From assembly GCA_903921205.1 (NCBI GenBank), contig CAIXPF010000067.1:1-55395 (forward strand): a DNA stretch of 55,395 nt, in the 5' to 3' direction. The DNA is from an uncultured Acidimicrobiia bacterium (GTDB lineage Bacteria; Actinomycetota; Acidimicrobiia; Acidimicrobiales; CAIXPF01). Below the pieces are notes generated by a model that searched no databases, had not been told where the DNA came from, and saw only the letters and a list, made by a program, of their open reading frames with translations. The position numbers and the translations under genes were made by a program. Below are positions 1-55,395 of the stretch, piece after piece (position 1 is the first letter of the stretch; the number at the start of each line of letters is the position of its first letter).

Positions 1-2
1 CC

Positions 3-152
3 ACGTGGGCCTCGGGTGCACTGCGACCGACGTGGTGGGACCGCGTTGCCGGCCCCCACGGCCTGCTCGCGCTCGGGACCGACGGCCGGCTGCGCTGGTG
101 GCCCCCCGGCGCAGGAGACGTGCCGATCGATGACCCGGTCGCAGCCTCCTAG
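3..152 (+). CDS. C-terminal fragment of an unidentified protein
   Basis: An open frame enters from the left edge and stops at TAG 150-152. About 49 residues are visible, rich in Gly, Trp and Pro, and it ends ...DDPVAAS. There is no recognisable domain and the start lies outside the window. The codon pattern (G/C at third positions) fits a real gene, and the following gene starts 148 bp later on the same strand. I cannot assign a function. Confidence 0.4.
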   Translation, partial: TWASGALRPTWWDRVAGPHGLLALGTDGRLRWWPPGAGDVPIDDPVAAS

Positions 153-300
153 CTGCCGGGACGCGACACACGCCGATCACCTCTGCGGCTCTGCTACGTT
201 CCGGGCGGTACTACTGAAGGGTCGTCCGGCGCGCCCACCCGCAAGCCACCCGGGTGCCCCAACAGCCTGACTACACCAGAGCCCCGGGACGGGTAGGCGA

Positions 301-1590
301 GTGAGCACGAACCCTGCCAGCGAACCCATCGGCGCAGGGACCACGACGGCCGTCTCCGATACTCCGACCACGCTGCAGGACGTCTTCGATGCCCGCTCCA
401 ACAGCATCGGCTTCATCCGGTTCGTGCTGGCGGCGATGGTGCTCGTCGGCCACAGCTACCTGTTGGGTGGTTTCGGCGACGAGGTCGCCTGGCACTGGAC
501 GCTCGGACAGGAGAACTTCGGGGGCATCGCCGTCGGTGGCTTCTTCGTGCTCAGCGGGTTCCTGATCACCCGCAGCTACACCACGACCACCTCGGTGTTC
601 CGGTTCCTGTGGCAGCGGTTCCTGCGGATCTTCCCGGCATTCTGGGTCTGTCTCGTCGTGACCGCCTTCGTGATCGGACCGTTGATTTGGCGGACCGATC
701 ACGGCGGGTTCTCGGGCTACCTCGACATCTCGAGGGACTCGCCGCTCGACTACGTGCTGCGCAACTCGAGGCTCGCGATGCGCCAGTACAACATCGGGGA
801 TCTCCTGGCCACCGCGCCGGTGCCGCGGGACCTCAACGGGTCGCTGTGGACGCTGATCTACGAGCTCCGCTGCTACCTCGCGGTCGCCGCGCTGGGGGTC
901 TTCGGGGTGTTCCGCCGGGCACGGGGAATGGTGTTGGGCCTCACCGCCATGCTGTGGGTGCTGCAGCTCGTCGTCATCGCCGCCCCGGGCGGTGGCGGCA
1001 CCCTGATGCCGGCCGACCTCTACCTGGTCCGCCTGTCGTTCCTGTTCGGGCTGGGCGCCTGCCTGTTCCTGTACCGGGACCGGGTGCCGATGGACGATCG
1101 GGCCGGCGTGCTGGCCACCGGCCTGCTGCTGCTGTCGTTCCGCTACCACGTCTACTTCGTGATCGGTCAGGCGGCACTCGCCTACGCGCTCCTGTGGGCC
1201 GGGTGGCGGCTGCCGTTCAGGTGGTTCGACCGCTACGGAGACTTCTCCTACGGCCTGTACCTGTACGCCTTCCCCGTCCAACAGCTGCTGGCCATCTATC
1301 CCCAGGCCGTCGGCCACGGGCAGCTGTGGTACGTGCTGGTGACCTTTGCGCTCGTGGTACCGATGTCGATCGCCAGCTACTACCTCGTCGAGCGGCCCTT
1401 CCTCCGGCTGAAGAACGCCAAGGTCCCTGCGCCGCTGCTCACCCTGTCGGGCCGGGCCGCAGCGGTAACGCAGGAATCCTTCCGGCGACCCCGCCGGGCT
1501 CCGGTCGCAGCCGAACCGGCCGCAACCGACACCGACCGGCACAGCCGGGACCTCGCCGCAGAACCGACCCAGGTTTCAGTCGAGCCCTAG
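301..1590 (+). CDS. Membrane acyltransferase, family 3 (OafA/YrhL type)
   Basis: A 429-residue integral membrane protein of the acyltransferase-3 family, which moves acetyl or other acyl groups onto cell-envelope sugars or secreted metabolites. About ten hydrophobic segments run from residue ~38 to ~365. Family hallmarks are RFVLAAMVLVGHS (with the conserved His) near the N-terminus and GGFFVLSGFLITRS shortly after. The last ~60 residues are a polar cytoplasmic tail. The start is GTG at 301 after a weak GGGTAGG. It stands alone, followed by a hairpin terminator at 1676-1695. The acceptor substrate cannot be read from sequence. Confidence 0.85.
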   Translation: MSTNPASEPIGAGTTTAVSDTPTTLQDVFDARSNSIGFIRFVLAAMVLVGHSYLLGGFGDEVAWHWTLGQENFGGIAVGGFFVLSGFLITRSYTTTTSVFRFLWQRFLRIFPAFWVCLVVTAFVIGPLIWRTDHGGFSGYLDISRDSPLDYVLRNSRLAMRQYNIGDLLATAPVPRDLNGSLWTLIYELRCYLAVAALGVFGVFRRARGMVLGLTAMLWVLQLVVIAAPGGGGTLMPADLYLVRLSFLFGLGACLFLYRDRVPMDDRAGVLATGLLLLSFRYHVYFVIGQAALAYALLWAGWRLPFRWFDRYGDFSYGLYLYAFPVQQLLAIYPQAVGHGQLWYVLVTFALVVPMSIASYYLVERPFLRLKNAKVPAPLLTLSGRAAAVTQESFRRPRRAPVAAEPAATDTDRHSRDLAAEPTQVSVEP

Positions 1591-1675
1591 CCGTCGTGCG
1601 CGGGCGGACTGGCGACGGTGGCCCTGCACCACGGGACGTCGCCCCGGGCGGTTCGCAGGCACGTAGCTCATCCAT

Positions 1676-1695
1676 TCCGGCCAAGACGGGCCGGA
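1676..1695 (+). terminator. Hairpin downstream of the acyltransferase gene
   Basis: TCCGGCC at 1676-1682 pairs with GGCCGGA at 1689-1695 around a 6-nt loop. There is no clear U tract, so termination strength is uncertain. Confidence 0.4.
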
Positions 1696-1713
1696 CCGTC
1701 GCGTTCACCACGC

Positions 1714-1737
1714 AAAAGCGGCCCCCGAAAGGGCCGC
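1714..1737 (-). terminator. Rho-independent terminator, original tRNA-Gly terminator
   Basis: Read on the minus strand, GCGGCCC (1731-1737) pairs with GGGCCGC (1718-1724) and is followed directly by TTTT (1714-1717). It lies just 3' of the truncated tRNA-Gly copy at 1755-1801. This fits the native terminator of the tRNA gene, now separated from the intact tRNA by the inserted element. Confidence 0.7.
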
Positions 1738-1754
1738 CGACCTCGACTTCGACG

Positions 1755-1801
1755 TGGAGCGGATGACGCGACTCGAACGCGCGACCCTCACCTTGGCAAG
1801 G
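1755..1801 (-). repeat. attL-type site: duplicated 3' half of tRNA-Gly
   Basis: 47 bp identical to 6253-6299. It covers the CCA end, acceptor 3' strand, T arm, variable loop and the 3' side of the anticodon stem-loop. Identity stops inside the anticodon loop, and the 5' half of a tRNA is missing, so this is not a functional tRNA. The tRNA terminator follows at 1714-1737. Confidence 0.9.
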
Positions 1802-1818
1802 CGGGGAGATCTCCCCGC
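1801..1818. repeat. Perfect 18-bp palindrome abutting the att core
   Basis: GCGGGGAGATCTCCCCGC is a perfect inverted repeat starting at the last base of the 47-bp core. In the circular attP form it would sit right beside the crossover region. It may bind a protein or form a small hairpin. Confidence 0.6.
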
Positions 1819-1911
1819 TGGGGTCGCTGTGTTCCGCTGAGCAGGAAGTTCTCCGGAGGCCGCTCCGCCTGATCCGCAGAGTTGGCCCCACTCCGGGCGC
1901 CGATGCACCAC

Positions 1912-1921
1912 GCGTTAAACC
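1912..1921 (-). promoter_or_regulatory. Candidate integrase arm-type site (left arm)
   Basis: GCGTTAAACC is the exact reverse complement of the doubled GGTTTAACGC at 6172-6194 beside the integrase gene. Inverted copies near both att cores fit arm-type binding sites on the two attP arms. Confidence 0.5.
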
Positions 1922-2052
1922 GCTCTACGAGGACCCGTCACCGGTTACGAGGTTGCCGCTGGTTCGTGGAACGAGATGGCGGTAGTCCGCCTAGGTCTGC
2001 CCCTACGTCGACGGCGTCGAGTTCGCCGGGCTGATGAACACGTGTCCGACCC

Positions 2053-2460
2053 TCAGTCGAGCACAGCCATGGCTTCGATCTCCACGAGGAGGTCCGGCGT
2101 GAACAGCGCCGCGACGCCGATCAGCGTGCCTGGAGCGAGCGAGGTGACCCCGAGCTTCTCGAACGCCCGGGCGCGACCTTCACTCACCAGCGCCATCTTG
2201 TCGGCGGTCCAGTCAACGATGTAGATGGTCAGTTTCGCAACGTTGTCGAAGGAGCCGCCGGCTGCGGCGACGGCGGCGCCGACGTTCAGAAAGCATTGCT
2301 CGACCTGCGCGCTGAGGTCGCCCCGGCCGACCAGGGCTCCGTCGGCATCCCAGGCGACTTGGCCGGCCATGAACACCAGCTTCGATCCGGTAGCGATGGA
2401 CACCTGCCGGTGGAAGCCGACCTTGGGCAGTCCTTCAGGCTCGATCAGATTGACAGTCAT
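2053..2460 (-). CDS. RidA/YjgF/YER057c/UK114 family protein
   Basis: A 135-residue protein of usual family length. RidA members are cytosolic trimers that hydrolyse reactive enamine/imine intermediates from PLP enzymes to ketones plus ammonia; other subfamilies have different roles. Family features are the VFMAGQVAWDADG segment, the GGSFDNVAKLTIYIVD segment and the C-terminal LLVEIEAMAVLD. The canonical Arg that binds the substrate carboxylate (usually in the C-terminal part) is not obvious, so this may be a non-canonical subgroup. ATG at 2460 is preceded by a TAGACA box 8 nt upstream, fitting leaderless initiation. It is cargo of the tRNA element. The frame is open upstream into the shifted tail of the neighbouring gene. 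Confidence 0.8.
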   Translation of the reverse strand: MTVNLIEPEGLPKVGFHRQVSIATGSKLVFMAGQVAWDADGALVGRGDLSAQVEQCFLNVGAAVAAAGGSFDNVAKLTIYIVDWTADKMALVSEGRARAFEKLGVTSLAPGTLIGVAALFTPDLLVEIEAMAVLD

Positions 2461-2605
2461 CCGGCGTCTGTCTACCACCATCGGGGCTTGGGTCGAAGCA
2501 TCGGAACGGGATGGTGGGGCCACCGTGATCGCGTTCGCAGTGGGCGCCAAGCGACGATCCATGCTCGGAAAGGCCGGTGCGGCCTTCGGGTGGCGGTGGT
2601 GGGGG

Positions 2606-3169
2606 TCATCGCTTGGGAAGGCTGGCGGGCCCACCTCCAGCTGAGCACGGACACCCTGCGCCGTCGTTCGGCGATCCGACACAACGACGGCGACCTCGAG
2701 CGAGCGGGCGACCTCGAGCAAGCGGGCGACCTCGGCCGGATCGGCCAAGCGCGCCCCCGATGATGGCGGCGACGAAGTCGCGATCCTTCTGCCGTCCGGC
2801 GAGGACCTTCGCCACGCAGAGGTCGCGCACGTCCAGACACCAGCCCGTGGTGCCCGTCGATCGGTCCACCAACGGCACGAGACGCTCATCCCACCCGGAC
2901 GCCAGCATGGCGGTCGACAGCCCGACACCCTCGGCGTAGATGCCATACGTCTCGTGAAACATCGACGCCTCACCGATCGCACCGTCGATGAGTTCGGCCC
3001 GCCGACCGTCGACAACGCCGGGCGGCACGATGTCGGCCTCGACCGAGAACGTCGCTTCACCGGGGAGCACCGCTTCGTCGTAGGAGCCCAGGATCGCCTG
3101 GCTTCCAACCGCTACCACGTCGTCGGACTGGACGATGGCGCCAGCAGCGCGGATCAGGTGCTCAGCTGA
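2606..3169 (-). pseudogene. Nucleotidyltransferase-like protein (DUF6036-type), frameshifted
   Basis: The conserved part reads VVAVGSQAILGSYDEA, then FSVEADI, then ASMFHETYGIYAEGVG and VRDLCVAKVLAGRQKDRDFV. This pattern recalls small nucleotidyltransferase-fold proteins often paired with an XRE regulator, a toxin-antitoxin-like arrangement. After AAII the natural continuation (ADPAEVARLLEVARSLEVA) is in another frame, pointing to a 1-nt slip in the G-run near 2755. In the unshifted frame the tail becomes Arg/Gly-rich and ends at 2606. The 5' end is also odd: homology starts right after the XRE stop codon, in the same frame, with no ATG; the first usable starts are CTG at about 3157 or GTG at 3118. 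Either a decayed gene or a sequence error. Confidence 0.6.
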
Positions 3170-3679
3170 TCACGACGCACGTTGCTGCCCTCGCAGCGCC
3201 GCCAGACGTTCGGTCGAGCTCAACACACCGGCGAAGGGCGTGCTCTGCCGCAGATCGCACGCATGCTCCGAGCGCGCCAACAGCACGTCGACCAGCCCGA
3301 CCAAGGACCCGGCCAGCAGCCGCTCCCACTCATCGAGCCAGCGCGTGGCATGCCGCGCGGTATCCGCGGCGCGCATCGTCGCCAAGTTCGCCTGGGCCTT
3401 GGCCAACGCCGCCTCCGGGTCGGCCACCAGCCGCTCGGCGATCGCCTGATGCAACCGCAAGCTCTTCTCCTCCGCCGCCGTGAGCGGCTGCACCTCGACC
3501 ACCCGACACTGCACGCCCGCCGCAGCCAGCAAACGAAAATACAACTCCACCGAGGGCACCACCGAACCCGACTCGTACGCCGACAACCGAGTCCGCGACG
3601 TACCCACCCGCCCAGCCAACTCCGCCTGCGTCAACCGCGCAGCCCGCCGAGCCCCCCGCAACACCACCGACCAAGCCAC
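3170..3679 (-). CDS. XRE-family helix-turn-helix regulator
   Basis: A 169-residue protein. The N-terminal HTH_3 domain contains RLTQAELAGRVGTSRTRLSA and YESGSVVPSVELYFRLLAAAG, followed by a helical C-terminal half of unknown function. GTG at 3679 is chosen because a TACACT box lies 6 nt upstream (leaderless signature) and because the palindrome at 3688-3705 overlaps that box, as expected for an autorepressor. An ATG at 3706 would put the operator inside the coding region. The downstream nucleotidyltransferase-like gene follows at once, so the pair probably acts as regulator plus effector. Confidence 0.75.
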   Translation of the reverse strand: MAWSVVLRGARRAARLTQAELAGRVGTSRTRLSAYESGSVVPSVELYFRLLAAAGVQCRVVEVQPLTAAEEKSLRLHQAIAERLVADPEAALAKAQANLATMRAADTARHATRWLDEWERLLAGSLVGLVDVLLARSEHACDLRQSTPFAGVLSSTERLAALRGQQRAS

Positions 3680-3687
3680 CGGGCCAG

Positions 3688-3705
3688 TGTATCTGATCCG
3701 ATACA
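3688..3705. promoter_or_regulatory. Palindromic operator of the XRE gene
   Basis: TGTATC-N6-GATACA is a perfect inverted repeat of 6-bp arms. It overlaps the TACACT -10-like box of the XRE gene, so the encoded regulator likely represses itself here. Confidence 0.6.
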
Positions 3706-3706
3706 T

Positions 3707-4515
3707 GCCCAGCGGACCTGAACGAAGCGACTCGACTTCCCCGGCCGAACACAAGCCATCCCGCAGTGCAGTCAGCCCAAGGGACCTCCGGCCCAACCGG
3801 GCCGCCAACCACGGTCGGCCGTTGGCCGCTGGCCGTTGCGAAGCGGGCGGACGTGCTCGGCCCCGAACGCGAAGGTCGCCACCAATGACGGCACGCTGCT
3901 CGGGCCGAGCGACCAGCAGGACGGCATGCCGACCGGCGACTCGGCCGACCTGCACCGGCAACGGTCTCCTCGTTCGAGCGGCCCCAGGTTCACCGTGACG
4001 TTGATCTCCGGCGAGCCCCGTCGGCAGACGTCGCAGAGCCGCAGCGGGTCGCCGGAGCGGTTGTGATGGGGCTCGAGGGCGGGTCCGGCGGCGCACCGGA
4101 CGAACCCGCCGGCCCGTCGCCCACCCCTACTGCAGCCAGGCCCTGGCCTGTGCGCTGCTTCGTTCGCCCGGCCACCGGCCCCACCCCTTGCGACCACTCG
4201 TTGCCGAGCGACCGCGCACCTCCTCCGTCGCGGTGGCCAACGATTCTTTTCGGGGTGCACAGACTGTCCACTTGCGGCTACGCCGCACGTGAAGGGGAAT
4301 CCGGCGCCGACCGCTGGCGGGCGCTCGGCAGGCGATTTCGACGCTGGTCTCGACGGCGTGGGCGACCATCTCACAGCCGGGCCATGGTCGGTTCCCGTGC
4401 TTCGAGCGAAGTTCTTTGTCGACTCTGGCGCCCTCAATGCGCTTAGCCCAGCTGGGTGCGCCGCTCAGGTGCGCCCACATCCGTCCGAACCAGTGACCGT
4501 AGAGAGAGAGACACG
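3707..4515. other. No confident gene; probably degenerate element DNA
   Basis: This 0.8-kb stretch contains several overlapping open frames on both strands, but none has a good start signal and a recognisable domain. One minus-strand frame (within 3772-4437) includes a LCDVCRRGSPEI segment with a Cys-x2-Cys pair and could be the ruin of a zinc-ribbon or replication protein. The codon composition is less biased than in the flanking genes. I call nothing here. Confidence 0.5.
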
Positions 4516-4740
4516 ATGGCAACACCCTTGACGATGACCGTGTCGGAGGCGGCGGCCTTGATCGGGCTGTCGGAGAGCGCCACCTACGACGCTGTCGGCC
4601 GAGGCGAGCTACCAGCGGTCCGCATCGGCCGTCGGATCCTGATCAAACGCATCGAGTTGCTGGCCATGTTCCCCGGCTCTGACAACGGCGAGGCGCCGGT
4701 GGGCCAGCCGTCCGACGACGGCAGCGGCGGCGATCGGTGA
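4516..4740 (+). CDS. Small helix-turn-helix protein, likely excisionase (HTH_17)
   Basis: A 74-residue protein. MTVSEAAALIGLSESATYDA followed by GELPAVRIGRRILI is the classic MerR-like wing-helix of the HTH_17/excisionase family, ending in an acidic tail. ATG 4516 follows a GAGAGAG purine run. It is convergent with, and 3 nt from, the end of the integrase gene. In tRNA-targeted elements such proteins bend DNA to direct excision or regulate the integrase. The role is inferred from family and position. Confidence 0.75.
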   Translation: MATPLTMTVSEAAALIGLSESATYDAVGRGELPAVRIGRRILIKRIELLAMFPGSDNGEAPVGQPSDDGSGGDR

Positions 4741-4743
4741 CGG

Positions 4744-6129
4744 TCACAGGCGCGCCATGGCGACCACGGCCTTCTTCTTGGCCAGGTTCGGCCCGGCGTC
4801 GTACCACCGTCGCAGCGTCTCCTCGCTGTTGCCGGTGATCGAAGCCACGGTGCGGTAGTCGCCCGCGGTCACGTCGAGCAGCTTGGTGGCGACGTAGCGG
4901 CGGAGCATGGCGAATGTGACCGTGCAGTCGCCTCGGGCGGCGAGCCACCGCTGCGTGGTGGAGTCGGGCCGCATCCAGGTGGCGCCATCCGGGTCGTCCG
5001 AGAACACATAGCCGGTGGCGCTGATCTCGCCTTGGCCGAACTCGGCCACGAGCGCCTGGCGGCGGTCGAGCAGCTCGGTGAAGACCCCGACCATCTGCTC
5101 GGTGAGCGGCACGTCACGCCAGTCGTCGCGTTTGGTGGCCTTGCGGTAGATGCCCACCCCCGGCCCGCCGTCGGCCAGCGATGCACGGATGGTGACCACC
5201 GCGTTCACAAGGTCGAGATCGGCCACCTGGACGGCGAGCAGCTCGCTGCGGCGGCACCCGATCGTCGCCATGCCCAACACGTAGGCGTAGAGCAGGTAGT
5301 CCTTCGCCTCAGCCGCACGCAGGGCGGCGCGCACCTCGATGTCACGGGGCACATCGGGCCGGTGGGCGGGCACCTTGGGCCGGCGTGCCTCGCGCACCGG
5401 ATTGTGGCGCACCCAGCCCGAGCGCTTGGCGTGATCGATGACCTTCGACAGCGCCGAGCAGTACCGAGACTGCGTCGCCGGATGGAGCCCTTCTGACGAC
5501 CAGCGGGCGAAGACCTGTTCCACTGTGCGCCAGTCCAGCTTGCTCAACGCCAGATCGCCGAGCTGGTTGCCCCCCGGCAGCCGGGTGGTGACGATGCGCT
5601 TGCAGGCCGACCGGTCGGTGCGCCGGGTCTGCAGCTCGGTGCGGACCTCACGCAGGGACAGCTCGCAGGCGGCGCGCACCGTGCGGGCGTTGGTGGCGGA
5701 CTGCAGCACGGCGTCATTGTCGATGAGCCGTAGCCGAGCGAGCGCGATCTCCGCATCCTCGCGGCTGCCGCGCACCACCTGCGTCTGGCGCCGCCGCGCT
5801 CCGGTGAGCGGGTCGCGGCCCGACTCGATGCCGACCAGCCACCGATCGGCCCCCAGTTCACTCACCGCCCCCGACTGCTTGGCCCGGGCTGCGCCGCCCT
5901 TGCGGCGAGGCTGAGGCCGGGCGACCGCACCGCCCGCCACGTCGGCCATCAGCTGCTCGAGCGCAGCCTCGGCGTCGGCCTCGGAGCCCTGCACCGTGCG
6001 AGATATCCGCCGGCGGGCCGCCCCCGGGGACCTCGGCAGCTCGGCGTCGACTCGCCAAACCCCAGGTCGGACCAGCTTTTTGCCGCCTCGCCGCCGTCCC
6101 GCGCCACCTAACTCCGTTTCCACCGCCAT
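4744..6129 (-). CDS. Divergent tyrosine recombinase (integrase)
   Basis: A 461-residue phage-type integrase that would recombine attP with the tRNA-Gly att site. The N-terminal part is basic and arm-binding-like. A SAM-like core-binding region lies around residues 165-235, and the catalytic domain follows. Arg293 in the GCRRSELLAV box and nucleophile Tyr443 in LRRWYDAG are present. The usual HxxR box reads AMLR (residues 407-410), so the Arg is kept but the His is Ala; the usual LGHS box reads TGNS. Losing both histidines is unusual and may reduce activity or mark a divergent subgroup. The gene reads away from the tRNA, with its start 123 bp from the att core. Confidence 0.85.
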   Translation of the reverse strand: MAVETELGGAGRRRGGKKLVRPGVWRVDAELPRSPGAARRRISRTVQGSEADAEAALEQLMADVAGGAVARPQPRRKGGAARAKQSGAVSELGADRWLVGIESGRDPLTGARRRQTQVVRGSREDAEIALARLRLIDNDAVLQSATNARTVRAACELSLREVRTELQTRRTDRSACKRIVTTRLPGGNQLGDLALSKLDWRTVEQVFARWSSEGLHPATQSRYCSALSKVIDHAKRSGWVRHNPVREARRPKVPAHRPDVPRDIEVRAALRAAEAKDYLLYAYVLGMATIGCRRSELLAVQVADLDLVNAVVTIRASLADGGPGVGIYRKATKRDDWRDVPLTEQMVGVFTELLDRRQALVAEFGQGEISATGYVFSDDPDGATWMRPDSTTQRWLAARGDCTVTFAMLRRYVATKLLDVTAGDYRTVASITGNSEETLRRWYDAGPNLAKKKAVVAMARL

Positions 6130-6171
6130 GAGCGGCCAGAGTACGACAGCACTACGACGAAATCTCGCAGA

Positions 6172-6194
6172 GGTTTAACGCGATGGTTTAACGC
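6172..6194 (+). promoter_or_regulatory. Twin arm-type repeats beside the integrase
   Basis: GGTTTAACGC occurs at 6172-6181 and again at 6185-6194, a 13-bp period. The inverted copy is at 1912-1921 near the other att core. These are likely integrase arm sites and may overlap the integrase promoter. Confidence 0.55.
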
Positions 6195-6252
6195 TCTGCG
6201 GATCCTTACCTGGGAGCTTGGCTCGAAACCTGCTCTGACCAGGTACTTCTCC

Positions 6253-6328
6253 TGGAGCGGATGACGCGACTCGAACGCGCGACCCTCACCTTGGCAAGGT
6301 GATGCTCTACCAACTGAGCTACATCCGC
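6253..6328 (-). tRNA. tRNA-Gly (anticodon GCC)
   Basis: A 76-nt cloverleaf on the minus strand. The acceptor 7-mer GCGGATG pairs with CATCCGC, followed by discriminator T and an encoded CCA. The D arm contains AGCTCAGTTGGTAGAGC. The anticodon stem TCACC/GGTGA encloses loop TTGCCAA, giving anticodon GCC. The T arm contains GTTCGAGTC. Its 3' 47 nt double as the att core of the inserted element. No clear terminator follows on the element side. Confidence 0.97.
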
Positions 6329-6338
6329 AGGGGCCAAC

Positions 6339-6369
6339 ACCTTACCAAGAACGGTCGGGGCGATGGCAA
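6339..6369 (-). promoter_or_regulatory. Candidate promoter of tRNA-Gly
   Basis: On the minus strand TTGCCA (6364-6369) and TAAGGT (6339-6344) are 19 nt apart, with the -10 box ending 10 nt before the mature tRNA 5' end. The spacer is slightly long. Confidence 0.4.
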
Positions 6370-6376
6370 TCCGGGG

Positions 6377-6604
6377 TCAGCTTCGCTGATCGGCCGGGCG
6401 CAGATCGACCCGGAGGACCAGGAACCCGTCCTCCACCGTGGCGGTGGCGTCGCCGATGATGGCGAAGTCCTGGAAGTCGTTCTGCGCCTGACGGATGAAG
6501 AACTGTCGCTCGTCACCACCGACGGGCGGCAACGGACGTGACTTCACCGCCTCGGCGCGGTCGCGGAAGCGCTGGATCATTGCCTCGAGGTCCAGTCCTG
6601 GCAT
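6377..6604 (-). CDS. Small conserved-looking protein of unknown function
   Basis: A 75-residue protein, MPGLDLEAMIQRFRDRAEA followed by LPPVGGDERQFFIRQAQNDF and a C-terminal beta-rich VEDGFLVLRVDLRP. The N-terminal half is helical and charged. The start at ATG 6604 is supported by TAGGGT 6 nt upstream (leaderless signature). It lies between the tRNA promoter and the Thr-rich surface protein gene on the same strand. Codon bias is strong, so I believe it is real, but I recognise no family. Confidence 0.6.
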   Translation of the reverse strand: MPGLDLEAMIQRFRDRAEAVKSRPLPPVGGDERQFFIRQAQNDFQDFAIIGDATATVEDGFLVLRVDLRPADQRS

Positions 6605-6707
6605 GCCCCGACCCTACCCGACCGGCTCATAGCCACCCTGCCTTGGCGCGCCGGTCCTCGAGCCCGAGCCGTCTCGGAGCGGACCGCCGGCCCGGTGGAC
6701 CGATCCG

Positions 6708-7580
6708 TCAGCGGCGGGTCCGGCGGTGGGCCGGAGGGCGCCGACGGTTGGACGACGAGCGCGACACCCGCCGCCAGTCGAGTTCCGGATCGTCCGTCTC
6801 GGCGGGCTCCACGTTCGCGGCGGGTCGGCGCATCGCAGCCGCAGGGGCCGGCGGCGGATCCGACAGCACGATGACCTCACCGTCCTGGAACACCCGCACC
6901 ACGCCGGTGTCCTCGTCGTCGTGGGCCAAGGCCTGGCCGAGCACGGCCCGTGACCGGGTATAGCCGCGCCGTGGGTCGGTGAACCACCAGTAGCGCCAGG
7001 TGAGCGTGGCGATCAGCAGGCCGACCACGCACAGCAGCGCGCCGATGAGCCACACCGCACGCTTCTCCCTGCTGCCGCCGTCATCACCGCTCGAGGAACC
7101 ACCTACGGGCACCACCGAGGTCTTCGACCCACTCGGTGTCGACGTGGCCGACGCCTTGGCCGTGGTGGCCACGGCAGCCGCCACGGTGGTCGCACCGGGC
7201 TTGGCGGTCGTCGCCGTCGTCGTGGGCTTGGCCGTGGATGCGGTCGCAGCCGTGGTGGGCGACGGCCGGGCCGTGGTCGGCGACGGTCGTTCCTCCTGTG
7301 GCGTGGTCGTGGGCGATTCGGTCGTGGTCGGGGCGGCCGTGGTGGTCGGCGCCGCGGTCGTCGTCGGTGCCTCGGTGGTGGTCGTCGGACCGGCCGTGGT
7401 GGTCGGTGCCACCGTCGTGGTCGGCTCCGGCGCGGTCGTGGTGCTCTGCAGGGCACCACTCGACGGTGCCCAGAACCCGGTCAGCACCGATGCGAGGAGC
7501 ATCGCCGTGCCCACCCGTCGCCAGCGAGAATCGGCCACCGCGCTCCTTTGTCCGTCGCTGACCCGTGCCGGGTACGCCAT
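6708..7580 (-). CDS. Thr/Ala/Pro-rich membrane-anchored surface protein
   Basis: A 290-residue protein. A signal peptide lies near the N-terminus (hydrophobic AMLLASVLTGFW, cleavage probably after SSGALQ). Then comes a ~110-residue low-complexity segment of TTTxAP-type repeats, likely O-glycosylated and extended. A single membrane helix (VWLIGALLCVVGLLIATLTW, about residue 185) follows, and then a ~90-residue Arg-rich cytoplasmic tail. It is probably a stalk-like envelope protein. The start is ATG 7580, with an upstream TACACT box. No enzymatic domain is visible and its binding partner is unknown. Confidence 0.65.
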   Translation of the reverse strand: MAYPARVSDGQRSAVADSRWRRVGTAMLLASVLTGFWAPSSGALQSTTTAPEPTTTVAPTTTAGPTTTTEAPTTTAAPTTTAAPTTTESPTTTPQEERPSPTTARPSPTTAATASTAKPTTTATTAKPGATTVAAAVATTAKASATSTPSGSKTSVVPVGGSSSGDDGGSREKRAVWLIGALLCVVGLLIATLTWRYWWFTDPRRGYTRSRAVLGQALAHDDEDTGVVRVFQDGEVIVLSDPPPAPAAAMRRPAANVEPAETDDPELDWRRVSRSSSNRRRPPAHRRTRR

Positions 7581-7646
7581 CCCGAACGACCCCGAAGTGT
7601 AGTGAGCCACCGCCGGCGGCACGCTGACCCCCGCCACCGCACGCCC

Positions 7647-7694
7647 CGACACGAACCCGGCCCGACACGAACCCGGCCCGAAGCGAACCCGGCC
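7647..7694. repeat. Three tandem 16-bp repeats
   Basis: CGACACGAACCCGGCC occurs twice exactly and once as CGAAGCGAACCCGGCC, in the gap between the glycosylase gene end and the Thr-rich protein gene. Its function is unknown. Confidence 0.8.
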
Positions 7695-7711
7695 CGACCG
7701 GGGCGGACCCG

Positions 7712-8491
7712 TCAGCGTTGTTCGGCCGGGCACCAGATCGTCGTTCGTCCTCCCACCGTGGCCCGGGCCAGTGGCCGGCCGCAGCGCGGACAACCGGTGG
7801 AACGGTCCCGGGCCACGAACAGGTCGCCGGTGTGGGACCCGCCGCGACCGTCGAGCTCGGCCAGGGTCCGGCGCAGCACGCGGTGCAGCCGTCGCCGCTC
7901 GGCGGCGTCGAGCCCACCGGCCGGACGGGTGGGGTCGAGGTGAGCCCGCCACAGGAGCTCGTCGACGAGCAGGTTCCCGAGACCGGCGAGCCGGCTCTGG
8001 TCGAGCAACCGCGCCTTCAACGCCACACCGCCGTCGAGCACGGCGCCGAGCGCAGCCGGCCCGATCGAGGCCGCATCGGGACCGAGCGCGTCGAGGCAGG
8101 GGTCGAGCTCCACACCGCCGAGCCGGCGCGGATCGATCATCACCAGGTCACCGCCATCGGCGAAGCGCAGGGCGAAACGTTCCCATCGGGGCTCCCGACG
8201 GCCGCTGCTGTACTCGAGCTTGTCGATCGCCGCCACCCCGTCGACGACGAGGCGGCCGGTCATGCCGAAACGCAGACCCAGCACCGCGTCGCCGTCGAGA
8301 TCGAGCAGCAGCAGCTTGCCCTGGCGTCGGGCACCGCGCACGACTGCGCCGTCGAGCAGCGCGCCGAGCTCGCCTGCGGTCAGCCCACCGCGCAGGTACC
8401 ACGCGTCGGGCGCGTCGACCGACGCGATCCGGCGGCCCACCACCCGCTCGGCCAGGCGCCGGTAGTACTCCACCTCGAGCAGCTCGGGCAT
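7712..8491 (-). CDS. Fpg/Nei-family DNA glycosylase, divergent
   Basis: A 259-residue base-excision repair enzyme. The N-terminus MPELLEVEYYRR carries the catalytic Pro2 and Glu3 (usual form MPELPEVE), a helix-two-turn-helix lies at RLAGLGNLLVDELLWRA, and a zinc-finger-like end follows. The finger starts GCPRCGRPL but ends IWCPAEQR, so three of the four zinc cysteines are present and the fourth is Glu. GGRTTIW keeps the Arg that fills the lesion space. It lies 25 bp downstream of metX on the same strand, so it may be cotranscribed. Whether it prefers 8-oxoguanine or oxidised pyrimidines cannot be told. Confidence 0.82.
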   Translation of the reverse strand: MPELLEVEYYRRLAERVVGRRIASVDAPDAWYLRGGLTAGELGALLDGAVVRGARRQGKLLLLDLDGDAVLGLRFGMTGRLVVDGVAAIDKLEYSSGRREPRWERFALRFADGGDLVMIDPRRLGGVELDPCLDALGPDAASIGPAALGAVLDGGVALKARLLDQSRLAGLGNLLVDELLWRAHLDPTRPAGGLDAAERRRLHRVLRRTLAELDGRGGSHTGDLFVARDRSTGCPRCGRPLARATVGGRTTIWCPAEQR

Positions 8492-8516
8492 CGTCGTCGG
8501 CCTGCGACGTCCGGCT

Positions 8517-9710
8517 TCAGAGCCGGGCCAGGAAGCGCTCGATGGCCGAACCCACCTGGTCGAACTCGAGGAGAAAGCCGTCGTGGCCGTGAGGGCTCTC
8601 GATCACCACGTGATCGACCGTGGCGCCGCAACGCTGCAGGCCGTCGCGCAACGCCTCCTGCTGGTACGGCGGGTAGAGCGTGTCGGTAGGGATCGCCATG
8701 GTGCACACCGGTGCCGTGATCCGGGCCAGCGCGGCATCGGTCCCGCCACGGCCGCGCCCGATGTCGTGCAGGTCCATGGCCCGGTTGAGCACCAGGTAGG
8801 TGTTGGCGTCGAAGCGCCGCACCAGCTTCTCGCCGTGGTAGGTCAGGTAGGACTCGACCTCGAAGGGATCCCACAGTCCGAAGTGGTCGACCGGGTTGGT
8901 GCTGTTGCGGCCGAACCGTTGCTGGAAGATCGGCTCGGCGCGGTAGTGGATCTGGGCAATCTGACGGGCGAGGGCCAGCCCGTCCTGCGGGCCGTCACCC
9001 GGTGCAGCGTCGTAGTAGTCACCGTTGCGCCAGCGAGGGTCGTTCGCCACGGCCAACCGTCCGACGGCGCTCCAGGCGATCTGTTGGGCGCTGGCCTCGG
9101 CCGTCGAGGCGATGGACACCAACGAGCGGACCCGGTCGGGATAGATGATCCCCCATTCGAGGACCTGCATGCCGCCCATCGAACCGCCGATCACCGACAG
9201 CCATCGCCCGATGCCCAGCTCGTCGGCCAGGCGCCGCTGGCAGCGCACCATGTCCCGGATGGTGACCACCGGGAACGCCGACCCCCAGGGACGTCCGGTA
9301 CGGGGGTCGATCGAGGAGGGTCCGGTGCTGCCCTGGCAACCGCCGAGCACGTTGGCGCACACGACGAAGTACCGGTCGGTGTCGAGCGTGCGACCCGGAC
9401 CGATGAGCGGGTCCCACCAGCCGGCGGTCGGTTGCCCCGGGCCGGAATCGCCTGCGGCGTGGGCGTCGCCGGTCAGCGCATGGCAGACCAGGATGGCATT
9501 GCCACCGTCGGGGTCGAGCGCGCCCCACGTCTCGTAGGCGACCACGACCTCGGGCAGGATGCCACCCTCCTCGAGGGCGAAGGGCACGGCCCGCAGCGAG
9601 AAGAACCTCCGGTCGTGCGTCGGCTGGCCGGGAGTCCAGGCCCCGCTGGCGGGCAGCGGCTTGCGTCCGGGGGGACGACCGAGGCCATCGGGTGGCTGCA
9701 CTCGGTTCAT
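8517..9710 (-). CDS. metX: Homoserine O-acetyltransferase (alpha/beta hydrolase fold)
   Basis: A 397-residue enzyme of methionine synthesis that transfers an acyl group from acetyl-CoA (or succinyl-CoA) to L-homoserine. The nucleophile Ser sits in IGGSMGGMQVLEWG, the catalytic His in SPHGHDGFL, and the acid is an Asp in the AIPTDTLYPP segment. LVCHALTGDAHAAG is the oxyanion-side family signature. The start is ATG 9710 with an AGGAGG ribosome site 8 nt upstream; longer frames are rejected because they run into the riboswitch. Control is likely by the SAM riboswitch just upstream. The family assignment is firm; acetyl versus succinyl donor is not decided. Confidence 0.93.
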   Translation of the reverse strand: MNRVQPPDGLGRPPGRKPLPASGAWTPGQPTHDRRFFSLRAVPFALEEGGILPEVVVAYETWGALDPDGGNAILVCHALTGDAHAAGDSGPGQPTAGWWDPLIGPGRTLDTDRYFVVCANVLGGCQGSTGPSSIDPRTGRPWGSAFPVVTIRDMVRCQRRLADELGIGRWLSVIGGSMGGMQVLEWGIIYPDRVRSLVSIASTAEASAQQIAWSAVGRLAVANDPRWRNGDYYDAAPGDGPQDGLALARQIAQIHYRAEPIFQQRFGRNSTNPVDHFGLWDPFEVESYLTYHGEKLVRRFDANTYLVLNRAMDLHDIGRGRGGTDAALARITAPVCTMAIPTDTLYPPYQQEALRDGLQRCGATVDHVVIESPHGHDGFLLEFDQVGSAIERFLARL

Positions 9711-9779
9711 GGGGCGATCCTCCTCGGACTTGAGTTGCCCGTCCTGCCGGCCGGGCCGCATCTCCGTGGTCGGGCGGCG

Positions 9780-9900
9780 TCGAGACGGGCCGTCGCACGG
9801 ATTGGCACCTTGGGTGTCCGATCCCAGGTTGCCGGAACCTCGCAGCAGGGCTGGTCGGTTCACTCCGGATGTGGATCTCCATTGGACCAAGAATGATGCG
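9780..9900 (-). promoter_or_regulatory. SAM riboswitch (SAM-I clan) upstream of metX
   Basis: The minus-strand leader contains TTCCGGCAACC, then a short hairpin, then CCCAAGGTGCCAATCC. These are the CGGCAACC and GGTGCCAA blocks that build the ligand core of the S-box family. CATCCGGAGTGAACC upstream resembles the kink-turn strand. CGCATC (9895-9900) could pair with GATGCG (9757-9762) as an outer helix. Position directly before metX fits. The exact subclass (SAM-I or an I/IV variant) and the boundaries are uncertain. Confidence 0.75.
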
Positions 9901-9930
9901 GGCCCGTCAATGCAGCCGGGCCGAGGTGGC

Positions 9931-10146
9931 TCACGCCGCTGCGCCACCGACCCATTCGGTCAGCCAGGCCTCGAGCTCGAGTTCGGCCGCTCGACGCCGG
10001 TAGGCGGTGGCCAGCGCCGACGGCAGCGCATCGGCTTCATCGCGGAGTCCCTCGGCACGGTCCCGCAACGCCTTGCTCCGTGAACCGGGAGCCGCCGTCG
10101 GAACCAGTCGCAGGGTCATGGTGGTGTCACCCGAAGATGCGGTCAT
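9931..10146 (-). CDS. Small helical protein of unknown function
   Basis: A 71-residue protein. The central part RSKALRDRAEGLRDEADALP and LATAYRRRAAELELEAWLTE are amphipathic, charged helices, probably a coiled coil. The start ATG 10146 is chosen for the GGGAGGT ribosome site 12 nt upstream. It lies downstream of the methyltransferase gene on the same strand (54 bp gap) and may be part of its operon. No family is recognised. Confidence 0.55.
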   Translation of the reverse strand: MTASSGDTTMTLRLVPTAAPGSRSKALRDRAEGLRDEADALPSALATAYRRRAAELELEAWLTEWVGGAAA

Positions 10147-10200
10147 GGCTGGTACAACACCTCCCGGCCGCAGACATTTCACGGGAGCGGCACTGCTCGA

Positions 10201-12279
10201 TTACAGATCCGTGGCAGGAAGATGACGCGCTGCCTCGGCCGCCCACCAGCGACGCACCGTGCCCGCCTTGTCCGCGGGGACGCCGTACGCCTGGGCCATG
10301 AGCTCACCGCAGCGTTGCCACACCCCGAGGTCAGCCGGAACTGCCCCGGTGCCCCGCAGCAGCAGCGCCGCCTCACGCCAGGGTTCGGCTTCGATCGGGG
10401 TCGGCAGGGCCAGCACCTGCTTGGCCCCGAGACGGAAGGCGCCGGCCGACAAACCGGCCCCGGCGAACCGCGTGGCTGCGTGCGCCGACACCACCGGTGC
10501 CGCCAGCACCGCCGCCACCATCCAGATCGGTTCCACCGCACCGAACGGCCCGGTCCTCGCCGCCGACCCGTCATCGGGTTCGACGGCGACGACCGGTACC
10601 GACGGCACGACGAGACCGCCGAGGTCGGGGGCGAACACGACCACCGACGTCTGCGTGGCCAGCACCAGCTTCGGTCGGAGGCGGCGCACCACCCACCGGT
10701 ACAGGCTCGGGTCGCCCTCGGCCAACGCCTCGAGGTCGACCGCGGGGCGCGACCAACGTCGTCCGGCGAATCGCACCGGCACCTCGCCCCACCGCAACCG
10801 GCCGAGCCGCAACAGGCCCGAGGTGACCAACGGCGCCCACCGAACTACGGGCTCGTCCACGGAGCCGCCGGACGGTGCAGCCGGTCGGCGAATGCCGGAG
10901 AGCGCCGCACCGGGGTGTTCGTGGACATAGGGCGCCAACCCGTAGAACTGGTCCCGGAACCCTGCAGTTGCGGTGGTGAGGTCACCGAGACGGCCGGCCC
11001 CTCGCAACGACACCGACGGAACGCCACGTCCCACCGCCAGCAGCGGTGCCCACTCCCCCATCGGGCGAACCGGTCCGCCCCCCGACGCGGCCGGCGCCGA
11101 CGACGAATCGGACTCCCGCGGCGAATCGACGTCTTTTCGCCCCGACGGGATCACCGGTGCTCCCGCCCACAACCGGAACGGACCGCCCGAGGCCCCGGGG
11201 CCGGCGGTCTCGCGAACCCGGCGCAGGACCGGCGCGCACACCCGGACGCCGGCGGCGAAAACGTCGCCCCCACCGATCCACAGGCCCTCGAGCCGGGCAC
11301 GTCGCTCGATGTCGGCACGCGCACGCGCGCCATGTGCGCCCACCAACGTCGACTCAGGTTGGACCAGTACCACCCTGCCGCCCTCGGCCACCAGGTCCAG
11401 CGCTGCGAGGAGGAACAACAGGGCCGTGTCGACGTAGCCCTTGGCCGCGTCGCCGAATCGTCCCTGCAGGAGCTTCCGTGACGCTGCCGACCGAGCCGTC
11501 ACCCCCTGAAGCTGGTTGAGGAACGGTGGGTTGCCCACCACCACGTCCACCGGTCCCGGCGGCGGGCCGCCGGGACCGGGCAACGCGAGCCCGTCCCCGG
11601 ACCGCACCGCCTCGGGCGACGGCCACCACGGCACATCGTCGATCGTCCAGGCCCACCAGGCGAGGGCGGTACGGGCCACGGCCACCGCACCGGGGTCGAT
11701 GTCACAGCCCCGCAGAGCAGCAACACACGCCGCACCACTGACGCCGCAGCGCTGCCGGAATCGCTCGGCGGCGGCCAGCAGGAACGCCCCGCTCCCCATC
11801 GCCGGATCGGCCACCACCAGCAGCCCATCCGGACAGTCGGCCGACCCATCGAGCGCAGGCGATGATCCTGCGACACCGTCGCAGGCCAGACCCACCAGCC
11901 CTTGTGCCACCGAACCCGGCGTGTAGAAGACGCCACCACGCCGCCGCGCCGAGGCGCTGAGCGCCGCCTCGTAGACCAGCCCGAGCAGGTGCGGCACCGT
12001 GACCGCATCGGCGCTCGCCGCCCGCACCGTCTCCGCGGCCAACCCGGCGGGCAGCTCGGCAGTGCCCGGCCGGCCAGGGGCAACGGCGCGTGGTGCAGCT
12101 GCAGCGGCCAACGGTTCGAGCAATGTGGCCGGCGCGCCATCGCGGCGGGCGGCGGCTTCGGCCACTGCAGCGACCGCCAGTACCGCCGTCCCGACCCGAC
12201 CCGGCCCGGTCTCGCCGGATGCCCATCGCTGCCAGGCCCGGAGACAGCGCCCGAGGCCTGTTCCCGGGCCCTGCTGCAT
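10201..12279 (-). CDS. N6-adenine-specific DNA methyltransferase, orphan-like
   Basis: A 692-residue class I SAM-dependent methyltransferase. GVFYTPGSVAQGLV is the usual helix before motif I, ADPAMGSGAFLLAA (about residue 157) is the SAM-binding motif I, and VVVGNPPFLNQLQG has catalytic NPPF at 250-253. The C-terminal ~300 residues resemble a TaqI/Eco57I-type target-recognition region. No nuclease domain is visible and no restriction partner lies nearby. It could be an orphan epigenetic methyltransferase or the modification half of a lost type IIG system. Its start is 21 bp from the divergent Nudix start. Start choice ATG 12279 is moderate. Confidence 0.78.
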   Translation of the reverse strand: MQQGPGTGLGRCLRAWQRWASGETGPGRVGTAVLAVAAVAEAAARRDGAPATLLEPLAAAAAPRAVAPGRPGTAELPAGLAAETVRAASADAVTVPHLLGLVYEAALSASARRRGGVFYTPGSVAQGLVGLACDGVAGSSPALDGSADCPDGLLVVADPAMGSGAFLLAAAERFRQRCGVSGAACVAALRGCDIDPGAVAVARTALAWWAWTIDDVPWWPSPEAVRSGDGLALPGPGGPPPGPVDVVVGNPPFLNQLQGVTARSAASRKLLQGRFGDAAKGYVDTALLFLLAALDLVAEGGRVVLVQPESTLVGAHGARARADIERRARLEGLWIGGGDVFAAGVRVCAPVLRRVRETAGPGASGGPFRLWAGAPVIPSGRKDVDSPRESDSSSAPAASGGGPVRPMGEWAPLLAVGRGVPSVSLRGAGRLGDLTTATAGFRDQFYGLAPYVHEHPGAALSGIRRPAAPSGGSVDEPVVRWAPLVTSGLLRLGRLRWGEVPVRFAGRRWSRPAVDLEALAEGDPSLYRWVVRRLRPKLVLATQTSVVVFAPDLGGLVVPSVPVVAVEPDDGSAARTGPFGAVEPIWMVAAVLAAPVVSAHAATRFAGAGLSAGAFRLGAKQVLALPTPIEAEPWREAALLLRGTGAVPADLGVWQRCGELMAQAYGVPADKAGTVRRWWAAEAARHLPATDL

Positions 12280-12300
12280 CTCCCTACAATGCCCGTTCTG

Positions 12301-12849
12301 ATGCGTTGGACCGTGCATGGTGAGCGGGCGATGTACTCATCGCCGTGGATGAGTGTCCGCCTCGTGGACGTCGAACTCCCCGACGGCGTCCGGTTCGAGC
12401 ACCACGCCCTGCGCATGGCGGCGACGGCGGCCGGCACCGTGCTCTACGACCCGCGTCCCGATCGTGGGGTGCTGCTGCTCTACCGCCACCGGTTCATCGG
12501 CGATTTCTGGGGATGGGAGATCCCGGCCGGACGGGTGGAAGCCGGGGAGGACCCTGCGGATGCAGCACGCCGGGAAGCCCGCGAGGAAGTCGGCTGGGAG
12601 CCGCAGGTGCTCACCCGGCTGACGTCGTACCGTTTCGCGTCGGGCAGCTCCGACGGCGAGTTCCACCTGTACTTCGGGACCGCACTGCAGGAGGTCGGCC
12701 CACCCACCGACCCCAACGAGGCCGAACGCATCACCTGGTTCAGCCCTAGCGCCGTGCGCGAGCTCATCACCGCCGGGGAGATCCACGACGGCCTGTCGCT
12801 GACCGCTCTGCTGTGGGCGTTCAGCTTCGGGCTGTTCGAGCGCGGCTGA
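12301..12849 (+). CDS. Nudix hydrolase (ADP-ribose pyrophosphatase-like)
   Basis: A 182-residue protein. The Nudix box is complete: GRVEAGE, then seven residues, then REAREEVGWE. It would hydrolyse a nucleoside diphosphate linked to another group, and the N-terminal SPWMSVRLVDVELPDG strand followed by an EHHALR segment recalls the ADP-ribose/NADH branch. ATG 12301 is preferred over ATG 12289 because TACAAT (12285-12290) lies 10 nt upstream, fitting leaderless transcription. It is divergent from the methyltransferase gene. Confidence 0.88.
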   Translation: MRWTVHGERAMYSSPWMSVRLVDVELPDGVRFEHHALRMAATAAGTVLYDPRPDRGVLLLYRHRFIGDFWGWEIPAGRVEAGEDPADAARREAREEVGWEPQVLTRLTSYRFASGSSDGEFHLYFGTALQEVGPPTDPNEAERITWFSPSAVRELITAGEIHDGLSLTALLWAFSFGLFERG

Positions 12850-12886
12850 GCCCACCCCCGCCCGCGGTCCGGCGCCCGCAGATCGC

Positions 12887-14062
12887 TCAGGACTGGCCGG
12901 CGGTGGCCATCGGATCCCACGCAGCGAGATCGTTCAGGCGGGGATCGTTGGAGAACATCTCCACCATCGGGAGCTTGAGGTTGAGCCGGTTCTGCAACCG
13001 CCGCACCTCGAGTTCCTGATTCCACAGCACCAGCGACACCGCCATACCGGCCTCGCCCGCACGGGCGGTTCGTCCGGAACGGTGCAGGTAGGCCTTGTGA
13101 TCCTCGGGCGGGTCGTAGTGGACCACGACGTCGACGTCGTCCACGTGGATCCCGCGGGCGGCGACGTCGGTCGCCACGAGCACGTGCACGTTGCCGGCAG
13201 CGAAGTCGGCGAGGGCCTTCTCCCGCAGGTTCTGGCGCAGATCACCGTGGATCGCCGCCGCCTCGACGCCTTCCTTGAGCAGGGAGGCGGCCACCTTGTC
13301 GGCGCCACGCTTGGTGCGGCTGAAGACCAGCACCCGCTTGGCGTTACGGGCGATCGCCGCGGTCACCTTCACCTTGTCGAGCTCGTGCACCAGCACGAAG
13401 CGGTGCACCATCTGGTCGACGGTCACCTGACGGGACTCGACCTCGTGGAAGACCGGATCGGTCTGGTACTGGCGGACCAGGCTACCGATGACCCCGTCGA
13501 GCGTCGCCGAGAACAGCAGCGTCTGGTGCCGGCCGTCGATGTGGCGCAGGATCCACTCGACCTGGGGCAGGAACCCCATGTCGGCCATCCGGTCGGCCTC
13601 GTCGATGACCACGTGGTCGACATCGGCCACCGACAGCTCGCCCTGCTGGATCAGGTCGATGAGCCGCCCAGGCGTCCCGATGACCAGGTCGACCCCGTCG
13701 ACCAGGCGTTTGATCTGGGTCTCGATACGCGCCCCGCCATAGACGGCGGCGATGCTGATCCCTCGGGCGGTGGCCAGCGGCTCGAGTTCGTCGTGGACCT
13801 GCAACGCCAACTCGCGCGTGGGCACCAGCGTGAGGCCGTGGGGCCGGCGCGGCTGGGCCTTGGCCAGGTTCTGCAGCACCGGCAGCCCGAAGGCCAGGGT
13901 CTTGCCCGAGCCGGTCTTGGCCTTCCCGCACACGTCCTTGCCGGCGACGGCGTCGGGGATGGTGAGGGACTGGATCTCGAAGGGTTGCTCGATTCCGCGG
14001 GCGCGCAGCGCCTCACAGAGATCGGCGGACACGCCGAGTGTTTCAAAACCACTGGAGGGCAC
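12887..14062 (-). CDS. DEAD-box RNA helicase
   Basis: A 391-residue, minimal two-RecA-domain ATP-dependent RNA helicase. In order it carries a Q motif (IEQPFEIQSLTIP), AKTGSGKT, PTRELA, TPGR, DEAD in VVIDEADRM, SAT, and in domain 2 VATDVAARGIHVD and HRSGRTARAG. There is almost no C-terminal extension, unlike CsdA or RhlE relatives. GTG start at 14062 has AAAGG 9 nt upstream. It probably acts in ribosome assembly or RNA turnover. Convergent with the Nudix gene. Confidence 0.92.
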   Translation of the reverse strand: MPSSGFETLGVSADLCEALRARGIEQPFEIQSLTIPDAVAGKDVCGKAKTGSGKTLAFGLPVLQNLAKAQPRRPHGLTLVPTRELALQVHDELEPLATARGISIAAVYGGARIETQIKRLVDGVDLVIGTPGRLIDLIQQGELSVADVDHVVIDEADRMADMGFLPQVEWILRHIDGRHQTLLFSATLDGVIGSLVRQYQTDPVFHEVESRQVTVDQMVHRFVLVHELDKVKVTAAIARNAKRVLVFSRTKRGADKVAASLLKEGVEAAAIHGDLRQNLREKALADFAAGNVHVLVATDVAARGIHVDDVDVVVHYDPPEDHKAYLHRSGRTARAGEAGMAVSLVLWNQELEVRRLQNRLNLKLPMVEMFSNDPRLNDLAAWDPMATAGQS

Positions 14063-14211
14063 GAAGGCACCTTTCGCTCGGAACCGCTACGGGGGCGGCC
14101 GCTCGCTTCGACCCCGCGAACGGCTCCGGCTGGGCAACCTGATGGGCGAGTCCGGCCCAGATGCCAACCGTCCACCCAGCCGTCTGCCGGGCGACGAGCC
14201 CAGTGTACCGC

Positions 14212-14538
14212 TCACCGTGACGATCGGCGCGGCACCGCAGAGCCGGCTGCGTGGCGACGCAAGCGGACGCGCATCCCGCTCACGCCGCGCTCGTCCACCT
14301 CAACGCCCTCGGCCCGCAACCGAGCCGCTTGTTCCTGCTCGTGCCCCGGGGCCAGCCGACCGTTCGCCGCCACCACCCGCCACCACGGAAACTCACCGTC
14401 CGTGGCAGCAAGGAAGTGCCCGACGGCACGGGCCCGGCGGGGATAGCCGGCCTCCTCGGCCACCTCGCCGTAGGTCACGACATCGCCCGGGGCGAGCGAG
14501 CGCAGGACGGCGGCAATCGCATCGGGCAACGGGAGCAT
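14212..14538 (-). CDS. Alkyltransferase-like protein (ATL)
   Basis: A 108-residue protein matching only the DNA-binding C-terminal domain of O6-methylguanine methyltransferase. It carries GDVVTYGEVAEEAGYPRRAR, and PWWRVV stands where active MGMT has PCHRV. The alkyl-acceptor Cys is therefore Trp, the hallmark of ATL proteins. These bind O6-alkylguanine, flip and bend the DNA, and pass the lesion to nucleotide excision repair. Start ATG 14538. It follows the helicase on the same strand. Confidence 0.85.
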   Translation of the reverse strand: MLPLPDAIAAVLRSLAPGDVVTYGEVAEEAGYPRRARAVGHFLAATDGEFPWWRVVAANGRLAPGHEQEQAARLRAEGVEVDERGVSGMRVRLRRHAAGSAVPRRSSR

Positions 14539-14673
14539 GGACCGATGTTCGCGCACCGTGCCGGCGGCCGGCCCGCTCCGCGCCTCATCACGCCCGCGCG
14601 CTGACCGCTGCGCCACCACCGAGTGCCCGCTCCTCGCCCCGCCGCCGCGACCGCGACCGCTACCGTCTGGACT

Positions 14674-15501
14674 GTGCTGCAGGAGGGCTGGCTGGACGAC
14701 CACCTACGGACCTGGCCGGCCACCACCGTGGCCGTCGGGGCGACCGATGCCGCGGGCACCTTGGCCGTCAGCGGCCCGACCGACCGGGTGCTGCCGCTGG
14801 CCTCGGTGACCAAGCTGCTGGTGTCCATGGCCTGCTGGGTCGCCCTCGAGGAGGAGACCCTGCACCTCGACGAGCCGGCCGGGCCGCCGGGCTCGACGGT
14901 CCGCCATCTCCTGGCCCACGCCTCGGGGCTCGCCCCCGACGACGCTCGGGTGCTGGCCGCCCCGGGGACCCGCCGGATCTACTCCAATGCCGGGTTCGAG
15001 GTGCTCGCCGCCCATCTCGAAGCGGCATCGGGCCTCACCGTGGCGACCTATCTCACCGAGGCGGTACTCGACCCACTGGGCTGCCGGGACCTCCGCCTCG
15101 AGGGGTCACCGGCGCACGCCGGCCGGGGCACGGTGCACGACCTGCTGACGATCGGCCGTGAACTGCTCGCCCCCCGACTCGTGCACCACAGCACCTGGCG
15201 CGCAGCGACCGCACCGCAGTTCCCCGACCTTGCGGGAGTTCTGCCGGGCTTCGGCCACCACGACCCCAACCCGTGGGGCCTGGGGGTCGAGGTGCGCGGC
15301 GAGAAGACGCCGCACTGGACCGGTCGCCGCAACAGCCCGGCGACGTTCGGTCATTTCGGGCGCAGCGGTTCGTTCCTGTGGGTCGACCCCGTCGCCGGGC
15401 TGGCCGTCGCAGGGCTCGGCGACCTGCCCTTCGGCCCGTGGGCCGCCATCGCGTGGCCACAACTCTCCGACGCCGTCCTGGCCGAGCTGCGCCGCAGCTA
15501 G
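14674..15501 (+). CDS. Serine beta-lactamase-fold hydrolase
   Basis: A 275-residue protein of the class C beta-lactamase/DD-peptidase-like family. SVTK is the SxxK box with the nucleophile Ser and Lys, YSN is the Tyr box, and HFGRSG replaces the KTG box as in many esterase-type members. There is no signal peptide, so it is probably a cytoplasmic esterase or peptidase rather than a resistance enzyme. GTG 14674 is chosen because TACCGT lies 7 nt upstream. A GTG at 14623 would add a low-complexity Ala/Thr leader. Its stop overlaps the convergent lgt stop. Confidence 0.75.
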   Translation: MLQEGWLDDHLRTWPATTVAVGATDAAGTLAVSGPTDRVLPLASVTKLLVSMACWVALEEETLHLDEPAGPPGSTVRHLLAHASGLAPDDARVLAAPGTRRIYSNAGFEVLAAHLEAASGLTVATYLTEAVLDPLGCRDLRLEGSPAHAGRGTVHDLLTIGRELLAPRLVHHSTWRAATAPQFPDLAGVLPGFGHHDPNPWGLGVEVRGEKTPHWTGRRNSPATFGHFGRSGSFLWVDPVAGLAVAGLGDLPFGPWAAIAWPQLSDAVLAELRRS

Positions 15502-16430
15502 GCGCCCCCGGCGCCTCCGCCTCCGGACCCTGGGCCGTCATCACCCGCGCCGTCATCACCCGCGCCGTCATCACCCGCGCCGTCATCACCCGCGTCGGCG
15601 TCGGCGCCAGCGGCGTGCCCGGCCACGACGGGTCCGCGCCGGCCGAACACCGCCAACCATCCGAGCGCCAGCACCGTGGCCAACGCTGCGATCAGCAGGT
15701 TGAAGCGGACCCCGAAGAGCTGCTGGGCCGGGTCGATCCGCAACGACTCCACCCAGAACCGGCCGATGCCGTACCCCGCCACGTACACCGCGAACATGCT
15801 GCCCGGACGCAACCGGCCCCGGGTGCGCCGCTCGAGCCACACGATGAAGCCGGCCAGGGCCAGGTTCCACAGGCCCTCGTAGAGGAAGGTCGGATGGTAC
15901 GTGGCGACGTCCTCGTAGCCGGCGGGCCGGTGGGTGGGGTCGATCTGCAAGCCCCACGGCAGGTCGGTGGGTCCGCCGAAGAGCTCCTGGTTCCACCAGT
16001 TGCCCCAGCGTCCGATGGCCTGCGCCACCGGGATGGCCGGGGCCACGATGTCGAGCGCATACCCCGCGGTCATCCCCCGGCGACGGGCGGCCCACAGTCC
16101 GACCAGCACCCCGAGCAGCAGACCACCGGGTATGCCGAGGCCGCCCTCCCAGACCTTGACGGTGTCCCCCCAGTGACCCCGGAAGCGATCGAGGTCGGTG
16201 AGGACGTGGTACAGACGAGCGCCGATCAGCCCGGCGACCACCCCCCACACGGCGATCTGGGAGAAGTCGTCCGGATCGCCACCACGCGCCGCATGGCGTC
16301 GCCGGGCGATCTCGACGGCCGCCATCACCCCGAGGGCGATCATCAGGCCGTAAGCGGTGAGCCGCAGCGGCCCGAGGTGCAGCTGGCCCGACGAAGGGCT
16401 CGGGATCGACCCGACGATGGCGCTCAGCAC
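15498..16430 (-). CDS. lgt: Prolipoprotein diacylglyceryl transferase
   Basis: A 310-residue polytopic membrane enzyme. It moves diacylglycerol from phosphatidylglycerol to the lipobox Cys of preprolipoproteins, the first step of lipoprotein maturation. The family signature is GRWGNWWNQELFGG, with the essential Arg and Asn, and YHPTFLYEGLWN lies in the later periplasmic head. About seven membrane helices are visible. The C-terminus has four GDDGA-type acidic repeats from a 15-bp DNA repeat. GTG 16430 starts 4 bp after the upstream dehydrogenase stop, suggesting translational coupling. Confidence 0.92.
   Translation of the reverse strand: MLSAIVGSIPSPSSGQLHLGPLRLTAYGLMIALGVMAAVEIARRRHAARGGDPDDFSQIAVWGVVAGLIGARLYHVLTDLDRFRGHWGDTVKVWEGGLGIPGGLLLGVLVGLWAARRRGMTAGYALDIVAPAIPVAQAIGRWGNWWNQELFGGPTDLPWGLQIDPTHRPAGYEDVATYHPTFLYEGLWNLALAGFIVWLERRTRGRLRPGSMFAVYVAGYGIGRFWVESLRIDPAQQLFGVRFNLLIAALATVLALGWLAVFGRRGPVVAGHAAGADADAGDDGAGDDGAGDDGAGDDGPGSGGGGAGGA
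15537..15596. repeat. Four tandem 15-bp repeats inside lgt
   Basis: GTCATCACCCGCGCC is repeated three times exactly and once with one change (plus-strand reading). It encodes the GDDGA repeats of the Lgt tail. Copy number is likely to vary between strains. Confidence 0.9.
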
Positions 16431-16434
16431 CGGT

Positions 16435-18210
16435 TCAGGGATGCAGCCGGTGGGTCGGCAGGGCGAACAGGTCGCCGGCACCGGCCGTGGTGGCGCTGTG
16501 CAGCCCGCCGGCCTGCGGCAGCAGCTGCTCGGCGTAGAAGCGCGCCGTCACGAGCTTGTCGTGCGCGAGGTCGGCATCGCCGGTCGCTGCCGCTGCGGTG
16601 GCCGAGCGGGCCAGCAACCAGCCTCCGACGCACAGACCGAACATGCGCAGGTACGGGGTGGATCCTGCCAGCGTGGCGTTGGGGTCGGACGTACCGCGGG
16701 CCAGCAGCCACTCGGTGGCCTCCGCCAACCCGTCGAGCTGCGCATCGAGGTTGGTACGGATCGACTCGTAGCCGGCCCCGGCGAGCTCGAGCTCGGCCCC
16801 GACGCTGCGCATGGTGTCGATGAACTCGCGCACCGACGCACCGCTGCGAATGCCCAGCTTGCGGCCCACGAGGTCGGCGGCCTGGATGCCATTGGTCCCC
16901 TCGTAGATGGGGGCGATGCGCGAATCACGGAAGTGCTGCGCCACCCCGGTCTCCTCCACGAAGCCCATACCGCCGTGGATCTGCAGCGCCAGCGAGGTCA
17001 ACTCGACCCCGAGATCGGTCCCGAACCCCTTGCAGATCGGCGTGAGGAGGCCGACCAGTTCGTTGGAGCGGCTCCGTAGCGCCTCGTCGGGGTGGTGATT
17101 GCTGCGGTCGATGTACGACGCATTCAGCAGGATCAGGCAGCGCAGCGCCTCGATGTACGCCTTCTGGGTCATCAGCATGCGGCGCACGTCGGCATGGTCG
17201 ACGATCGGCGAATCGGCACCCGTCGCGCCCACCGCCTTGCCCTGCCGCCGGTCCTGGGCGTACTGCAACGCCTGCTGGTAGGCGCGTTCGGCCAGCGCCA
17301 GACCTTCCAGGCCGACGGAGAGCCGGGCGTTGTTCATCATCACGAACATGATCCGCATGCCCGTGTTCTCCTCGCCGATGAGGTAGCCGACGGCGTCCTC
17401 GTAGGCGAGCACACAGGTCGGCGAGCCATGGATGCCCAGCTTGTGCTCGATCGACACGCAGCTGACCCCGTTGCGCTCGCCGAGCGACCCGTCCTCGGCG
17501 AGCAGGAACTTGGGCACGATGAAGCAGGAGATGCCCTTGGTGCCCGCCGGCGCGCCAGGGGTCCGGGCCAGCACCAGGTGGACGATCTGCTCGGCCATGT
17601 CGTGCTCGCCGTAGGTGATGTAGATCTTCTGCCCGGTGATGCGGTACGAGCCGTCGTCCTGCGGGATGGCCTTGGTGGTCAGCGCACCCACGTCGGAGCC
17701 GGCGTGCGGCTCGGTGAGGTTCATCGTGCCGGTCCAGGCGCCGCTCACCATCTGGCGTAGGTAGGTCTCCTGCTGCGCCTCGTCGCCGTAGTGCAGCAGG
17801 GCGTCGATGGCACCCTGGGTGAGCAACGGGCAGAGCGAGAACGCCATGTTGGCGGAGGTGAGCATCTCCTGCATGGCCACCCCGACCACCCAGGGGAACC
17901 CGCCGCCGCCGTAGGCCGGCGGGAACGGGACCGACGGCCAGCCGGCATCGACATAGCGCTGGTAGGCCTGCTTGAACCCGCTCGGCGTCACCACCGAGCC
18001 GTCGGGCTGCCATTGGCTGCCCTCGAGGTCGCCGGGCCGGTTGGTCGGCGCCACCACCTCGGCCATGAACCGGCCACACTCCTCGAGCACACCGATGACG
18101 GTGTCGAGGTCGGCGTGCTCGAAGCTCGGCAGGGCCGACAGCTCCCGGTACCCCACGATGTGCTCCAGCACGAATGCCAGATCGGCCAGCGGCGCTACGT
18201 AATCGGTCAC
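16435..18210 (-). CDS. Acyl-CoA dehydrogenase, long form
   Basis: A 591-residue FAD enzyme that oxidises acyl-CoA to trans-2-enoyl-CoA. The length and the ~130-residue C-terminal extension match the long actinobacterial ACAD group (FadE5-like). NLTEPHAGSDVGAL and QKIYITYGEHD lie in the middle beta domain, and IYEGTNGIQA contains the expected catalytic Glu. GTG 18210 is preceded by TACGCT 8 nt upstream, a leaderless signature. Cotranscribed with lgt, an odd pairing that is probably only positional. Chain-length specificity is not readable. Confidence 0.92.
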   Translation of the reverse strand: MTDYVAPLADLAFVLEHIVGYRELSALPSFEHADLDTVIGVLEECGRFMAEVVAPTNRPGDLEGSQWQPDGSVVTPSGFKQAYQRYVDAGWPSVPFPPAYGGGGFPWVVGVAMQEMLTSANMAFSLCPLLTQGAIDALLHYGDEAQQETYLRQMVSGAWTGTMNLTEPHAGSDVGALTTKAIPQDDGSYRITGQKIYITYGEHDMAEQIVHLVLARTPGAPAGTKGISCFIVPKFLLAEDGSLGERNGVSCVSIEHKLGIHGSPTCVLAYEDAVGYLIGEENTGMRIMFVMMNNARLSVGLEGLALAERAYQQALQYAQDRRQGKAVGATGADSPIVDHADVRRMLMTQKAYIEALRCLILLNASYIDRSNHHPDEALRSRSNELVGLLTPICKGFGTDLGVELTSLALQIHGGMGFVEETGVAQHFRDSRIAPIYEGTNGIQAADLVGRKLGIRSGASVREFIDTMRSVGAELELAGAGYESIRTNLDAQLDGLAEATEWLLARGTSDPNATLAGSTPYLRMFGLCVGGWLLARSATAAAATGDADLAHDKLVTARFYAEQLLPQAGGLHSATTAGAGDLFALPTHRLHP

Positions 18211-18322
18211 GTCGCAGGAGCGTAGCGGTGGATCCGGCCGTCTGGAGGGACGACTGACGCTCGGCTGTCGCGGCCGCTACGGGAGGGGCCCTCCGGCAGG
18301 CCGCGGCACGACGGCAACGACA

Positions 18323-18350
18323 CGGCCCCGGGTGCGAGCACCCGGGGCCG
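18323..18350. terminator. Strong hairpin terminator after an acyl-CoA dehydrogenase gene
   Basis: A perfect 13-bp stem (CGGCCCCGGGTGC with its complement) with a 2-nt gap that opens to a small loop. It lies 25 bp beyond the minus-strand gene end at 18376. There is no U tract, as is common in actinobacteria. Confidence 0.65.
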
Positions 18351-18375
18351 TCGGTCGGACGTCGGACCGTGTCGC

Positions 18376-19626
18376 TCAGGAGCGGCGGGTCTCGTTCCAG
18401 GGGCCTTCGTCGGAACGGGGCTCCTTGGGCAGGCCGAGCACCCGTTCACCGAGGATGTTCCGTTGGATCTCGTTCGAGCCGGAGTAGATCGACGCCGGAC
18501 GGGCACCCAGGAAGTGGGTCACCCAGCGGTAGGACGAATCGGGATCGCCCGCCGCCTCCGGCGCGATGGTCGACAGCGGCGACGCACCGCTCGGGGCCAT
18601 GGCGTCGGCACCGAGGAGGTTCGTGGCCAGCTCGGTCATCTTCTGGAACAGCTCGCTCCACAACAGCTTGTTGATCGAGGACTCCGGGCCGAGCACGTCG
18701 TCCTTGAGCACCGAGGTCAGCGTCCGCAGACCGTAGAAGCGGAGGATCTCGGCCTTGGACTGGCACCACGCCAGCTGCTGGCGGATCACCGGGTCGTTGT
18801 CGAGGCCCTTGTCCCGGGCGATGCGCACCAGGCCGTCGGCCACCGCCTTCATCCGGTAGGAGACCGTCGTGGCGTCGTCGCCCCGTTCGTAGGCCAGCAG
18901 CTGGTTCGCCACCCGCCAGCCCTCGTGGACCCCGCCGATGATGCAGTCCTTGGCCGTGCGGGCGTCGCTGAAGAACACCTCGTTGAAATCGTGGCTGCCC
19001 GTGATGTTGATGATCGGCCGCACCTCGATACCGGGCTGGTCGAGCGGGCAGAGCAGGAACGAGATGCCCTTGTGCTTGATGGCGGTCGGATCGGTCCGAC
19101 ACAGCACGAAAATCCAGTTCGCGGTGTGACCTTCCGAGGTCCAGATCTTCTGGCCGTTGATCACCCACTCGTCGCCGTCGAGCACCGCCGAAGTGCCCAA
19201 CGAGGCGAGGTCGGAACCCGAGTTCGGCTCCGAGTAGCCCTGGCACCAGCGATCCTGACCGGAGAGGATGCGCGGCAGGTAGTACCGCTTCTGCTCCTCG
19301 GTGCCCATCACCATGATCGTCGGGCCGATCATCGACATGCCGAAGCCGTCGTTGGGTCCCCCGGTGGGAACCGCAGCCTTGGCGAACTCCTCGTGCAGCA
19401 CCACCCGTTCGATGGCGGACAGACCCGAGCCGCCGTACTCCTTGGGCCACGCCGGGGCGATCAGGTCGTTGTCGACCAGCCGCTGACGCCACTGGGCTAC
19501 CCACGCGTCGCGTTCCTCGGCCTCCAGGGTGCCCACCCCGCTCCAGCCGGCGGGCAGGTTGTCGCCCAGGAACGCCTGGATCCTCGTGCGGAATGACTCC
19601 GCTTCTGCTGAGTAACGCGGGTCCAT
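18376..19626 (-). CDS. Acyl-CoA dehydrogenase, standard length
   Basis: A 416-residue FAD-dependent ACAD. KEYGGSGLSAIERVVLHEEF lies in the N-terminal helical domain, and WCQGYSEPNSGSDLASL with NGQKIWTSEGHTANW in the beta domain. The C-terminal ARPASIYSGSNEIQRNILGE occupies the region of the catalytic loop, with Ser where many members have Glu, so the base may sit elsewhere as in several actinobacterial FadE heterodimer subunits. ATG 19626 has AAGGGAG 6 nt upstream. It is isolated from the other dehydrogenase by a terminator. Confidence 0.9.
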   Translation of the reverse strand: MDPRYSAEAESFRTRIQAFLGDNLPAGWSGVGTLEAEERDAWVAQWRQRLVDNDLIAPAWPKEYGGSGLSAIERVVLHEEFAKAAVPTGGPNDGFGMSMIGPTIMVMGTEEQKRYYLPRILSGQDRWCQGYSEPNSGSDLASLGTSAVLDGDEWVINGQKIWTSEGHTANWIFVLCRTDPTAIKHKGISFLLCPLDQPGIEVRPIINITGSHDFNEVFFSDARTAKDCIIGGVHEGWRVANQLLAYERGDDATTVSYRMKAVADGLVRIARDKGLDNDPVIRQQLAWCQSKAEILRFYGLRTLTSVLKDDVLGPESSINKLLWSELFQKMTELATNLLGADAMAPSGASPLSTIAPEAAGDPDSSYRWVTHFLGARPASIYSGSNEIQRNILGERVLGLPKEPRSDEGPWNETRRS

Positions 19627-19707
19627 GGTCGCTCCCTTGGTCTCAGTACCCGGTCGGATCGTAGTTGGCCCGTAGCGGTCAGCCTCAACGCAAGCGTCGA
19701 CCGCTGC

Positions 19708-19746
19708 CCGGGCGGGGCCGGCCGGGGCGGGGCGGGGCGGGGCGGC
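19708..19746. repeat. G-rich tandem run (GGGGC repeats)
   Basis: GGGGC is repeated at least four times in a row upstream of the dehydrogenase start. It could fold as a G-quadruplex on the plus strand or be a slippage hot spot. Confidence 0.6.
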
Positions 19747-19868
19747 CGGTGCAGGTGGACCCGAGCGTCCCCATCCGTTCCTTCTCATCCAGACAGGGGA
19801 GGACGTCACCCGGCCCGAACCGGTTCCATGGGAACGGTCGGACGCGAAGTCCGGAAGGGACGACGATC

Positions 19869-20126
19869 ATGGACAGCAACCTCATCCACAACCCCGAACC
19901 GGGCAACGGGCGCCGCAAGATCGCCCTGGCGCTCGCTGCGGTGGCCGTGACGTCACTGGTGCTGGCCAGCCAGGCCTCCGCCAAGCCCGGCAAGGCCAAG
20001 AAGGATCGGTCCGGCGGCGGGGTGCAGACCGAGTCGATCGTCGGCGTCACCACGATGCCGCCGAGCACCTCCACGACCCTTGCCGCGCTGGGTTGGGGCG
20101 AGGTCGAGGGCGTGCGCTGGCGCTGA
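19869..20126 (+). CDS. Short secreted protein, paralogue of its neighbour
   Basis: An 85-residue protein. A basic start (GNGRRK) is followed by the hydrophobic core IALALAAVAVTSLVLA and cleavage near SQASAKPGK. The mature chain is only ~45 residues, basic then Thr/Ser-rich, with no Cys. ATG 19869 has AAGGGA 9 nt upstream. The signal region RRKIALALAAVA...ASAKPGK is nearly the same as in the next gene (RRKIAIALAAVA...ATAKPGK), so the two arose by duplication. Role unknown. Confidence 0.6.
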   Translation: MDSNLIHNPEPGNGRRKIALALAAVAVTSLVLASQASAKPGKAKKDRSGGGVQTESIVGVTTMPPSTSTTLAALGWGEVEGVRWR

Positions 20127-20182
20127 GCCGGCCAGAAGAACACCACCGGCACAGAAGCGACATCGAGCAGGTCCACACCAGA

Positions 20183-20797
20183 ATGAAGATCACCTCGTCG
20201 AACGGTCCCGCACCGACCGGGGGCAGCCGCCGCAAGATCGCCATCGCCCTCGCCGCCGTCGCCGCGGCCGCGCTGCTCTTCGCCGGCCAGGCCACCGCCA
20301 AGCCCGGCAAGGAGCGCGAACGCCACGGACGTCCCGAACGGCCGAGCGTCGAGACGACGACCACGATCGCGGCGGTGCCCACCACCACCGTCCAGTCGAA
20401 CACGACCCTGATCACCAGGCCGACCACCACCACGACGACGACGAGCACGACCACCGGCGGTGGACCCGAGTGCGGCCCGCGTTGGAAGGTGGAGGGACCC
20501 GGCTGCGTGCCGTGCGATCTGTCGGGCACCTCGACCACCCAGGTCGGCGGGACGTGTGCGCCACCGCCGTCCACGACCACGACCATGGCCACTGCGACCA
20601 CGACCACTGCGATCACGACCACTGCGATCCCGACCACCACGATCGTCCCCACCGCGGTCCCGATCACCACGACCACGACCGAGGTCCCGGAAGAACTCGC
20701 GGTGCCCAACCCCTGGGAGGAACCGAACCATGGGTGCACGGAGGGGGCGTACTGGTACGGGAACGGCTGCGTCTCCGACGGCAGGGTGTGGCGGTAG
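20183..20797 (+). CDS. Secreted Thr-rich protein with Cys-rich ends
   Basis: A 204-residue protein. It has the same signal peptide type as the previous gene (GGSRRKIAIALAAVAAAALL, then ATAKPGK). The mature protein alternates Thr-rich linkers (TTTTTTTSTTTGGG and others) with two small Cys modules: PECGPRWKVEGPGCVPCDL through GGTCAPP, and a C-terminal HGCTEGAYWYGNGC. The Cys pairs may form disulfides outside the cell. The Thr tracts are likely glycosylated. ATG 20183 has only a weak ribosome site, GCAGG well upstream. No family is recognised. Confidence 0.6.
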   Translation: MKITSSNGPAPTGGSRRKIAIALAAVAAAALLFAGQATAKPGKERERHGRPERPSVETTTTIAAVPTTTVQSNTTLITRPTTTTTTTSTTTGGGPECGPRWKVEGPGCVPCDLSGTSTTQVGGTCAPPPSTTTTMATATTTTAITTTAIPTTTIVPTAVPITTTTTEVPEELAVPNPWEEPNHGCTEGAYWYGNGCVSDGRVWR

Positions 20798-20954
20798 CGG
20801 CCGGTCGTGCAAGACGCTCGGCGGGCGTCGGCGATGCGACGTCCGCCGAAGTTCTGCTTCGGTTCGGGGGCCATCGCGCCGATAGCGCAAACGCACGACG
20901 CAACTCGGCGTCCGGCGAGCACCGGAGCCACCCGTTGAGTCTGCCCTCGACAAC

Positions 20955-22763
20955 ATGACCGAACGATCCGATCCCACCGATGCCGGCGCGCCGGCCGACC
21001 GCGTCACGCCTGCCTCCGGGCGTCGACCGAGGATCGATCACGCCCTGTTGCGCACCATCAACCTGTCGCTCGCCCTGGTGATCGGCATCGAGCTCGGCCT
21101 CGCCTGGTTGGTCGATCGCGACAACCCGGCCACGCTCGGCCCCGTGCTCGCCTGGTGGGTATTCGCGCTGGCTTTCGCCGCCACCGAGCTGGCGATCTTC
21201 GACATCGAGCTCGACCGGGAACAGATCACCTTCACCTTCGCCGAGATCCCCCTCGTCGTCGGCCTGTTCGTGTCGAGTCCGTTGCCGGTGCTCCTGGCCC
21301 GGCTGGGCGGGACATTTCTGGTGTTGGTGCTGGTCACCCGGCAGATGCCGCGCAAGACGCTGCTCAACGTCTCCGCCACCGGCGCCGAGTGCATCGTGGC
21401 GTTCCTGGTGTTCCACGTCGTGTCCGACGGCGCGGACATCACCCAACCCCGCAGCTGGCTGGCGGCCGGCATCGCCCTCGTCGTCGCCGATCTGACGTCG
21501 CTGTCGGTGGTGCACCTGGCCATGGTCTTCCACGGGGCACCGGTGCGGTTCTCGCCGCTGATCCCGACCACCCTGGTCACCGCGCTGACCAACACCAGCC
21601 TGGCCATCACCGGCCTGCTCCTGCTCCAGGTGAGCCCGCTGGCCCTGTTCCCGCTGATCACCGTGGTCGGCATCGTCATCATGGCCTGGCACAGCTACGC
21701 CGCGCTGGCCGCCCGTCTCGACAGCATGAGCCTGCTCTACGACTTCACCCGGCTCGTGGCCGGCAGCCAGCACTCCAGCGACGTGGTGGCACCGCTGCTG
21801 AGCCGCCTGCGTGAGCTGCTCGCCGCCGAGTTCGTGGTGGTCCACCTGTTGGACCGCAACGACGCCGAGGGCAGCTCGGTGGAGACCTGGATGGATGCGA
21901 CCAGCCATCAGCTGGCCGCTGCACCCGGTGACCTGCGCCAACGGCTGGTGGCGTTCGACGATGCAAACCCGCAGCACGCCCGGTACAGCCCGCTCGATCG
22001 GCACCGCGCCCTCGCCGCCGACCTCGGCCGGCCGGACGGGCTCGCTGCCGCGCTCTACTCGGGCGACGAGCTGTTCGGGGTGCTGATCGTCGACTCCCAC
22101 CGCATGGACCTCGGTCCCTTCGCCGCCGATGACGCCCGCCTGTTCGACACGCTGAGCCGCCATGCCGCTTCGGCGCTCGACAACGCCAAGCTGATCGACC
22201 GTCTCCGTCACGAGAACCGGCAGCGGCTGCACGAGGCACGCCACGACCCGCTGACCGGCCTGCCCAACCGGGCCGACTTCAACCGTCGCTTCGCCGACCT
22301 CCTCGACGAGGCCGCCGACCTCGGCGGCTCGCTCGGCGTCGGGCTGATCGACCTCGACAAGTTCAAACAGGTCAACGACACCCTCGGCCACCACGTGGGC
22401 GACCTGCTGCTGACCGCCGTCGCCGAACGGCTGCGCATCGGCCTCGAGGCCGGGGTCCTGCTCGCCCGGCTGGGCGGCGACGAGTTCGCGCTCCTCGCCC
22501 CGCAGCACAACAGCCCCGCCGAGCTGCTGGCGCTGGGCGTCCGGATCGAGGCCATGGTCCGTCAGCCCTTCAACCTCGACGGGCACGTGGTCGAGATCGG
22601 GGCCAGCATCGGATTCAGCTGCTTCCCGCAACATGGGAACGACCCGGTGGGCCTGTTGCGCAACGCCGACCACGCCATGTACCGGGCCAAGCAGTACGCG
22701 AACCGCCATCACGTGGAAGTGGCGGGACGCGACCAGCGCACCCGCACCCCCGCTGACCGCTGA
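20955..22763 (+). CDS. Membrane diguanylate cyclase with GAF-like domain
   Basis: A 602-residue protein that makes cyclic di-GMP from two GTP. Residues ~28-250 hold about eight membrane helices, a MASE-like sensor of unknown type. Residues ~265-410 look like a GAF sensor domain. The GGDEF domain runs from ~425 to 590, with ARHDPLTGLPNRADFNRRF at its start and an intact GGDEF signature at 507-511. The inhibitory RxxD site usually found five residues before is absent (EAGVLLAR), so product inhibition at that site is unlikely. There is no EAL domain. The 157-bp leader shows no convincing riboswitch. Confidence 0.9.
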   Translation: MTERSDPTDAGAPADRVTPASGRRPRIDHALLRTINLSLALVIGIELGLAWLVDRDNPATLGPVLAWWVFALAFAATELAIFDIELDREQITFTFAEIPLVVGLFVSSPLPVLLARLGGTFLVLVLVTRQMPRKTLLNVSATGAECIVAFLVFHVVSDGADITQPRSWLAAGIALVVADLTSLSVVHLAMVFHGAPVRFSPLIPTTLVTALTNTSLAITGLLLLQVSPLALFPLITVVGIVIMAWHSYAALAARLDSMSLLYDFTRLVAGSQHSSDVVAPLLSRLRELLAAEFVVVHLLDRNDAEGSSVETWMDATSHQLAAAPGDLRQRLVAFDDANPQHARYSPLDRHRALAADLGRPDGLAAALYSGDELFGVLIVDSHRMDLGPFAADDARLFDTLSRHAASALDNAKLIDRLRHENRQRLHEARHDPLTGLPNRADFNRRFADLLDEAADLGGSLGVGLIDLDKFKQVNDTLGHHVGDLLLTAVAERLRIGLEAGVLLARLGGDEFALLAPQHNSPAELLALGVRIEAMVRQPFNLDGHVVEIGASIGFSCFPQHGNDPVGLLRNADHAMYRAKQYANRHHVEVAGRDQRTRTPADR

Positions 22764-22794
22764 CCGCTGACACCGGGCGGATCGGGACGCGCCC

Positions 22795-22820
22795 GGGGGC
22801 CGGCCGATGGGCCGACCCCC
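22795..22820. terminator. Shared hairpin between convergent genes
   Basis: GGGGGCCGGCC pairs with GGCCGACCCCC (one mismatch) around a GATG loop. It lies between the diguanylate cyclase stop and the clpB stop and could act on both strands. Confidence 0.5.
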
Positions 22821-22851
22821 CCCTCCGGGACCCGCGACGGACGGGTGACGT

Positions 22852-25340
<2,489 letters not shown>

Positions 25341-25344
<4 letters not shown>

Positions 25345-25793
25345 GGGGTGATCCTTCGGCTGATCCGGGTCGTTGTCGCCCGGCGAGAATGAAACGAGGA
25401 AGTAGTCGCAGAAGATGCAGACGTAGAAACAGCAGACGTAGAGACAGCAGACGTAACGGAGGACGACACTGCGGAGGACGGCGAGGAGCGGGTCGAGGGC
25501 GAGGAGCGGGTCGAGGGCGAGGCGCCCAAGGCGATCCGCAGGCCCCGCAGCTCGTCCTCGAGGTCGAGCACGAGCTTGATGCCCACGTGCGGCAGGCCCA
25601 GCCGGGTCAGCTCGGCGATACGGGCCACACGGACGAGATCGGCATCGGAGTAGCGCCGTCCGCCGCCGGCAGTTCGGGCCGGTACGACCAGGCCCACCCG
25701 CTCGTAGGCCCGGAGGGTCTGGGGGTGGATCCCGGCGAGGTCGGCGGCGACGGAGATGACGTAGCGGGGGTAGTCGGCATCCCGGCTCATCAT
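25341..25793 (-). CDS. hspR: HspR heat-shock repressor (MerR family)
   Basis: A 150-residue protein. The MerR-type winged helix is seen in [20 protein letters not shown] followed by [20 protein letters not shown]. HspR binds the HAIR inverted repeat with DnaK as co-repressor and shuts off heat-shock genes. The C-terminal ~55 residues are a Ser/Thr/Ala-rich low-complexity tail, longer than usual. Two ATG codons open the gene (25793 and 25790), and the first overlaps the dnaJ stop. The downstream overlap with clpB indicates one transcript. A HAIR box lies before dnaJ. Confidence 0.9.
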
Positions 25794-26710
25794 CGGGTCC
25801 CCCGCGGCGAGGCCCGCTGCTGTTCGAGCACGGCCAACTGTTCGAGCAGAGCCCGCTCCTCGGTGCTGACGTGCTGGGGCACGGCGACCTCGATGGTGAC
25901 GAGCAGGTCGTGGCCCGCTGCGCCACGGCCCTTGGCCCGCAGCACCCGTCCGGTGCGCGAGCCCGGCGGCACCTTCAACCGCACCGCTGCGCCGTCGAGG
26001 GTCGGGGCCTCGATCTCGGCACCGAGCACGGCCTCGGTGTAGGTGACCGGGACCGTCACCGTCAGGTCATGACCCTTGCGCCCGAACGTGGGGTGGGCCG
26101 CAACCGACAGCTCGAGCAGCAGATCGCCGGCCGGACCACCGTTGACACCCGGCTCGCCCTTGCCCCGCAGCCGGATGGTCTGGCCGTCCTTCACCCCGGC
26201 GGGTAGACGGGTCTTCACCTGGCGGCCGCCCACGGTGATCGTCGTCTCGAGGCCCGAAACGGCGTCGACGAAGTCGAGGCTCAGGTGCGCCTGCACGTCG
26301 ACCCCCGGTCGGGGCCCCATCGCCCCGCCACGCCGCGGCCCACGAGCCGGGCCACCACCGCCGAACAGTCCGCTGAGCAGATCGTTGAGGTTCACGTCGC
26401 CGTCGAAGAACGGACCCCCCGGACCACCGGGCCCGCCCGGACCGCCGCGCCCGGCCCCGAACCCACCCTCACGGGACAGGCGACGGAACTCGTCGTACTC
26501 CTTGCGGGTCTTGGCGTCGCTGAGCACCTCCTTGGCCCTCGACACGGCCTTGAAGCGCTCCTCTGCGGCCTTGTCGCCGGGGTTGCGGTCGGGGTGCAGT
26601 TCACGGGCGAGCTTCTTGTAGGCCTTCTTCACCTCGTCCTCGGAGGCGGTGGCGGCCACGCCGAGCACGGCGTAGAAGTCGGTTTCGAGCCAGTCCTGAT
26701 GTGCGTTCAT
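25790..26710 (-). CDS. DnaJ co-chaperone, CbpA-like (no zinc finger)
   Basis: A 306-residue protein. The J domain is at residues ~8-75, with the essential HPD motif in [15 protein letters not shown] Gly-rich linker follows ([19 protein letters not shown]), then two beta-sandwich substrate-binding domains ([19 protein letters not shown] onward). The four CxxCxGxG zinc repeats are absent, so it belongs to the CbpA/DnaJ2 class rather than canonical DnaJ. ATG 26710 has GGAGGTG 8 nt upstream. It is first in the dnaJ-hspR-clpB operon; dnaK and grpE are not in the window. Confidence 0.92.
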
Positions 26711-26733
26711 AGTTGAGTCACCTCCGCTCAACT
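26711..26733. promoter_or_regulatory. HAIR operator for HspR
   Basis: The inverted repeat AGTTGAG-N9-CTCAACT contains TTGAGC-N7-ACTCAA on the minus strand, matching the HspR-associated inverted repeat (TTGAGT-N7-ACTCAA) with one change. It covers the dnaJ ribosome-binding site. Confidence 0.8.
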
Positions 26734-26756
26734 TACCTACTGAATGTTTCTATTCC
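26730..26756 (-). promoter_or_regulatory. Candidate SigH/SigR-type promoter of the heat-shock operon
   Basis: GGAAT (26752-26756), 19 nt, then GTT (26730-26732) on the minus strand. This matches the GGAAT-N18/19-GTT pattern of actinobacterial SigH/SigR promoters and partly overlaps the HAIR box. Confidence 0.45.
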
Positions 26757-26895
26757 GCGCCCGCCGGTCGTGCATCGTCCGATCGGCCCGCATCGCGCCG
26801 CCGAAGGTCCCCGTTCGCGGTTCCGACCCGCCCGTTCGGGCCGAATCGCCCCGTTCGCCGTGCAGTTGCCGGTCGTCGCAGGCCACGATGGACCC

Positions 26896-27717
26896 ATGCC
26901 CGCCCGCCCCACCGACGAGCACTGCCCCGACCCGGTGCGCCGGGCCTCGATGACCCAGCGATGGGACAGCCTGACCTTCGTCCACTTCGAGTACGAGCCG
27001 GCCGACATCGCGGCGCGCCTGCCGGCACCGTTGCGGCCCGACACCTTCGACGGCGCGGCCTGGGTCAGCCTCGTGCCCTTCGAGATGCAGCACCTGCGCC
27101 TCACCGGGCTCCCACCGATCCCCGGCACGTATCGGTTCTGCGAGACCAACGTGCGGACCTACGTGGTCGGACCCGACGGCACGCCGGGGGTCTACTTCTT
27201 CTCGCTCGACGTCCCCTCACCGCCGGTGGTGGCCGCGGCCCGCATCGGTTTCGCGCTGCCGTACCGACTCGCCCGGATGTCGATGGAACGGATCGGCCAC
27301 CGCGTGGCATACCAATCGGTACGGCGGGGCGGGCGGGGCGGGCGGGGCGGGCAGGGCGGGGACGGCCCTGCGTCGAGTCGGCTGACGGTCGAGGTGGGCG
27401 ACCCGGTGGTGGCGGACGACCTCGACGTGTTCCTCACCAGCCGCTGGGGGTTGCTCACCGCCACCCGGCCGGACCGGGTCCGCTACGCCCCGGTCGAGCA
27501 CGATCCCTGGCCGCTGCAACGGGCCACCGTGCACGAACTCGACGACACCCTGGTCGCCGCGGCCGGGCTGCCCGAGCCCCAGGACCGGATGATCGTGCGC
27601 TACTCCCCCGGGGTCGACGTGCGCATCGGCTTCCCACGGCGCCTCCCGGTGGACGCTGCACCGCGTGGCACGGACCGGGGCCGTGCCGGCGGGCCGGACG
27701 GTACGCTGCGACGGTGA
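26896..27717 (+). CDS. DUF2071 family protein (YqjF-like)
   Basis: A 273-residue protein resembling DUF2071/COG3361. WDSLTFVHFEYEPADIAARL comes near the start, AWVSLVPFEMQHLRLTGLPP follows, and then FCETNVRTYVVGPDGTPGVY. The family has an acetoacetate-decarboxylase-like fold but no established reaction. Residues ~140-155 (GGRGGRGGQGGDG) come from a G-rich DNA repeat near 27326-27362 and look like a slippage-grown loop. Start ATG 26896. The stop overlaps the GTG of the sulfurtransferase by 4 nt, so the two are coupled. Confidence 0.75.
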   Translation: MPARPTDEHCPDPVRRASMTQRWDSLTFVHFEYEPADIAARLPAPLRPDTFDGAAWVSLVPFEMQHLRLTGLPPIPGTYRFCETNVRTYVVGPDGTPGVYFFSLDVPSPPVVAAARIGFALPYRLARMSMERIGHRVAYQSVRRGGRGGRGGQGGDGPASSRLTVEVGDPVVADDLDVFLTSRWGLLTATRPDRVRYAPVEHDPWPLQRATVHELDDTLVAAAGLPEPQDRMIVRYSPGVDVRIGFPRRLPVDAAPRGTDRGRAGGPDGTLRR

Positions 27718-28583
27718 TCGCCCCCATCATCAGCGCCGCAGACCTCGCCGAGCTGCTCCGGGACGAGGTCGCGGCCTTCGCAGGTCGACCCCTCGTCGTC
27801 GTCGACAGCCGCTGGTATCTCGACGGCCGCTCCGGCGAGGCCGCGTACCGCACGGGCCACCTTCCGGGTTCGGTCTGGATCGACCTCGACCGCTGGCTGT
27901 CCACCCACGGGGAACCGTCGGAGGGACGCCATCCCCTGCCCAGCCCGGAGACCTTCGCCGAGGGCATGGGCCGTCACGGTATCGGCGCGGACACCGTCGT
28001 CGTGGTCTACGACGACCAGGGTGGCCTCGTGGCCGGGCGACTGGTGTGGATGCTGCGCCGCCTCGGGCACGACGCGGCGGTGCTCGACGGCGGCCTCGGC
28101 GCCTGGCCGGGTCCGCTCGACGAGGGTGACGGTCCGACCGTCGAAGCGGCGTCGTTCCCGGTGCAGCCCTGGCCCACGGCGTACTTCCTGACCACGGACG
28201 AGGTGCGCGAACGGCCACCCTCGGCCCGGCTCATCGACGCCCGCGCCGGCGAGCGGTACCGGGGCGAGACCGAGCCGATCGACCCGCAGGCCGGGCACGT
28301 GCCCGGAGCCCTGAGCATGCCGCTGACCGGCAACCTGGGGCCCGACGGACGGTTCCTGCCCCTCGAGCAGCTCGCGGCGCGCTTCGCCCCGCTGCTGGCC
28401 GACGATGCCGGCAACCCCGACCCCGACGCCGAGATCATCGCCTACTGCGGCTCCGGGGTCAGCGCCTGCCACAACCTGCTGGCACTCGAGGCCACCGGCA
28501 CGCTCGGCCGGCTCTACGTCGGGTCATGGTCGGCATGGTCCTCCACACCCGGCCTGCCGGTGGCCACGGGCGAGCAGCCCTGA
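27714..28583 (+). CDS. Tandem-rhodanese sulfurtransferase
   Basis: A 289-residue thiosulfate/3-mercaptopyruvate sulfurtransferase with two rhodanese domains. Domain 1 (~8-130) has no active Cys (VVVYDDQGGLVAGRL), as normal for the family. Domain 2 carries the sulfur-accepting Cys in IAYCGSGVSACHNLLAL. The six-residue loop CGSGVS is closer to the mercaptopyruvate branch (CGxGVT) than to classic rhodanese. GTG 27714 overlaps the previous stop, and a TACGCT box 8-9 nt upstream suggests it can also be transcribed leaderless. Confidence 0.9.
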   Translation: MIAPIISAADLAELLRDEVAAFAGRPLVVVDSRWYLDGRSGEAAYRTGHLPGSVWIDLDRWLSTHGEPSEGRHPLPSPETFAEGMGRHGIGADTVVVVYDDQGGLVAGRLVWMLRRLGHDAAVLDGGLGAWPGPLDEGDGPTVEAASFPVQPWPTAYFLTTDEVRERPPSARLIDARAGERYRGETEPIDPQAGHVPGALSMPLTGNLGPDGRFLPLEQLAARFAPLLADDAGNPDPDAEIIAYCGSGVSACHNLLALEATGTLGRLYVGSWSAWSSTPGLPVATGEQP

Positions 28584-28595
28584 ACGGGCCGGTGC

Positions 28596-29825
28596 TCAGC
28601 GCAGCGTGACCTCGACGCCACGGGCTCCCTCGCTCGGCCAGTTCATCCGTCGGCGCCACCACGTGTGGAAATGCACCGTGCCCAGCTCCGGTTGCGGCCC
28701 GCTGAGGTTGGGCAGGTAGGTCGAGGCGTCGAGGCCCAGCTCCGCCGCCATGACCAGACCCTGGTGCCGCGACTCGTTGAGCACCTTGTCCTGCACCTCG
28801 GTCTCGCCATACGCGGCGATGATCGCCGCAGGCAGGCCCGGGACCAGCTCCTCCATATCGGCGGGCACGTAGTAGCGCACCCGGTTGAGATAGGAGTCCG
28901 GCCCCTGGGGCACGAGCACCGAGATGACCCGCAGGCCGTTGTAGTACTCGATCATGAGGTTCGGGTAGAACGCCGACCACACCACCGCGAGCTCGGGTTC
29001 CGGCTCGCCGCGCAGCTCGTAGTACCGCCGCAGCCCGTCGCACCAGGCGGTGTAGTTGGCCGAGCGACGGCCCTGTTCCGCCGACAACCGCAGCGCCTGC
29101 AGATGAACGCTCTCGCCGAAAGTCCACTGCAGGGTGTCGCAGTCGGCGAAAGAGGCCAGCCCGTCGTGGAAGGGCGGCACGTGGTAGCAGTCGCCGTACA
29201 CCTCCATGAAGGACTTCCAGTCGCCGGGATAGACCTCTTCCTCGGCGGCGACGAGCTGCCAATCGGCGAAGTCGAGCCAGTCGGCGCGACCCAGGGCCAC
29301 GAACGCCTCGTCGACCAGGGCCAGATCGCGCTGGAACGCCTCACCGGCGGCAGCCGCGCCGGCGAAGAAGCTGCCCCGCCACTCCACGAGCGGGAACTCC
29401 CGCAGCGCCAGGGCCGCCCGCTGGTCGGGATCGAGCACCATCCCCGGCCCGCCGATGAACGAGCCGTCCCGGCGGAAGGACCACAGGTGGTACGGACAGG
29501 TCACGCAGGCCTGGGTGAGCCGTTCGCGGCTGCGGACCAACGGGCGCATGGCATGGGTGCACACGTTGGCGAACGCCCGCACCACCCGGCCGTCCTCGCT
29601 GGTGAGCAACACCCGGTCGTCGGCCTCGCCGGCGGCATGGCCGGCTCCGTCGAGCAGGCTTCGGTGGCTGACGAACAACGGCCCCTCGGCCGGGTGGAAC
29701 AGACGGGTCCGCTCCGCCGCGTAGACCTCCGGATGGCTGTAGGCCTCGAAGCCGAGGCTACGGGCCTGCGGACGGCCCACCGGCAGGTCGGGCCGGTGCA
29801 GCGATCGGGTCGGACTGGGGGCCAT
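28596..29825 (-). CDS. Rieske aromatic-ring-hydroxylating oxygenase alpha subunit
   Basis: A 409-residue oxygenase. The Rieske [2Fe-2S] ligands are in VCTHAMRPL (Cys-x-His) and VTCPYHLWSF (Cys-x2-His). The mononuclear iron site is in EVYGDCYHVPPFHDG, with the His-x4-His pair and bridging Asp typical of the family. The C-terminal domain is of usual length. The start is ATG 29825, with AGGAG 8 nt upstream; an earlier GTG at 29840 would bury this site. No ferredoxin or reductase is adjacent. The substrate (aromatic, sterol or quaternary amine) cannot be told. Confidence 0.88.
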   Translation of the reverse strand: MAPSPTRSLHRPDLPVGRPQARSLGFEAYSHPEVYAAERTRLFHPAEGPLFVSHRSLLDGAGHAAGEADDRVLLTSEDGRVVRAFANVCTHAMRPLVRSRERLTQACVTCPYHLWSFRRDGSFIGGPGMVLDPDQRAALALREFPLVEWRGSFFAGAAAAGEAFQRDLALVDEAFVALGRADWLDFADWQLVAAEEEVYPGDWKSFMEVYGDCYHVPPFHDGLASFADCDTLQWTFGESVHLQALRLSAEQGRRSANYTAWCDGLRRYYELRGEPEPELAVVWSAFYPNLMIEYYNGLRVISVLVPQGPDSYLNRVRYYVPADMEELVPGLPAAIIAAYGETEVQDKVLNESRHQGLVMAAELGLDASTYLPNLSGPQPELGTVHFHTWWRRRMNWPSEGARGVEVTLR

Positions 29826-29938
29826 CGGTGTCTCCTCCACCCCGCACCCTACCGGCGCCGGCCGACCCGGGCCGGGACTTCACCCGCCCTCCGGCCGCTC
29901 ATCTGCCTGTCGGGCCGCTCGCGGCTACGGTCGGCGCC

Positions 29939-30985
29939 ATGAGCAGCGCGCCCGCATCATCGCAACCGGAAGGCCTCGACGTCGCGAACATCGAGGCGTG
30001 GTACCGCGCCAACATCCCCGGCAGCGCAGGCCCGTTGCACTTCGACCGGCTCGCCGGCGGACACTCCAACCTCACCTACCGGGTCACCGACGCCAACGGC
30101 ACGGTCAGCGTGCTGCGACGGCCGCCGACCGGCGAACTGCTCCCGTCGGCCCACGACATGTTCCGCGAGTACCGGATCATCACCGCCCTCGCCCCGACGC
30201 CGGTTCCCGTGGCAGCGTCACTGGGTTTCTGCGACGACCTCTCGGTCACCGGTGGCCGCTTCTACATCATGGGCTTCGTGGACGGCCGGGTGTTGCACGA
30301 GACCACCGACGTGGAGGAGTTCCTGCCGCTCGCCACCCGTCGCCGGGCCGGCGAGTCGCTGGTCGAGGTGGCCGCGGCGTTGCACCAGGTCGACGTCGAC
30401 GCCGTGGGTCTCGGCGACCTCGGCAAACGGGAGGACTACGTCGGACGGCAGTTGGCGCGCTGGTACCGCCAGTACCAGGCCTCCCGCGGCGCCACCCCGC
30501 TCATCGACTCGCTGCACGACGAGCTGGTCACGCGTCTGCCGGCCCAGCAGCGGGCTGCGGTGGTGCACGGTGACTACCGCATGGGCAACACCATCACCAG
30601 CCCCGACGGCACGGTGGCCGCGGTGCTCGACTGGGAGATCTCGACCCTCGGCGACCCGCTGGCGGATCTCGGCTACCTGCTGGCCATGTGGCCCGAGGAG
30701 GGCGAGACCTTCGCCACCACGGCGACCTCACCGTCGTCGCTGCCGGGCTTCCCCACCCGGGCCGAGATGCTGGCGCACTACGCGGCGCACAGCGACCTCG
30801 ACCTGTCCGACATCGACGTCTACGTGGCGTTCTCGTACTGGAAGGTGGCCTGCATCAACCAAGGGGTGTGGGACCGCTACGACGCCGGGCAGAAAGCATC
30901 CGACGGCGTCGACGTCCCGGCGATCCGGGCTTCGGTCGACCAGCTCGCCGAGCTCGCCGACGCCGCTCTGCGCAGCACCCGCTGA
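29939..30985 (+). CDS. APH-fold kinase related to ACAD10/11 N-terminal domain
   Basis: A 348-residue protein of the aminoglycoside/choline phosphotransferase fold. Brenner box HGDYRMGNT holds the catalytic Asp and Asn, and AVLDWEISTLGDPLADLGYL holds the metal-binding Asp. The N-terminal FDRLAGGHSNLTYRVT is the ATP loop. The version with WEISTLGDP and the C-terminal VAFSYWKVACINQGVWDR is typical of actinobacterial proteins like the kinase half of ACAD10/11, which phosphorylates hydroxyacyl substrates; drug resistance is unlikely. TACGGT lies 7 nt before ATG 29939 (leaderless). Confidence 0.85.
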   Translation: MSSAPASSQPEGLDVANIEAWYRANIPGSAGPLHFDRLAGGHSNLTYRVTDANGTVSVLRRPPTGELLPSAHDMFREYRIITALAPTPVPVAASLGFCDDLSVTGGRFYIMGFVDGRVLHETTDVEEFLPLATRRRAGESLVEVAAALHQVDVDAVGLGDLGKREDYVGRQLARWYRQYQASRGATPLIDSLHDELVTRLPAQQRAAVVHGDYRMGNTITSPDGTVAAVLDWEISTLGDPLADLGYLLAMWPEEGETFATTATSPSSLPGFPTRAEMLAHYAAHSDLDLSDIDVYVAFSYWKVACINQGVWDRYDAGQKASDGVDVPAIRASVDQLAELADAALRSTR

Positions 30986-31004
30986 ACGGGCGGGGCGGGA
31001 CGGC

Positions 31005-32456
31005 TCAGCCGGCGAAGGCGGGTGGCGTCGGGCACGGCCCCACCAGCTCCGCCAGTGCGGCGGCGAAGGCCAGGGTCGTGTGGTCGTGCAGGTACGGCCC
31101 GACGATCTGCACGCCGATCGGCATACCCGACGTCGCCCCGATGCCCACCGGGATCACCGTGGCGGGCAGGTAGCACGCCCCGGCCGGCGCCATCCAACGG
31201 TTCATCTCCCAGTACGACCGGGTGCCCGCCTCGGTGGTCACCGTCCGGGCCGACATCGGCTCGCTGTGATCGTGGTGGAAGGCGACGCAGGGCATCACCG
31301 GCAGCAGCAGCACGTCGGCCTGCTCGAAGAACTGCTCGAACCTGCGGCGCATCTGCAGGCGGCTCTCGTTGTTGGACAGCCACTGCCGGTGCCGCATCGC
31401 GGTCTGCCGCTTGGTCACCGCCACGGGCCCGTCGCCCTCGGCCGAGGCGAACTTCTCGAGCTCGGCGACGCTGTAGCCACCGGCGAGGGCGGCGTTGAGC
31501 AACCCGTAGAACCGCTCGGCCACCTTCGTCAGGTCGAAACCGGGCCGGGCTTCACGATCGACGCCGCAGCCGGCGGCGTCGAGACGGTCCGACAGGCCGT
31601 GCAGCACCGTGGCGACCTCGGGGTCGAGCGGGCAGCTCGCATCGTCGAACCAGGTCGCGACCCGGAAGCGGGGCAGCTCACGCTGGCGCGGGGGCGGCAG
31701 CTCGAGCCGCCATGCCGGGCTGTTCCACCGGTCGGGACCGGTCATCACCGACAGGCCGAGCTCGAGGTCCTCGACGGTGCGGGCCATCGGGCCGGCAACC
31801 GCGAGGTCGGCCTGGGTCAGCGACCCGGGAGGGCCGGGGATCTGCCCGTGGGCGGGCACGATGCCATAGCTGGGCTTGTGGCCGTACACCCCGCTCATGT
31901 GGGCCGGCAGACGGATCGAGCCGCCGATGTCCGAGCCGAGCTCCAGCGGGGTGAACCGGGCAGCGAGCGCCGCGGCCGACCCGCCGGAGGATCCCCCGGG
32001 CGTCCGTTCGAGGTCCCACGGGTTGTGGGTGGTGCCGAAGACCTCGTTGTAGCTCTGCATGTCGCCGGCGTAGATCGGCAGGTTGGTCTTGCCCCAGATG
32101 ATCGCCCCGGCCCGGCGCAGACCGGCCACCGGCCAGGCATCCTCGGTGGGCACGTGGTCGGACAGCTCGGGAGCACCCGACGTGGTGCGCATGCCGGCCG
32201 TGCTGAAGCTGTCCTTCACGGTCATCGGCACGCCGTGCAGCGGACCGAGGTCGGTCTCGCCCCGGGCGATGGCCGCATCGGCGGCCGCGGCGGCCGCCCT
32301 GGCGGCGTCGAGGTCCCTGGTGACCACGCTGTTGATCGGCCCGTCGAGACGGTCCACCCGGGCCACGGCGTGTTCCAACGCCTCACGGCTCGAGACCTCG
32401 CCGGCGCGGATGGCGGCGGCCAGGGCCACTGCGGACAGCTCGTGCAACTCGCTCAT
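31005..32456 (-). CDS. Amidase signature family hydrolase
   Basis: A 483-residue enzyme with the Ser-cisSer-Lys triad. Lys is in GVPMTVKDSFS, and the two Ser lie in ERTPGGSSGGSAAALA and LGSDIGGSIRLPA. It hydrolyses a carboxamide to acid plus ammonia; GatA is unlikely because there is no GatB/GatC nearby. The C-terminal YWEMNRWMAPAGACYLPATV is usual in the family. ATG 32456 has AGGAGG 5 nt upstream. It faces the kinase gene convergently and follows the P450 on the same strand, separated by a hairpin. Confidence 0.9.
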   Translation of the reverse strand: MSELHELSAVALAAAIRAGEVSSREALEHAVARVDRLDGPINSVVTRDLDAARAAAAAADAAIARGETDLGPLHGVPMTVKDSFSTAGMRTTSGAPELSDHVPTEDAWPVAGLRRAGAIIWGKTNLPIYAGDMQSYNEVFGTTHNPWDLERTPGGSSGGSAAALAARFTPLELGSDIGGSIRLPAHMSGVYGHKPSYGIVPAHGQIPGPPGSLTQADLAVAGPMARTVEDLELGLSVMTGPDRWNSPAWRLELPPPRQRELPRFRVATWFDDASCPLDPEVATVLHGLSDRLDAAGCGVDREARPGFDLTKVAERFYGLLNAALAGGYSVAELEKFASAEGDGPVAVTKRQTAMRHRQWLSNNESRLQMRRRFEQFFEQADVLLLPVMPCVAFHHDHSEPMSARTVTTEAGTRSYWEMNRWMAPAGACYLPATVIPVGIGATSGMPIGVQIVGPYLHDHTTLAFAAALAELVGPCPTPPAFAG

Positions 32457-32549
32457 GGATGCCTCCTCGGTTCGCCCGCGTCGGCGCGGGCCGCTGCCGT
32501 CTTCCCGTCTGTCTAGTCGCGCCGCGCCGCCCGCGGCCGCGGAACCACT

Positions 32550-32580
32550 CGCCGCCGGGCCGGCGACCGGACCGGCGGCG
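32550..32580. terminator. Hairpin after the P450 gene
   Basis: CGCCGCCGG and CCGG arms pair with CCGG and CCGGCGGCG around a CGA loop, with one mismatch between the two helices. It lies 17 bp beyond the P450 stop on the minus strand. Confidence 0.5.
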
Positions 32581-32596
32581 AGGCAGCGGTGCTCGT

Positions 32597-33811
32597 TCAG
32601 CCTCGAGCGTCGATCACGACCGCCAGCTGCCGGGGCCCCCGCACCTGTCCGCCCGCCCAGGTGACCGCATCGGGGTCGGCGAGGTGGAACCGCGGGATCC
32701 GCTCCAGCCACACCCGTAGCGCCGTGACCATCTCCATACGGGCCAGATTCGACCCGGCGCAGCGGTGCACGCCCGAGCCGAACGCGATGTGCCGGTTGTG
32801 AGCGCGATCGATGACGACCTCGTCCGGTCGTTCGAACACCGCCGGGTCGCGGTTGGCGGCGGCGAAGGGCAGCAGCACCCGGTCGCCCCGGTGCAGGGCC
32901 TGGCCGGCAAAGCTGGTGTCCTCGGTCACGATGCGGGCCATGGTGACCGGCGAGTAGGCCCGCAACAGCTCCTCCACCGCCGTTGGGACCAGGTCCGGTT
33001 CGGCGACCAACCGGGCAGTGTCCTCGGGGTGCGCCGCAAGGTGCCACAACGCCGATCCGATGGAGCTCCAGGTGGTGTCGATGCCGGCGATGAGCATCAG
33101 GGTGATGTTGGCCTCGACGATGTCGAGCCCCAGCGGCGCCCCGTCGATCTGTTGGCTCAACAGCCACGAGATCAGGTCCGCACCGGGGTTCGCCCGGCGG
33201 TGGGCGATCTGCTCGGCGATGAACGCGTCGATGCGGGCCCGGCTGTCCTCGCGGGCCACCGGATCGGTGAGACCGAACTCGAGAAAGCCCTGGACCCAGC
33301 CGACGAACTCGTCGGCCCGTTCCGGGTCGACACCGAGGATGGCCGCGATGATCCGGGGCGGGAGCTGCCGGGCATAGCCGGCTGCGGCGTCGACCACGTC
33401 GGCATCGCCGAAGGCGTCGATGAAGCGATGGCACAGCTCCGCCGTGTGCTCGGCGTAGCGGGCCACGGCCTGCGGCGTGAAGAACGGCAGGACGATCCGG
33501 CGTTCGGGCGCATGGTGCGGTGCATCGCTGCCGATGATCGAGCGGCGCGGTTGTCCCTGCCGACCGGGCACCGGCGGCATGGGAGCGACCAGGATCTGCT
33601 GCGAGCTGAAGCGGCCGGTGTCGTGGGCGATGGCCTGGATGTCCTCGTAGCGGGTCGGCATCCACGAGCCACCCCAGCGTTCGGTCCGGGCCAGGGAGAC
33701 CCCGTCTCGTAGCGCCGACCAGATCGGGTACGGGTCGTGCACGAACACCGGGTCGAAGATGTCGTAGTCGCTGGACCAGTCGCGACCTGTACCCGATGCC
33801 CCCGACGTCAT
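32597..33811 (-). CDS. Cytochrome P450
   Basis: A 404-residue bacterial class I P450. The I-helix is MLIAGIDTTWSS with the oxygen-activating acid/alcohol pair, ExxR is in VEELLRAY, and the heme-binding loop is FGSGVHRCAGSNLARME with the axial Cys. It needs a ferredoxin partner, not seen nearby. ATG 33811 has GAGG a short distance upstream. Divergent from the metallo-beta-lactamase-fold gene with a shared inverted repeat at 33845-33872, which suggests joint control. Substrate unknown. Confidence 0.92.
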   Translation of the reverse strand: MTSGASGTGRDWSSDYDIFDPVFVHDPYPIWSALRDGVSLARTERWGGSWMPTRYEDIQAIAHDTGRFSSQQILVAPMPPVPGRQGQPRRSIIGSDAPHHAPERRIVLPFFTPQAVARYAEHTAELCHRFIDAFGDADVVDAAAGYARQLPPRIIAAILGVDPERADEFVGWVQGFLEFGLTDPVAREDSRARIDAFIAEQIAHRRANPGADLISWLLSQQIDGAPLGLDIVEANITLMLIAGIDTTWSSIGSALWHLAAHPEDTARLVAEPDLVPTAVEELLRAYSPVTMARIVTEDTSFAGQALHRGDRVLLPFAAANRDPAVFERPDEVVIDRAHNRHIAFGSGVHRCAGSNLARMEMVTALRVWLERIPRFHLADPDAVTWAGGQVRGPRQLAVVIDARG

Positions 33812-33844
33812 GTGCCCTCGTTCCTCACCGTCCACCGCACGCTC

Positions 33845-33872
33845 ACTCTAGATGTGGGGTCGCCCCTAGAGT
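33845..33872. promoter_or_regulatory. Inverted-repeat operator between divergent P450 and MBL-fold genes
   Basis: ACTCTAG and CTAGAGT form perfect 7-bp arms separated by 14 nt, with a nested GGGG-TCG-CCCC. The right arm contains TAGAGT, the -10-like box of the rightward gene. This is a good candidate TetR-type or similar operator. Confidence 0.55.
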
Positions 33873-33880
33873 CCCCGGTC

Positions 33881-34732
33881 ATGGGACCCGCTGCACCGGG
33901 CGAATCGCACCGTCACCCCGACGCCGCCCCGGGCCGGCACCTCGAGGTCATCGCCCCGGGTGTGGCGGTGTGGCTCGGCCAGGGCGGGTTCGGCCGACCG
34001 AACGCCGCAGTCGTGGTCGACCACGACGGGCTCACCGTTGTCGACACCCTGATGGTGGCCTCGCAGTGGTCGCCGTTCGCCGCGGCGGTCGAGGCGATCG
34101 GGCGGCCGGTACGGCGGGTGGTGCTCACCTCGTCGCACATCCCCTTCGTCGGGGGCACCTCGTGCTTCGTGGCAGCCGGGTTCTACGGCACCGAGACGGC
34201 GTCGGAACTGCTCGACCTGCCGCCCAACGTGGCCGGCTACCGACGCCTGGTACCGGCGTTGGCCCACGAGTTCGACGACGAGCTGCGCACCCGGCCGATC
34301 TCCCACCTCGTGGATCGCGACGCCCTGCTCACCGACGCCGTTGTCGTCCGCGTCACCGGTGGGCAGTCGGCGGAGAACCTGGTGGTGGACCTGCCCGGGG
34401 CCGGGGTACTGCTCGCAGGGGCCATGGCCAGCTTCGGTACCACCCCCCTGTCCTTCGATGGCGATCCCGCCCGGTGGGCGGCCGAGCTGTACGCGTTGGC
34501 GTCGGTCGAGCGCATCGTGGTGCCCGGCCACGGGCCGATCGGCGGCTCGGAGGACCTGTTGGTGCTCGCGGACTACCTCGATGCCTGTGCGGCCGGGCAC
34601 ATCCCGCCGGGACCGTGGGACGGTTGGCAGGACCGACAGTTCGACGAGATCAACCTCGAGCGCGCCGCCATGCTGGCCGACGGTGACCTCCGGCCACCTC
34701 CGTCGTTGTTGCGGTTGTTGGGCCTGCACTGA
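33881..34732 (+). CDS. Metallo-beta-lactamase-fold protein with degenerate metal site
   Basis: A 283-residue protein. The fold is recognisable: VVVDHDGLTVVDTL comes early, VVLTSSHIPFVGGTSCF follows, GVLLAGAMASFGTTPL lies in the middle, and VVPGHGPIGGSEDLL comes late. The usual HxHxDH metal motif reads SSHIPF, keeping at most one His, while the later GHG is kept. Zinc- or iron-dependent hydrolysis is therefore doubtful. TAGAGT lies 8 nt before ATG 33881 (leaderless). Divergent from the P450 gene, so it may act with it as a binding or regulatory protein. Confidence 0.75.
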   Translation: MGPAAPGESHRHPDAAPGRHLEVIAPGVAVWLGQGGFGRPNAAVVVDHDGLTVVDTLMVASQWSPFAAAVEAIGRPVRRVVLTSSHIPFVGGTSCFVAAGFYGTETASELLDLPPNVAGYRRLVPALAHEFDDELRTRPISHLVDRDALLTDAVVVRVTGGQSAENLVVDLPGAGVLLAGAMASFGTTPLSFDGDPARWAAELYALASVERIVVPGHGPIGGSEDLLVLADYLDACAAGHIPPGPWDGWQDRQFDEINLERAAMLADGDLRPPPSLLRLLGLH

Positions 34733-34753
34733 CCCGGCGGGCGGACGGCCCGG

Positions 34754-35233
34754 TCAGACCAGCTGGGCCTTGACCTGGGCGAGGGCCTCGTCCTCGGAGA
34801 CGTCGAGTGCGAAGCTCAGCTCCGACACGAGGACCGACTGGGCCTTCTGCAGCATCGACTTCTCGCCGGCGCTGAGCCCCTTCGAGGCTTCGCGCAGTGC
34901 CAGGTTCCGCACGACCTCGGCGACCTGATAGACGTCGCCGGACTTCAGCTTCTCCTGGTGGTTCTTGAACCGCCGGCTCCAGTTGGCGGGCTCGCGCACG
35001 TCCTTCTTGGCCAGCAACTCGAAGAGGTCCTCGACATCTTCCGTGGAGATCGGCAGGCGCATCCCGACCTCTTCCGCCTTGGCAGCCGGTACGGCGAGGG
35101 TCAGGTCGCCGTGCGCCATCTTGAGCACCAGGTACTCGCGGGTCTCCCCGAAGGCTTCCTTCGACTCGACCCGCTCGATGACCGCAGCACCATGGTGGGG
35201 GTACACCACTCGATCCCCAGGCTTGAAGGTCAT
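34754..35233 (-). CDS. carD: CarD-type RNA polymerase-binding transcription factor
   Basis: A 159-residue protein. The RNAP-interacting Tudor-like N-domain opens MTFKPGDRVVYPHHGAAVIE, and the helical C-domain contains KDVREPANWSRRFKNHQEKL with the conserved Trp that wedges the upstream edge of the -10 element. In actinobacteria CarD stabilises open complexes, above all at rRNA and housekeeping promoters. ATG 35233 has GGGAG close upstream. The gene is single and convergent with the MBL-fold gene. Confidence 0.95.
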   Translation of the reverse strand: MTFKPGDRVVYPHHGAAVIERVESKEAFGETREYLVLKMAHGDLTLAVPAAKAEEVGMRLPISTEDVEDLFELLAKKDVREPANWSRRFKNHQEKLKSGDVYQVAEVVRNLALREASKGLSAGEKSMLQKAQSVLVSELSFALDVSEDEALAQVKAQLV

Positions 35234-35404
35234 GGAACTCCCGACAACTCGCGCCCGGCCTGCGTCACCGCCGACCGAACCAGCCACACATTTCCGGCGC
35301 GAGGCCGGAGATCTGGCGCAGGGCAGCCCGCGCCGAAGACACCATGGTAGAGGGTGTTGGCCGAACGTGTCCGGTCGGCGTCGGACGAACATTTGGGAAA
35401 TCGG

Positions 35405-35438
35405 CCGGCCGCACCACCGTCGGGGGTGGCACGGCCGG
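35405..35438. terminator. Hairpin after the MaoC-like gene
   Basis: CCGGCCG with CACCACC pairs with GGTGG and CGGCCGG. On the minus strand the hairpin is followed by ATTTCCC, a weak U tract. It lies 11 bp past the stop of the gene starting at 35905. Confidence 0.5.
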
Positions 35439-35449
35439 ACGGGCGTGCG

Positions 35450-35905
35450 TCAGGCGTAGGCGCGGAAGATGCACTCGGCGACGCAGCTGGGCTTGGTGGC
35501 GCCCTCGACCTCGTAGGTCAGCTCCAGCGTGTACTGGACGCCACCGGCCACGTCCTCGCAGCTCACCAGCTTGGCGCCCATGTGCACCCGGGCACCCACC
35601 GGAACCGGGGACATGAAGCGAACCTTGTTGGCGCCGTAGTTCACGCCCATCGAGATGCCCTTGAGGACCAGCACCTCGCCCATCAGCACCGGGGTGAGCG
35701 ACAGGGTCAGGTACCCGTGGGCGATGGGACCGCCGAATGGACCGGCCTTGGCCCGTTCCACGTCGATGTGGATCCACTGGTGGTCGCCGGTCGCATCGGC
35801 GAAGAGGTTCACCTGCTCCTGGCTGACCGTGTGCCACTCGGAGTACCCGAGGTGCTCCCCAACCTTCGTCTTCAGCTCGTCGAGACCGTTCACAACTGTT
35901 GCCAT
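35450..35905 (-). CDS. MaoC-like (R)-specific enoyl-CoA hydratase
   Basis: A 151-residue hotdog-fold protein. FADATGDHQWIHIDVERA contains the Asp and His of the hydratase-2 active site, followed by GPFGGPIAHGYLTLSL. It would hydrate trans-2-enoyl-CoA to (R)-3-hydroxyacyl-CoA in fatty-acid turnover. It is a homodimeric single-domain form. ATG 35905 has AGGA 8 nt upstream. It stands alone between terminators, and the nearby acyl-CoA genes suggest a lipid-catabolic role. Confidence 0.9.
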   Translation of the reverse strand: MATVVNGLDELKTKVGEHLGYSEWHTVSQEQVNLFADATGDHQWIHIDVERAKAGPFGGPIAHGYLTLSLTPVLMGEVLVLKGISMGVNYGANKVRFMSPVPVGARVHMGAKLVSCEDVAGGVQYTLELTYEVEGATKPSCVAECIFRAYA

Positions 35906-36206
35906 GTGGCACATCCTGCTGCGGCCGGCAGGCCCCGGGAAAACCGACGCGACCGCACCGCCGCTCGACGCCGCCGACTCCCCCCGGCAGGGGATGACCG
36001 TGTCCCCACGATGGGGGAACCGGCCGGGATCCATCGGTGAGGTCTCGGCAGGGTCCGCGTCAGGGACGATCGTCCTACCTAAGCTTGCTGATGCGCGGAG
36101 TGCACGTGGACGAGTCGCGGACCGACGACGGCCGGCACCCGAGCCCCTGCATGGCGCGTTCCACGACGGACCGACGGACCACGCCCTCGGGCAAGGGGTA
36201 GCGCAG
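35906..36206. other. Divergent intergenic region without a gene
   Basis: About 300 bp between the MaoC-like start and the envelope operon start. Both promoters should lie here, but only weak -10-like boxes are seen (for example TAAGCT near 36080). No ORF with good coding signs and no clear RNA fold were found. Confidence 0.5.
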
Positions 36207-37091
36207 ATGGTGGTGATCAAGTACGCACTGGCGGGCCTGTTGCTCGTGGCCGGCCTGGTCGCGTACTCCCGCCGCGAGGCAATCGTCGAGGCCTACACGT
36301 GGAACCCCACGATCGAACGCCCCGTGATCCACTCCTTCGACCCGAAAGCCGTCGCCGACGCCGTCCGCGAGGACGCGCCCCAGGCCGGCCTACGGGTCGC
36401 GGTCGCCCCGGACACCCGGGCGGCGAGTCTTCCGCAGCTGGCACCGGCGACGACGACACCGGCGCCCGTCGTCGGTGGTAACGCCCGGCTCGACGGTGTG
36501 GTCCTCGGTCCCGACGGCGCCCCGCTGTCCGGCGCCACCGTCCGGCTCGAACGCCTCGTCGAGGACCGCACCGCTGCCCTCGACGTGGTGACCGACGCCA
36601 ACGGCGCCTTCAACGCGTCGGCACTCGCCGGCGGGCGATACCGGGTGCGGGCCTGGCGGGCGCCGACCTACACCCAGCAGTCCTCCGAGGTGTTGTTCCT
36701 CACCGACGGCGAGCGGCGCTCGCTGGTGCTGCCGACGGATGCACCGAAACGGCTCGACCTGTGGGTCCAGGCCACACCCTCCCGGGTCGCCGTCGGTCAG
36801 ACCGCGATACTCGAGGTGAAAGCGCTGGTCGACGTGATCGACGCCAACGGCCAGATCGTCAAGGCGGGATGGCCCAACGAGCTGGTCACCGCCAACGGGT
36901 CAGGCGTGCTCGGCGGCCAGGGCGGCCAGGCGCTGAGCAACGGGGCCGGGATCGTGGCCTTCGCCTTCCGCTGCTCGCAGCCGGGCACCGGCAGCTTCTC
37001 GGTCACCGCGGCGGTCGCCGCAGAGACCGTGGCGGTCACGTGCACCACGGCGTCCGCCACCACCGGCGCTACGACGGTCGGGGGTCGCTGA
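36207..37091 (+). CDS. Membrane-anchored protein with carboxypeptidase-regulatory-like domain
   Basis: A 294-residue protein. A single N-terminal membrane helix (YALAGLLLVAGLVAY) anchors an extracytoplasmic chain. Residues ~92-180 form a beta-sandwich of the carboxypeptidase-regulatory/CNA-B-like type (GVVLGPDGAPLSGATVRLER through GGRYRVRAWRAP). A second Ig-like part follows (~190-285, with FAFRCSQPGTGSFSVTAAV), ending in a Thr-rich tail. ATG 36207 has AAGGGG 8 nt upstream. One base separates its stop from the penicillin-binding protein start, so it is probably a partner or scaffold in cell-wall synthesis. Confidence 0.7.
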   Translation: MVVIKYALAGLLLVAGLVAYSRREAIVEAYTWNPTIERPVIHSFDPKAVADAVREDAPQAGLRVAVAPDTRAASLPQLAPATTTPAPVVGGNARLDGVVLGPDGAPLSGATVRLERLVEDRTAALDVVTDANGAFNASALAGGRYRVRAWRAPTYTQQSSEVLFLTDGERRSLVLPTDAPKRLDLWVQATPSRVAVGQTAILEVKALVDVIDANGQIVKAGWPNELVTANGSGVLGGQGGQALSNGAGIVAFAFRCSQPGTGSFSVTAAVAAETVAVTCTTASATTGATTVGGR

Positions 37092-37092
37092 C

Positions 37093-39204
37093 ATGCGGCG
37101 CAGCGTCAGCAGCAAGGTCCAGCCGGGCCGGCGACCGGCGCGGGCCTGGCGGATCGCCCGCGGCGGCACGAAGACGTTGACGGTGTCGATGATCTGTGTC
37201 GTCCTGCTGGTGCCGTTGTGCGCCGGCGTGGCCGTGGGCACCCTGCTGTTCGTCCGGCTCCCGGGCAGCCTTCCCGAGCGCAAGCCGGTGTTCGAGGCCC
37301 GTCCGAGCACCGTCTACGACGCCGCCGGCAACGCGCTGGGGACCTTCAGCGACTTCGACCTCACCGTGCCGATGACCTCCCAGGACGTTCCTGACGTGCT
37401 CAAGAAGGCCGTGGTCGCCGCCGAGGACCAGCGCTTCTACCAGCACCGTGGTGTCGACCCGCAGGGCGTGGCCCGCGCCGCATGGGTGAGCTACCAGGGG
37501 GGCGCCATCCTCCAGGGCGGCTCGACCATCACCCAGCAGTACATCAAGAACGCCTACCTCACCTTCGACGTGCGCATCTCGCGCAAGCTGCGCGAAGCGT
37601 TGCTGGCCACGCAGCTCGAACGGCAGATGAGCAAGGACCAGATCCTGTTCAACTATCTCAACACCATCTACTTCGGCTCCGGGGCCTACGGCGCGGCCGC
37701 CGCCGCACAGCGGTACTTCGGCAAGCCGGTGAGCCAGCTCAGCCTGTCCGAGGCGGCGACACTGGCCGGGGTGATCCCGGCCCCGACGGTGTGGTCGCCA
37801 CGGGCCAACCTCACCGACGCCGAGCAACGCCGCCGCATCGTGCTCGACACCATGGCCACGGTCGGCTTCATCACGCCGGCCGAGGCCGAGCAGGCCAAGG
37901 AACAGGTGCTGTGGCTGGCCACCGACGGACCTGCCCCGGGTCCGGCAACCGTGGTGGTCCCGCTGCCCGACAACGCCGTGTCCAACCCGTACTTCGTGGA
38001 CTGGGTCCAGGAGGAGCTGTTGGGCAGGTATGGCGCCGAGCTGGTCTACCGCGGCGGGCTGCGGATCGAGACCAGCCTGGACCCGTCGCTGCAACAGCTC
38101 GCCGAGGCGGCGGTGGCCGAGCGGCTCAGCGGGTTCGATCCGTCGGTGGAGATGGCCATGGCGGTGGTGGAGCCCCGGACCGGCCACGTCCGGGCCATGG
38201 TGGGCGGGCGCGACTACGCCATCAGCCAGGTGAACCTGGCCACCGGCGGCTCGCTGGGCATGCAGCCGGGGTCCTCGTTCAAGCCGTTCACCCTCGCCGC
38301 GGCGTTCGAGCACGGGTTCCGGCCCGACAGCGTGGTACCCGCTCCGGCGTTGTACCAGGTTCCCGGCTGCACCGAGGACGAAGGCTGCACGATCAAGAAC
38401 TCGGAGGGTTCGGGCTACGGATCGGCCAGCCTGCGCACCGCCACCGCCAGCTCGATCAACACCGCCTACGCCAACCTGGCTCAGAGCGTGGGCATCCCCA
38501 CGGTCGCCGAGATGGCCAGCCGGCTCGGGGTCGGCGCCATCGACCCCAAGGGCGACTACGGGCTCAGCCTGACCTTGGGCGCCTACGAGGTCTCGCCGCT
38601 CGACATGGCCGGGGCGTACAGCACCTTCGCCAACCAGGGCGTGCGCCAACAGCCCACCGGCATCGTCCGGGTCGTCGACAAGACCGGCCGCCTGCTTGAG
38701 GACAACACGGCCAGGCCGGGCACCCGGGTGCTCAGCTCCGCCGTCGCCACCAATGTCACCGACGTGTTGCGCGGGGTCGTCACCAGCGGCACCGGCCGCA
38801 ACGCCGCGCTCGGCAAGCAGCCGGCGGCGGGCAAGACCGGCACGACCGACAACTACCACGACGCCTGGTTCGTGGGGTACACCCCGCAACTGGCCGCCGC
38901 GGTGTGGATGGGCCATCGCGACGAGGTGAGCAACCTCGGCGGGGTGACGGGGGGCAGCCACCCCGCCCTGGCGTGGAGTTCGTTCATGCGGCGGGCCCTC
39001 GCCGGACAGCCGGTGGCCGAGTTCAGTCCTCCCGGCTCGTTGGTGGTCGTCCCCGACGCCGCAGGCTCCGCCGGCCCGGTCGGCCCGGCCGGCCCGGCCG
39101 GGATGGGCCCCGCCCGGCCCACCGAGGACACCACCATCCGACCGGCCGATGCCGGCGTTCCGATCCAGACCCCCGCCAACTGCGGGGGGCCGTGCCGCCT
39201 GTGA
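37093..39204 (+). CDS. Class A penicillin-binding protein (transglycosylase/transpeptidase)
   Basis: A 703-residue bifunctional peptidoglycan synthase. A cytoplasmic tail and membrane helix (~30-55) precede the GT51 domain: EDQRFYQHRGVD with the catalytic Glu (~113), GGSTITQQYIKN, and LNTIYFGSGAYG. The transpeptidase domain has SSFK at 394-397, SIN at 454-456 and KTGTT from 581. The tail after ~660 is Pro/Gly-rich with two Cys near the end. It is the middle of a three-gene envelope cluster with an Ig-like protein and a pseudo-protease. Confidence 0.95.
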   Translation: MRRSVSSKVQPGRRPARAWRIARGGTKTLTVSMICVVLLVPLCAGVAVGTLLFVRLPGSLPERKPVFEARPSTVYDAAGNALGTFSDFDLTVPMTSQDVPDVLKKAVVAAEDQRFYQHRGVDPQGVARAAWVSYQGGAILQGGSTITQQYIKNAYLTFDVRISRKLREALLATQLERQMSKDQILFNYLNTIYFGSGAYGAAAAAQRYFGKPVSQLSLSEAATLAGVIPAPTVWSPRANLTDAEQRRRIVLDTMATVGFITPAEAEQAKEQVLWLATDGPAPGPATVVVPLPDNAVSNPYFVDWVQEELLGRYGAELVYRGGLRIETSLDPSLQQLAEAAVAERLSGFDPSVEMAMAVVEPRTGHVRAMVGGRDYAISQVNLATGGSLGMQPGSSFKPFTLAAAFEHGFRPDSVVPAPALYQVPGCTEDEGCTIKNSEGSGYGSASLRTATASSINTAYANLAQSVGIPTVAEMASRLGVGAIDPKGDYGLSLTLGAYEVSPLDMAGAYSTFANQGVRQQPTGIVRVVDKTGRLLEDNTARPGTRVLSSAVATNVTDVLRGVVTSGTGRNAALGKQPAAGKTGTTDNYHDAWFVGYTPQLAAAVWMGHRDEVSNLGGVTGGSHPALAWSSFMRRALAGQPVAEFSPPGSLVVVPDAAGSAGPVGPAGPAGMGPARPTEDTTIRPADAGVPIQTPANCGGPCRL

Positions 39205-39264
39205 ACACCTCCGCCTCGCCCGCCCGGACCCTCCGGCTCCACCTCCGAACCTGACAGGACCACC

Positions 39265-40533
39265 ATGAGCCCGTCCCGAGAGCACCCTGCAGCCGACCCG
39301 ACCCCCACCGACCCCGCGACCGGCGGTGAGATCAGCGCCGACGAACTACTGACCTGGTTCGAGGCCCCGTCGAGCCGGGAAGGGGAACCGGCCGACGTCA
39401 CCGCCGCTCGCACCGCCACCCGCCACCGGCTCCTGGGCGGCGCCACACCGCTTCCTGCCGTGCTGCAACCGCCCGGCGTGCGTGGACGGCTGGCCCAGCA
39501 CCGCTACGGCGTCGCACCCTTCGTGCAGCCCTCGGCCCGGCGCAGTCGCCGCAAGCGCCGCCGCGACTACCGCCAGCTCGGCTTCGTGGAGCTCACGCCC
39601 GAGCCGTTGCGGCTCCGGCACCGGATCCTGCCACGCACCGTCCTGGGCACCTCCCTGCTGCTCGCCGCCCTCGGTGTCGGCGCGGCCTTCTCCGGCGCGG
39701 CCTTCTACGCCTACTACGACTGGCGGGCCAGCGAGTCCGAGGCACAGAGCCTGGCCTTCGCCCAAGGATTCGAACAGACCTTCACCGGCGCCCAGGAGCA
39801 ACTGCAGCGCACGCGTGACGATGCGATCGGCGAGGTCAACGCCAGCCTCGAACCACTTCGGGTGTGGGCCGAGGACGCGAACGCCGTGACCGAGCTGCCC
39901 GCCAAGGTCGGTGGCGGCGTGTTCCTGGTCCGAACCCTCGACACCGCCGGGAAGGCGTCGGTGGGCTCGGCCTTCGTCGTCTCCTCGAGTGCCACCGAGT
40001 CCCTGCTGCTGACCAGCTACCAGGTCGTCGCGGCGCTCGCCGCGAAGCCGGGACCGGCCCTGACCGTGGAGAAGGGGAAGGACAGCTTCAGTGCCGAACT
40101 GTGGGCGTGGGACCCCGAGCGGGATCTGGCGCTGTTGAAGACCACCCGGGTCGGACTCCCGCAGCTCGACTGGGCACCCGAGGACGCCCGGGCCCGCACC
40201 GCCGGCAAGCGGGTCTACGCGGTCAGTGGATTCGGCGGGCAGGGCGCCACCGCGTCCCCGGGGCTGGCCATCGACGCCAGCGCGGCGGGCATTCGCCACG
40301 ACACCCCGCTCGGCCCGGAGTTCCGGGGGGCGCCGCTCACCAACGCAGCCGGACAGGTCCTCGGCGTGGTCAGCTCGGCGTACTCCCCCACCGGGGTCGA
40401 TCCCGGTGCGCTCACGTTCGCCCCGTTCATCACCGCCGCCTGCGACAAGCTGCTGCGCTGCCCCGCCTCGTTCACGGCAACCACGGCACCACCGGTCGCA
40501 CCGGCAGGCAAGCCCACGCCGAGCACCCGCTGA
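39265..40533 (+). CDS. Membrane-anchored trypsin-fold pseudo-protease (HtrA-like)
   Basis: A 422-residue protein. A ~125-residue basic cytoplasmic part (RRSRRKRRRDYR) precedes one membrane helix (~130-150) and a chymotrypsin/HtrA-like domain (~205-400). The fold markers are clear (GSAFVVSSSATESLLLTSYQ, ERDLALLKT, GAPLTNAAGQVLGVVSSAY). The catalytic His is Gln253, the Ser is Arg354 (FRGAPL in place of NSGGPL), and only Asp287 remains. It cannot be a standard serine protease. It follows the penicillin-binding protein by 60 bp on the same strand, so a regulatory or peptide-binding role in wall synthesis is plausible. There is no PDZ domain. Confidence 0.8.
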   Translation: MSPSREHPAADPTPTDPATGGEISADELLTWFEAPSSREGEPADVTAARTATRHRLLGGATPLPAVLQPPGVRGRLAQHRYGVAPFVQPSARRSRRKRRRDYRQLGFVELTPEPLRLRHRILPRTVLGTSLLLAALGVGAAFSGAAFYAYYDWRASESEAQSLAFAQGFEQTFTGAQEQLQRTRDDAIGEVNASLEPLRVWAEDANAVTELPAKVGGGVFLVRTLDTAGKASVGSAFVVSSSATESLLLTSYQVVAALAAKPGPALTVEKGKDSFSAELWAWDPERDLALLKTTRVGLPQLDWAPEDARARTAGKRVYAVSGFGGQGATASPGLAIDASAAGIRHDTPLGPEFRGAPLTNAAGQVLGVVSSAYSPTGVDPGALTFAPFITAACDKLLRCPASFTATTAPPVAPAGKPTPSTR

Positions 40534-40646
40534 TCGGCACCGGTCCCCCGGCCGGGTCAGCTCACCCCCGAACCTGCGATCGCGGCGCGCATTGTGACGA
40601 TCACGTGAACAGATGTCGGGTCCGGTGACAACTTCGTGCCATCCCC

Positions 40647-40674
40647 TTGCCAGCGTCGCCGGACGGGGTACAAA
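40647..40674 (+). promoter_or_regulatory. Sigma-70-like promoter of a leader RNA
   Basis: TTGCCA (40647-40652), a 16-nt spacer and TACAAA (40669-40674). Transcription would begin near 40681, just before the structured leader and 130 nt before the 45-codon gene. Confidence 0.6.
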
Positions 40675-40687
40675 CGCGAGTGAGCCA

Positions 40688-40783
40688 CCGACGACCCGAG
40701 AGGGACAAGTGGCCTATCAGGCCGAACCCGTTCCTGCCGATGTAGGCGAGGGAGAGGTCGTCTCGACGGCACCGGGTCGTCGG
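40688..40783 (+). ncRNA. Candidate structured RNA leader (multi-hairpin junction)
   Basis: CCGACGACCCG (40688-40698) is the exact complement of CGGGTCGTCGG (40773-40783), an 11-bp helix closing 74 nt. Inside are at least three local hairpins: GGCC-TATCA-GGCC, CCTGCC-GATGTA-GGC(G)AGG and GTCG-TCT-CGAC. The unit lies between a good promoter and a strong ribosome site (AAAGGAG) with a start codon at 40810, the layout of a riboswitch or attenuator. The sequence blocks match no riboswitch class I know. Folding is by eye only. Confidence 0.5.
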
Positions 40784-40809
40784 GGCAATGCGAACAGAAA
40801 GGAGCAAGC

Positions 40810-40947
40810 GTGAAGAAGACAACGGCGTCCGATCTCACGCTCATCACCGGCATGGGCCGGGTCCCGTTGACACGGACCCAGGTTCAGTCCTGGCAGCGGC
40901 GTACCGCAGCCGAGACGCGAGCAGCGGGAGGCGGCGTCAGCCGCTGA
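40810..40947 (+). CDS. 45-residue protein behind the structured leader
   Basis: GTG 40810 has an excellent AAAGGAG 5 nt upstream. The product, MKKTTASDLTLITGMGRVPL followed by TRTQVQSWQRRTAAETRA and a short Gly-rich end, is small, basic and soluble, with no membrane segment or Cys. It is too short for family recognition. Support comes from the ribosome site, the promoter at 40647 and the leader structure. It may be a regulatory leader peptide or a small effector. The next gene (selD) is on the opposite strand and convergent. Confidence 0.5.
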   Translation: MKKTTASDLTLITGMGRVPLTRTQVQSWQRRTAAETRAAGGGVSR

Positions 40948-41024
40948 CACCCGACGTTCATCCGGAGATCCTGAGCTGCGCCGCCGGGCCCGCCCGGCGG
41001 CGTTTGCCGTTACCGGCGGCCCGC

Positions 41025-42098
41025 TCAGACCAGCTCGATCGTGCCCGGGTCGAGATCGGACCGCAGCTCGCCGACGCGAGCCGCCGGATGTCCGGCGGCC
41101 CGCAGCTGCGCCACTGCGTGCTCGGCCGCCTCGGCCGGGCAGGAGAACAGCAGCCCGCCGGAGGTCTGCGGGTCGGCGACGAGCGGCTCCCAGAGCATCC
41201 GGGCGGCGTCGGAGGTCCAGCGCAGGCTCCCCGCCACGTCGGCGAGGTTCCGACCGGTGCCGCCGGGCACGAACCCGTCGTCGATGAGGCCCCGGACCCC
41301 GTCGAGCACCGGCAGCGCATCGAGGTCGATGCGGGCCCCGAGCCCCGAGCCGAGGGCGACCTTGCGCAGATGGCCGACCAGGCCGAACCCGGTGATGTCG
41401 GTCGCCGCGGTCGCACCGGCGCTGCGTGCCGCCTCCGCGGCCTCGTCGTTGAGCCGGGTCATCCCGGCGACCGCTGCGGCGTAGGTGGCCGCCAGCCGGC
41501 CTCCGGGCTGCACCGCCGCCGGGTCGAGCCGTTTGGTCGCGGTGGCGACGACACCCGTGCCGAGCGCCTTGGTCAGCACCAGCGCCTGGCCCGCACGGCC
41601 GCCGGTGTTGGCCAGCAGATCGGCCTCGTCGACCTCGCCGATCACGGCCTGGCCGTACAGCGGTTCCTCGCCGTCGACGGTGTGGCCGCCGACCACCAGC
41701 CAGCCTCCGGCCGTGGCGGTCTCCTCACCACCGGCCAGCACCTCGCCGAGCAGGTCGAGCGGGAGGCGCCCCTGCGGCCACGCCACGACGTTCAACGCGA
41801 ACAGCGGCCGGCCACCCATGGCGTACACGTCGCTGGCGGCGTTGGCGGCCGCGATCGCTCCCCAGGTCCGAGCGTCGTCGACCAGCGGGGTGAAGAAGTC
41901 GACCGTGGCGATAAGGGCGCGACCCCCCGGACGACGCCACACCGCGGCGTCATCGGCGGTATCCGTCCCGACGAGCAGGTCGGGATGGCTCGGGGTTCGC
42001 AAATGGCGCAGCACCTGCGCCAGGTCGGCCGGGCCGAGCTTGCAGGCTCAACCGGCGCCGTGGCTGAAGGCGGTGAGCCGGATCTGCTCCGTCGTCAC
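41025..42098 (-). CDS. selD: Selenide, water dikinase; selenoprotein with Sec17 (UGA)
   Basis: Makes selenophosphate from selenide and ATP for selenocysteine and selenouridine synthesis. The frame from GTG 42098 reads HGAG-UGA-ACKLGP: the in-frame TGA at 42048-42050 is codon 17, exactly where Escherichia coli SelD has Cys17, and Lys20 is kept. Both sides of the UGA are strongly family-like (TTEQIRLTAFSHGAG before; ADLAQVLRHLR, LLVGTDTADDAAVW and FGLVGHLRKVALGSG after). The full product is 357 residues with Sec. TAACGT lies 8 nt before the GTG, so it is probably leaderless. A hairpin after the UGA fits a SECIS. A conventional caller would start it at 42014 and lose the active site. Confidence 0.92.
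42014..42050 (-). promoter_or_regulatory. Candidate bacterial SECIS hairpin in selD
   Basis: Right after the UGA, CCTGC (42042-42046) can pair with GCAGG (42014-42018), with an inner GGCC/GGCC stem and a G-containing apical loop. Position within ~40 nt of the UGA is as needed for SelB. Confidence 0.55.
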
Positions 42099-42202
42099 GG
42101 CGGCGCACGTTAGCGGCTCCGGACGCGCCGGACGGGCCGGGGTGAACCCAGCCCGTCCGTAGGCGTCACTGCGACCGGACGTCGGAAGCGAACCGGATCC
42201 GA

Positions 42203-42454
42203 TCAGAGCCGGCCGTCGAAGCGGCCGGACACGTCGGTCAGCAACAGCCGCCCCCCGGAGGTGGTCGATGCCACGTAGACCGGTCGGTCACCGACCAGCA
42301 GCTCGACCCGGATGCCCTTGGCCACGACAGCGAAGGAACTTCCGAGATCGGCCTCGATGGCCGCACGGCTCTGTTCGATGAGGCCCAGCAGCCGGTCGCG
42401 TGACCGGCGCTGGAACTCCTCGATGTCGAGATCGACGTACTCTTCGATGCCCAT
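42203..42454 (-). CDS. Small protein of unknown function
   Basis: An 83-residue protein, MGIEEYVDLDIEEFQRRSRD leading into an amphipathic helix (LLGLIEQSRAAIEADLGSSF) and then a beta-rich half (VELLVGDRPVYVASTTSGGR). ATG 42454 has GGCGAG upstream only. It lies 74 bp downstream of the MaoC-like gene on the same strand and may be its distal operon gene. No family recognised. Confidence 0.5.
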   Translation of the reverse strand: MGIEEYVDLDIEEFQRRSRDRLLGLIEQSRAAIEADLGSSFAVVAKGIRVELLVGDRPVYVASTTSGGRLLLTDVSGRFDGRL

Positions 42455-42528
42455 CGTCGGCGAGATCCTCTGCACGTGGGACGAGGCGTCGTCCCCCGGC
42501 CCGGACCGGTTGCCCCGTCCCCTGAGGA

Positions 42529-42951
42529 TCAGGGATCGAGACGGGCCGTGGCCGAACCGGTGAGCACCGCTTCGCCGTTCTGGTTGGTCGTCGTGATGGT
42601 CACATCGGCGACCGTGTCGGCGCCCTCGGCCCGGACCGCGGAGACCTCGATCGCCGTGGTCAACGTATCGCCGGGCCACACCTGACGGACGAAGCGGACG
42701 CCGTAGTTGGTCAGACGCCCGTCACCGACGAAGTTGGTGACGGCCTTGCCGGTGAGACCCATGGTCAGCATGCCGTGGGCGAACACCGTGGGGTACCCCG
42801 CCACCTTGGTGGCCCAGATCTCGTCGGTGTGGATCGGGTTGTAGTCGCCCGACGCCCCGGCGTACTGGACGATCTGGGTCCGGGAGAGGTTGTCGACCAC
42901 CTGCTCGCTGTAGGTGTCGCCGACCTTGATCTTGGATGCGCTCAGTGCCAT
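42529..42951 (-). CDS. MaoC/HadB-like hotdog dehydratase subunit
   Basis: A 140-residue hotdog protein. YAGASGDYNPIHTDEIWA holds the catalytic Asp-His pair of the hydratase family, and the lid-like FAHGMLTMGLTGKAVTNF follows. It resembles HadB, the catalytic half of the mycobacterial (3R)-hydroxyacyl dehydratase. It starts 13 bp after the gene for a partner-like hotdog protein, so the two probably form a heterodimer that dehydrates or hydrates acyl thioesters. Confidence 0.88.
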   Translation of the reverse strand: MALSASKIKVGDTYSEQVVDNLSRTQIVQYAGASGDYNPIHTDEIWATKVAGYPTVFAHGMLTMGLTGKAVTNFVGDGRLTNYGVRFVRQVWPGDTLTTAIEVSAVRAEGADTVADVTITTTNQNGEAVLTGSATARLDP

Positions 42952-42964
42952 GTCCGCCGTCCTC

Positions 42965-43465
42965 TCAGCTCTCGATGACCCGCTCGGTGCGCACGCCCAC
43001 GCCGCGGGCAGTGATCACCAGCTCGCCGTTCTGGTCCCGGTACTCCGTGATGGTCTCGGTGAAAACCAGCTTGCCGGAGCGCTTGCCTTCCTTCTCCCAC
43101 GTCGTACCCGGCAGTTCCGTACCGGTCAGTACGTCACCGGGGCGGAGCTGGCGGTGGTAGGTGAAGTGCTGCTCGGCATGCAGGCCACCGGAGGCCGCAC
43201 CGGAACTCTCACCCTCCTTCTTCTCGCGCGTGATGCCGGAGGGCTCCCGGCCGGACCCGAACCACGGCTGGCCGATCTTCGGGCGCAGGAAGTAGTTCGG
43301 ATCGAACTGGGCGCTGGACTGGGCGAACGTGGGCGGGGCGATGATGCCACCCACCTCGGTACCGGCCGCATACTCGGCGTCGCTGTAGATGGGATTGGCA
43401 TCTCCCACCGCACGGGCGAACATCAGGATGTGGCTGGCCTCGACGGGAAAGCGCTCGATGGCCAT
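42965..43465 (-). CDS. HadA-like / FAS1-type dehydratase partner subunit
   Basis: A 166-residue protein of the MaoC N-terminal (FAS1-like dehydratase) type. FARAVGDANPIYSDAEYAAG comes near the start, and GGIIAPPTFAQSSAQFDP follows. A loop rich in Lys/Glu/Ser (~85-100) is followed by HAEQHFTYHRQLRPGDVLTG. The catalytic pair is incomplete in this subunit class, whose job is to shape the long-acyl pocket for the HadB-like partner immediately downstream. ATG 43465. Confidence 0.88.
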   Translation of the reverse strand: MAIERFPVEASHILMFARAVGDANPIYSDAEYAAGTEVGGIIAPPTFAQSSAQFDPNYFLRPKIGQPWFGSGREPSGITREKKEGESSGAASGGLHAEQHFTYHRQLRPGDVLTGTELPGTTWEKEGKRSGKLVFTETITEYRDQNGELVITARGVGVRTERVIES

Positions 43466-43606
43466 GAATCCCCCTTCTCGACGGGTGGTCTGTCGGCTCG
43501 TCGTTCTAGCACCTTCCCCGCCTGTCGGCCGGAAGGTGCCGCGGCCGGAAGCAGCTGCGGCTCGCAGACGCCGCAGCCCGCACCACCGAGCGGGTCGCCG
43601 GGCCTG

Positions 43607-44104
43607 TCAGGCCCGTCGCTCGGCCGCCGCCCTGATGCCCTCGAGCACGGCGGTCATGCCTGTGTGGTACTCGGCCAGCCGGCGATCGATGATCCGCTCC
43701 TCCTTGTCGGGCATGGCGGCGATGGCATCGGTGATGCCCGACGGACCGGGGCCCATCCGCACCGACTCGGTCAGGGCCGTGCCCGAACCGGACGGAGCGA
43801 GACTGAAGGACCACGTGGCACCCGGCTCGCCCACCTCCCCCAGACACCAGGCGAACCGACGAGGTGCGTCGAACTCGGTGACCGCGCACACCGTCTCCCA
43901 GCGGCCCCGGGCGGGGTGCTCCTGGATGCCCTCGAACCTGGCCCCGAGCGACGGGCCCGACGCCCCGTCGAGCCAACGCCCGCCGCGGTTCTCCGGACTC
44001 CATTCGCCGAAGCGTGTGAGGTCGGTGCAGATCGCCCAGACCTGCTCCGGCGAGGCGGCGATCTCGACGGTCACGGAGGCGGAGGGGGCATCGGCGAAAC
44101 GCAT
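43607..44104 (-). CDS. SRPBCC (START-like) family protein
   Basis: A 165-residue polyketide-cyclase/dehydrase-like helix-grip protein. SVTVEIAASPEQVWAICTDL leads into FGEWSPENRGGRWLDG, and the long C-terminal helix is IDRRLAEYHTGMTAVLEGI. The family binds hydrophobic ligands in a deep pocket; some members are cyclases, many are carriers. No catalytic residues can be assigned. Divergent from the EthD-domain gene and close to the hotdog pair. Confidence 0.8.
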   Translation of the reverse strand: MRFADAPSASVTVEIAASPEQVWAICTDLTRFGEWSPENRGGRWLDGASGPSLGARFEGIQEHPARGRWETVCAVTEFDAPRRFAWCLGEVGEPGATWSFSLAPSGSGTALTESVRMGPGPSGITDAIAAMPDKEERIIDRRLAEYHTGMTAVLEGIRAAAERRA

Positions 44105-44242
44105 GGGAGACCTCGGGAGACGGGTTGGACCAGGGACGAACCCGAACCTAGCGCCTTGGCCGATCTGCGGTCCGCGGTGGTCTGCGGTGGTCTGCGGTCG
44201 ATCGGAACCGCCCGGCGGCCCCGGGCGTGGCACACTGCGGCC

Positions 44243-44812
44243 ATGCTCGAGTTTCTCGCTCTCGGATCCGATCCCGCTGCAGCCAAGGCCGTGGCCCAAG
44301 AACTGGGCGGGACCGCCTACCTCTCCAGCGGCAGCAGCGAAGGACGCCCGTTCGCGTCGATCGTCCGCGTCGCCACCTCCGACCCCGCCCGGCTGGCCCC
44401 GGCGTCCGACCTCGGGCTCTACCTGGCCTTCAGCCGCACCATGCGGGCTCATCCCCACAACTGGACCGGACCCAACCCCACCCCCGGTGTGGTGGCGGCC
44501 TTCGGTCTGGTGCGCCGCAGCGACCGTTCCCACCTCGAGGCCGATGCCCACTGGCGTGACATCCACGCGCCGCTGGCACTGCGCATCCACATCGGCATGT
44601 GGGCCTACACCCAGTGCAGCATCGTGGAGCGGTTCTCCGGCGAGGACTACGACGGCATCGCCCTGTGCGGGTTCGGCTCCGACGACGACCTGCGCCAGCG
44701 GTTCTTCGACGGCCCCGAGGGCCAGCAGGCCATCCGCGACGACGTGGCCAGCTTCGCCGACACCCAGCGTTCGCCGCGCCGGGTGCTGTGCCAGGAGTGG
44801 ACCTTCCGCTGA
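44243..44812 (+). CDS. EthD-domain protein
   Basis: A 189-residue protein with a dimeric alpha/beta-barrel (ferredoxin-like) fold. LVRRSDRSHLEADAHWRDIH is the EthD signature, followed by QCSIVERFSGEDYDGIALCG and a Phe/Asp-rich C-terminal part. EthD proteins assist oxidative degradation (for example P450 ether cleavage) or polyketide tailoring, but their biochemistry is not settled. CACACT lies 6 nt before ATG 44243, a weak leaderless box. Confidence 0.75.
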   Translation: MLEFLALGSDPAAAKAVAQELGGTAYLSSGSSEGRPFASIVRVATSDPARLAPASDLGLYLAFSRTMRAHPHNWTGPNPTPGVVAAFGLVRRSDRSHLEADAHWRDIHAPLALRIHIGMWAYTQCSIVERFSGEDYDGIALCGFGSDDDLRQRFFDGPEGQQAIRDDVASFADTQRSPRRVLCQEWTFR

Positions 44813-44870
44813 GCTCGGCGCCGGCGACCTGTGCTGCGCGGTCGCCGGTGACGGGCGGTAGGTTCGCCCG

Positions 44871-44888
44871 GCACCGGCACCGGCACCG
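44871..44888. repeat. Three GCACCG units before the thioesterase
   Basis: Three tandem 6-bp units in the 5' region of the thioesterase gene. Probably a simple-sequence tract with no coding role. Confidence 0.6.
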
Positions 44889-44912
44889 GCCGGCCGAACT
44901 GCAGGAGGAACC

Positions 44913-45323
44913 GTGACCGACATCGACCTCGACGCCACCCGCCGGGTCCACGAGCTGATGCCCTACACCCGCCTGCTCGGGGTCGAGGTGGAACGCTTCG
45001 ACGCCGACGAGGTCCGGGCCCGGATCGCCTGGGCACCAGAACGCTGCACCAGCAACGGGCTGCTGCACGGCGGCCTGCTGATGAGCCTCGCCGACTCGCT
45101 CGGGGCCATGGTGGCCTTCGCCAACCTGCCCGCCGACGCCGCAGGCACCACCACGGTCAGCTCGTCCACCAACTTCCTGCGCGGCGTGACCAGCGGCACG
45201 CTGCACGGCGTGGCCCGGCCGCTGCACAAGGGCCGCACGACCGTGGTGGCCGACACCGAGCTGTTCGACGACGACGGCCGCCTGGTCGGGCGGGTCACGC
45301 AGACCCAGTTGTTCCTGCGCTGA
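44913..45323 (+). CDS. PaaI-type hotdog thioesterase
   Basis: A 136-residue acyl-CoA thioesterase of the 4HBT/PaaI group. SNGLLHGGLLMSLADSLGAM contains the active-site HGG and the Asp on the long helix, and SSTNFLRGVTSGTLHG is the second family block. It would hydrolyse small or aromatic acyl-CoA thioesters in the cytoplasm. GTG 44913 has AGGAGG 4 nt upstream. Follows the EthD gene by 100 bp, so cotranscription is possible. Confidence 0.88.
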   Translation: MTDIDLDATRRVHELMPYTRLLGVEVERFDADEVRARIAWAPERCTSNGLLHGGLLMSLADSLGAMVAFANLPADAAGTTTVSSSTNFLRGVTSGTLHGVARPLHKGRTTVVADTELFDDDGRLVGRVTQTQLFLR

Positions 45324-45374
45324 CCGGCCGCGCCGCCGGAACGGTCGGCGCGACCCCGTCGCGAGCCGGCGAGC

Positions 45375-46382
45375 TCAGTGCAGGGCGGCGTTGAGCCCGT
45401 CCCAGCCTGCACTCGTCCGCGGCACCGCCTCGATGGCCCCGCTCTGGCTGTTGCGGCGGTACAGCAGCCCCGCCGCCCCGGACAGCTCCTTGCCCTTGAC
45501 GACCTTGCCGTCGGGCAGCACCACCCGAGATCCGGCGGTGACGTAGCAGCCGGCCTCCACGATGCAGTCGTCGCCGAGGCTGATCCCGATGCCGCCGTTG
45601 GCCCCGATGAGGCACCGCTCGCCCACCCGGACGACCTCCTTGCCGCCGCCGGAGAGGGTGCCCATGATCGACGCCCCGCCACCGACGTCGGAGTTGGCGC
45701 CGACGATGACGCCCTGCGAGATGCGGCCCTCGACCATGGCCGGCCCGAGCGTGCCGGCGTTGAAGTTGCAGAATCCCTCGTGCATGACCACGGTGCCCTC
45801 GGCGAGGTGGGCACCGAGACGAACCCGGTCGGCGTCGGCGATGCGGACCCCGGAGGGCACGACGTAGTCGACCATGCGGGGGAACTTGTCGACGCCGAGC
45901 ACGTTGCAGCTGCGACCGCGGCTCAGCAGCAGCGCCCTGGTGGTGTCGAAGTCGTTGGTGTCGCACGGCCCCGCCGTGGTCCACACCACGTTGTTGAGAA
46001 TGCCGAAGAGGCCGTCGAGGTTCTGCTCGTTGGGCCGGACCAGCCGTCCCGACAGCAGGTGCAGCCGCAGGTAGGCCTCGGCGGGATCGGCAGGGCCGGA
46101 CCCGAGATCGGCGGCGACCACCGACACCACCTCGGTTCGGACCCGGCGGTCGGGGTCCTCGGCCACGAACCCCGAGAGGTCGATGCCGAGACCGGCGACG
46201 GCAGCTGCGGTGGCGAGGTCGGACCCGGCGAGCACATGGGTACCGGCGTCGGTGAACGCCGGACCGAGATCGGGCTGCGACCACGCTCCGAGCTGGTAAC
46301 GCAGGAATCGGACGTCGAGGATGATCTGGGTGCCGCCGACCGACGAACGGGTTGCGACACCGATGCCAACGGCTCCGGTCAT
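45375..46382 (-). CDS. dapD: Tetrahydrodipicolinate N-succinyltransferase, actinobacterial type
   Basis: A 335-residue enzyme of lysine and diaminopimelate synthesis. It transfers succinyl from succinyl-CoA to tetrahydrodipicolinate. The N-terminal ~120 residues are a mixed domain. Then comes a left-handed beta-helix of hexapeptide repeats ([59 protein letters not shown]). [10 protein letters not shown] carries the family's conserved Glu and Gly. Length and N-domain match mycobacterial DapD rather than the proteobacterial form. TAGGGT lies 7 nt before ATG 46382 (leaderless). Confidence 0.94.
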
Positions 46383-46498
46383 GGTGGGCACCCTAGTGGC
46401 GGGCCCACCTCCGGTGACACCCGGGCCGGACGTTTGCCGACCTCGGGGATGCCGCGTCCGCGACCTTCGATTCACTACCCTGCCGGGGTGGTCGGGTC

Positions 46499-47404
46499 AT
46501 GAGCGGCGACATCGAACAGACCTCGGGCCCCGAGAACGTGTCGCCCGCCGAGCACGCCGAGGTCGCTGACGACTCGTTCCTGTCCGCCTGGGAACGGCGG
46601 ACCGGGACGATCCTCGTCGCTGCCGCCATCGCCCCGCTCGCGGCCGGCTTGGCGGGGACGCGTTCGGGCGACTCGATGGTGGGCCTCGACCTGGTGTCCT
46701 GGGCGATCTTCGTCGTCGACTACGTCGTGCACCTCCGCCATCGCCGAGGGTACGTCCGCAGCAGGCTCGGGCTGTTCGACCTCGGGATCGTGGTGTTCAC
46801 GGCGCCGTGGTACCTGATCCCAGGGGCGGGTGTGGCCCTGACCTTCGCCACCCGGCTGGGCCGCCTGGGACGTCTGGGCCGGGTGTTCCTGGTGTCCTCG
46901 AAGCAGTCGAAGCTGCGTGACCTCGCTCGGCGACTCGGCGCGGCCGCGCTCTACAGCATCGTGCTGATGATCGTGTGCGCACTGGTGGTACGGGCGGTGG
47001 AGCCCCCGTCGTCGGGGTTCCTCACCTTCGGCGACTCGATGTGGTGGTCGATCGTGACCTTCACGACGGTGGGCTACGGCGACCTCTATCCGGTGACCAC
47101 ACCCGGCCGGCTGGCCGGGGTGCTGCTCATGGTCGGCGGCGTGGCGCTCATCGGCAGCTTGGCCGGCACCCTCGGCTCGTTCTTCTCCCCCGGGGACGAC
47201 CCGGAAATCGGCGACGTGGGCGACGTGGTCCACCCGGCCGACGGTCCGCCGGCCGACGGAACCCCGTCGGCCGGATCGGCCGGCACCGGGTCGCCGATGA
47301 CCATCACCGAGGCCACCGCCACCCAGTTGTTGGCCGAGCTGCAGCGTCTACGGGCCGAGGTGGCACAGCTGCGCCGTGCCGGACCCGGACCGGACAGCGA
47401 CTGA
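46499..47404 (+). CDS. Potassium channel with voltage-sensor-like S4
   Basis: A 301-residue six-helix channel. Helices S1-S3 lie at ~35-105. S4 is short but periodic (RLGRLGRLGRVFL, an Arg every third residue), as in KvAP-type sensors. S5, the pore helix and the filter TTVGYGDLYP follow (near 185), then S6. The C-terminal tail (~225-301) is Pro/Gly-rich and ends in a coiled coil (TATQLLAELQRLRAEVAQLR) that could hold the tetramer together. ATG 46499. No RCK/TrkA_N domain. Confidence 0.9.
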   Translation: MSGDIEQTSGPENVSPAEHAEVADDSFLSAWERRTGTILVAAAIAPLAAGLAGTRSGDSMVGLDLVSWAIFVVDYVVHLRHRRGYVRSRLGLFDLGIVVFTAPWYLIPGAGVALTFATRLGRLGRLGRVFLVSSKQSKLRDLARRLGAAALYSIVLMIVCALVVRAVEPPSSGFLTFGDSMWWSIVTFTTVGYGDLYPVTTPGRLAGVLLMVGGVALIGSLAGTLGSFFSPGDDPEIGDVGDVVHPADGPPADGTPSAGSAGTGSPMTITEATATQLLAELQRLRAEVAQLRRAGPGPDSD

Positions 47405-47422
47405 TCCCCCGACTGATCCCCC

Positions 47423-47467
47423 GAGTCCGACGAGTCCGGCGAGTCCGACGAGTCCGACGAGTCCGTG
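47423..47467. repeat. Five tandem 9-bp repeats after the channel gene
   Basis: GAGTCCGAC units (one GAGTCCGGC, the last diverging after GAGTCCG) lie in the gap after the channel stop. Most likely a slippage tract. Confidence 0.7.
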
Positions 47468-47577
47468 GGCCGTCCGCAACCCGGGGCGTCTGCACCGCAG
47501 GGACGCGGTTCGGAGGGACGACTGCCGCCGACGTGGGGACCATCGGCTCTACGTCGGAGCTGACCCGGGGCGGCAGG

Positions 47578-48444
47578 GTGATCGCCGTGCTGCATCGCGT
47601 ATCCGTCAACGACGCACGCCGCAGGGCGACCATCCTGGACACGAGCGCCGGCGCGGTTCGCCTGTGGTTGATCGCCGTGGTCGCAGCGGGCGCGGCCGCA
47701 GTGGTCCTGCTCGTGGCGCTGGGGCTCGGCATCGTGCAGTCGTCGCGGTCCATGCCGGAGTTCCCATCCCTGCTCGACCAGCCCGACCCCTCGGTCCACG
47801 GCACGGTCGCCTACCACGACCCGGCCTCGGACTGCATCCGGATCGTCGCGGCCGGCGGCGGACCGAGCCGCGAGGTGTTCTGCATCCCGCCGCTCGACGT
47901 CGCCGACGCCGAAGCGAAGGGCAAGCCGCTCGGCCCGCAGCTCGTCTGGCTCGACAACGGTCTGCTCGAGGTCACCATGTTCCGCATGACCGACCCACCC
48001 GGGCCCGGCTTCCGGCCCGGCTGGCAGAAGGTCGTCGATGTGCGGACCGGCGCCGTCGTCGACCTGCCCAACGCCGACGCACCCGCCGCCGCGAACCTGG
48101 CCACTCGGCCCACGGTCAGCCCGACCGGGCGGGAGCTGAGCTACACCTCCGACGCGCAGAGCGGCAGGGTCACCATCACGCTCACCGAACCCGACGGCGG
48201 GCGGCGCGTCCTGTTGGACACCACCGGGCCCGGCAACTACACGTACGGGCTCGACAGCGTGTTCTGGTCGCCCGACTTCGAGTGGATCGCCGCCGACGAC
48301 GGCCGGATTCTCGTCATCACGGCCGGGGACACCCCGCTCGTGCGGGAGTTGGTGAACATCCGCGGCGTGGCGTTCGGCGGCGACGACCCCCGCCTGTCGG
48401 GCTTCGCCATCACCACCGAGGACCTGCTGCCCACGTCAGGGTGA
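47578..48444 (+). CDS. Membrane-anchored beta-propeller-like protein
   Basis: A 288-residue protein. A short cytoplasmic tail, a membrane helix (LWLIAVVAAGAAAVVLLVAL, ~30-52) and an extracytoplasmic beta-rich domain follow. Segments such as RPTVSPTGRELSYTSDAQSG and DSVFWSPDFEWIAADDGRIL resemble WD40/TolB-like blades, of which only two to three are recognisable. Two Cys (SDCIRIV and EVFCIPP) may form a disulfide. GTG 47578 is a tentative start. Function unknown. Confidence 0.6.
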   Translation: MIAVLHRVSVNDARRRATILDTSAGAVRLWLIAVVAAGAAAVVLLVALGLGIVQSSRSMPEFPSLLDQPDPSVHGTVAYHDPASDCIRIVAAGGGPSREVFCIPPLDVADAEAKGKPLGPQLVWLDNGLLEVTMFRMTDPPGPGFRPGWQKVVDVRTGAVVDLPNADAPAAANLATRPTVSPTGRELSYTSDAQSGRVTITLTEPDGGRRVLLDTTGPGNYTYGLDSVFWSPDFEWIAADDGRILVITAGDTPLVRELVNIRGVAFGGDDPRLSGFAITTEDLLPTSG

Positions 48445-48500
48445 ACGGTGCTCCGACGGCCGGATGACGGGGGTTTGCGTCGTCAAGGCGCCGAAGACGG

Positions 48501-49673
48501 TCACGGCCCCGCAACGAGGTCGACAGGGTGACCGGCTCGTCCGGCCAGCAACTCGTCGATGGCGACGTGCACTGCAGCCGCTCCACCTTCGAAGCCGGCG
48601 AAGGTGACCTGCTCCAGAGCGCCGCTGCGCAGACCGATCTGCACACCCTCGGACATGGCGAAATCCTCGCCGAGGGTCTGGTCGAACAGGTCGAGGTTGG
48701 CCTGCAGGTGGGCCCGGCGCTCGTCGGTGTCCGCCGCCCACTCGGCGACGATCAGCTGTTCGCAGATCGTGCGATCGACCGAGACCGGCCATACCGACAG
48801 CCACGACAGGTAGTCCTGGGTCCAGAACGTCTGGACGTTGGGGAACAGGTGATAGGTGACCAGCGCATGGTCCCGCAGGCGCCAACGATCCTGCGGCTCA
48901 CCGACCAGCCGGCGGATCGAGGCCCGGGGGTCGATGCGGCGGCCGTTGCGGCCGAAGCGGTCGTAGAGGCTGCGGTTCGGCTCGAACAGGGGGCCGATGT
49001 TCTCCCGGTGCAGAACCGGAACGTGGTACATCTCCAGGAAGTTGTCGAGCAGCACCTTCCAGTTGCAGGCGACCTCCCAGCGTCGTCGGGCCAGCACGTG
49101 GCCCTCCGGTCGCCGAGCCGAGAGATCGGCGTCGAGACCACCGATGAGGGTGTCGAGGTCGATCGGCGCGCCACCGACCCTCGGCCGGGCGAACACGAAG
49201 CCGTGGCGCTCGGCGACCGGTACCGGGGCGAGCCCGAACCCACACGGGTCGTACCCGGCGAACCCCTCGGCCTGCGGCACACCGCGCAGACTGCCCGCCA
49301 GGTCGTAGGTCCAGCCGTGAAAGGGGCAGGTCAGCCGGCGACCGGTTCCAGCCGGCGCGGTGCAGAGCCTCGCACCCCGGTGGCGGCACACGTTGGCGAA
49401 GGCGTGCAACCCGGCGTGCTCGTCGCGGGTGATCAGCAACGGCAGACCGCTGTGGTCGTGGGTGACGTAGGAACCGGGGGTCGGCAACTGGGCGCTGTGG
49501 GCGACCACCACCGGATGGTCCCGGAACAGCACCTCCTGTTCGGCCGCGAAACGAGCCGGGTCGAGGTAGTCGGCGACCGGGCGGCGCACCACCGCACCGG
49601 TGACCTCGCGGGTGTCGGCGGCGATGTGGGCCAAGGCCCGTTCGATCAGGGACAACTCGACGTCGCGCTCCAC
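48501..49673 (-). CDS. Rieske-type oxygenase (second copy)
   Basis: A 390-residue ring-hydroxylating oxygenase alpha subunit. The Rieske ligands are in VCRHRGARL and LTCPFHGWTY. The mononuclear iron site is NFLEMYHVPVLHREN with the Asp five residues before, at LLDNFLEMYH. It differs strongly from the first Rieske protein in this window, so the two are not a recent duplication. GTG 49673 starts 4 bp after the P450 stop, so it was cotranscribed with that gene before the serine-recombinase element split it. Substrate unknown. Confidence 0.9.
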   Translation of the reverse strand: MERDVELSLIERALAHIAADTREVTGAVVRRPVADYLDPARFAAEQEVLFRDHPVVVAHSAQLPTPGSYVTHDHSGLPLLITRDEHAGLHAFANVCRHRGARLCTAPAGTGRRLTCPFHGWTYDLAGSLRGVPQAEGFAGYDPCGFGLAPVPVAERHGFVFARPRVGGAPIDLDTLIGGLDADLSARRPEGHVLARRRWEVACNWKVLLDNFLEMYHVPVLHRENIGPLFEPNRSLYDRFGRNGRRIDPRASIRRLVGEPQDRWRLRDHALVTYHLFPNVQTFWTQDYLSWLSVWPVSVDRTICEQLIVAEWAADTDERRAHLQANLDLFDQTLGEDFAMSEGVQIGLRSGALEQVTFAGFEGGAAAVHVAIDELLAGRAGHPVDLVAGP

Positions 49674-49677
49674 CGGT

Positions 49678-50190
49678 TCAGGCTGCCTGCACGGCGATCT
49701 CGGCGATGGTGCCGACGTGCAGGTCGGTCAGCCAGCGCGGTTCGCCGGCCACCTGCAACCGCCCGAGCGTGCCCGAGCGGCCGAGAGCCCGGAAGATGGC
49801 CCGCAGCTCCCAGCGGGCCAGGTTGGCGCCGAGGCAGAAGTGCACGCCATGACCGAAGCCGACGTGCTCGTTGGGGGCACGTCCGATGTCGAGGCGGTCG
49901 GGCTGCTCGAACACGGCATCGTCCCGGTTCGCCGACGGGTACCACAGCACCACCATCTCGCCTGCCCGCACCGTGGTACCGCCCACCGTGGTGTCGGCCG
50001 TAGCGGTACGCACGAACTGGATGACCGGCGACGTGAAACGCACCAGTTCCTCGACCAGCGGCTCGAGCACCGCCTCGCCCTCGGCGTGAAAGCGGGCAAC
50101 CTGGTCGGGCCGCTCCAGGAGCGCCAGCACGCCGCGGCTGGTGGCGTTGCGGGTGGTCTCGTTGCCGCCTGGCAACAGTCGTAAAGCTAT
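49678..50190 (-). pseudogene. C-terminal part of a cytochrome P450, split by a mobile element
   Basis: About 170 residues remain. It begins LLPGGNETTRN (the I-helix), continues with VEELVRFTSPV (ExxR) and has the heme loop FGHGVHFCLGANLARWE with its axial Cys. The helices before I are absent. The frame stays open leftward into a recombinase gene on the other strand, 12 bp away, and no start codon fits. The missing N-terminal ~240 residues should lie beyond the far end of the element, outside the window. Excision would restore the gene. Confidence 0.85.
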
Positions 50191-50201
50191 ATGCTCCCGC
50201 C

Positions 50202-51608
50202 ATGCCGACCGCCGCGATCTACTGCCGCATCTCGAAAGACCGTGAGGGCGCCCACCTCGGCGTCAAGCGGCAAGAGGAGGACTGCCGCGCCCTTGCGGAG
50301 CGCCTCGGGTGGACCGTGGCCGAGGTGCTGGTCGACAACAACCTCACCGCCTACAGCGGCAGGACGAGGCCGCAGTATGAACGGCTCCTGGCCGGGATCG
50401 AGGAGGGCCGGTACACGGCGCTGTTGGCATGGCATCCCGATCGAATGCATCGGTCGCCGGTGGAGCTTGAGCGGTTCATCGAGGTGGTGGACCGCCGCGG
50501 CGTGCATGTCGCCACCGTTCAAGCGGGGGAGGTCGATCTGTCCTCGCCGGCGGGGCGCATGACCGCCCGTGTGGTCGGTGCCGTCGCCCGCCACGAGTCG
50601 GAACACAAGGCCGCCAGGGCGCAGCGCAAGCACCTTGAGCTGGCCCGTGCGGGCAAGCCGTCGGGCGGCGGGAAGCGGCCGTACGGATACCGGCGGGTGC
50701 TCGACAGCACCGGCCGCATCGACCGGCTCGAGGTCGTGCCCGAGGAGGCCGAGATCATCCGTGAGGTCGTGCGCCGCATCCTCGGCGGCCAGTCGATCCG
50801 GTCTATCGTCAACAGCTTGGCCGAGCGGGGCGTGCGGACCTCGACGGGCGGCGAGCGGTTCACGACGACGGCGATGAGGAACTTGATTACCTCGGCCCGG
50901 CTGGCCGGCATGCGGGCACACAAGGGCGAGATCGTGGCCGAGGCCGAGTGGCCGGCGATCATCACGGTCGATGAGCTGCTGAAGCTTCGGGCTGCGCTCG
51001 CCGCCCGTGCGACGAGCTACGGCGCTCGTGCTCGGTCGTACCTTTTGTCGGGCTGGTGCGTGTGCGGCGACTGCGGGAAGCGCATGGGCGTACGCCCGGC
51101 GGGCGGTGGCCGTCGTCGCTACCAGTGCCTCAAGGATCGGCACGGCTGCGGCCGGTGGGGGATCGACGCCGACAGGACCGAGGCGCTGGTGGTCGCTGCG
51201 GCGCTGCGTCGGCTCGACTCACCCGAGGTCGACGCCGCGGTGGGACGGCAGACCGCCGGCGACGACAGCGCCGCCTCGGTGGTCGCCGATGTCGAGCGCC
51301 GCCTCGATGAACTCGCCGGCATGTGGGCGGCGGGTGAGCTGTCCATGCGTGAGTGGACCGCCGCTCGTGATGCCCTCACGAAGCGCCGTGACGCCGCCGA
51401 GGAACGGCTGCGGCAATCGTTGACCGACACGGCGGCCGCCGAGCTGGTGGGCTCAGGGGCGGCGCTGCTCGCATCCTGGGGTGAACTGTCCTTCGAGCAG
51501 CGTCGGGGCGTGCTCGCCACCGTGCTCGACGCCGTCGTGCTCGCCCCGCCGGCGGCCGTGTCTAACAAGTTCGACCCGGCCCGTGTCGACGTGCGCTGGC
51601 GGATCTAG
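50202..51608 (+). CDS. Large serine recombinase (site-specific integrase)
   Basis: A 468-residue recombinase. The catalytic domain starts AAIYCRISKDREGAHLGV, with nucleophile Ser11. ALLAWHPDRMHRSPVELERF holds the conserved Arg/Asp block, and SPAGRMTARVVGAVARHESE the long E helix. A recombinase domain (KPSGGGKRPYGYRR onward) and a zinc ribbon (VCGDCGKRMG with QCLKDRHGC) follow, then a coiled-coil segment near 390-440. ATG 50202 follows CTATAT 9 nt upstream (leaderless-like), and the -35 part of the promoter comes from P450 sequence. Confidence 0.94.
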   Translation: MPTAAIYCRISKDREGAHLGVKRQEEDCRALAERLGWTVAEVLVDNNLTAYSGRTRPQYERLLAGIEEGRYTALLAWHPDRMHRSPVELERFIEVVDRRGVHVATVQAGEVDLSSPAGRMTARVVGAVARHESEHKAARAQRKHLELARAGKPSGGGKRPYGYRRVLDSTGRIDRLEVVPEEAEIIREVVRRILGGQSIRSIVNSLAERGVRTSTGGERFTTTAMRNLITSARLAGMRAHKGEIVAEAEWPAIITVDELLKLRAALAARATSYGARARSYLLSGWCVCGDCGKRMGVRPAGGGRRRYQCLKDRHGCGRWGIDADRTEALVVAAALRRLDSPEVDAAVGRQTAGDDSAASVVADVERRLDELAGMWAAGELSMREWTAARDALTKRRDAAEERLRQSLTDTAAAELVGSGAALLASWGELSFEQRRGVLATVLDAVVLAPPAAVSNKFDPARVDVRWRI

Positions 51609-52009
51609 CGCCCTCGGCCGGGCGTGAACACGACCCGGCTGCCGTCGGCCTCGGCGGCGGCGCAACGGCGGACGAGAGTGTCGTCACGCATCACAATGTC
51701 GGCGCCGCAGGAACACGTCAGCCGGTGAACGTGCCGCAGCGACGCCATCTCGTCGGTGTCTTGGTAGACGTAGTCCAGGCGGCCGACCTGCGGGCGTGAC
51801 GGGCTGGCGCCGAGGCCGGGATGGTTGACGCCCTCGACATAGGTGGCGACGGTCGACGGCTTGCGGCCCGGCCACGCCATCGTGCCCAGTTCGAGCGTCA
51901 CGAGCGTGCGCCCGCAATCGTCGGCACCGCACTTCAGCGTGAACACTCCAGACGGGTCCGCGGCCCGTAGCGCCCGCTTGCGTGCCGTGTTGCTGCTGTA
52001 GGTAACCAC
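51605..52009 (-). CDS. Cys-rich element protein, possible zinc-binding
   Basis: A 134-residue protein. KCGADDCGRTLVTLELG and LTCSCGADIVM carry two Cys pairs suitable for one zinc ribbon, with an Arg-rich start. GTG 52009 has TAAGTT 8 nt upstream. It is convergent with the recombinase (4-nt stop overlap) and divergent from the HTH operon, the place often held by a repressor or a defence-type accessory gene. No family recognised. Confidence 0.55.
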   Translation of the reverse strand: MVTYSSNTARKRALRAADPSGVFTLKCGADDCGRTLVTLELGTMAWPGRKPSTVATYVEGVNHPGLGASPSRPQVGRLDYVYQDTDEMASLRHVHRLTCSCGADIVMRDDTLVRRCAAAEADGSRVVFTPGRGR

Positions 52010-52099
52010 GATGGTGTAACTTAGCTGGCAATCGAGTCGTGGCTCCGCTCACAAGGACCACAGTCGGCCAGCGCTTACCGGCCCTGGTGGGAGACCACC

Positions 52100-52423
52100 A
52101 TGTCCAAAGAAAGCGCCCCCGGCCTTGACGACGGCCTGCTCGACGCCGAGTCGATCGCCGCCTACGTCGGCCTCGCCGAGCGTCACCTGAGCGACCTTGT
52201 CGCCAAGCGACGAATCCCGCACTACCGGATCGGCGTCCGCACCGTCCGCTTCAGGCGGTCGGAAGTCGACGCCTGGCTCGGCGAGCACCGGGTCGACCCG
52301 GTCGAGGATCTGCTGCGGCGCACGGTCGATGACCGTGGCCTGACCCGCAGCGTCGCCGACCCCGAGGTGGTCGACCGTGTCGCCGCCATCGTGTCATGCA
52401 AAACCCGTCGCGGCGTAGCGTGA
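52100..52423 (+). CDS. Helix-turn-helix protein, likely excisionase/regulator
   Basis: A 107-residue protein. LLDAESIAAYVGLAERHLSD followed by RIPHYRIGVRTVRFRRSEVD is the HTH_17/MerR-like fold. The C-terminal ~45 residues are a helical extension. ATG 52100 has GGGAGA upstream. It is first in a tightly packed operon (its stop TGA overlaps the next ATG). It may direct excision with the serine recombinase or regulate the replication genes. Confidence 0.75.
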   Translation: MSKESAPGLDDGLLDAESIAAYVGLAERHLSDLVAKRRIPHYRIGVRTVRFRRSEVDAWLGEHRVDPVEDLLRRTVDDRGLTRSVADPEVVDRVAAIVSCKTRRGVA

Positions 52424-52695
52424 TGCGGGCCGACAACGAACAACGCCGCCCGGCCCGGGGCGGCGAGGTCCGGTCCAAGGACTTCAACGACGGCCACAGC
52501 GTACCCCGCCACCTCGAGCTCGACGCCACGGCCGGCGACCCTTTCACCGTCGAGCTCATCGGCTTTGACGGCAACTACCTTCCACCGTTCGTCGACGCTT
52601 CGCCGCTAGGGCTGGCCGTGGTGCCGGTCGGCGACGAGCTCGAGGTCGTCATCCTCGTGTCCGCCCGTCGCCGGCGTCCGGGGGTGGCGTCATGA
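52423..52695 (+). CDS. Small element protein of unknown function
   Basis: A 90-residue protein. ATG 52423 overlaps the previous stop as TGATG. The N-terminal ~30 residues are charged, then a beta-rich half (PFTVELIGFDGNYLPPFVDA, LAVVPVGDELEVVILVSARR). The coupling to both neighbours makes it a likely real gene. No family recognised. Confidence 0.55.
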   Translation: MRADNEQRRPARGGEVRSKDFNDGHSVPRHLELDATAGDPFTVELIGFDGNYLPPFVDASPLGLAVVPVGDELEVVILVSARRRRPGVAS

Positions 52696-52919
52696 CCGAG
52701 CCCCGCTACATCTACCGGGTGTCCTGGCGGTACCCGACGTGGGCCGAAGGCTACTGGCGATGCAGGTACTGCTCATATCGCCACGCAAAGCTGCTGGCCG
52801 GACGCATCACCAAGTGCGGTGGGCAATGGCGGGTCGACCGTCCGGCCATCCCCACCAACGAGCTCGGGTGGAGTGCAGTTGCGATGCGCCCGCAGCCCGC
52901 CGGCGACGGTGCACAGTGA
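52692..52919 (+). CDS. Small Cys-containing element protein
   Basis: A 75-residue protein. ATG 52692 overlaps the previous stop (ATGA), and its own stop overlaps the next GTG. YWRCRYCSYRHAKLLAG has a Cys-x2-Cys pair, with another Cys in RITKCGGQW, so zinc binding is possible. Many aromatic residues (YIYRVSWRYPTWAEGYW). Probably an accessory to the replication protein that follows. Confidence 0.55.
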   Translation: MTEPRYIYRVSWRYPTWAEGYWRCRYCSYRHAKLLAGRITKCGGQWRVDRPAIPTNELGWSAVAMRPQPAGDGAQ

Positions 52920-55381
52920 GCCCCGCGGAGCAGGTGCGAGCGTTCCTTGACGCGTTGTTCCCGGGCGACCTCGAGGCCGACGAGCGGGTGACTACCTCGA
53001 AGGACAACGGCAAGAACGCCCCGAGGTCGGTGCATTGGATGTGCACGGACAAGGCGGTGAACGCAATTGCCGGGGACCGGGCCCAATGCCAGTTCGTGAA
53101 CCTAGCCACCCGGGCGAAAGGGCTTAGCGCTAGCCAGCGGGGTGGAATCAAGGACGTACGTCGGATCGGCGCTCTGTGGGTCGACATCGACGTGGCCGGG
53201 CCGGGCCATGCCACGGACACCGTCGCCGCCGCCGAGCACGCGGCGTTGTGGCTGATCGGTCAGTTTCCGCTGCCGGTCTCCATCATCGTTCACAGTGGCG
53301 GTGGCCTTCACGGCTACTGGCTGCTCGACGAGCTGCACGACGCCGCCGAGGTGGTGCCCCTGTTGGCCCGGTGGTCGACGTGGTGGCAGTGGACATCGGA
53401 AACCACGGGCGTGCCGGTCGATCCCAGCGTGTTCAACATCGCTTGCATGATGCGGCTCCCCGGCACGATGAACGCCAAGGTGCAGCCGCTCCGGCCCACG
53501 TCGCTGCGTGAACTGCACCTTGACTGTCGGTACGCCATTGAGGACATCGACCGGCACCTCGGCGTGCCCGACACCTTCAAGCCGGCGCAAGAGGCGCGCA
53601 AGGCTGGGGGCGGCAGCACCGACTGGAAAGACCTCACCGAGGAGGACCTAGAGAAGCTGCACCCGCTCACCTGTGCGACATGGGAGGTGGTGCGGGACAA
53701 GTTCGGCGGCACCGATCCGATCCTGGTGGAGCGGGGAGGCCTGGAGCCGCCCTACCTACAGGTGGTCCGCCGCGTTGCCGATCACGGCGACGACAAGGGC
53801 GATCGCGGCGGTCTGTCCGCGACCATCGGCTTCGTCGGGCCCGACGTGCTCTACGTGTTCACCAGCGCGTGGTCGCCGTTCCGTGCGTACCACAGTTACG
53901 GGCTCGAGGCGCTGAACATCATCGACGCTGACGGCCCCGCCGTGACGGCGATGGACGCACTCAAAGCGGACGACGAGCGGCGTAACGGCACGACGACCTC
54001 GTCGCGCTCGGCGTCGACCTCCGACGACGGTGTCGGCCAGGTGTCCGAGGTGTTGACGCCGCCGGTCGACGTGAACCTGCCCGACGAGTTCTGGTCGGCC
54101 CGGCCGATCCTCGAGCACGTCCGCCAGGCCGCTTGGTCGAGGGTCCTGTCAGCCGATGCGGTGCTGGGCGCGGTGCTGGTGCGAGCCGCGTGGCTTACTG
54201 ACTACAGGATCGTGCTCCCGGCCGTTGTCGGGCGACACGGGGCGCTCAACCTCTTGGCGGGCATCGTGGGTCCGCCTGGCACCGGGAAAGGGTCAGCAGC
54301 GGACGTGGCGGCTGAGCTGATCGGCTGCGCCCAGACGGCGTTGCCCACCGACTACCGGGTTCGCGAAGCGCCGGCGGGGTCCGGCGAAGGCGTCACCGCG
54401 GCGTTCATGGAGATGGTCGACGTTACGGAGGGAAAGAAGAACCGCACCGAATGGCGCCAGACATACCAGGGGGTGCTGTTGCGGGTTGACGAGGTCGAAA
54501 CGTTGGGCAAGCTCGGGGACAGGTCGGGCTCGACGTTGTGGACCGTGTGGAGATCGGGTTGGTCGGGCGAGGCTCTCGGATTCTCGAACGCATCCGTCGA
54601 CCGGCGCCGCCCCGTTATCCCCGCGCTCGGATACCGGCTCTGCGGGCTCGTCGGTATTCAGCCGGCGCTCGCGGGGTCGATCTTGGCTGACACTGCCGGC
54701 GGGACGCCTCAGCGGTTCTTGTGGATGTCGACGATGGACCGCAACGTGCCCGACACGCCGCCGCTATGGCCTGGGCCGTTGCGGTGGGCGCCACCACGCT
54801 GGCAGATCCCCGACGACGCAGTTCGCACGGTCGGAGGGTTCAGGCGCCGGGTCCTCGAGGTCGACACCGCAATCGCTGATGACCTTCGCGCCGCGCAATT
54901 GGCGAAAGTGCGCGGTGCCGCCCAAACGTCGTTCGACGGGCACCGTGGGCTCAACCTGTTGAAGATCGCCGGCGTGCTTGCAGTCCTCGACGGGCGGCTC
55001 AATATCGACGCCGAGGACTGGGACCTCGCCGCCATGGTGCTCAACACCTCAGACCGGGTGCGCACCAAGGCGGGCGACGAGGTCAGGGCTAAAGGCGCCG
55101 CCGAGGAGACCCGGCGCATCGACTACGCCCGCCGTCGGGCAGGGGCGGAGCAGGTGGGGCGCACCGCCGTCCAGCACGACACACAGCGCGTCGCCGGCGT
55201 GATCACTCGCTACGTCGATCGCAACGTGCCGCCCAGCGGGGCGACGCGCAGCGACCTCCTCAAGGCTCTCTCTCCGCGTGACCGCCACTTGTTCGACGCG
55301 GCGCTGGCTGTGGCTCTTGCCACCGGAGGCGTTCTGCTCGAGCTCAACCGCTACTACCAGCCGGGCGCGGTGGCACCGTGA
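52916..55381 (+). CDS. Primase-polymerase/helicase-like replication protein
   Basis: An 821-residue element replication protein. The N-terminal part is an archaeo-eukaryotic-primase-like (PrimPol/RepB type) domain: LWVDIDVAGPGH with Asp90 and Asp92, and IIVHSGGGLHGYWLL with His126. The C-terminal half is a DUF3987-like P-loop ATPase with Walker A GPPGTGKGS (about 452-460) and LLRVDEVETLGKL as the Walker B region. Primase and helicase in one chain would start and unwind the element's own origin. GTG 52916 overlaps the previous stop. Confidence 0.82.
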   Translation: MSPAEQVRAFLDALFPGDLEADERVTTSKDNGKNAPRSVHWMCTDKAVNAIAGDRAQCQFVNLATRAKGLSASQRGGIKDVRRIGALWVDIDVAGPGHATDTVAAAEHAALWLIGQFPLPVSIIVHSGGGLHGYWLLDELHDAAEVVPLLARWSTWWQWTSETTGVPVDPSVFNIACMMRLPGTMNAKVQPLRPTSLRELHLDCRYAIEDIDRHLGVPDTFKPAQEARKAGGGSTDWKDLTEEDLEKLHPLTCATWEVVRDKFGGTDPILVERGGLEPPYLQVVRRVADHGDDKGDRGGLSATIGFVGPDVLYVFTSAWSPFRAYHSYGLEALNIIDADGPAVTAMDALKADDERRNGTTTSSRSASTSDDGVGQVSEVLTPPVDVNLPDEFWSARPILEHVRQAAWSRVLSADAVLGAVLVRAAWLTDYRIVLPAVVGRHGALNLLAGIVGPPGTGKGSAADVAAELIGCAQTALPTDYRVREAPAGSGEGVTAAFMEMVDVTEGKKNRTEWRQTYQGVLLRVDEVETLGKLGDRSGSTLWTVWRSGWSGEALGFSNASVDRRRPVIPALGYRLCGLVGIQPALAGSILADTAGGTPQRFLWMSTMDRNVPDTPPLWPGPLRWAPPRWQIPDDAVRTVGGFRRRVLEVDTAIADDLRAAQLAKVRGAAQTSFDGHRGLNLLKIAGVLAVLDGRLNIDAEDWDLAAMVLNTSDRVRTKAGDEVRAKGAAEETRRIDYARRRAGAEQVGRTAVQHDTQRVAGVITRYVDRNVPPSGATRSDLLKALSPRDRHLFDAALAVALATGGVLLELNRYYQPGAVAP

Positions 55382-55395
55382 CCGCTGCCACACCG
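55378..55395 (+). CDS. Start of the next element gene (partial)
   Basis: GTG 55378 overlaps the primase-helicase stop (GTGA) and reads MTAATP to the window edge. It continues the coupled operon. Nothing more can be said. Confidence 0.5.

Follow-up and report, generated by a model that had tools for sequence, protein, structure and literature searches.

Evidence for site-specific insertion of a serine-integrase element within the I-helix codons of a P450 gene in an uncultured Acidimicrobiia bacterium

Introduction

The serine-integrase elements R4, Bxb1, and phiC31 of actinobacteria are inserted in protein-coding genes. Gene-interrupting elements include skin, which lies in sigK, and the fdxN element with its XisF, and active lysogeny is known at comK and hlb. 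Disruption of a gene by an AICE with a serine recombinase has been described, and AICEs were reported to be confined to Actinomycetales (PMC3218068); in the available portion of that paper, the term P450 labels a gene in a figure legend. In a survey that covered thousands of large serine recombinases, the available text names competence genes, magnesium chelatase/protease, and prolyl isomerase among the targets, and the words P450 and cytochrome are absent from its main text (PMC10083194). That elements of this kind insert within coding genes is thus well known. A P450 gene serving as the attB of a serine integrase was not found in the literature searched, within which the target alone appears to be new.

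Here we describe a locus at which such an element divides the first gene of a P450-Rieske pair. The window, meaning the whole stretch of DNA analyzed, is 55,395 nucleotides long and constitutes the entire contig C67 of a draft Acidimicrobiia genome (G000; 4.36 Mb, 208 contigs, 2.2% contamination). Four genomes of the genus were compared, G000 itself and the congeners G003, G001, and G002, and 20 kb of a second G000 contig, C176, were examined as L036. An earlier note on this DNA had proposed that a serine-recombinase element splits the P450 gene just before its I-helix, switches off a two-gene oxygenase operon, and could restore it by precise excision in the manner of sigK- or comK-type elements.

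Results

The second gene of the split pair encodes a Rieske-type oxygenase alpha subunit of 390 amino acids (positions 48501 to 49673, minus strand; Rieske and Ring_hydroxyl_A domains) and starts 4 bp after the P450 stop codon, the spacing that had been noted earlier. The P450 sequence preceding it consists of the C-terminal 163 codons, from the Gly-Gly-Asn of the I-helix onward, plus the stop codon (49678 to 50169, minus strand, with the coding part at 49681 to 50169). This part matched the Pfam p450 profile over positions 276 to 425 of 462 (E value of 9.4e-18), and the closest structures to the P450 by sequence were CYP125, CYP126, and CYP124. The coding sequence ends abruptly beside a gene for a full-length large serine integrase of 468 amino acids (50202 to 51608, plus strand). 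It is collinear with the related loci L025 and L026 up to 50169; the alignment of the window with G003 spans 47847 to exactly 50169, and that with G001 ends at the same base. Since P450 homology to the congeners stops there, the distance to the integrase ATG at 50202 is 32 bp and not the 12 bp given in the earlier note. A second P450 match in the window, at 32702 to 33232 inside a 416-amino-acid frame, lies within 5 kb of a second Rieske-like match (29166 to 29741, 27% identity; region 28596 to 33835), and 22 P450 match stretches were counted genome-wide in G000, a number that includes the window's own and in which some genes give two.

The N-terminal half of the gene was found on the other contig, outside the window, as had been predicted. 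A DNA query taken from the 5' portion of the intact P450 gene in G003 matched C176:3526-4382 of the G000 genome with 91% identity, and the N-terminal half itself occupies C176:3526-4372, adjoining the other end of the element. Both halves are open, one of 279 codons up to the 10-bp core at which they meet and the other of 163 codons starting with that core, and joining the two flanks in silico gave a single uninterrupted P450 frame of 442 amino acids, equal in length to the G003 open reading frame. In the G000 genome itself, the split P450 was met only as these two halves, with no restored copy among the 40 of 492 first-look candidates that were scored, the other matches being paralogues or short. 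The proposal that precise excision could restore the genes thus holds for the reading frame, but no excised form was seen.

In G003, the region lies on contig C13 and contains an intact P450 gene of 442 amino acids followed by the orthologous Rieske gene, and G001 carries an intact P450 of the same kind 15 bp before its Rieske gene. The Rieske orthologues are 92%, 65%, and 59% identical in G003, G001, and G002, respectively. With the intact pair also in G001, the gene pair probably predates the insertion. The uninterrupted sites sought in relatives do exist, and the integrase had no match in G003 or G001 at an E value of 0.001 or lower. Neither of the outcomes that the earlier note had set as a refutation was encountered. 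G002 has the Rieske gene but no match to the split P450 within the 16 kb fetched around it, which makes this genome uninformative about the interruption; it contains a partial integrase match (28% identity) with an internal stop, and a full integrase is found only in G000 among the four genus genomes. Beyond the P450 gene, C176 realigns with G003 from L036 position 11741, in a stretch holding a gene that resembles ribonucleotide reductase by eye and whose protein is 97% identical. Because C176 carries the N-terminal half and also aligns with G003 beyond the P450 gene, C67 and C176 flank one locus, and it is synteny with G003:C13 that ties the two contigs together. Between the start of the P450 gene and this realignment, approximately 7.3 kb of G000 DNA (C176 positions 4383 to 11740) have no counterpart at that place in G003, and G003 is therefore not the exact preinsertion ancestor. 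Within these 7.3 kb are an 810-amino-acid open reading frame resembling, by eye, a secreted right-handed-repeat protein (4414 to 6846) and a 453-amino-acid one resembling, also by eye, a carotenoid oxygenase (7349 to 8710).

The two junctions share a short core. Read on the P450 coding strand, the C176 junction runs through CTGCTCATCTCC and then GGCGGCAACG, after which it departs from the P450 sequence, and the C67 junction passes from foreign DNA into GGCGGCAACG and then AGACCACC. The same 10 bp, GGCGGCAACG, occur at C67 (50160 to 50169, minus strand), at C176:3526-3535, and at the empty site of G003 (L025:8724-8733), and the crossover dinucleotide is inferred to be the GG at 50168 to 50169. 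These 10 common bases encode the Gly-Gly-Asn of the I-helix motif GGNETT, which places the cut inside the motif and not, as the earlier note had it, just before the helix.

When the element-side halves were joined at the core, they formed a 52-bp inverted repeat of two 26-bp arms centered on the first GG, with 19 of the 26 positions mirrored. One half of this putative attP lies at 50169 to 50194 (minus strand) and the other on C176. A score of 19 was reached at none of 55,343 centers in the window (maximum, 18) and none of 19,948 centers in L036; other testable centers in the joined 70-mer scored 9 or less, and 1 of 100,000 letter shuffles reached 19. Only 7 bp separate the end of the dyad at 50194 from the integrase ATG. 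Large serine integrases have an attP of roughly 50 bp beside int, in which imperfectly inverted arms flank a central dinucleotide, and the 52-bp dyad with its GG center next to int has the layout expected of such a site. The deduced attB shows little symmetry (8 of 26 mirrored positions). For these enzymes, the distance between the outer motif and the core is 5 bp greater in attP than in attB; placed 5 bp nearer the core, the motif matched 6 of 11 positions in the left attB arm, a value reached at 1.5% of window positions, and 3 of 11 in the right arm. The low symmetry of attB and the shifted motif's restriction to the left arm speak against the model of site-specific insertion. A match to the attP half-pattern in one 98.7-kb viral contig was attributed to chance, as the 4.7-kb stretch of that contig examined (L061) shows no related integrase, primase, or P450.

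That a large serine recombinase borders the P450 remnant was upheld by its domains, which are near full length (PF00239, 1 to 144 of 145; PF07508, 1 to 101 of 102; PF13408 [Zn_ribbon], 1 to 56 of 58; the Resolvase, Recombinase, and Zn_ribbon set), by its match to the phrog_95 integrase family (E value of 1.5e-98), and by its alignment with a solved 500-amino-acid integrase chain, 9iu2_A (E value of 1.1e-14). Beyond the integrase gene lie a 134-amino-acid open reading frame without a family match, which may or may not be a gene (51605 to 52009, minus strand), a gene for an excisionase-type helix-turn-helix protein of 107 amino acids (52100 to 52423, plus strand), and a 99-amino-acid open reading frame without a family match (52396 to 52695, plus strand). 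The helix-turn-helix protein scored 41.3 bits against the TIGR01764 cutoff of 28.8 and matched HTH_17 and the phrog_66 and phrog_1840 excisionase families, and it is a candidate directionality factor. The last gene, at 52739 to 55381 (plus strand), encodes a phage-type primase/polymerase of at most 880 amino acids, whose true start may be later (phrog_28894, E value of 4.7e-52; phrog_11515, E value of 2.1e-50; both DNA polymerase/primase), with a weak DUF3987 match below the cutoff. Its C-terminal half matched 67 phage records, none of which covers 80% of the protein; the 15 matches listed are Dulem virus 32 and Gordonia phages at 34 to 37% identity. No relative of the primase was found in the viral contigs, and the 4 plasmid records that matched are all partial.

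Element DNA runs on to the contig end at 55395. At its far end (L036 positions 1 to 3066, on C176), the element encodes Excalibur-domain, GmrSD_C-domain, and fn3/RCC1-repeat proteins. We judged the presence of such proteins beside an attachment site to be unusual. The element extends over at least 5.2 kb on C67 and 3.5 kb on C176. For the remainder, searches of G000 with the terminal 200 bp and the terminal 26 bp of the window matched nothing but the queries themselves, and it is therefore from the congener that an unbroken path from C67 across the element to C176 is deduced. Terminase, portal, and capsid families (PF03354, PF04860, and PF05065) gave no match in the G000 assembly, which shows only the element ends, and FtsK/SpoIIIE (PF01580) gave three matches, on C26 and C180 and none on C67 or C176. 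Because the middle of the element was not found in the assembly, the element, known here from its two ends, may be a prophage, a satellite, or AICE-like.

Integrase matches at an E value of 1e-60 or lower were found in 27 of 395 class-level genomes (the G000 genome included), with the best full-length relatives at 48 to 49% identity. Phage records with an integrase match numbered 584; the 15 listed are 33 to 38% identical, and among them are Mycobacterium phage prophiGD54-2, Mycobacterium phage Kumao, and Streptomyces phage R4. A tblastn search with the intact P450 located a P450 at none of 47 related-integrase loci (best E value, 4.4; a very divergent fragment could escape such a search). These loci (L037 to L051, L054 to L056, and L062 to L090) exclude L052 and L057, which are weak partial relatives, and two further integrase matches; they include weak relatives and some loci with less than 200 bp upstream of the integrase, and at least one genome is counted twice (L037 and L064 are identical in their upstream sequence). 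Inspected by eye, the neighboring frames of 10 of the 47 loci included none that was P450-like. The targeting of a P450 gene is thus seen in this single case. The C-terminal half of the P450 had no match in the viral contigs, nor did the intact P450 in the phage collection. In a separate genome, three related serine integrase matches occur in tandem within 5 kb (G389:C22:171826-176576).

Discussion

Taken together, these results make it very probable that an integrase-bearing mobile element inserted site specifically in the P450 gene of a P450-Rieske pair, most likely in an ordinary, lysogeny-like insertion that disrupted the gene incidentally and does not act as a programmed switch. In the mechanism we propose, the integrase would have recombined its attP with the attB of the chromosome, with the crossover at the GG dinucleotide. 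The cut parts the N-terminal portion of the P450 from the ExxR and haem-cysteine motifs, so that neither half is expected to work, and judging from the parts lost to each half, the insertion must inactivate the P450. The Rieske gene probably loses expression as well, a prediction drawn from its 4-bp spacing and its separation from the native upstream region, since the insertion would probably uncouple it from its promoter. The earlier claim that a two-gene operon is switched off is accordingly established for the splitting of the P450 gene, but the inactivation of the P450 and the silencing of the Rieske gene are deductions. With a directionality factor, for which the helix-turn-helix protein is the candidate, the element could exit exactly and restore both genes. 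The restored frame and the attP-like dyad make precise excision plausible on the evidence of sequence.

The element might instead be defective and trapped, with a dead integrase or dead att sites and the P450 left as a permanent pseudogene. We consider this unlikely: the failure to match terminase, portal, or capsid in G000 is compatible with it, for those three families and with the element middle out of view, but the near-full-length integrase domains, the strong attP dyad, and the lack of decay in the P450 halves speak against it.

Much less probable still is a programmed gene-interrupting element whose excision is controlled by the host or the element, so that the P450-Rieske pair would be expressed only under certain conditions, as with skin in sigK or in active lysogeny. 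The integrase and an excisionase-type protein are both present, as such a system would have them, and both P450 halves are open and look constrained, with NG86 dN/dS values of 0.13 and 0.20 versus 0.26 for the Rieske gene (calculated with a Biopython module that describes itself as experimental; YN00 gave a dS of 0.96 and a dN/dS of 0.034 for the N-terminal half, and the NG86 values are quoted instead). Polarized by G001, the amino acid changes in the P450 comprise 9 specific to G000, 9 specific to G003, and 13 that are ambiguous; in the Rieske protein, 7 are specific to G000, 4 to G003, and 21 are ambiguous (384 columns). However, an absence of decay is equally expected after a recent insertion, and open, constrained halves do not discriminate between a recent insertion and a gene that excision keeps in use. 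In addition, the full integrase is confined to G000 among the four genus genomes, the site is empty in G003 and G001, no developmental or regulatory link was seen, no P450 was found at the 47 related-integrase loci, and the integrase scored 90.8 bits against the XisF model, whose cutoff is 375, which places it outside the XisF family by this measure. Given that no excised form was seen and that the constraint data are ambiguous, the likeness to sigK and comK is one of geometry, and the regulated element envisaged earlier is not borne out. An assembly or binning artifact with chimeric junctions is hardly credible: the genome is a draft with 2.2% contamination and the element runs off both contigs, but the breaks on these separate contigs fall at the same 10 bp, as recombination predicts, and the element sides form a dyad unequaled at other centers in the window or in 20 kb of C176.

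The choice of target invites a further and highly speculative reading, to which we give very little weight. The integrase might read DNA fixed by the conserved I-helix sequence Gly-Gly-Asn-Glu-Thr-Thr-Arg-Asn, and recognition of this conserved DNA would make several paralogous host P450 genes landing sites, with reversible insertion then switching individual oxygenases. Several G000 P450 genes have GNETTRNA I-helix DNA in common, and 7 of the 14 P450-region loci compared in G000 match the deduced attB at 40 to 46 of 52 bases (two pairs overlap, leaving about five genes). The P450 I-helix on C151 (L032) matches at 43 of 52 bases with the same GG center and is a possible secondary site. If this reading were true, the element would be a site-specific one that tracks the catalytic motif of a multicopy enzyme family.

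The locus provides a clean case of a serine-integrase element from draft contigs, in which both junctions are present, attP and attB can be deduced, and two congeners supply an intact control. It indicates that an element can integrate at the I-helix codons of a P450 gene, and its integrase, together with the defined pair of att sites, is a candidate tool for genetics in this lineage. Annotating the truncated P450 as a short, functional gene would be a mistake.

Compared with known systems, the locus resembles the skin, fdxN, comK, and hlb elements in that an element carrying a recombinase divides a gene that could be restored by precise excision; unlike them, it gives no sign of regulated excision, and no recurring association of the element with the gene was seen here. 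It resembles AICEs in its integrase, excisionase-type, and primase/polymerase genes but differs from them in that no transfer protein was seen on the C67 or C176 parts of the element. Its likeness to the serine-integrase prophages and elements of actinobacteria covers the position of int beside one att site, the short core, the insertion in a coding gene, and the excisionase-type and primase genes beside int; unlike elements of the R4, Bxb1, and phiC31 type, its target is the I-helix of a P450.
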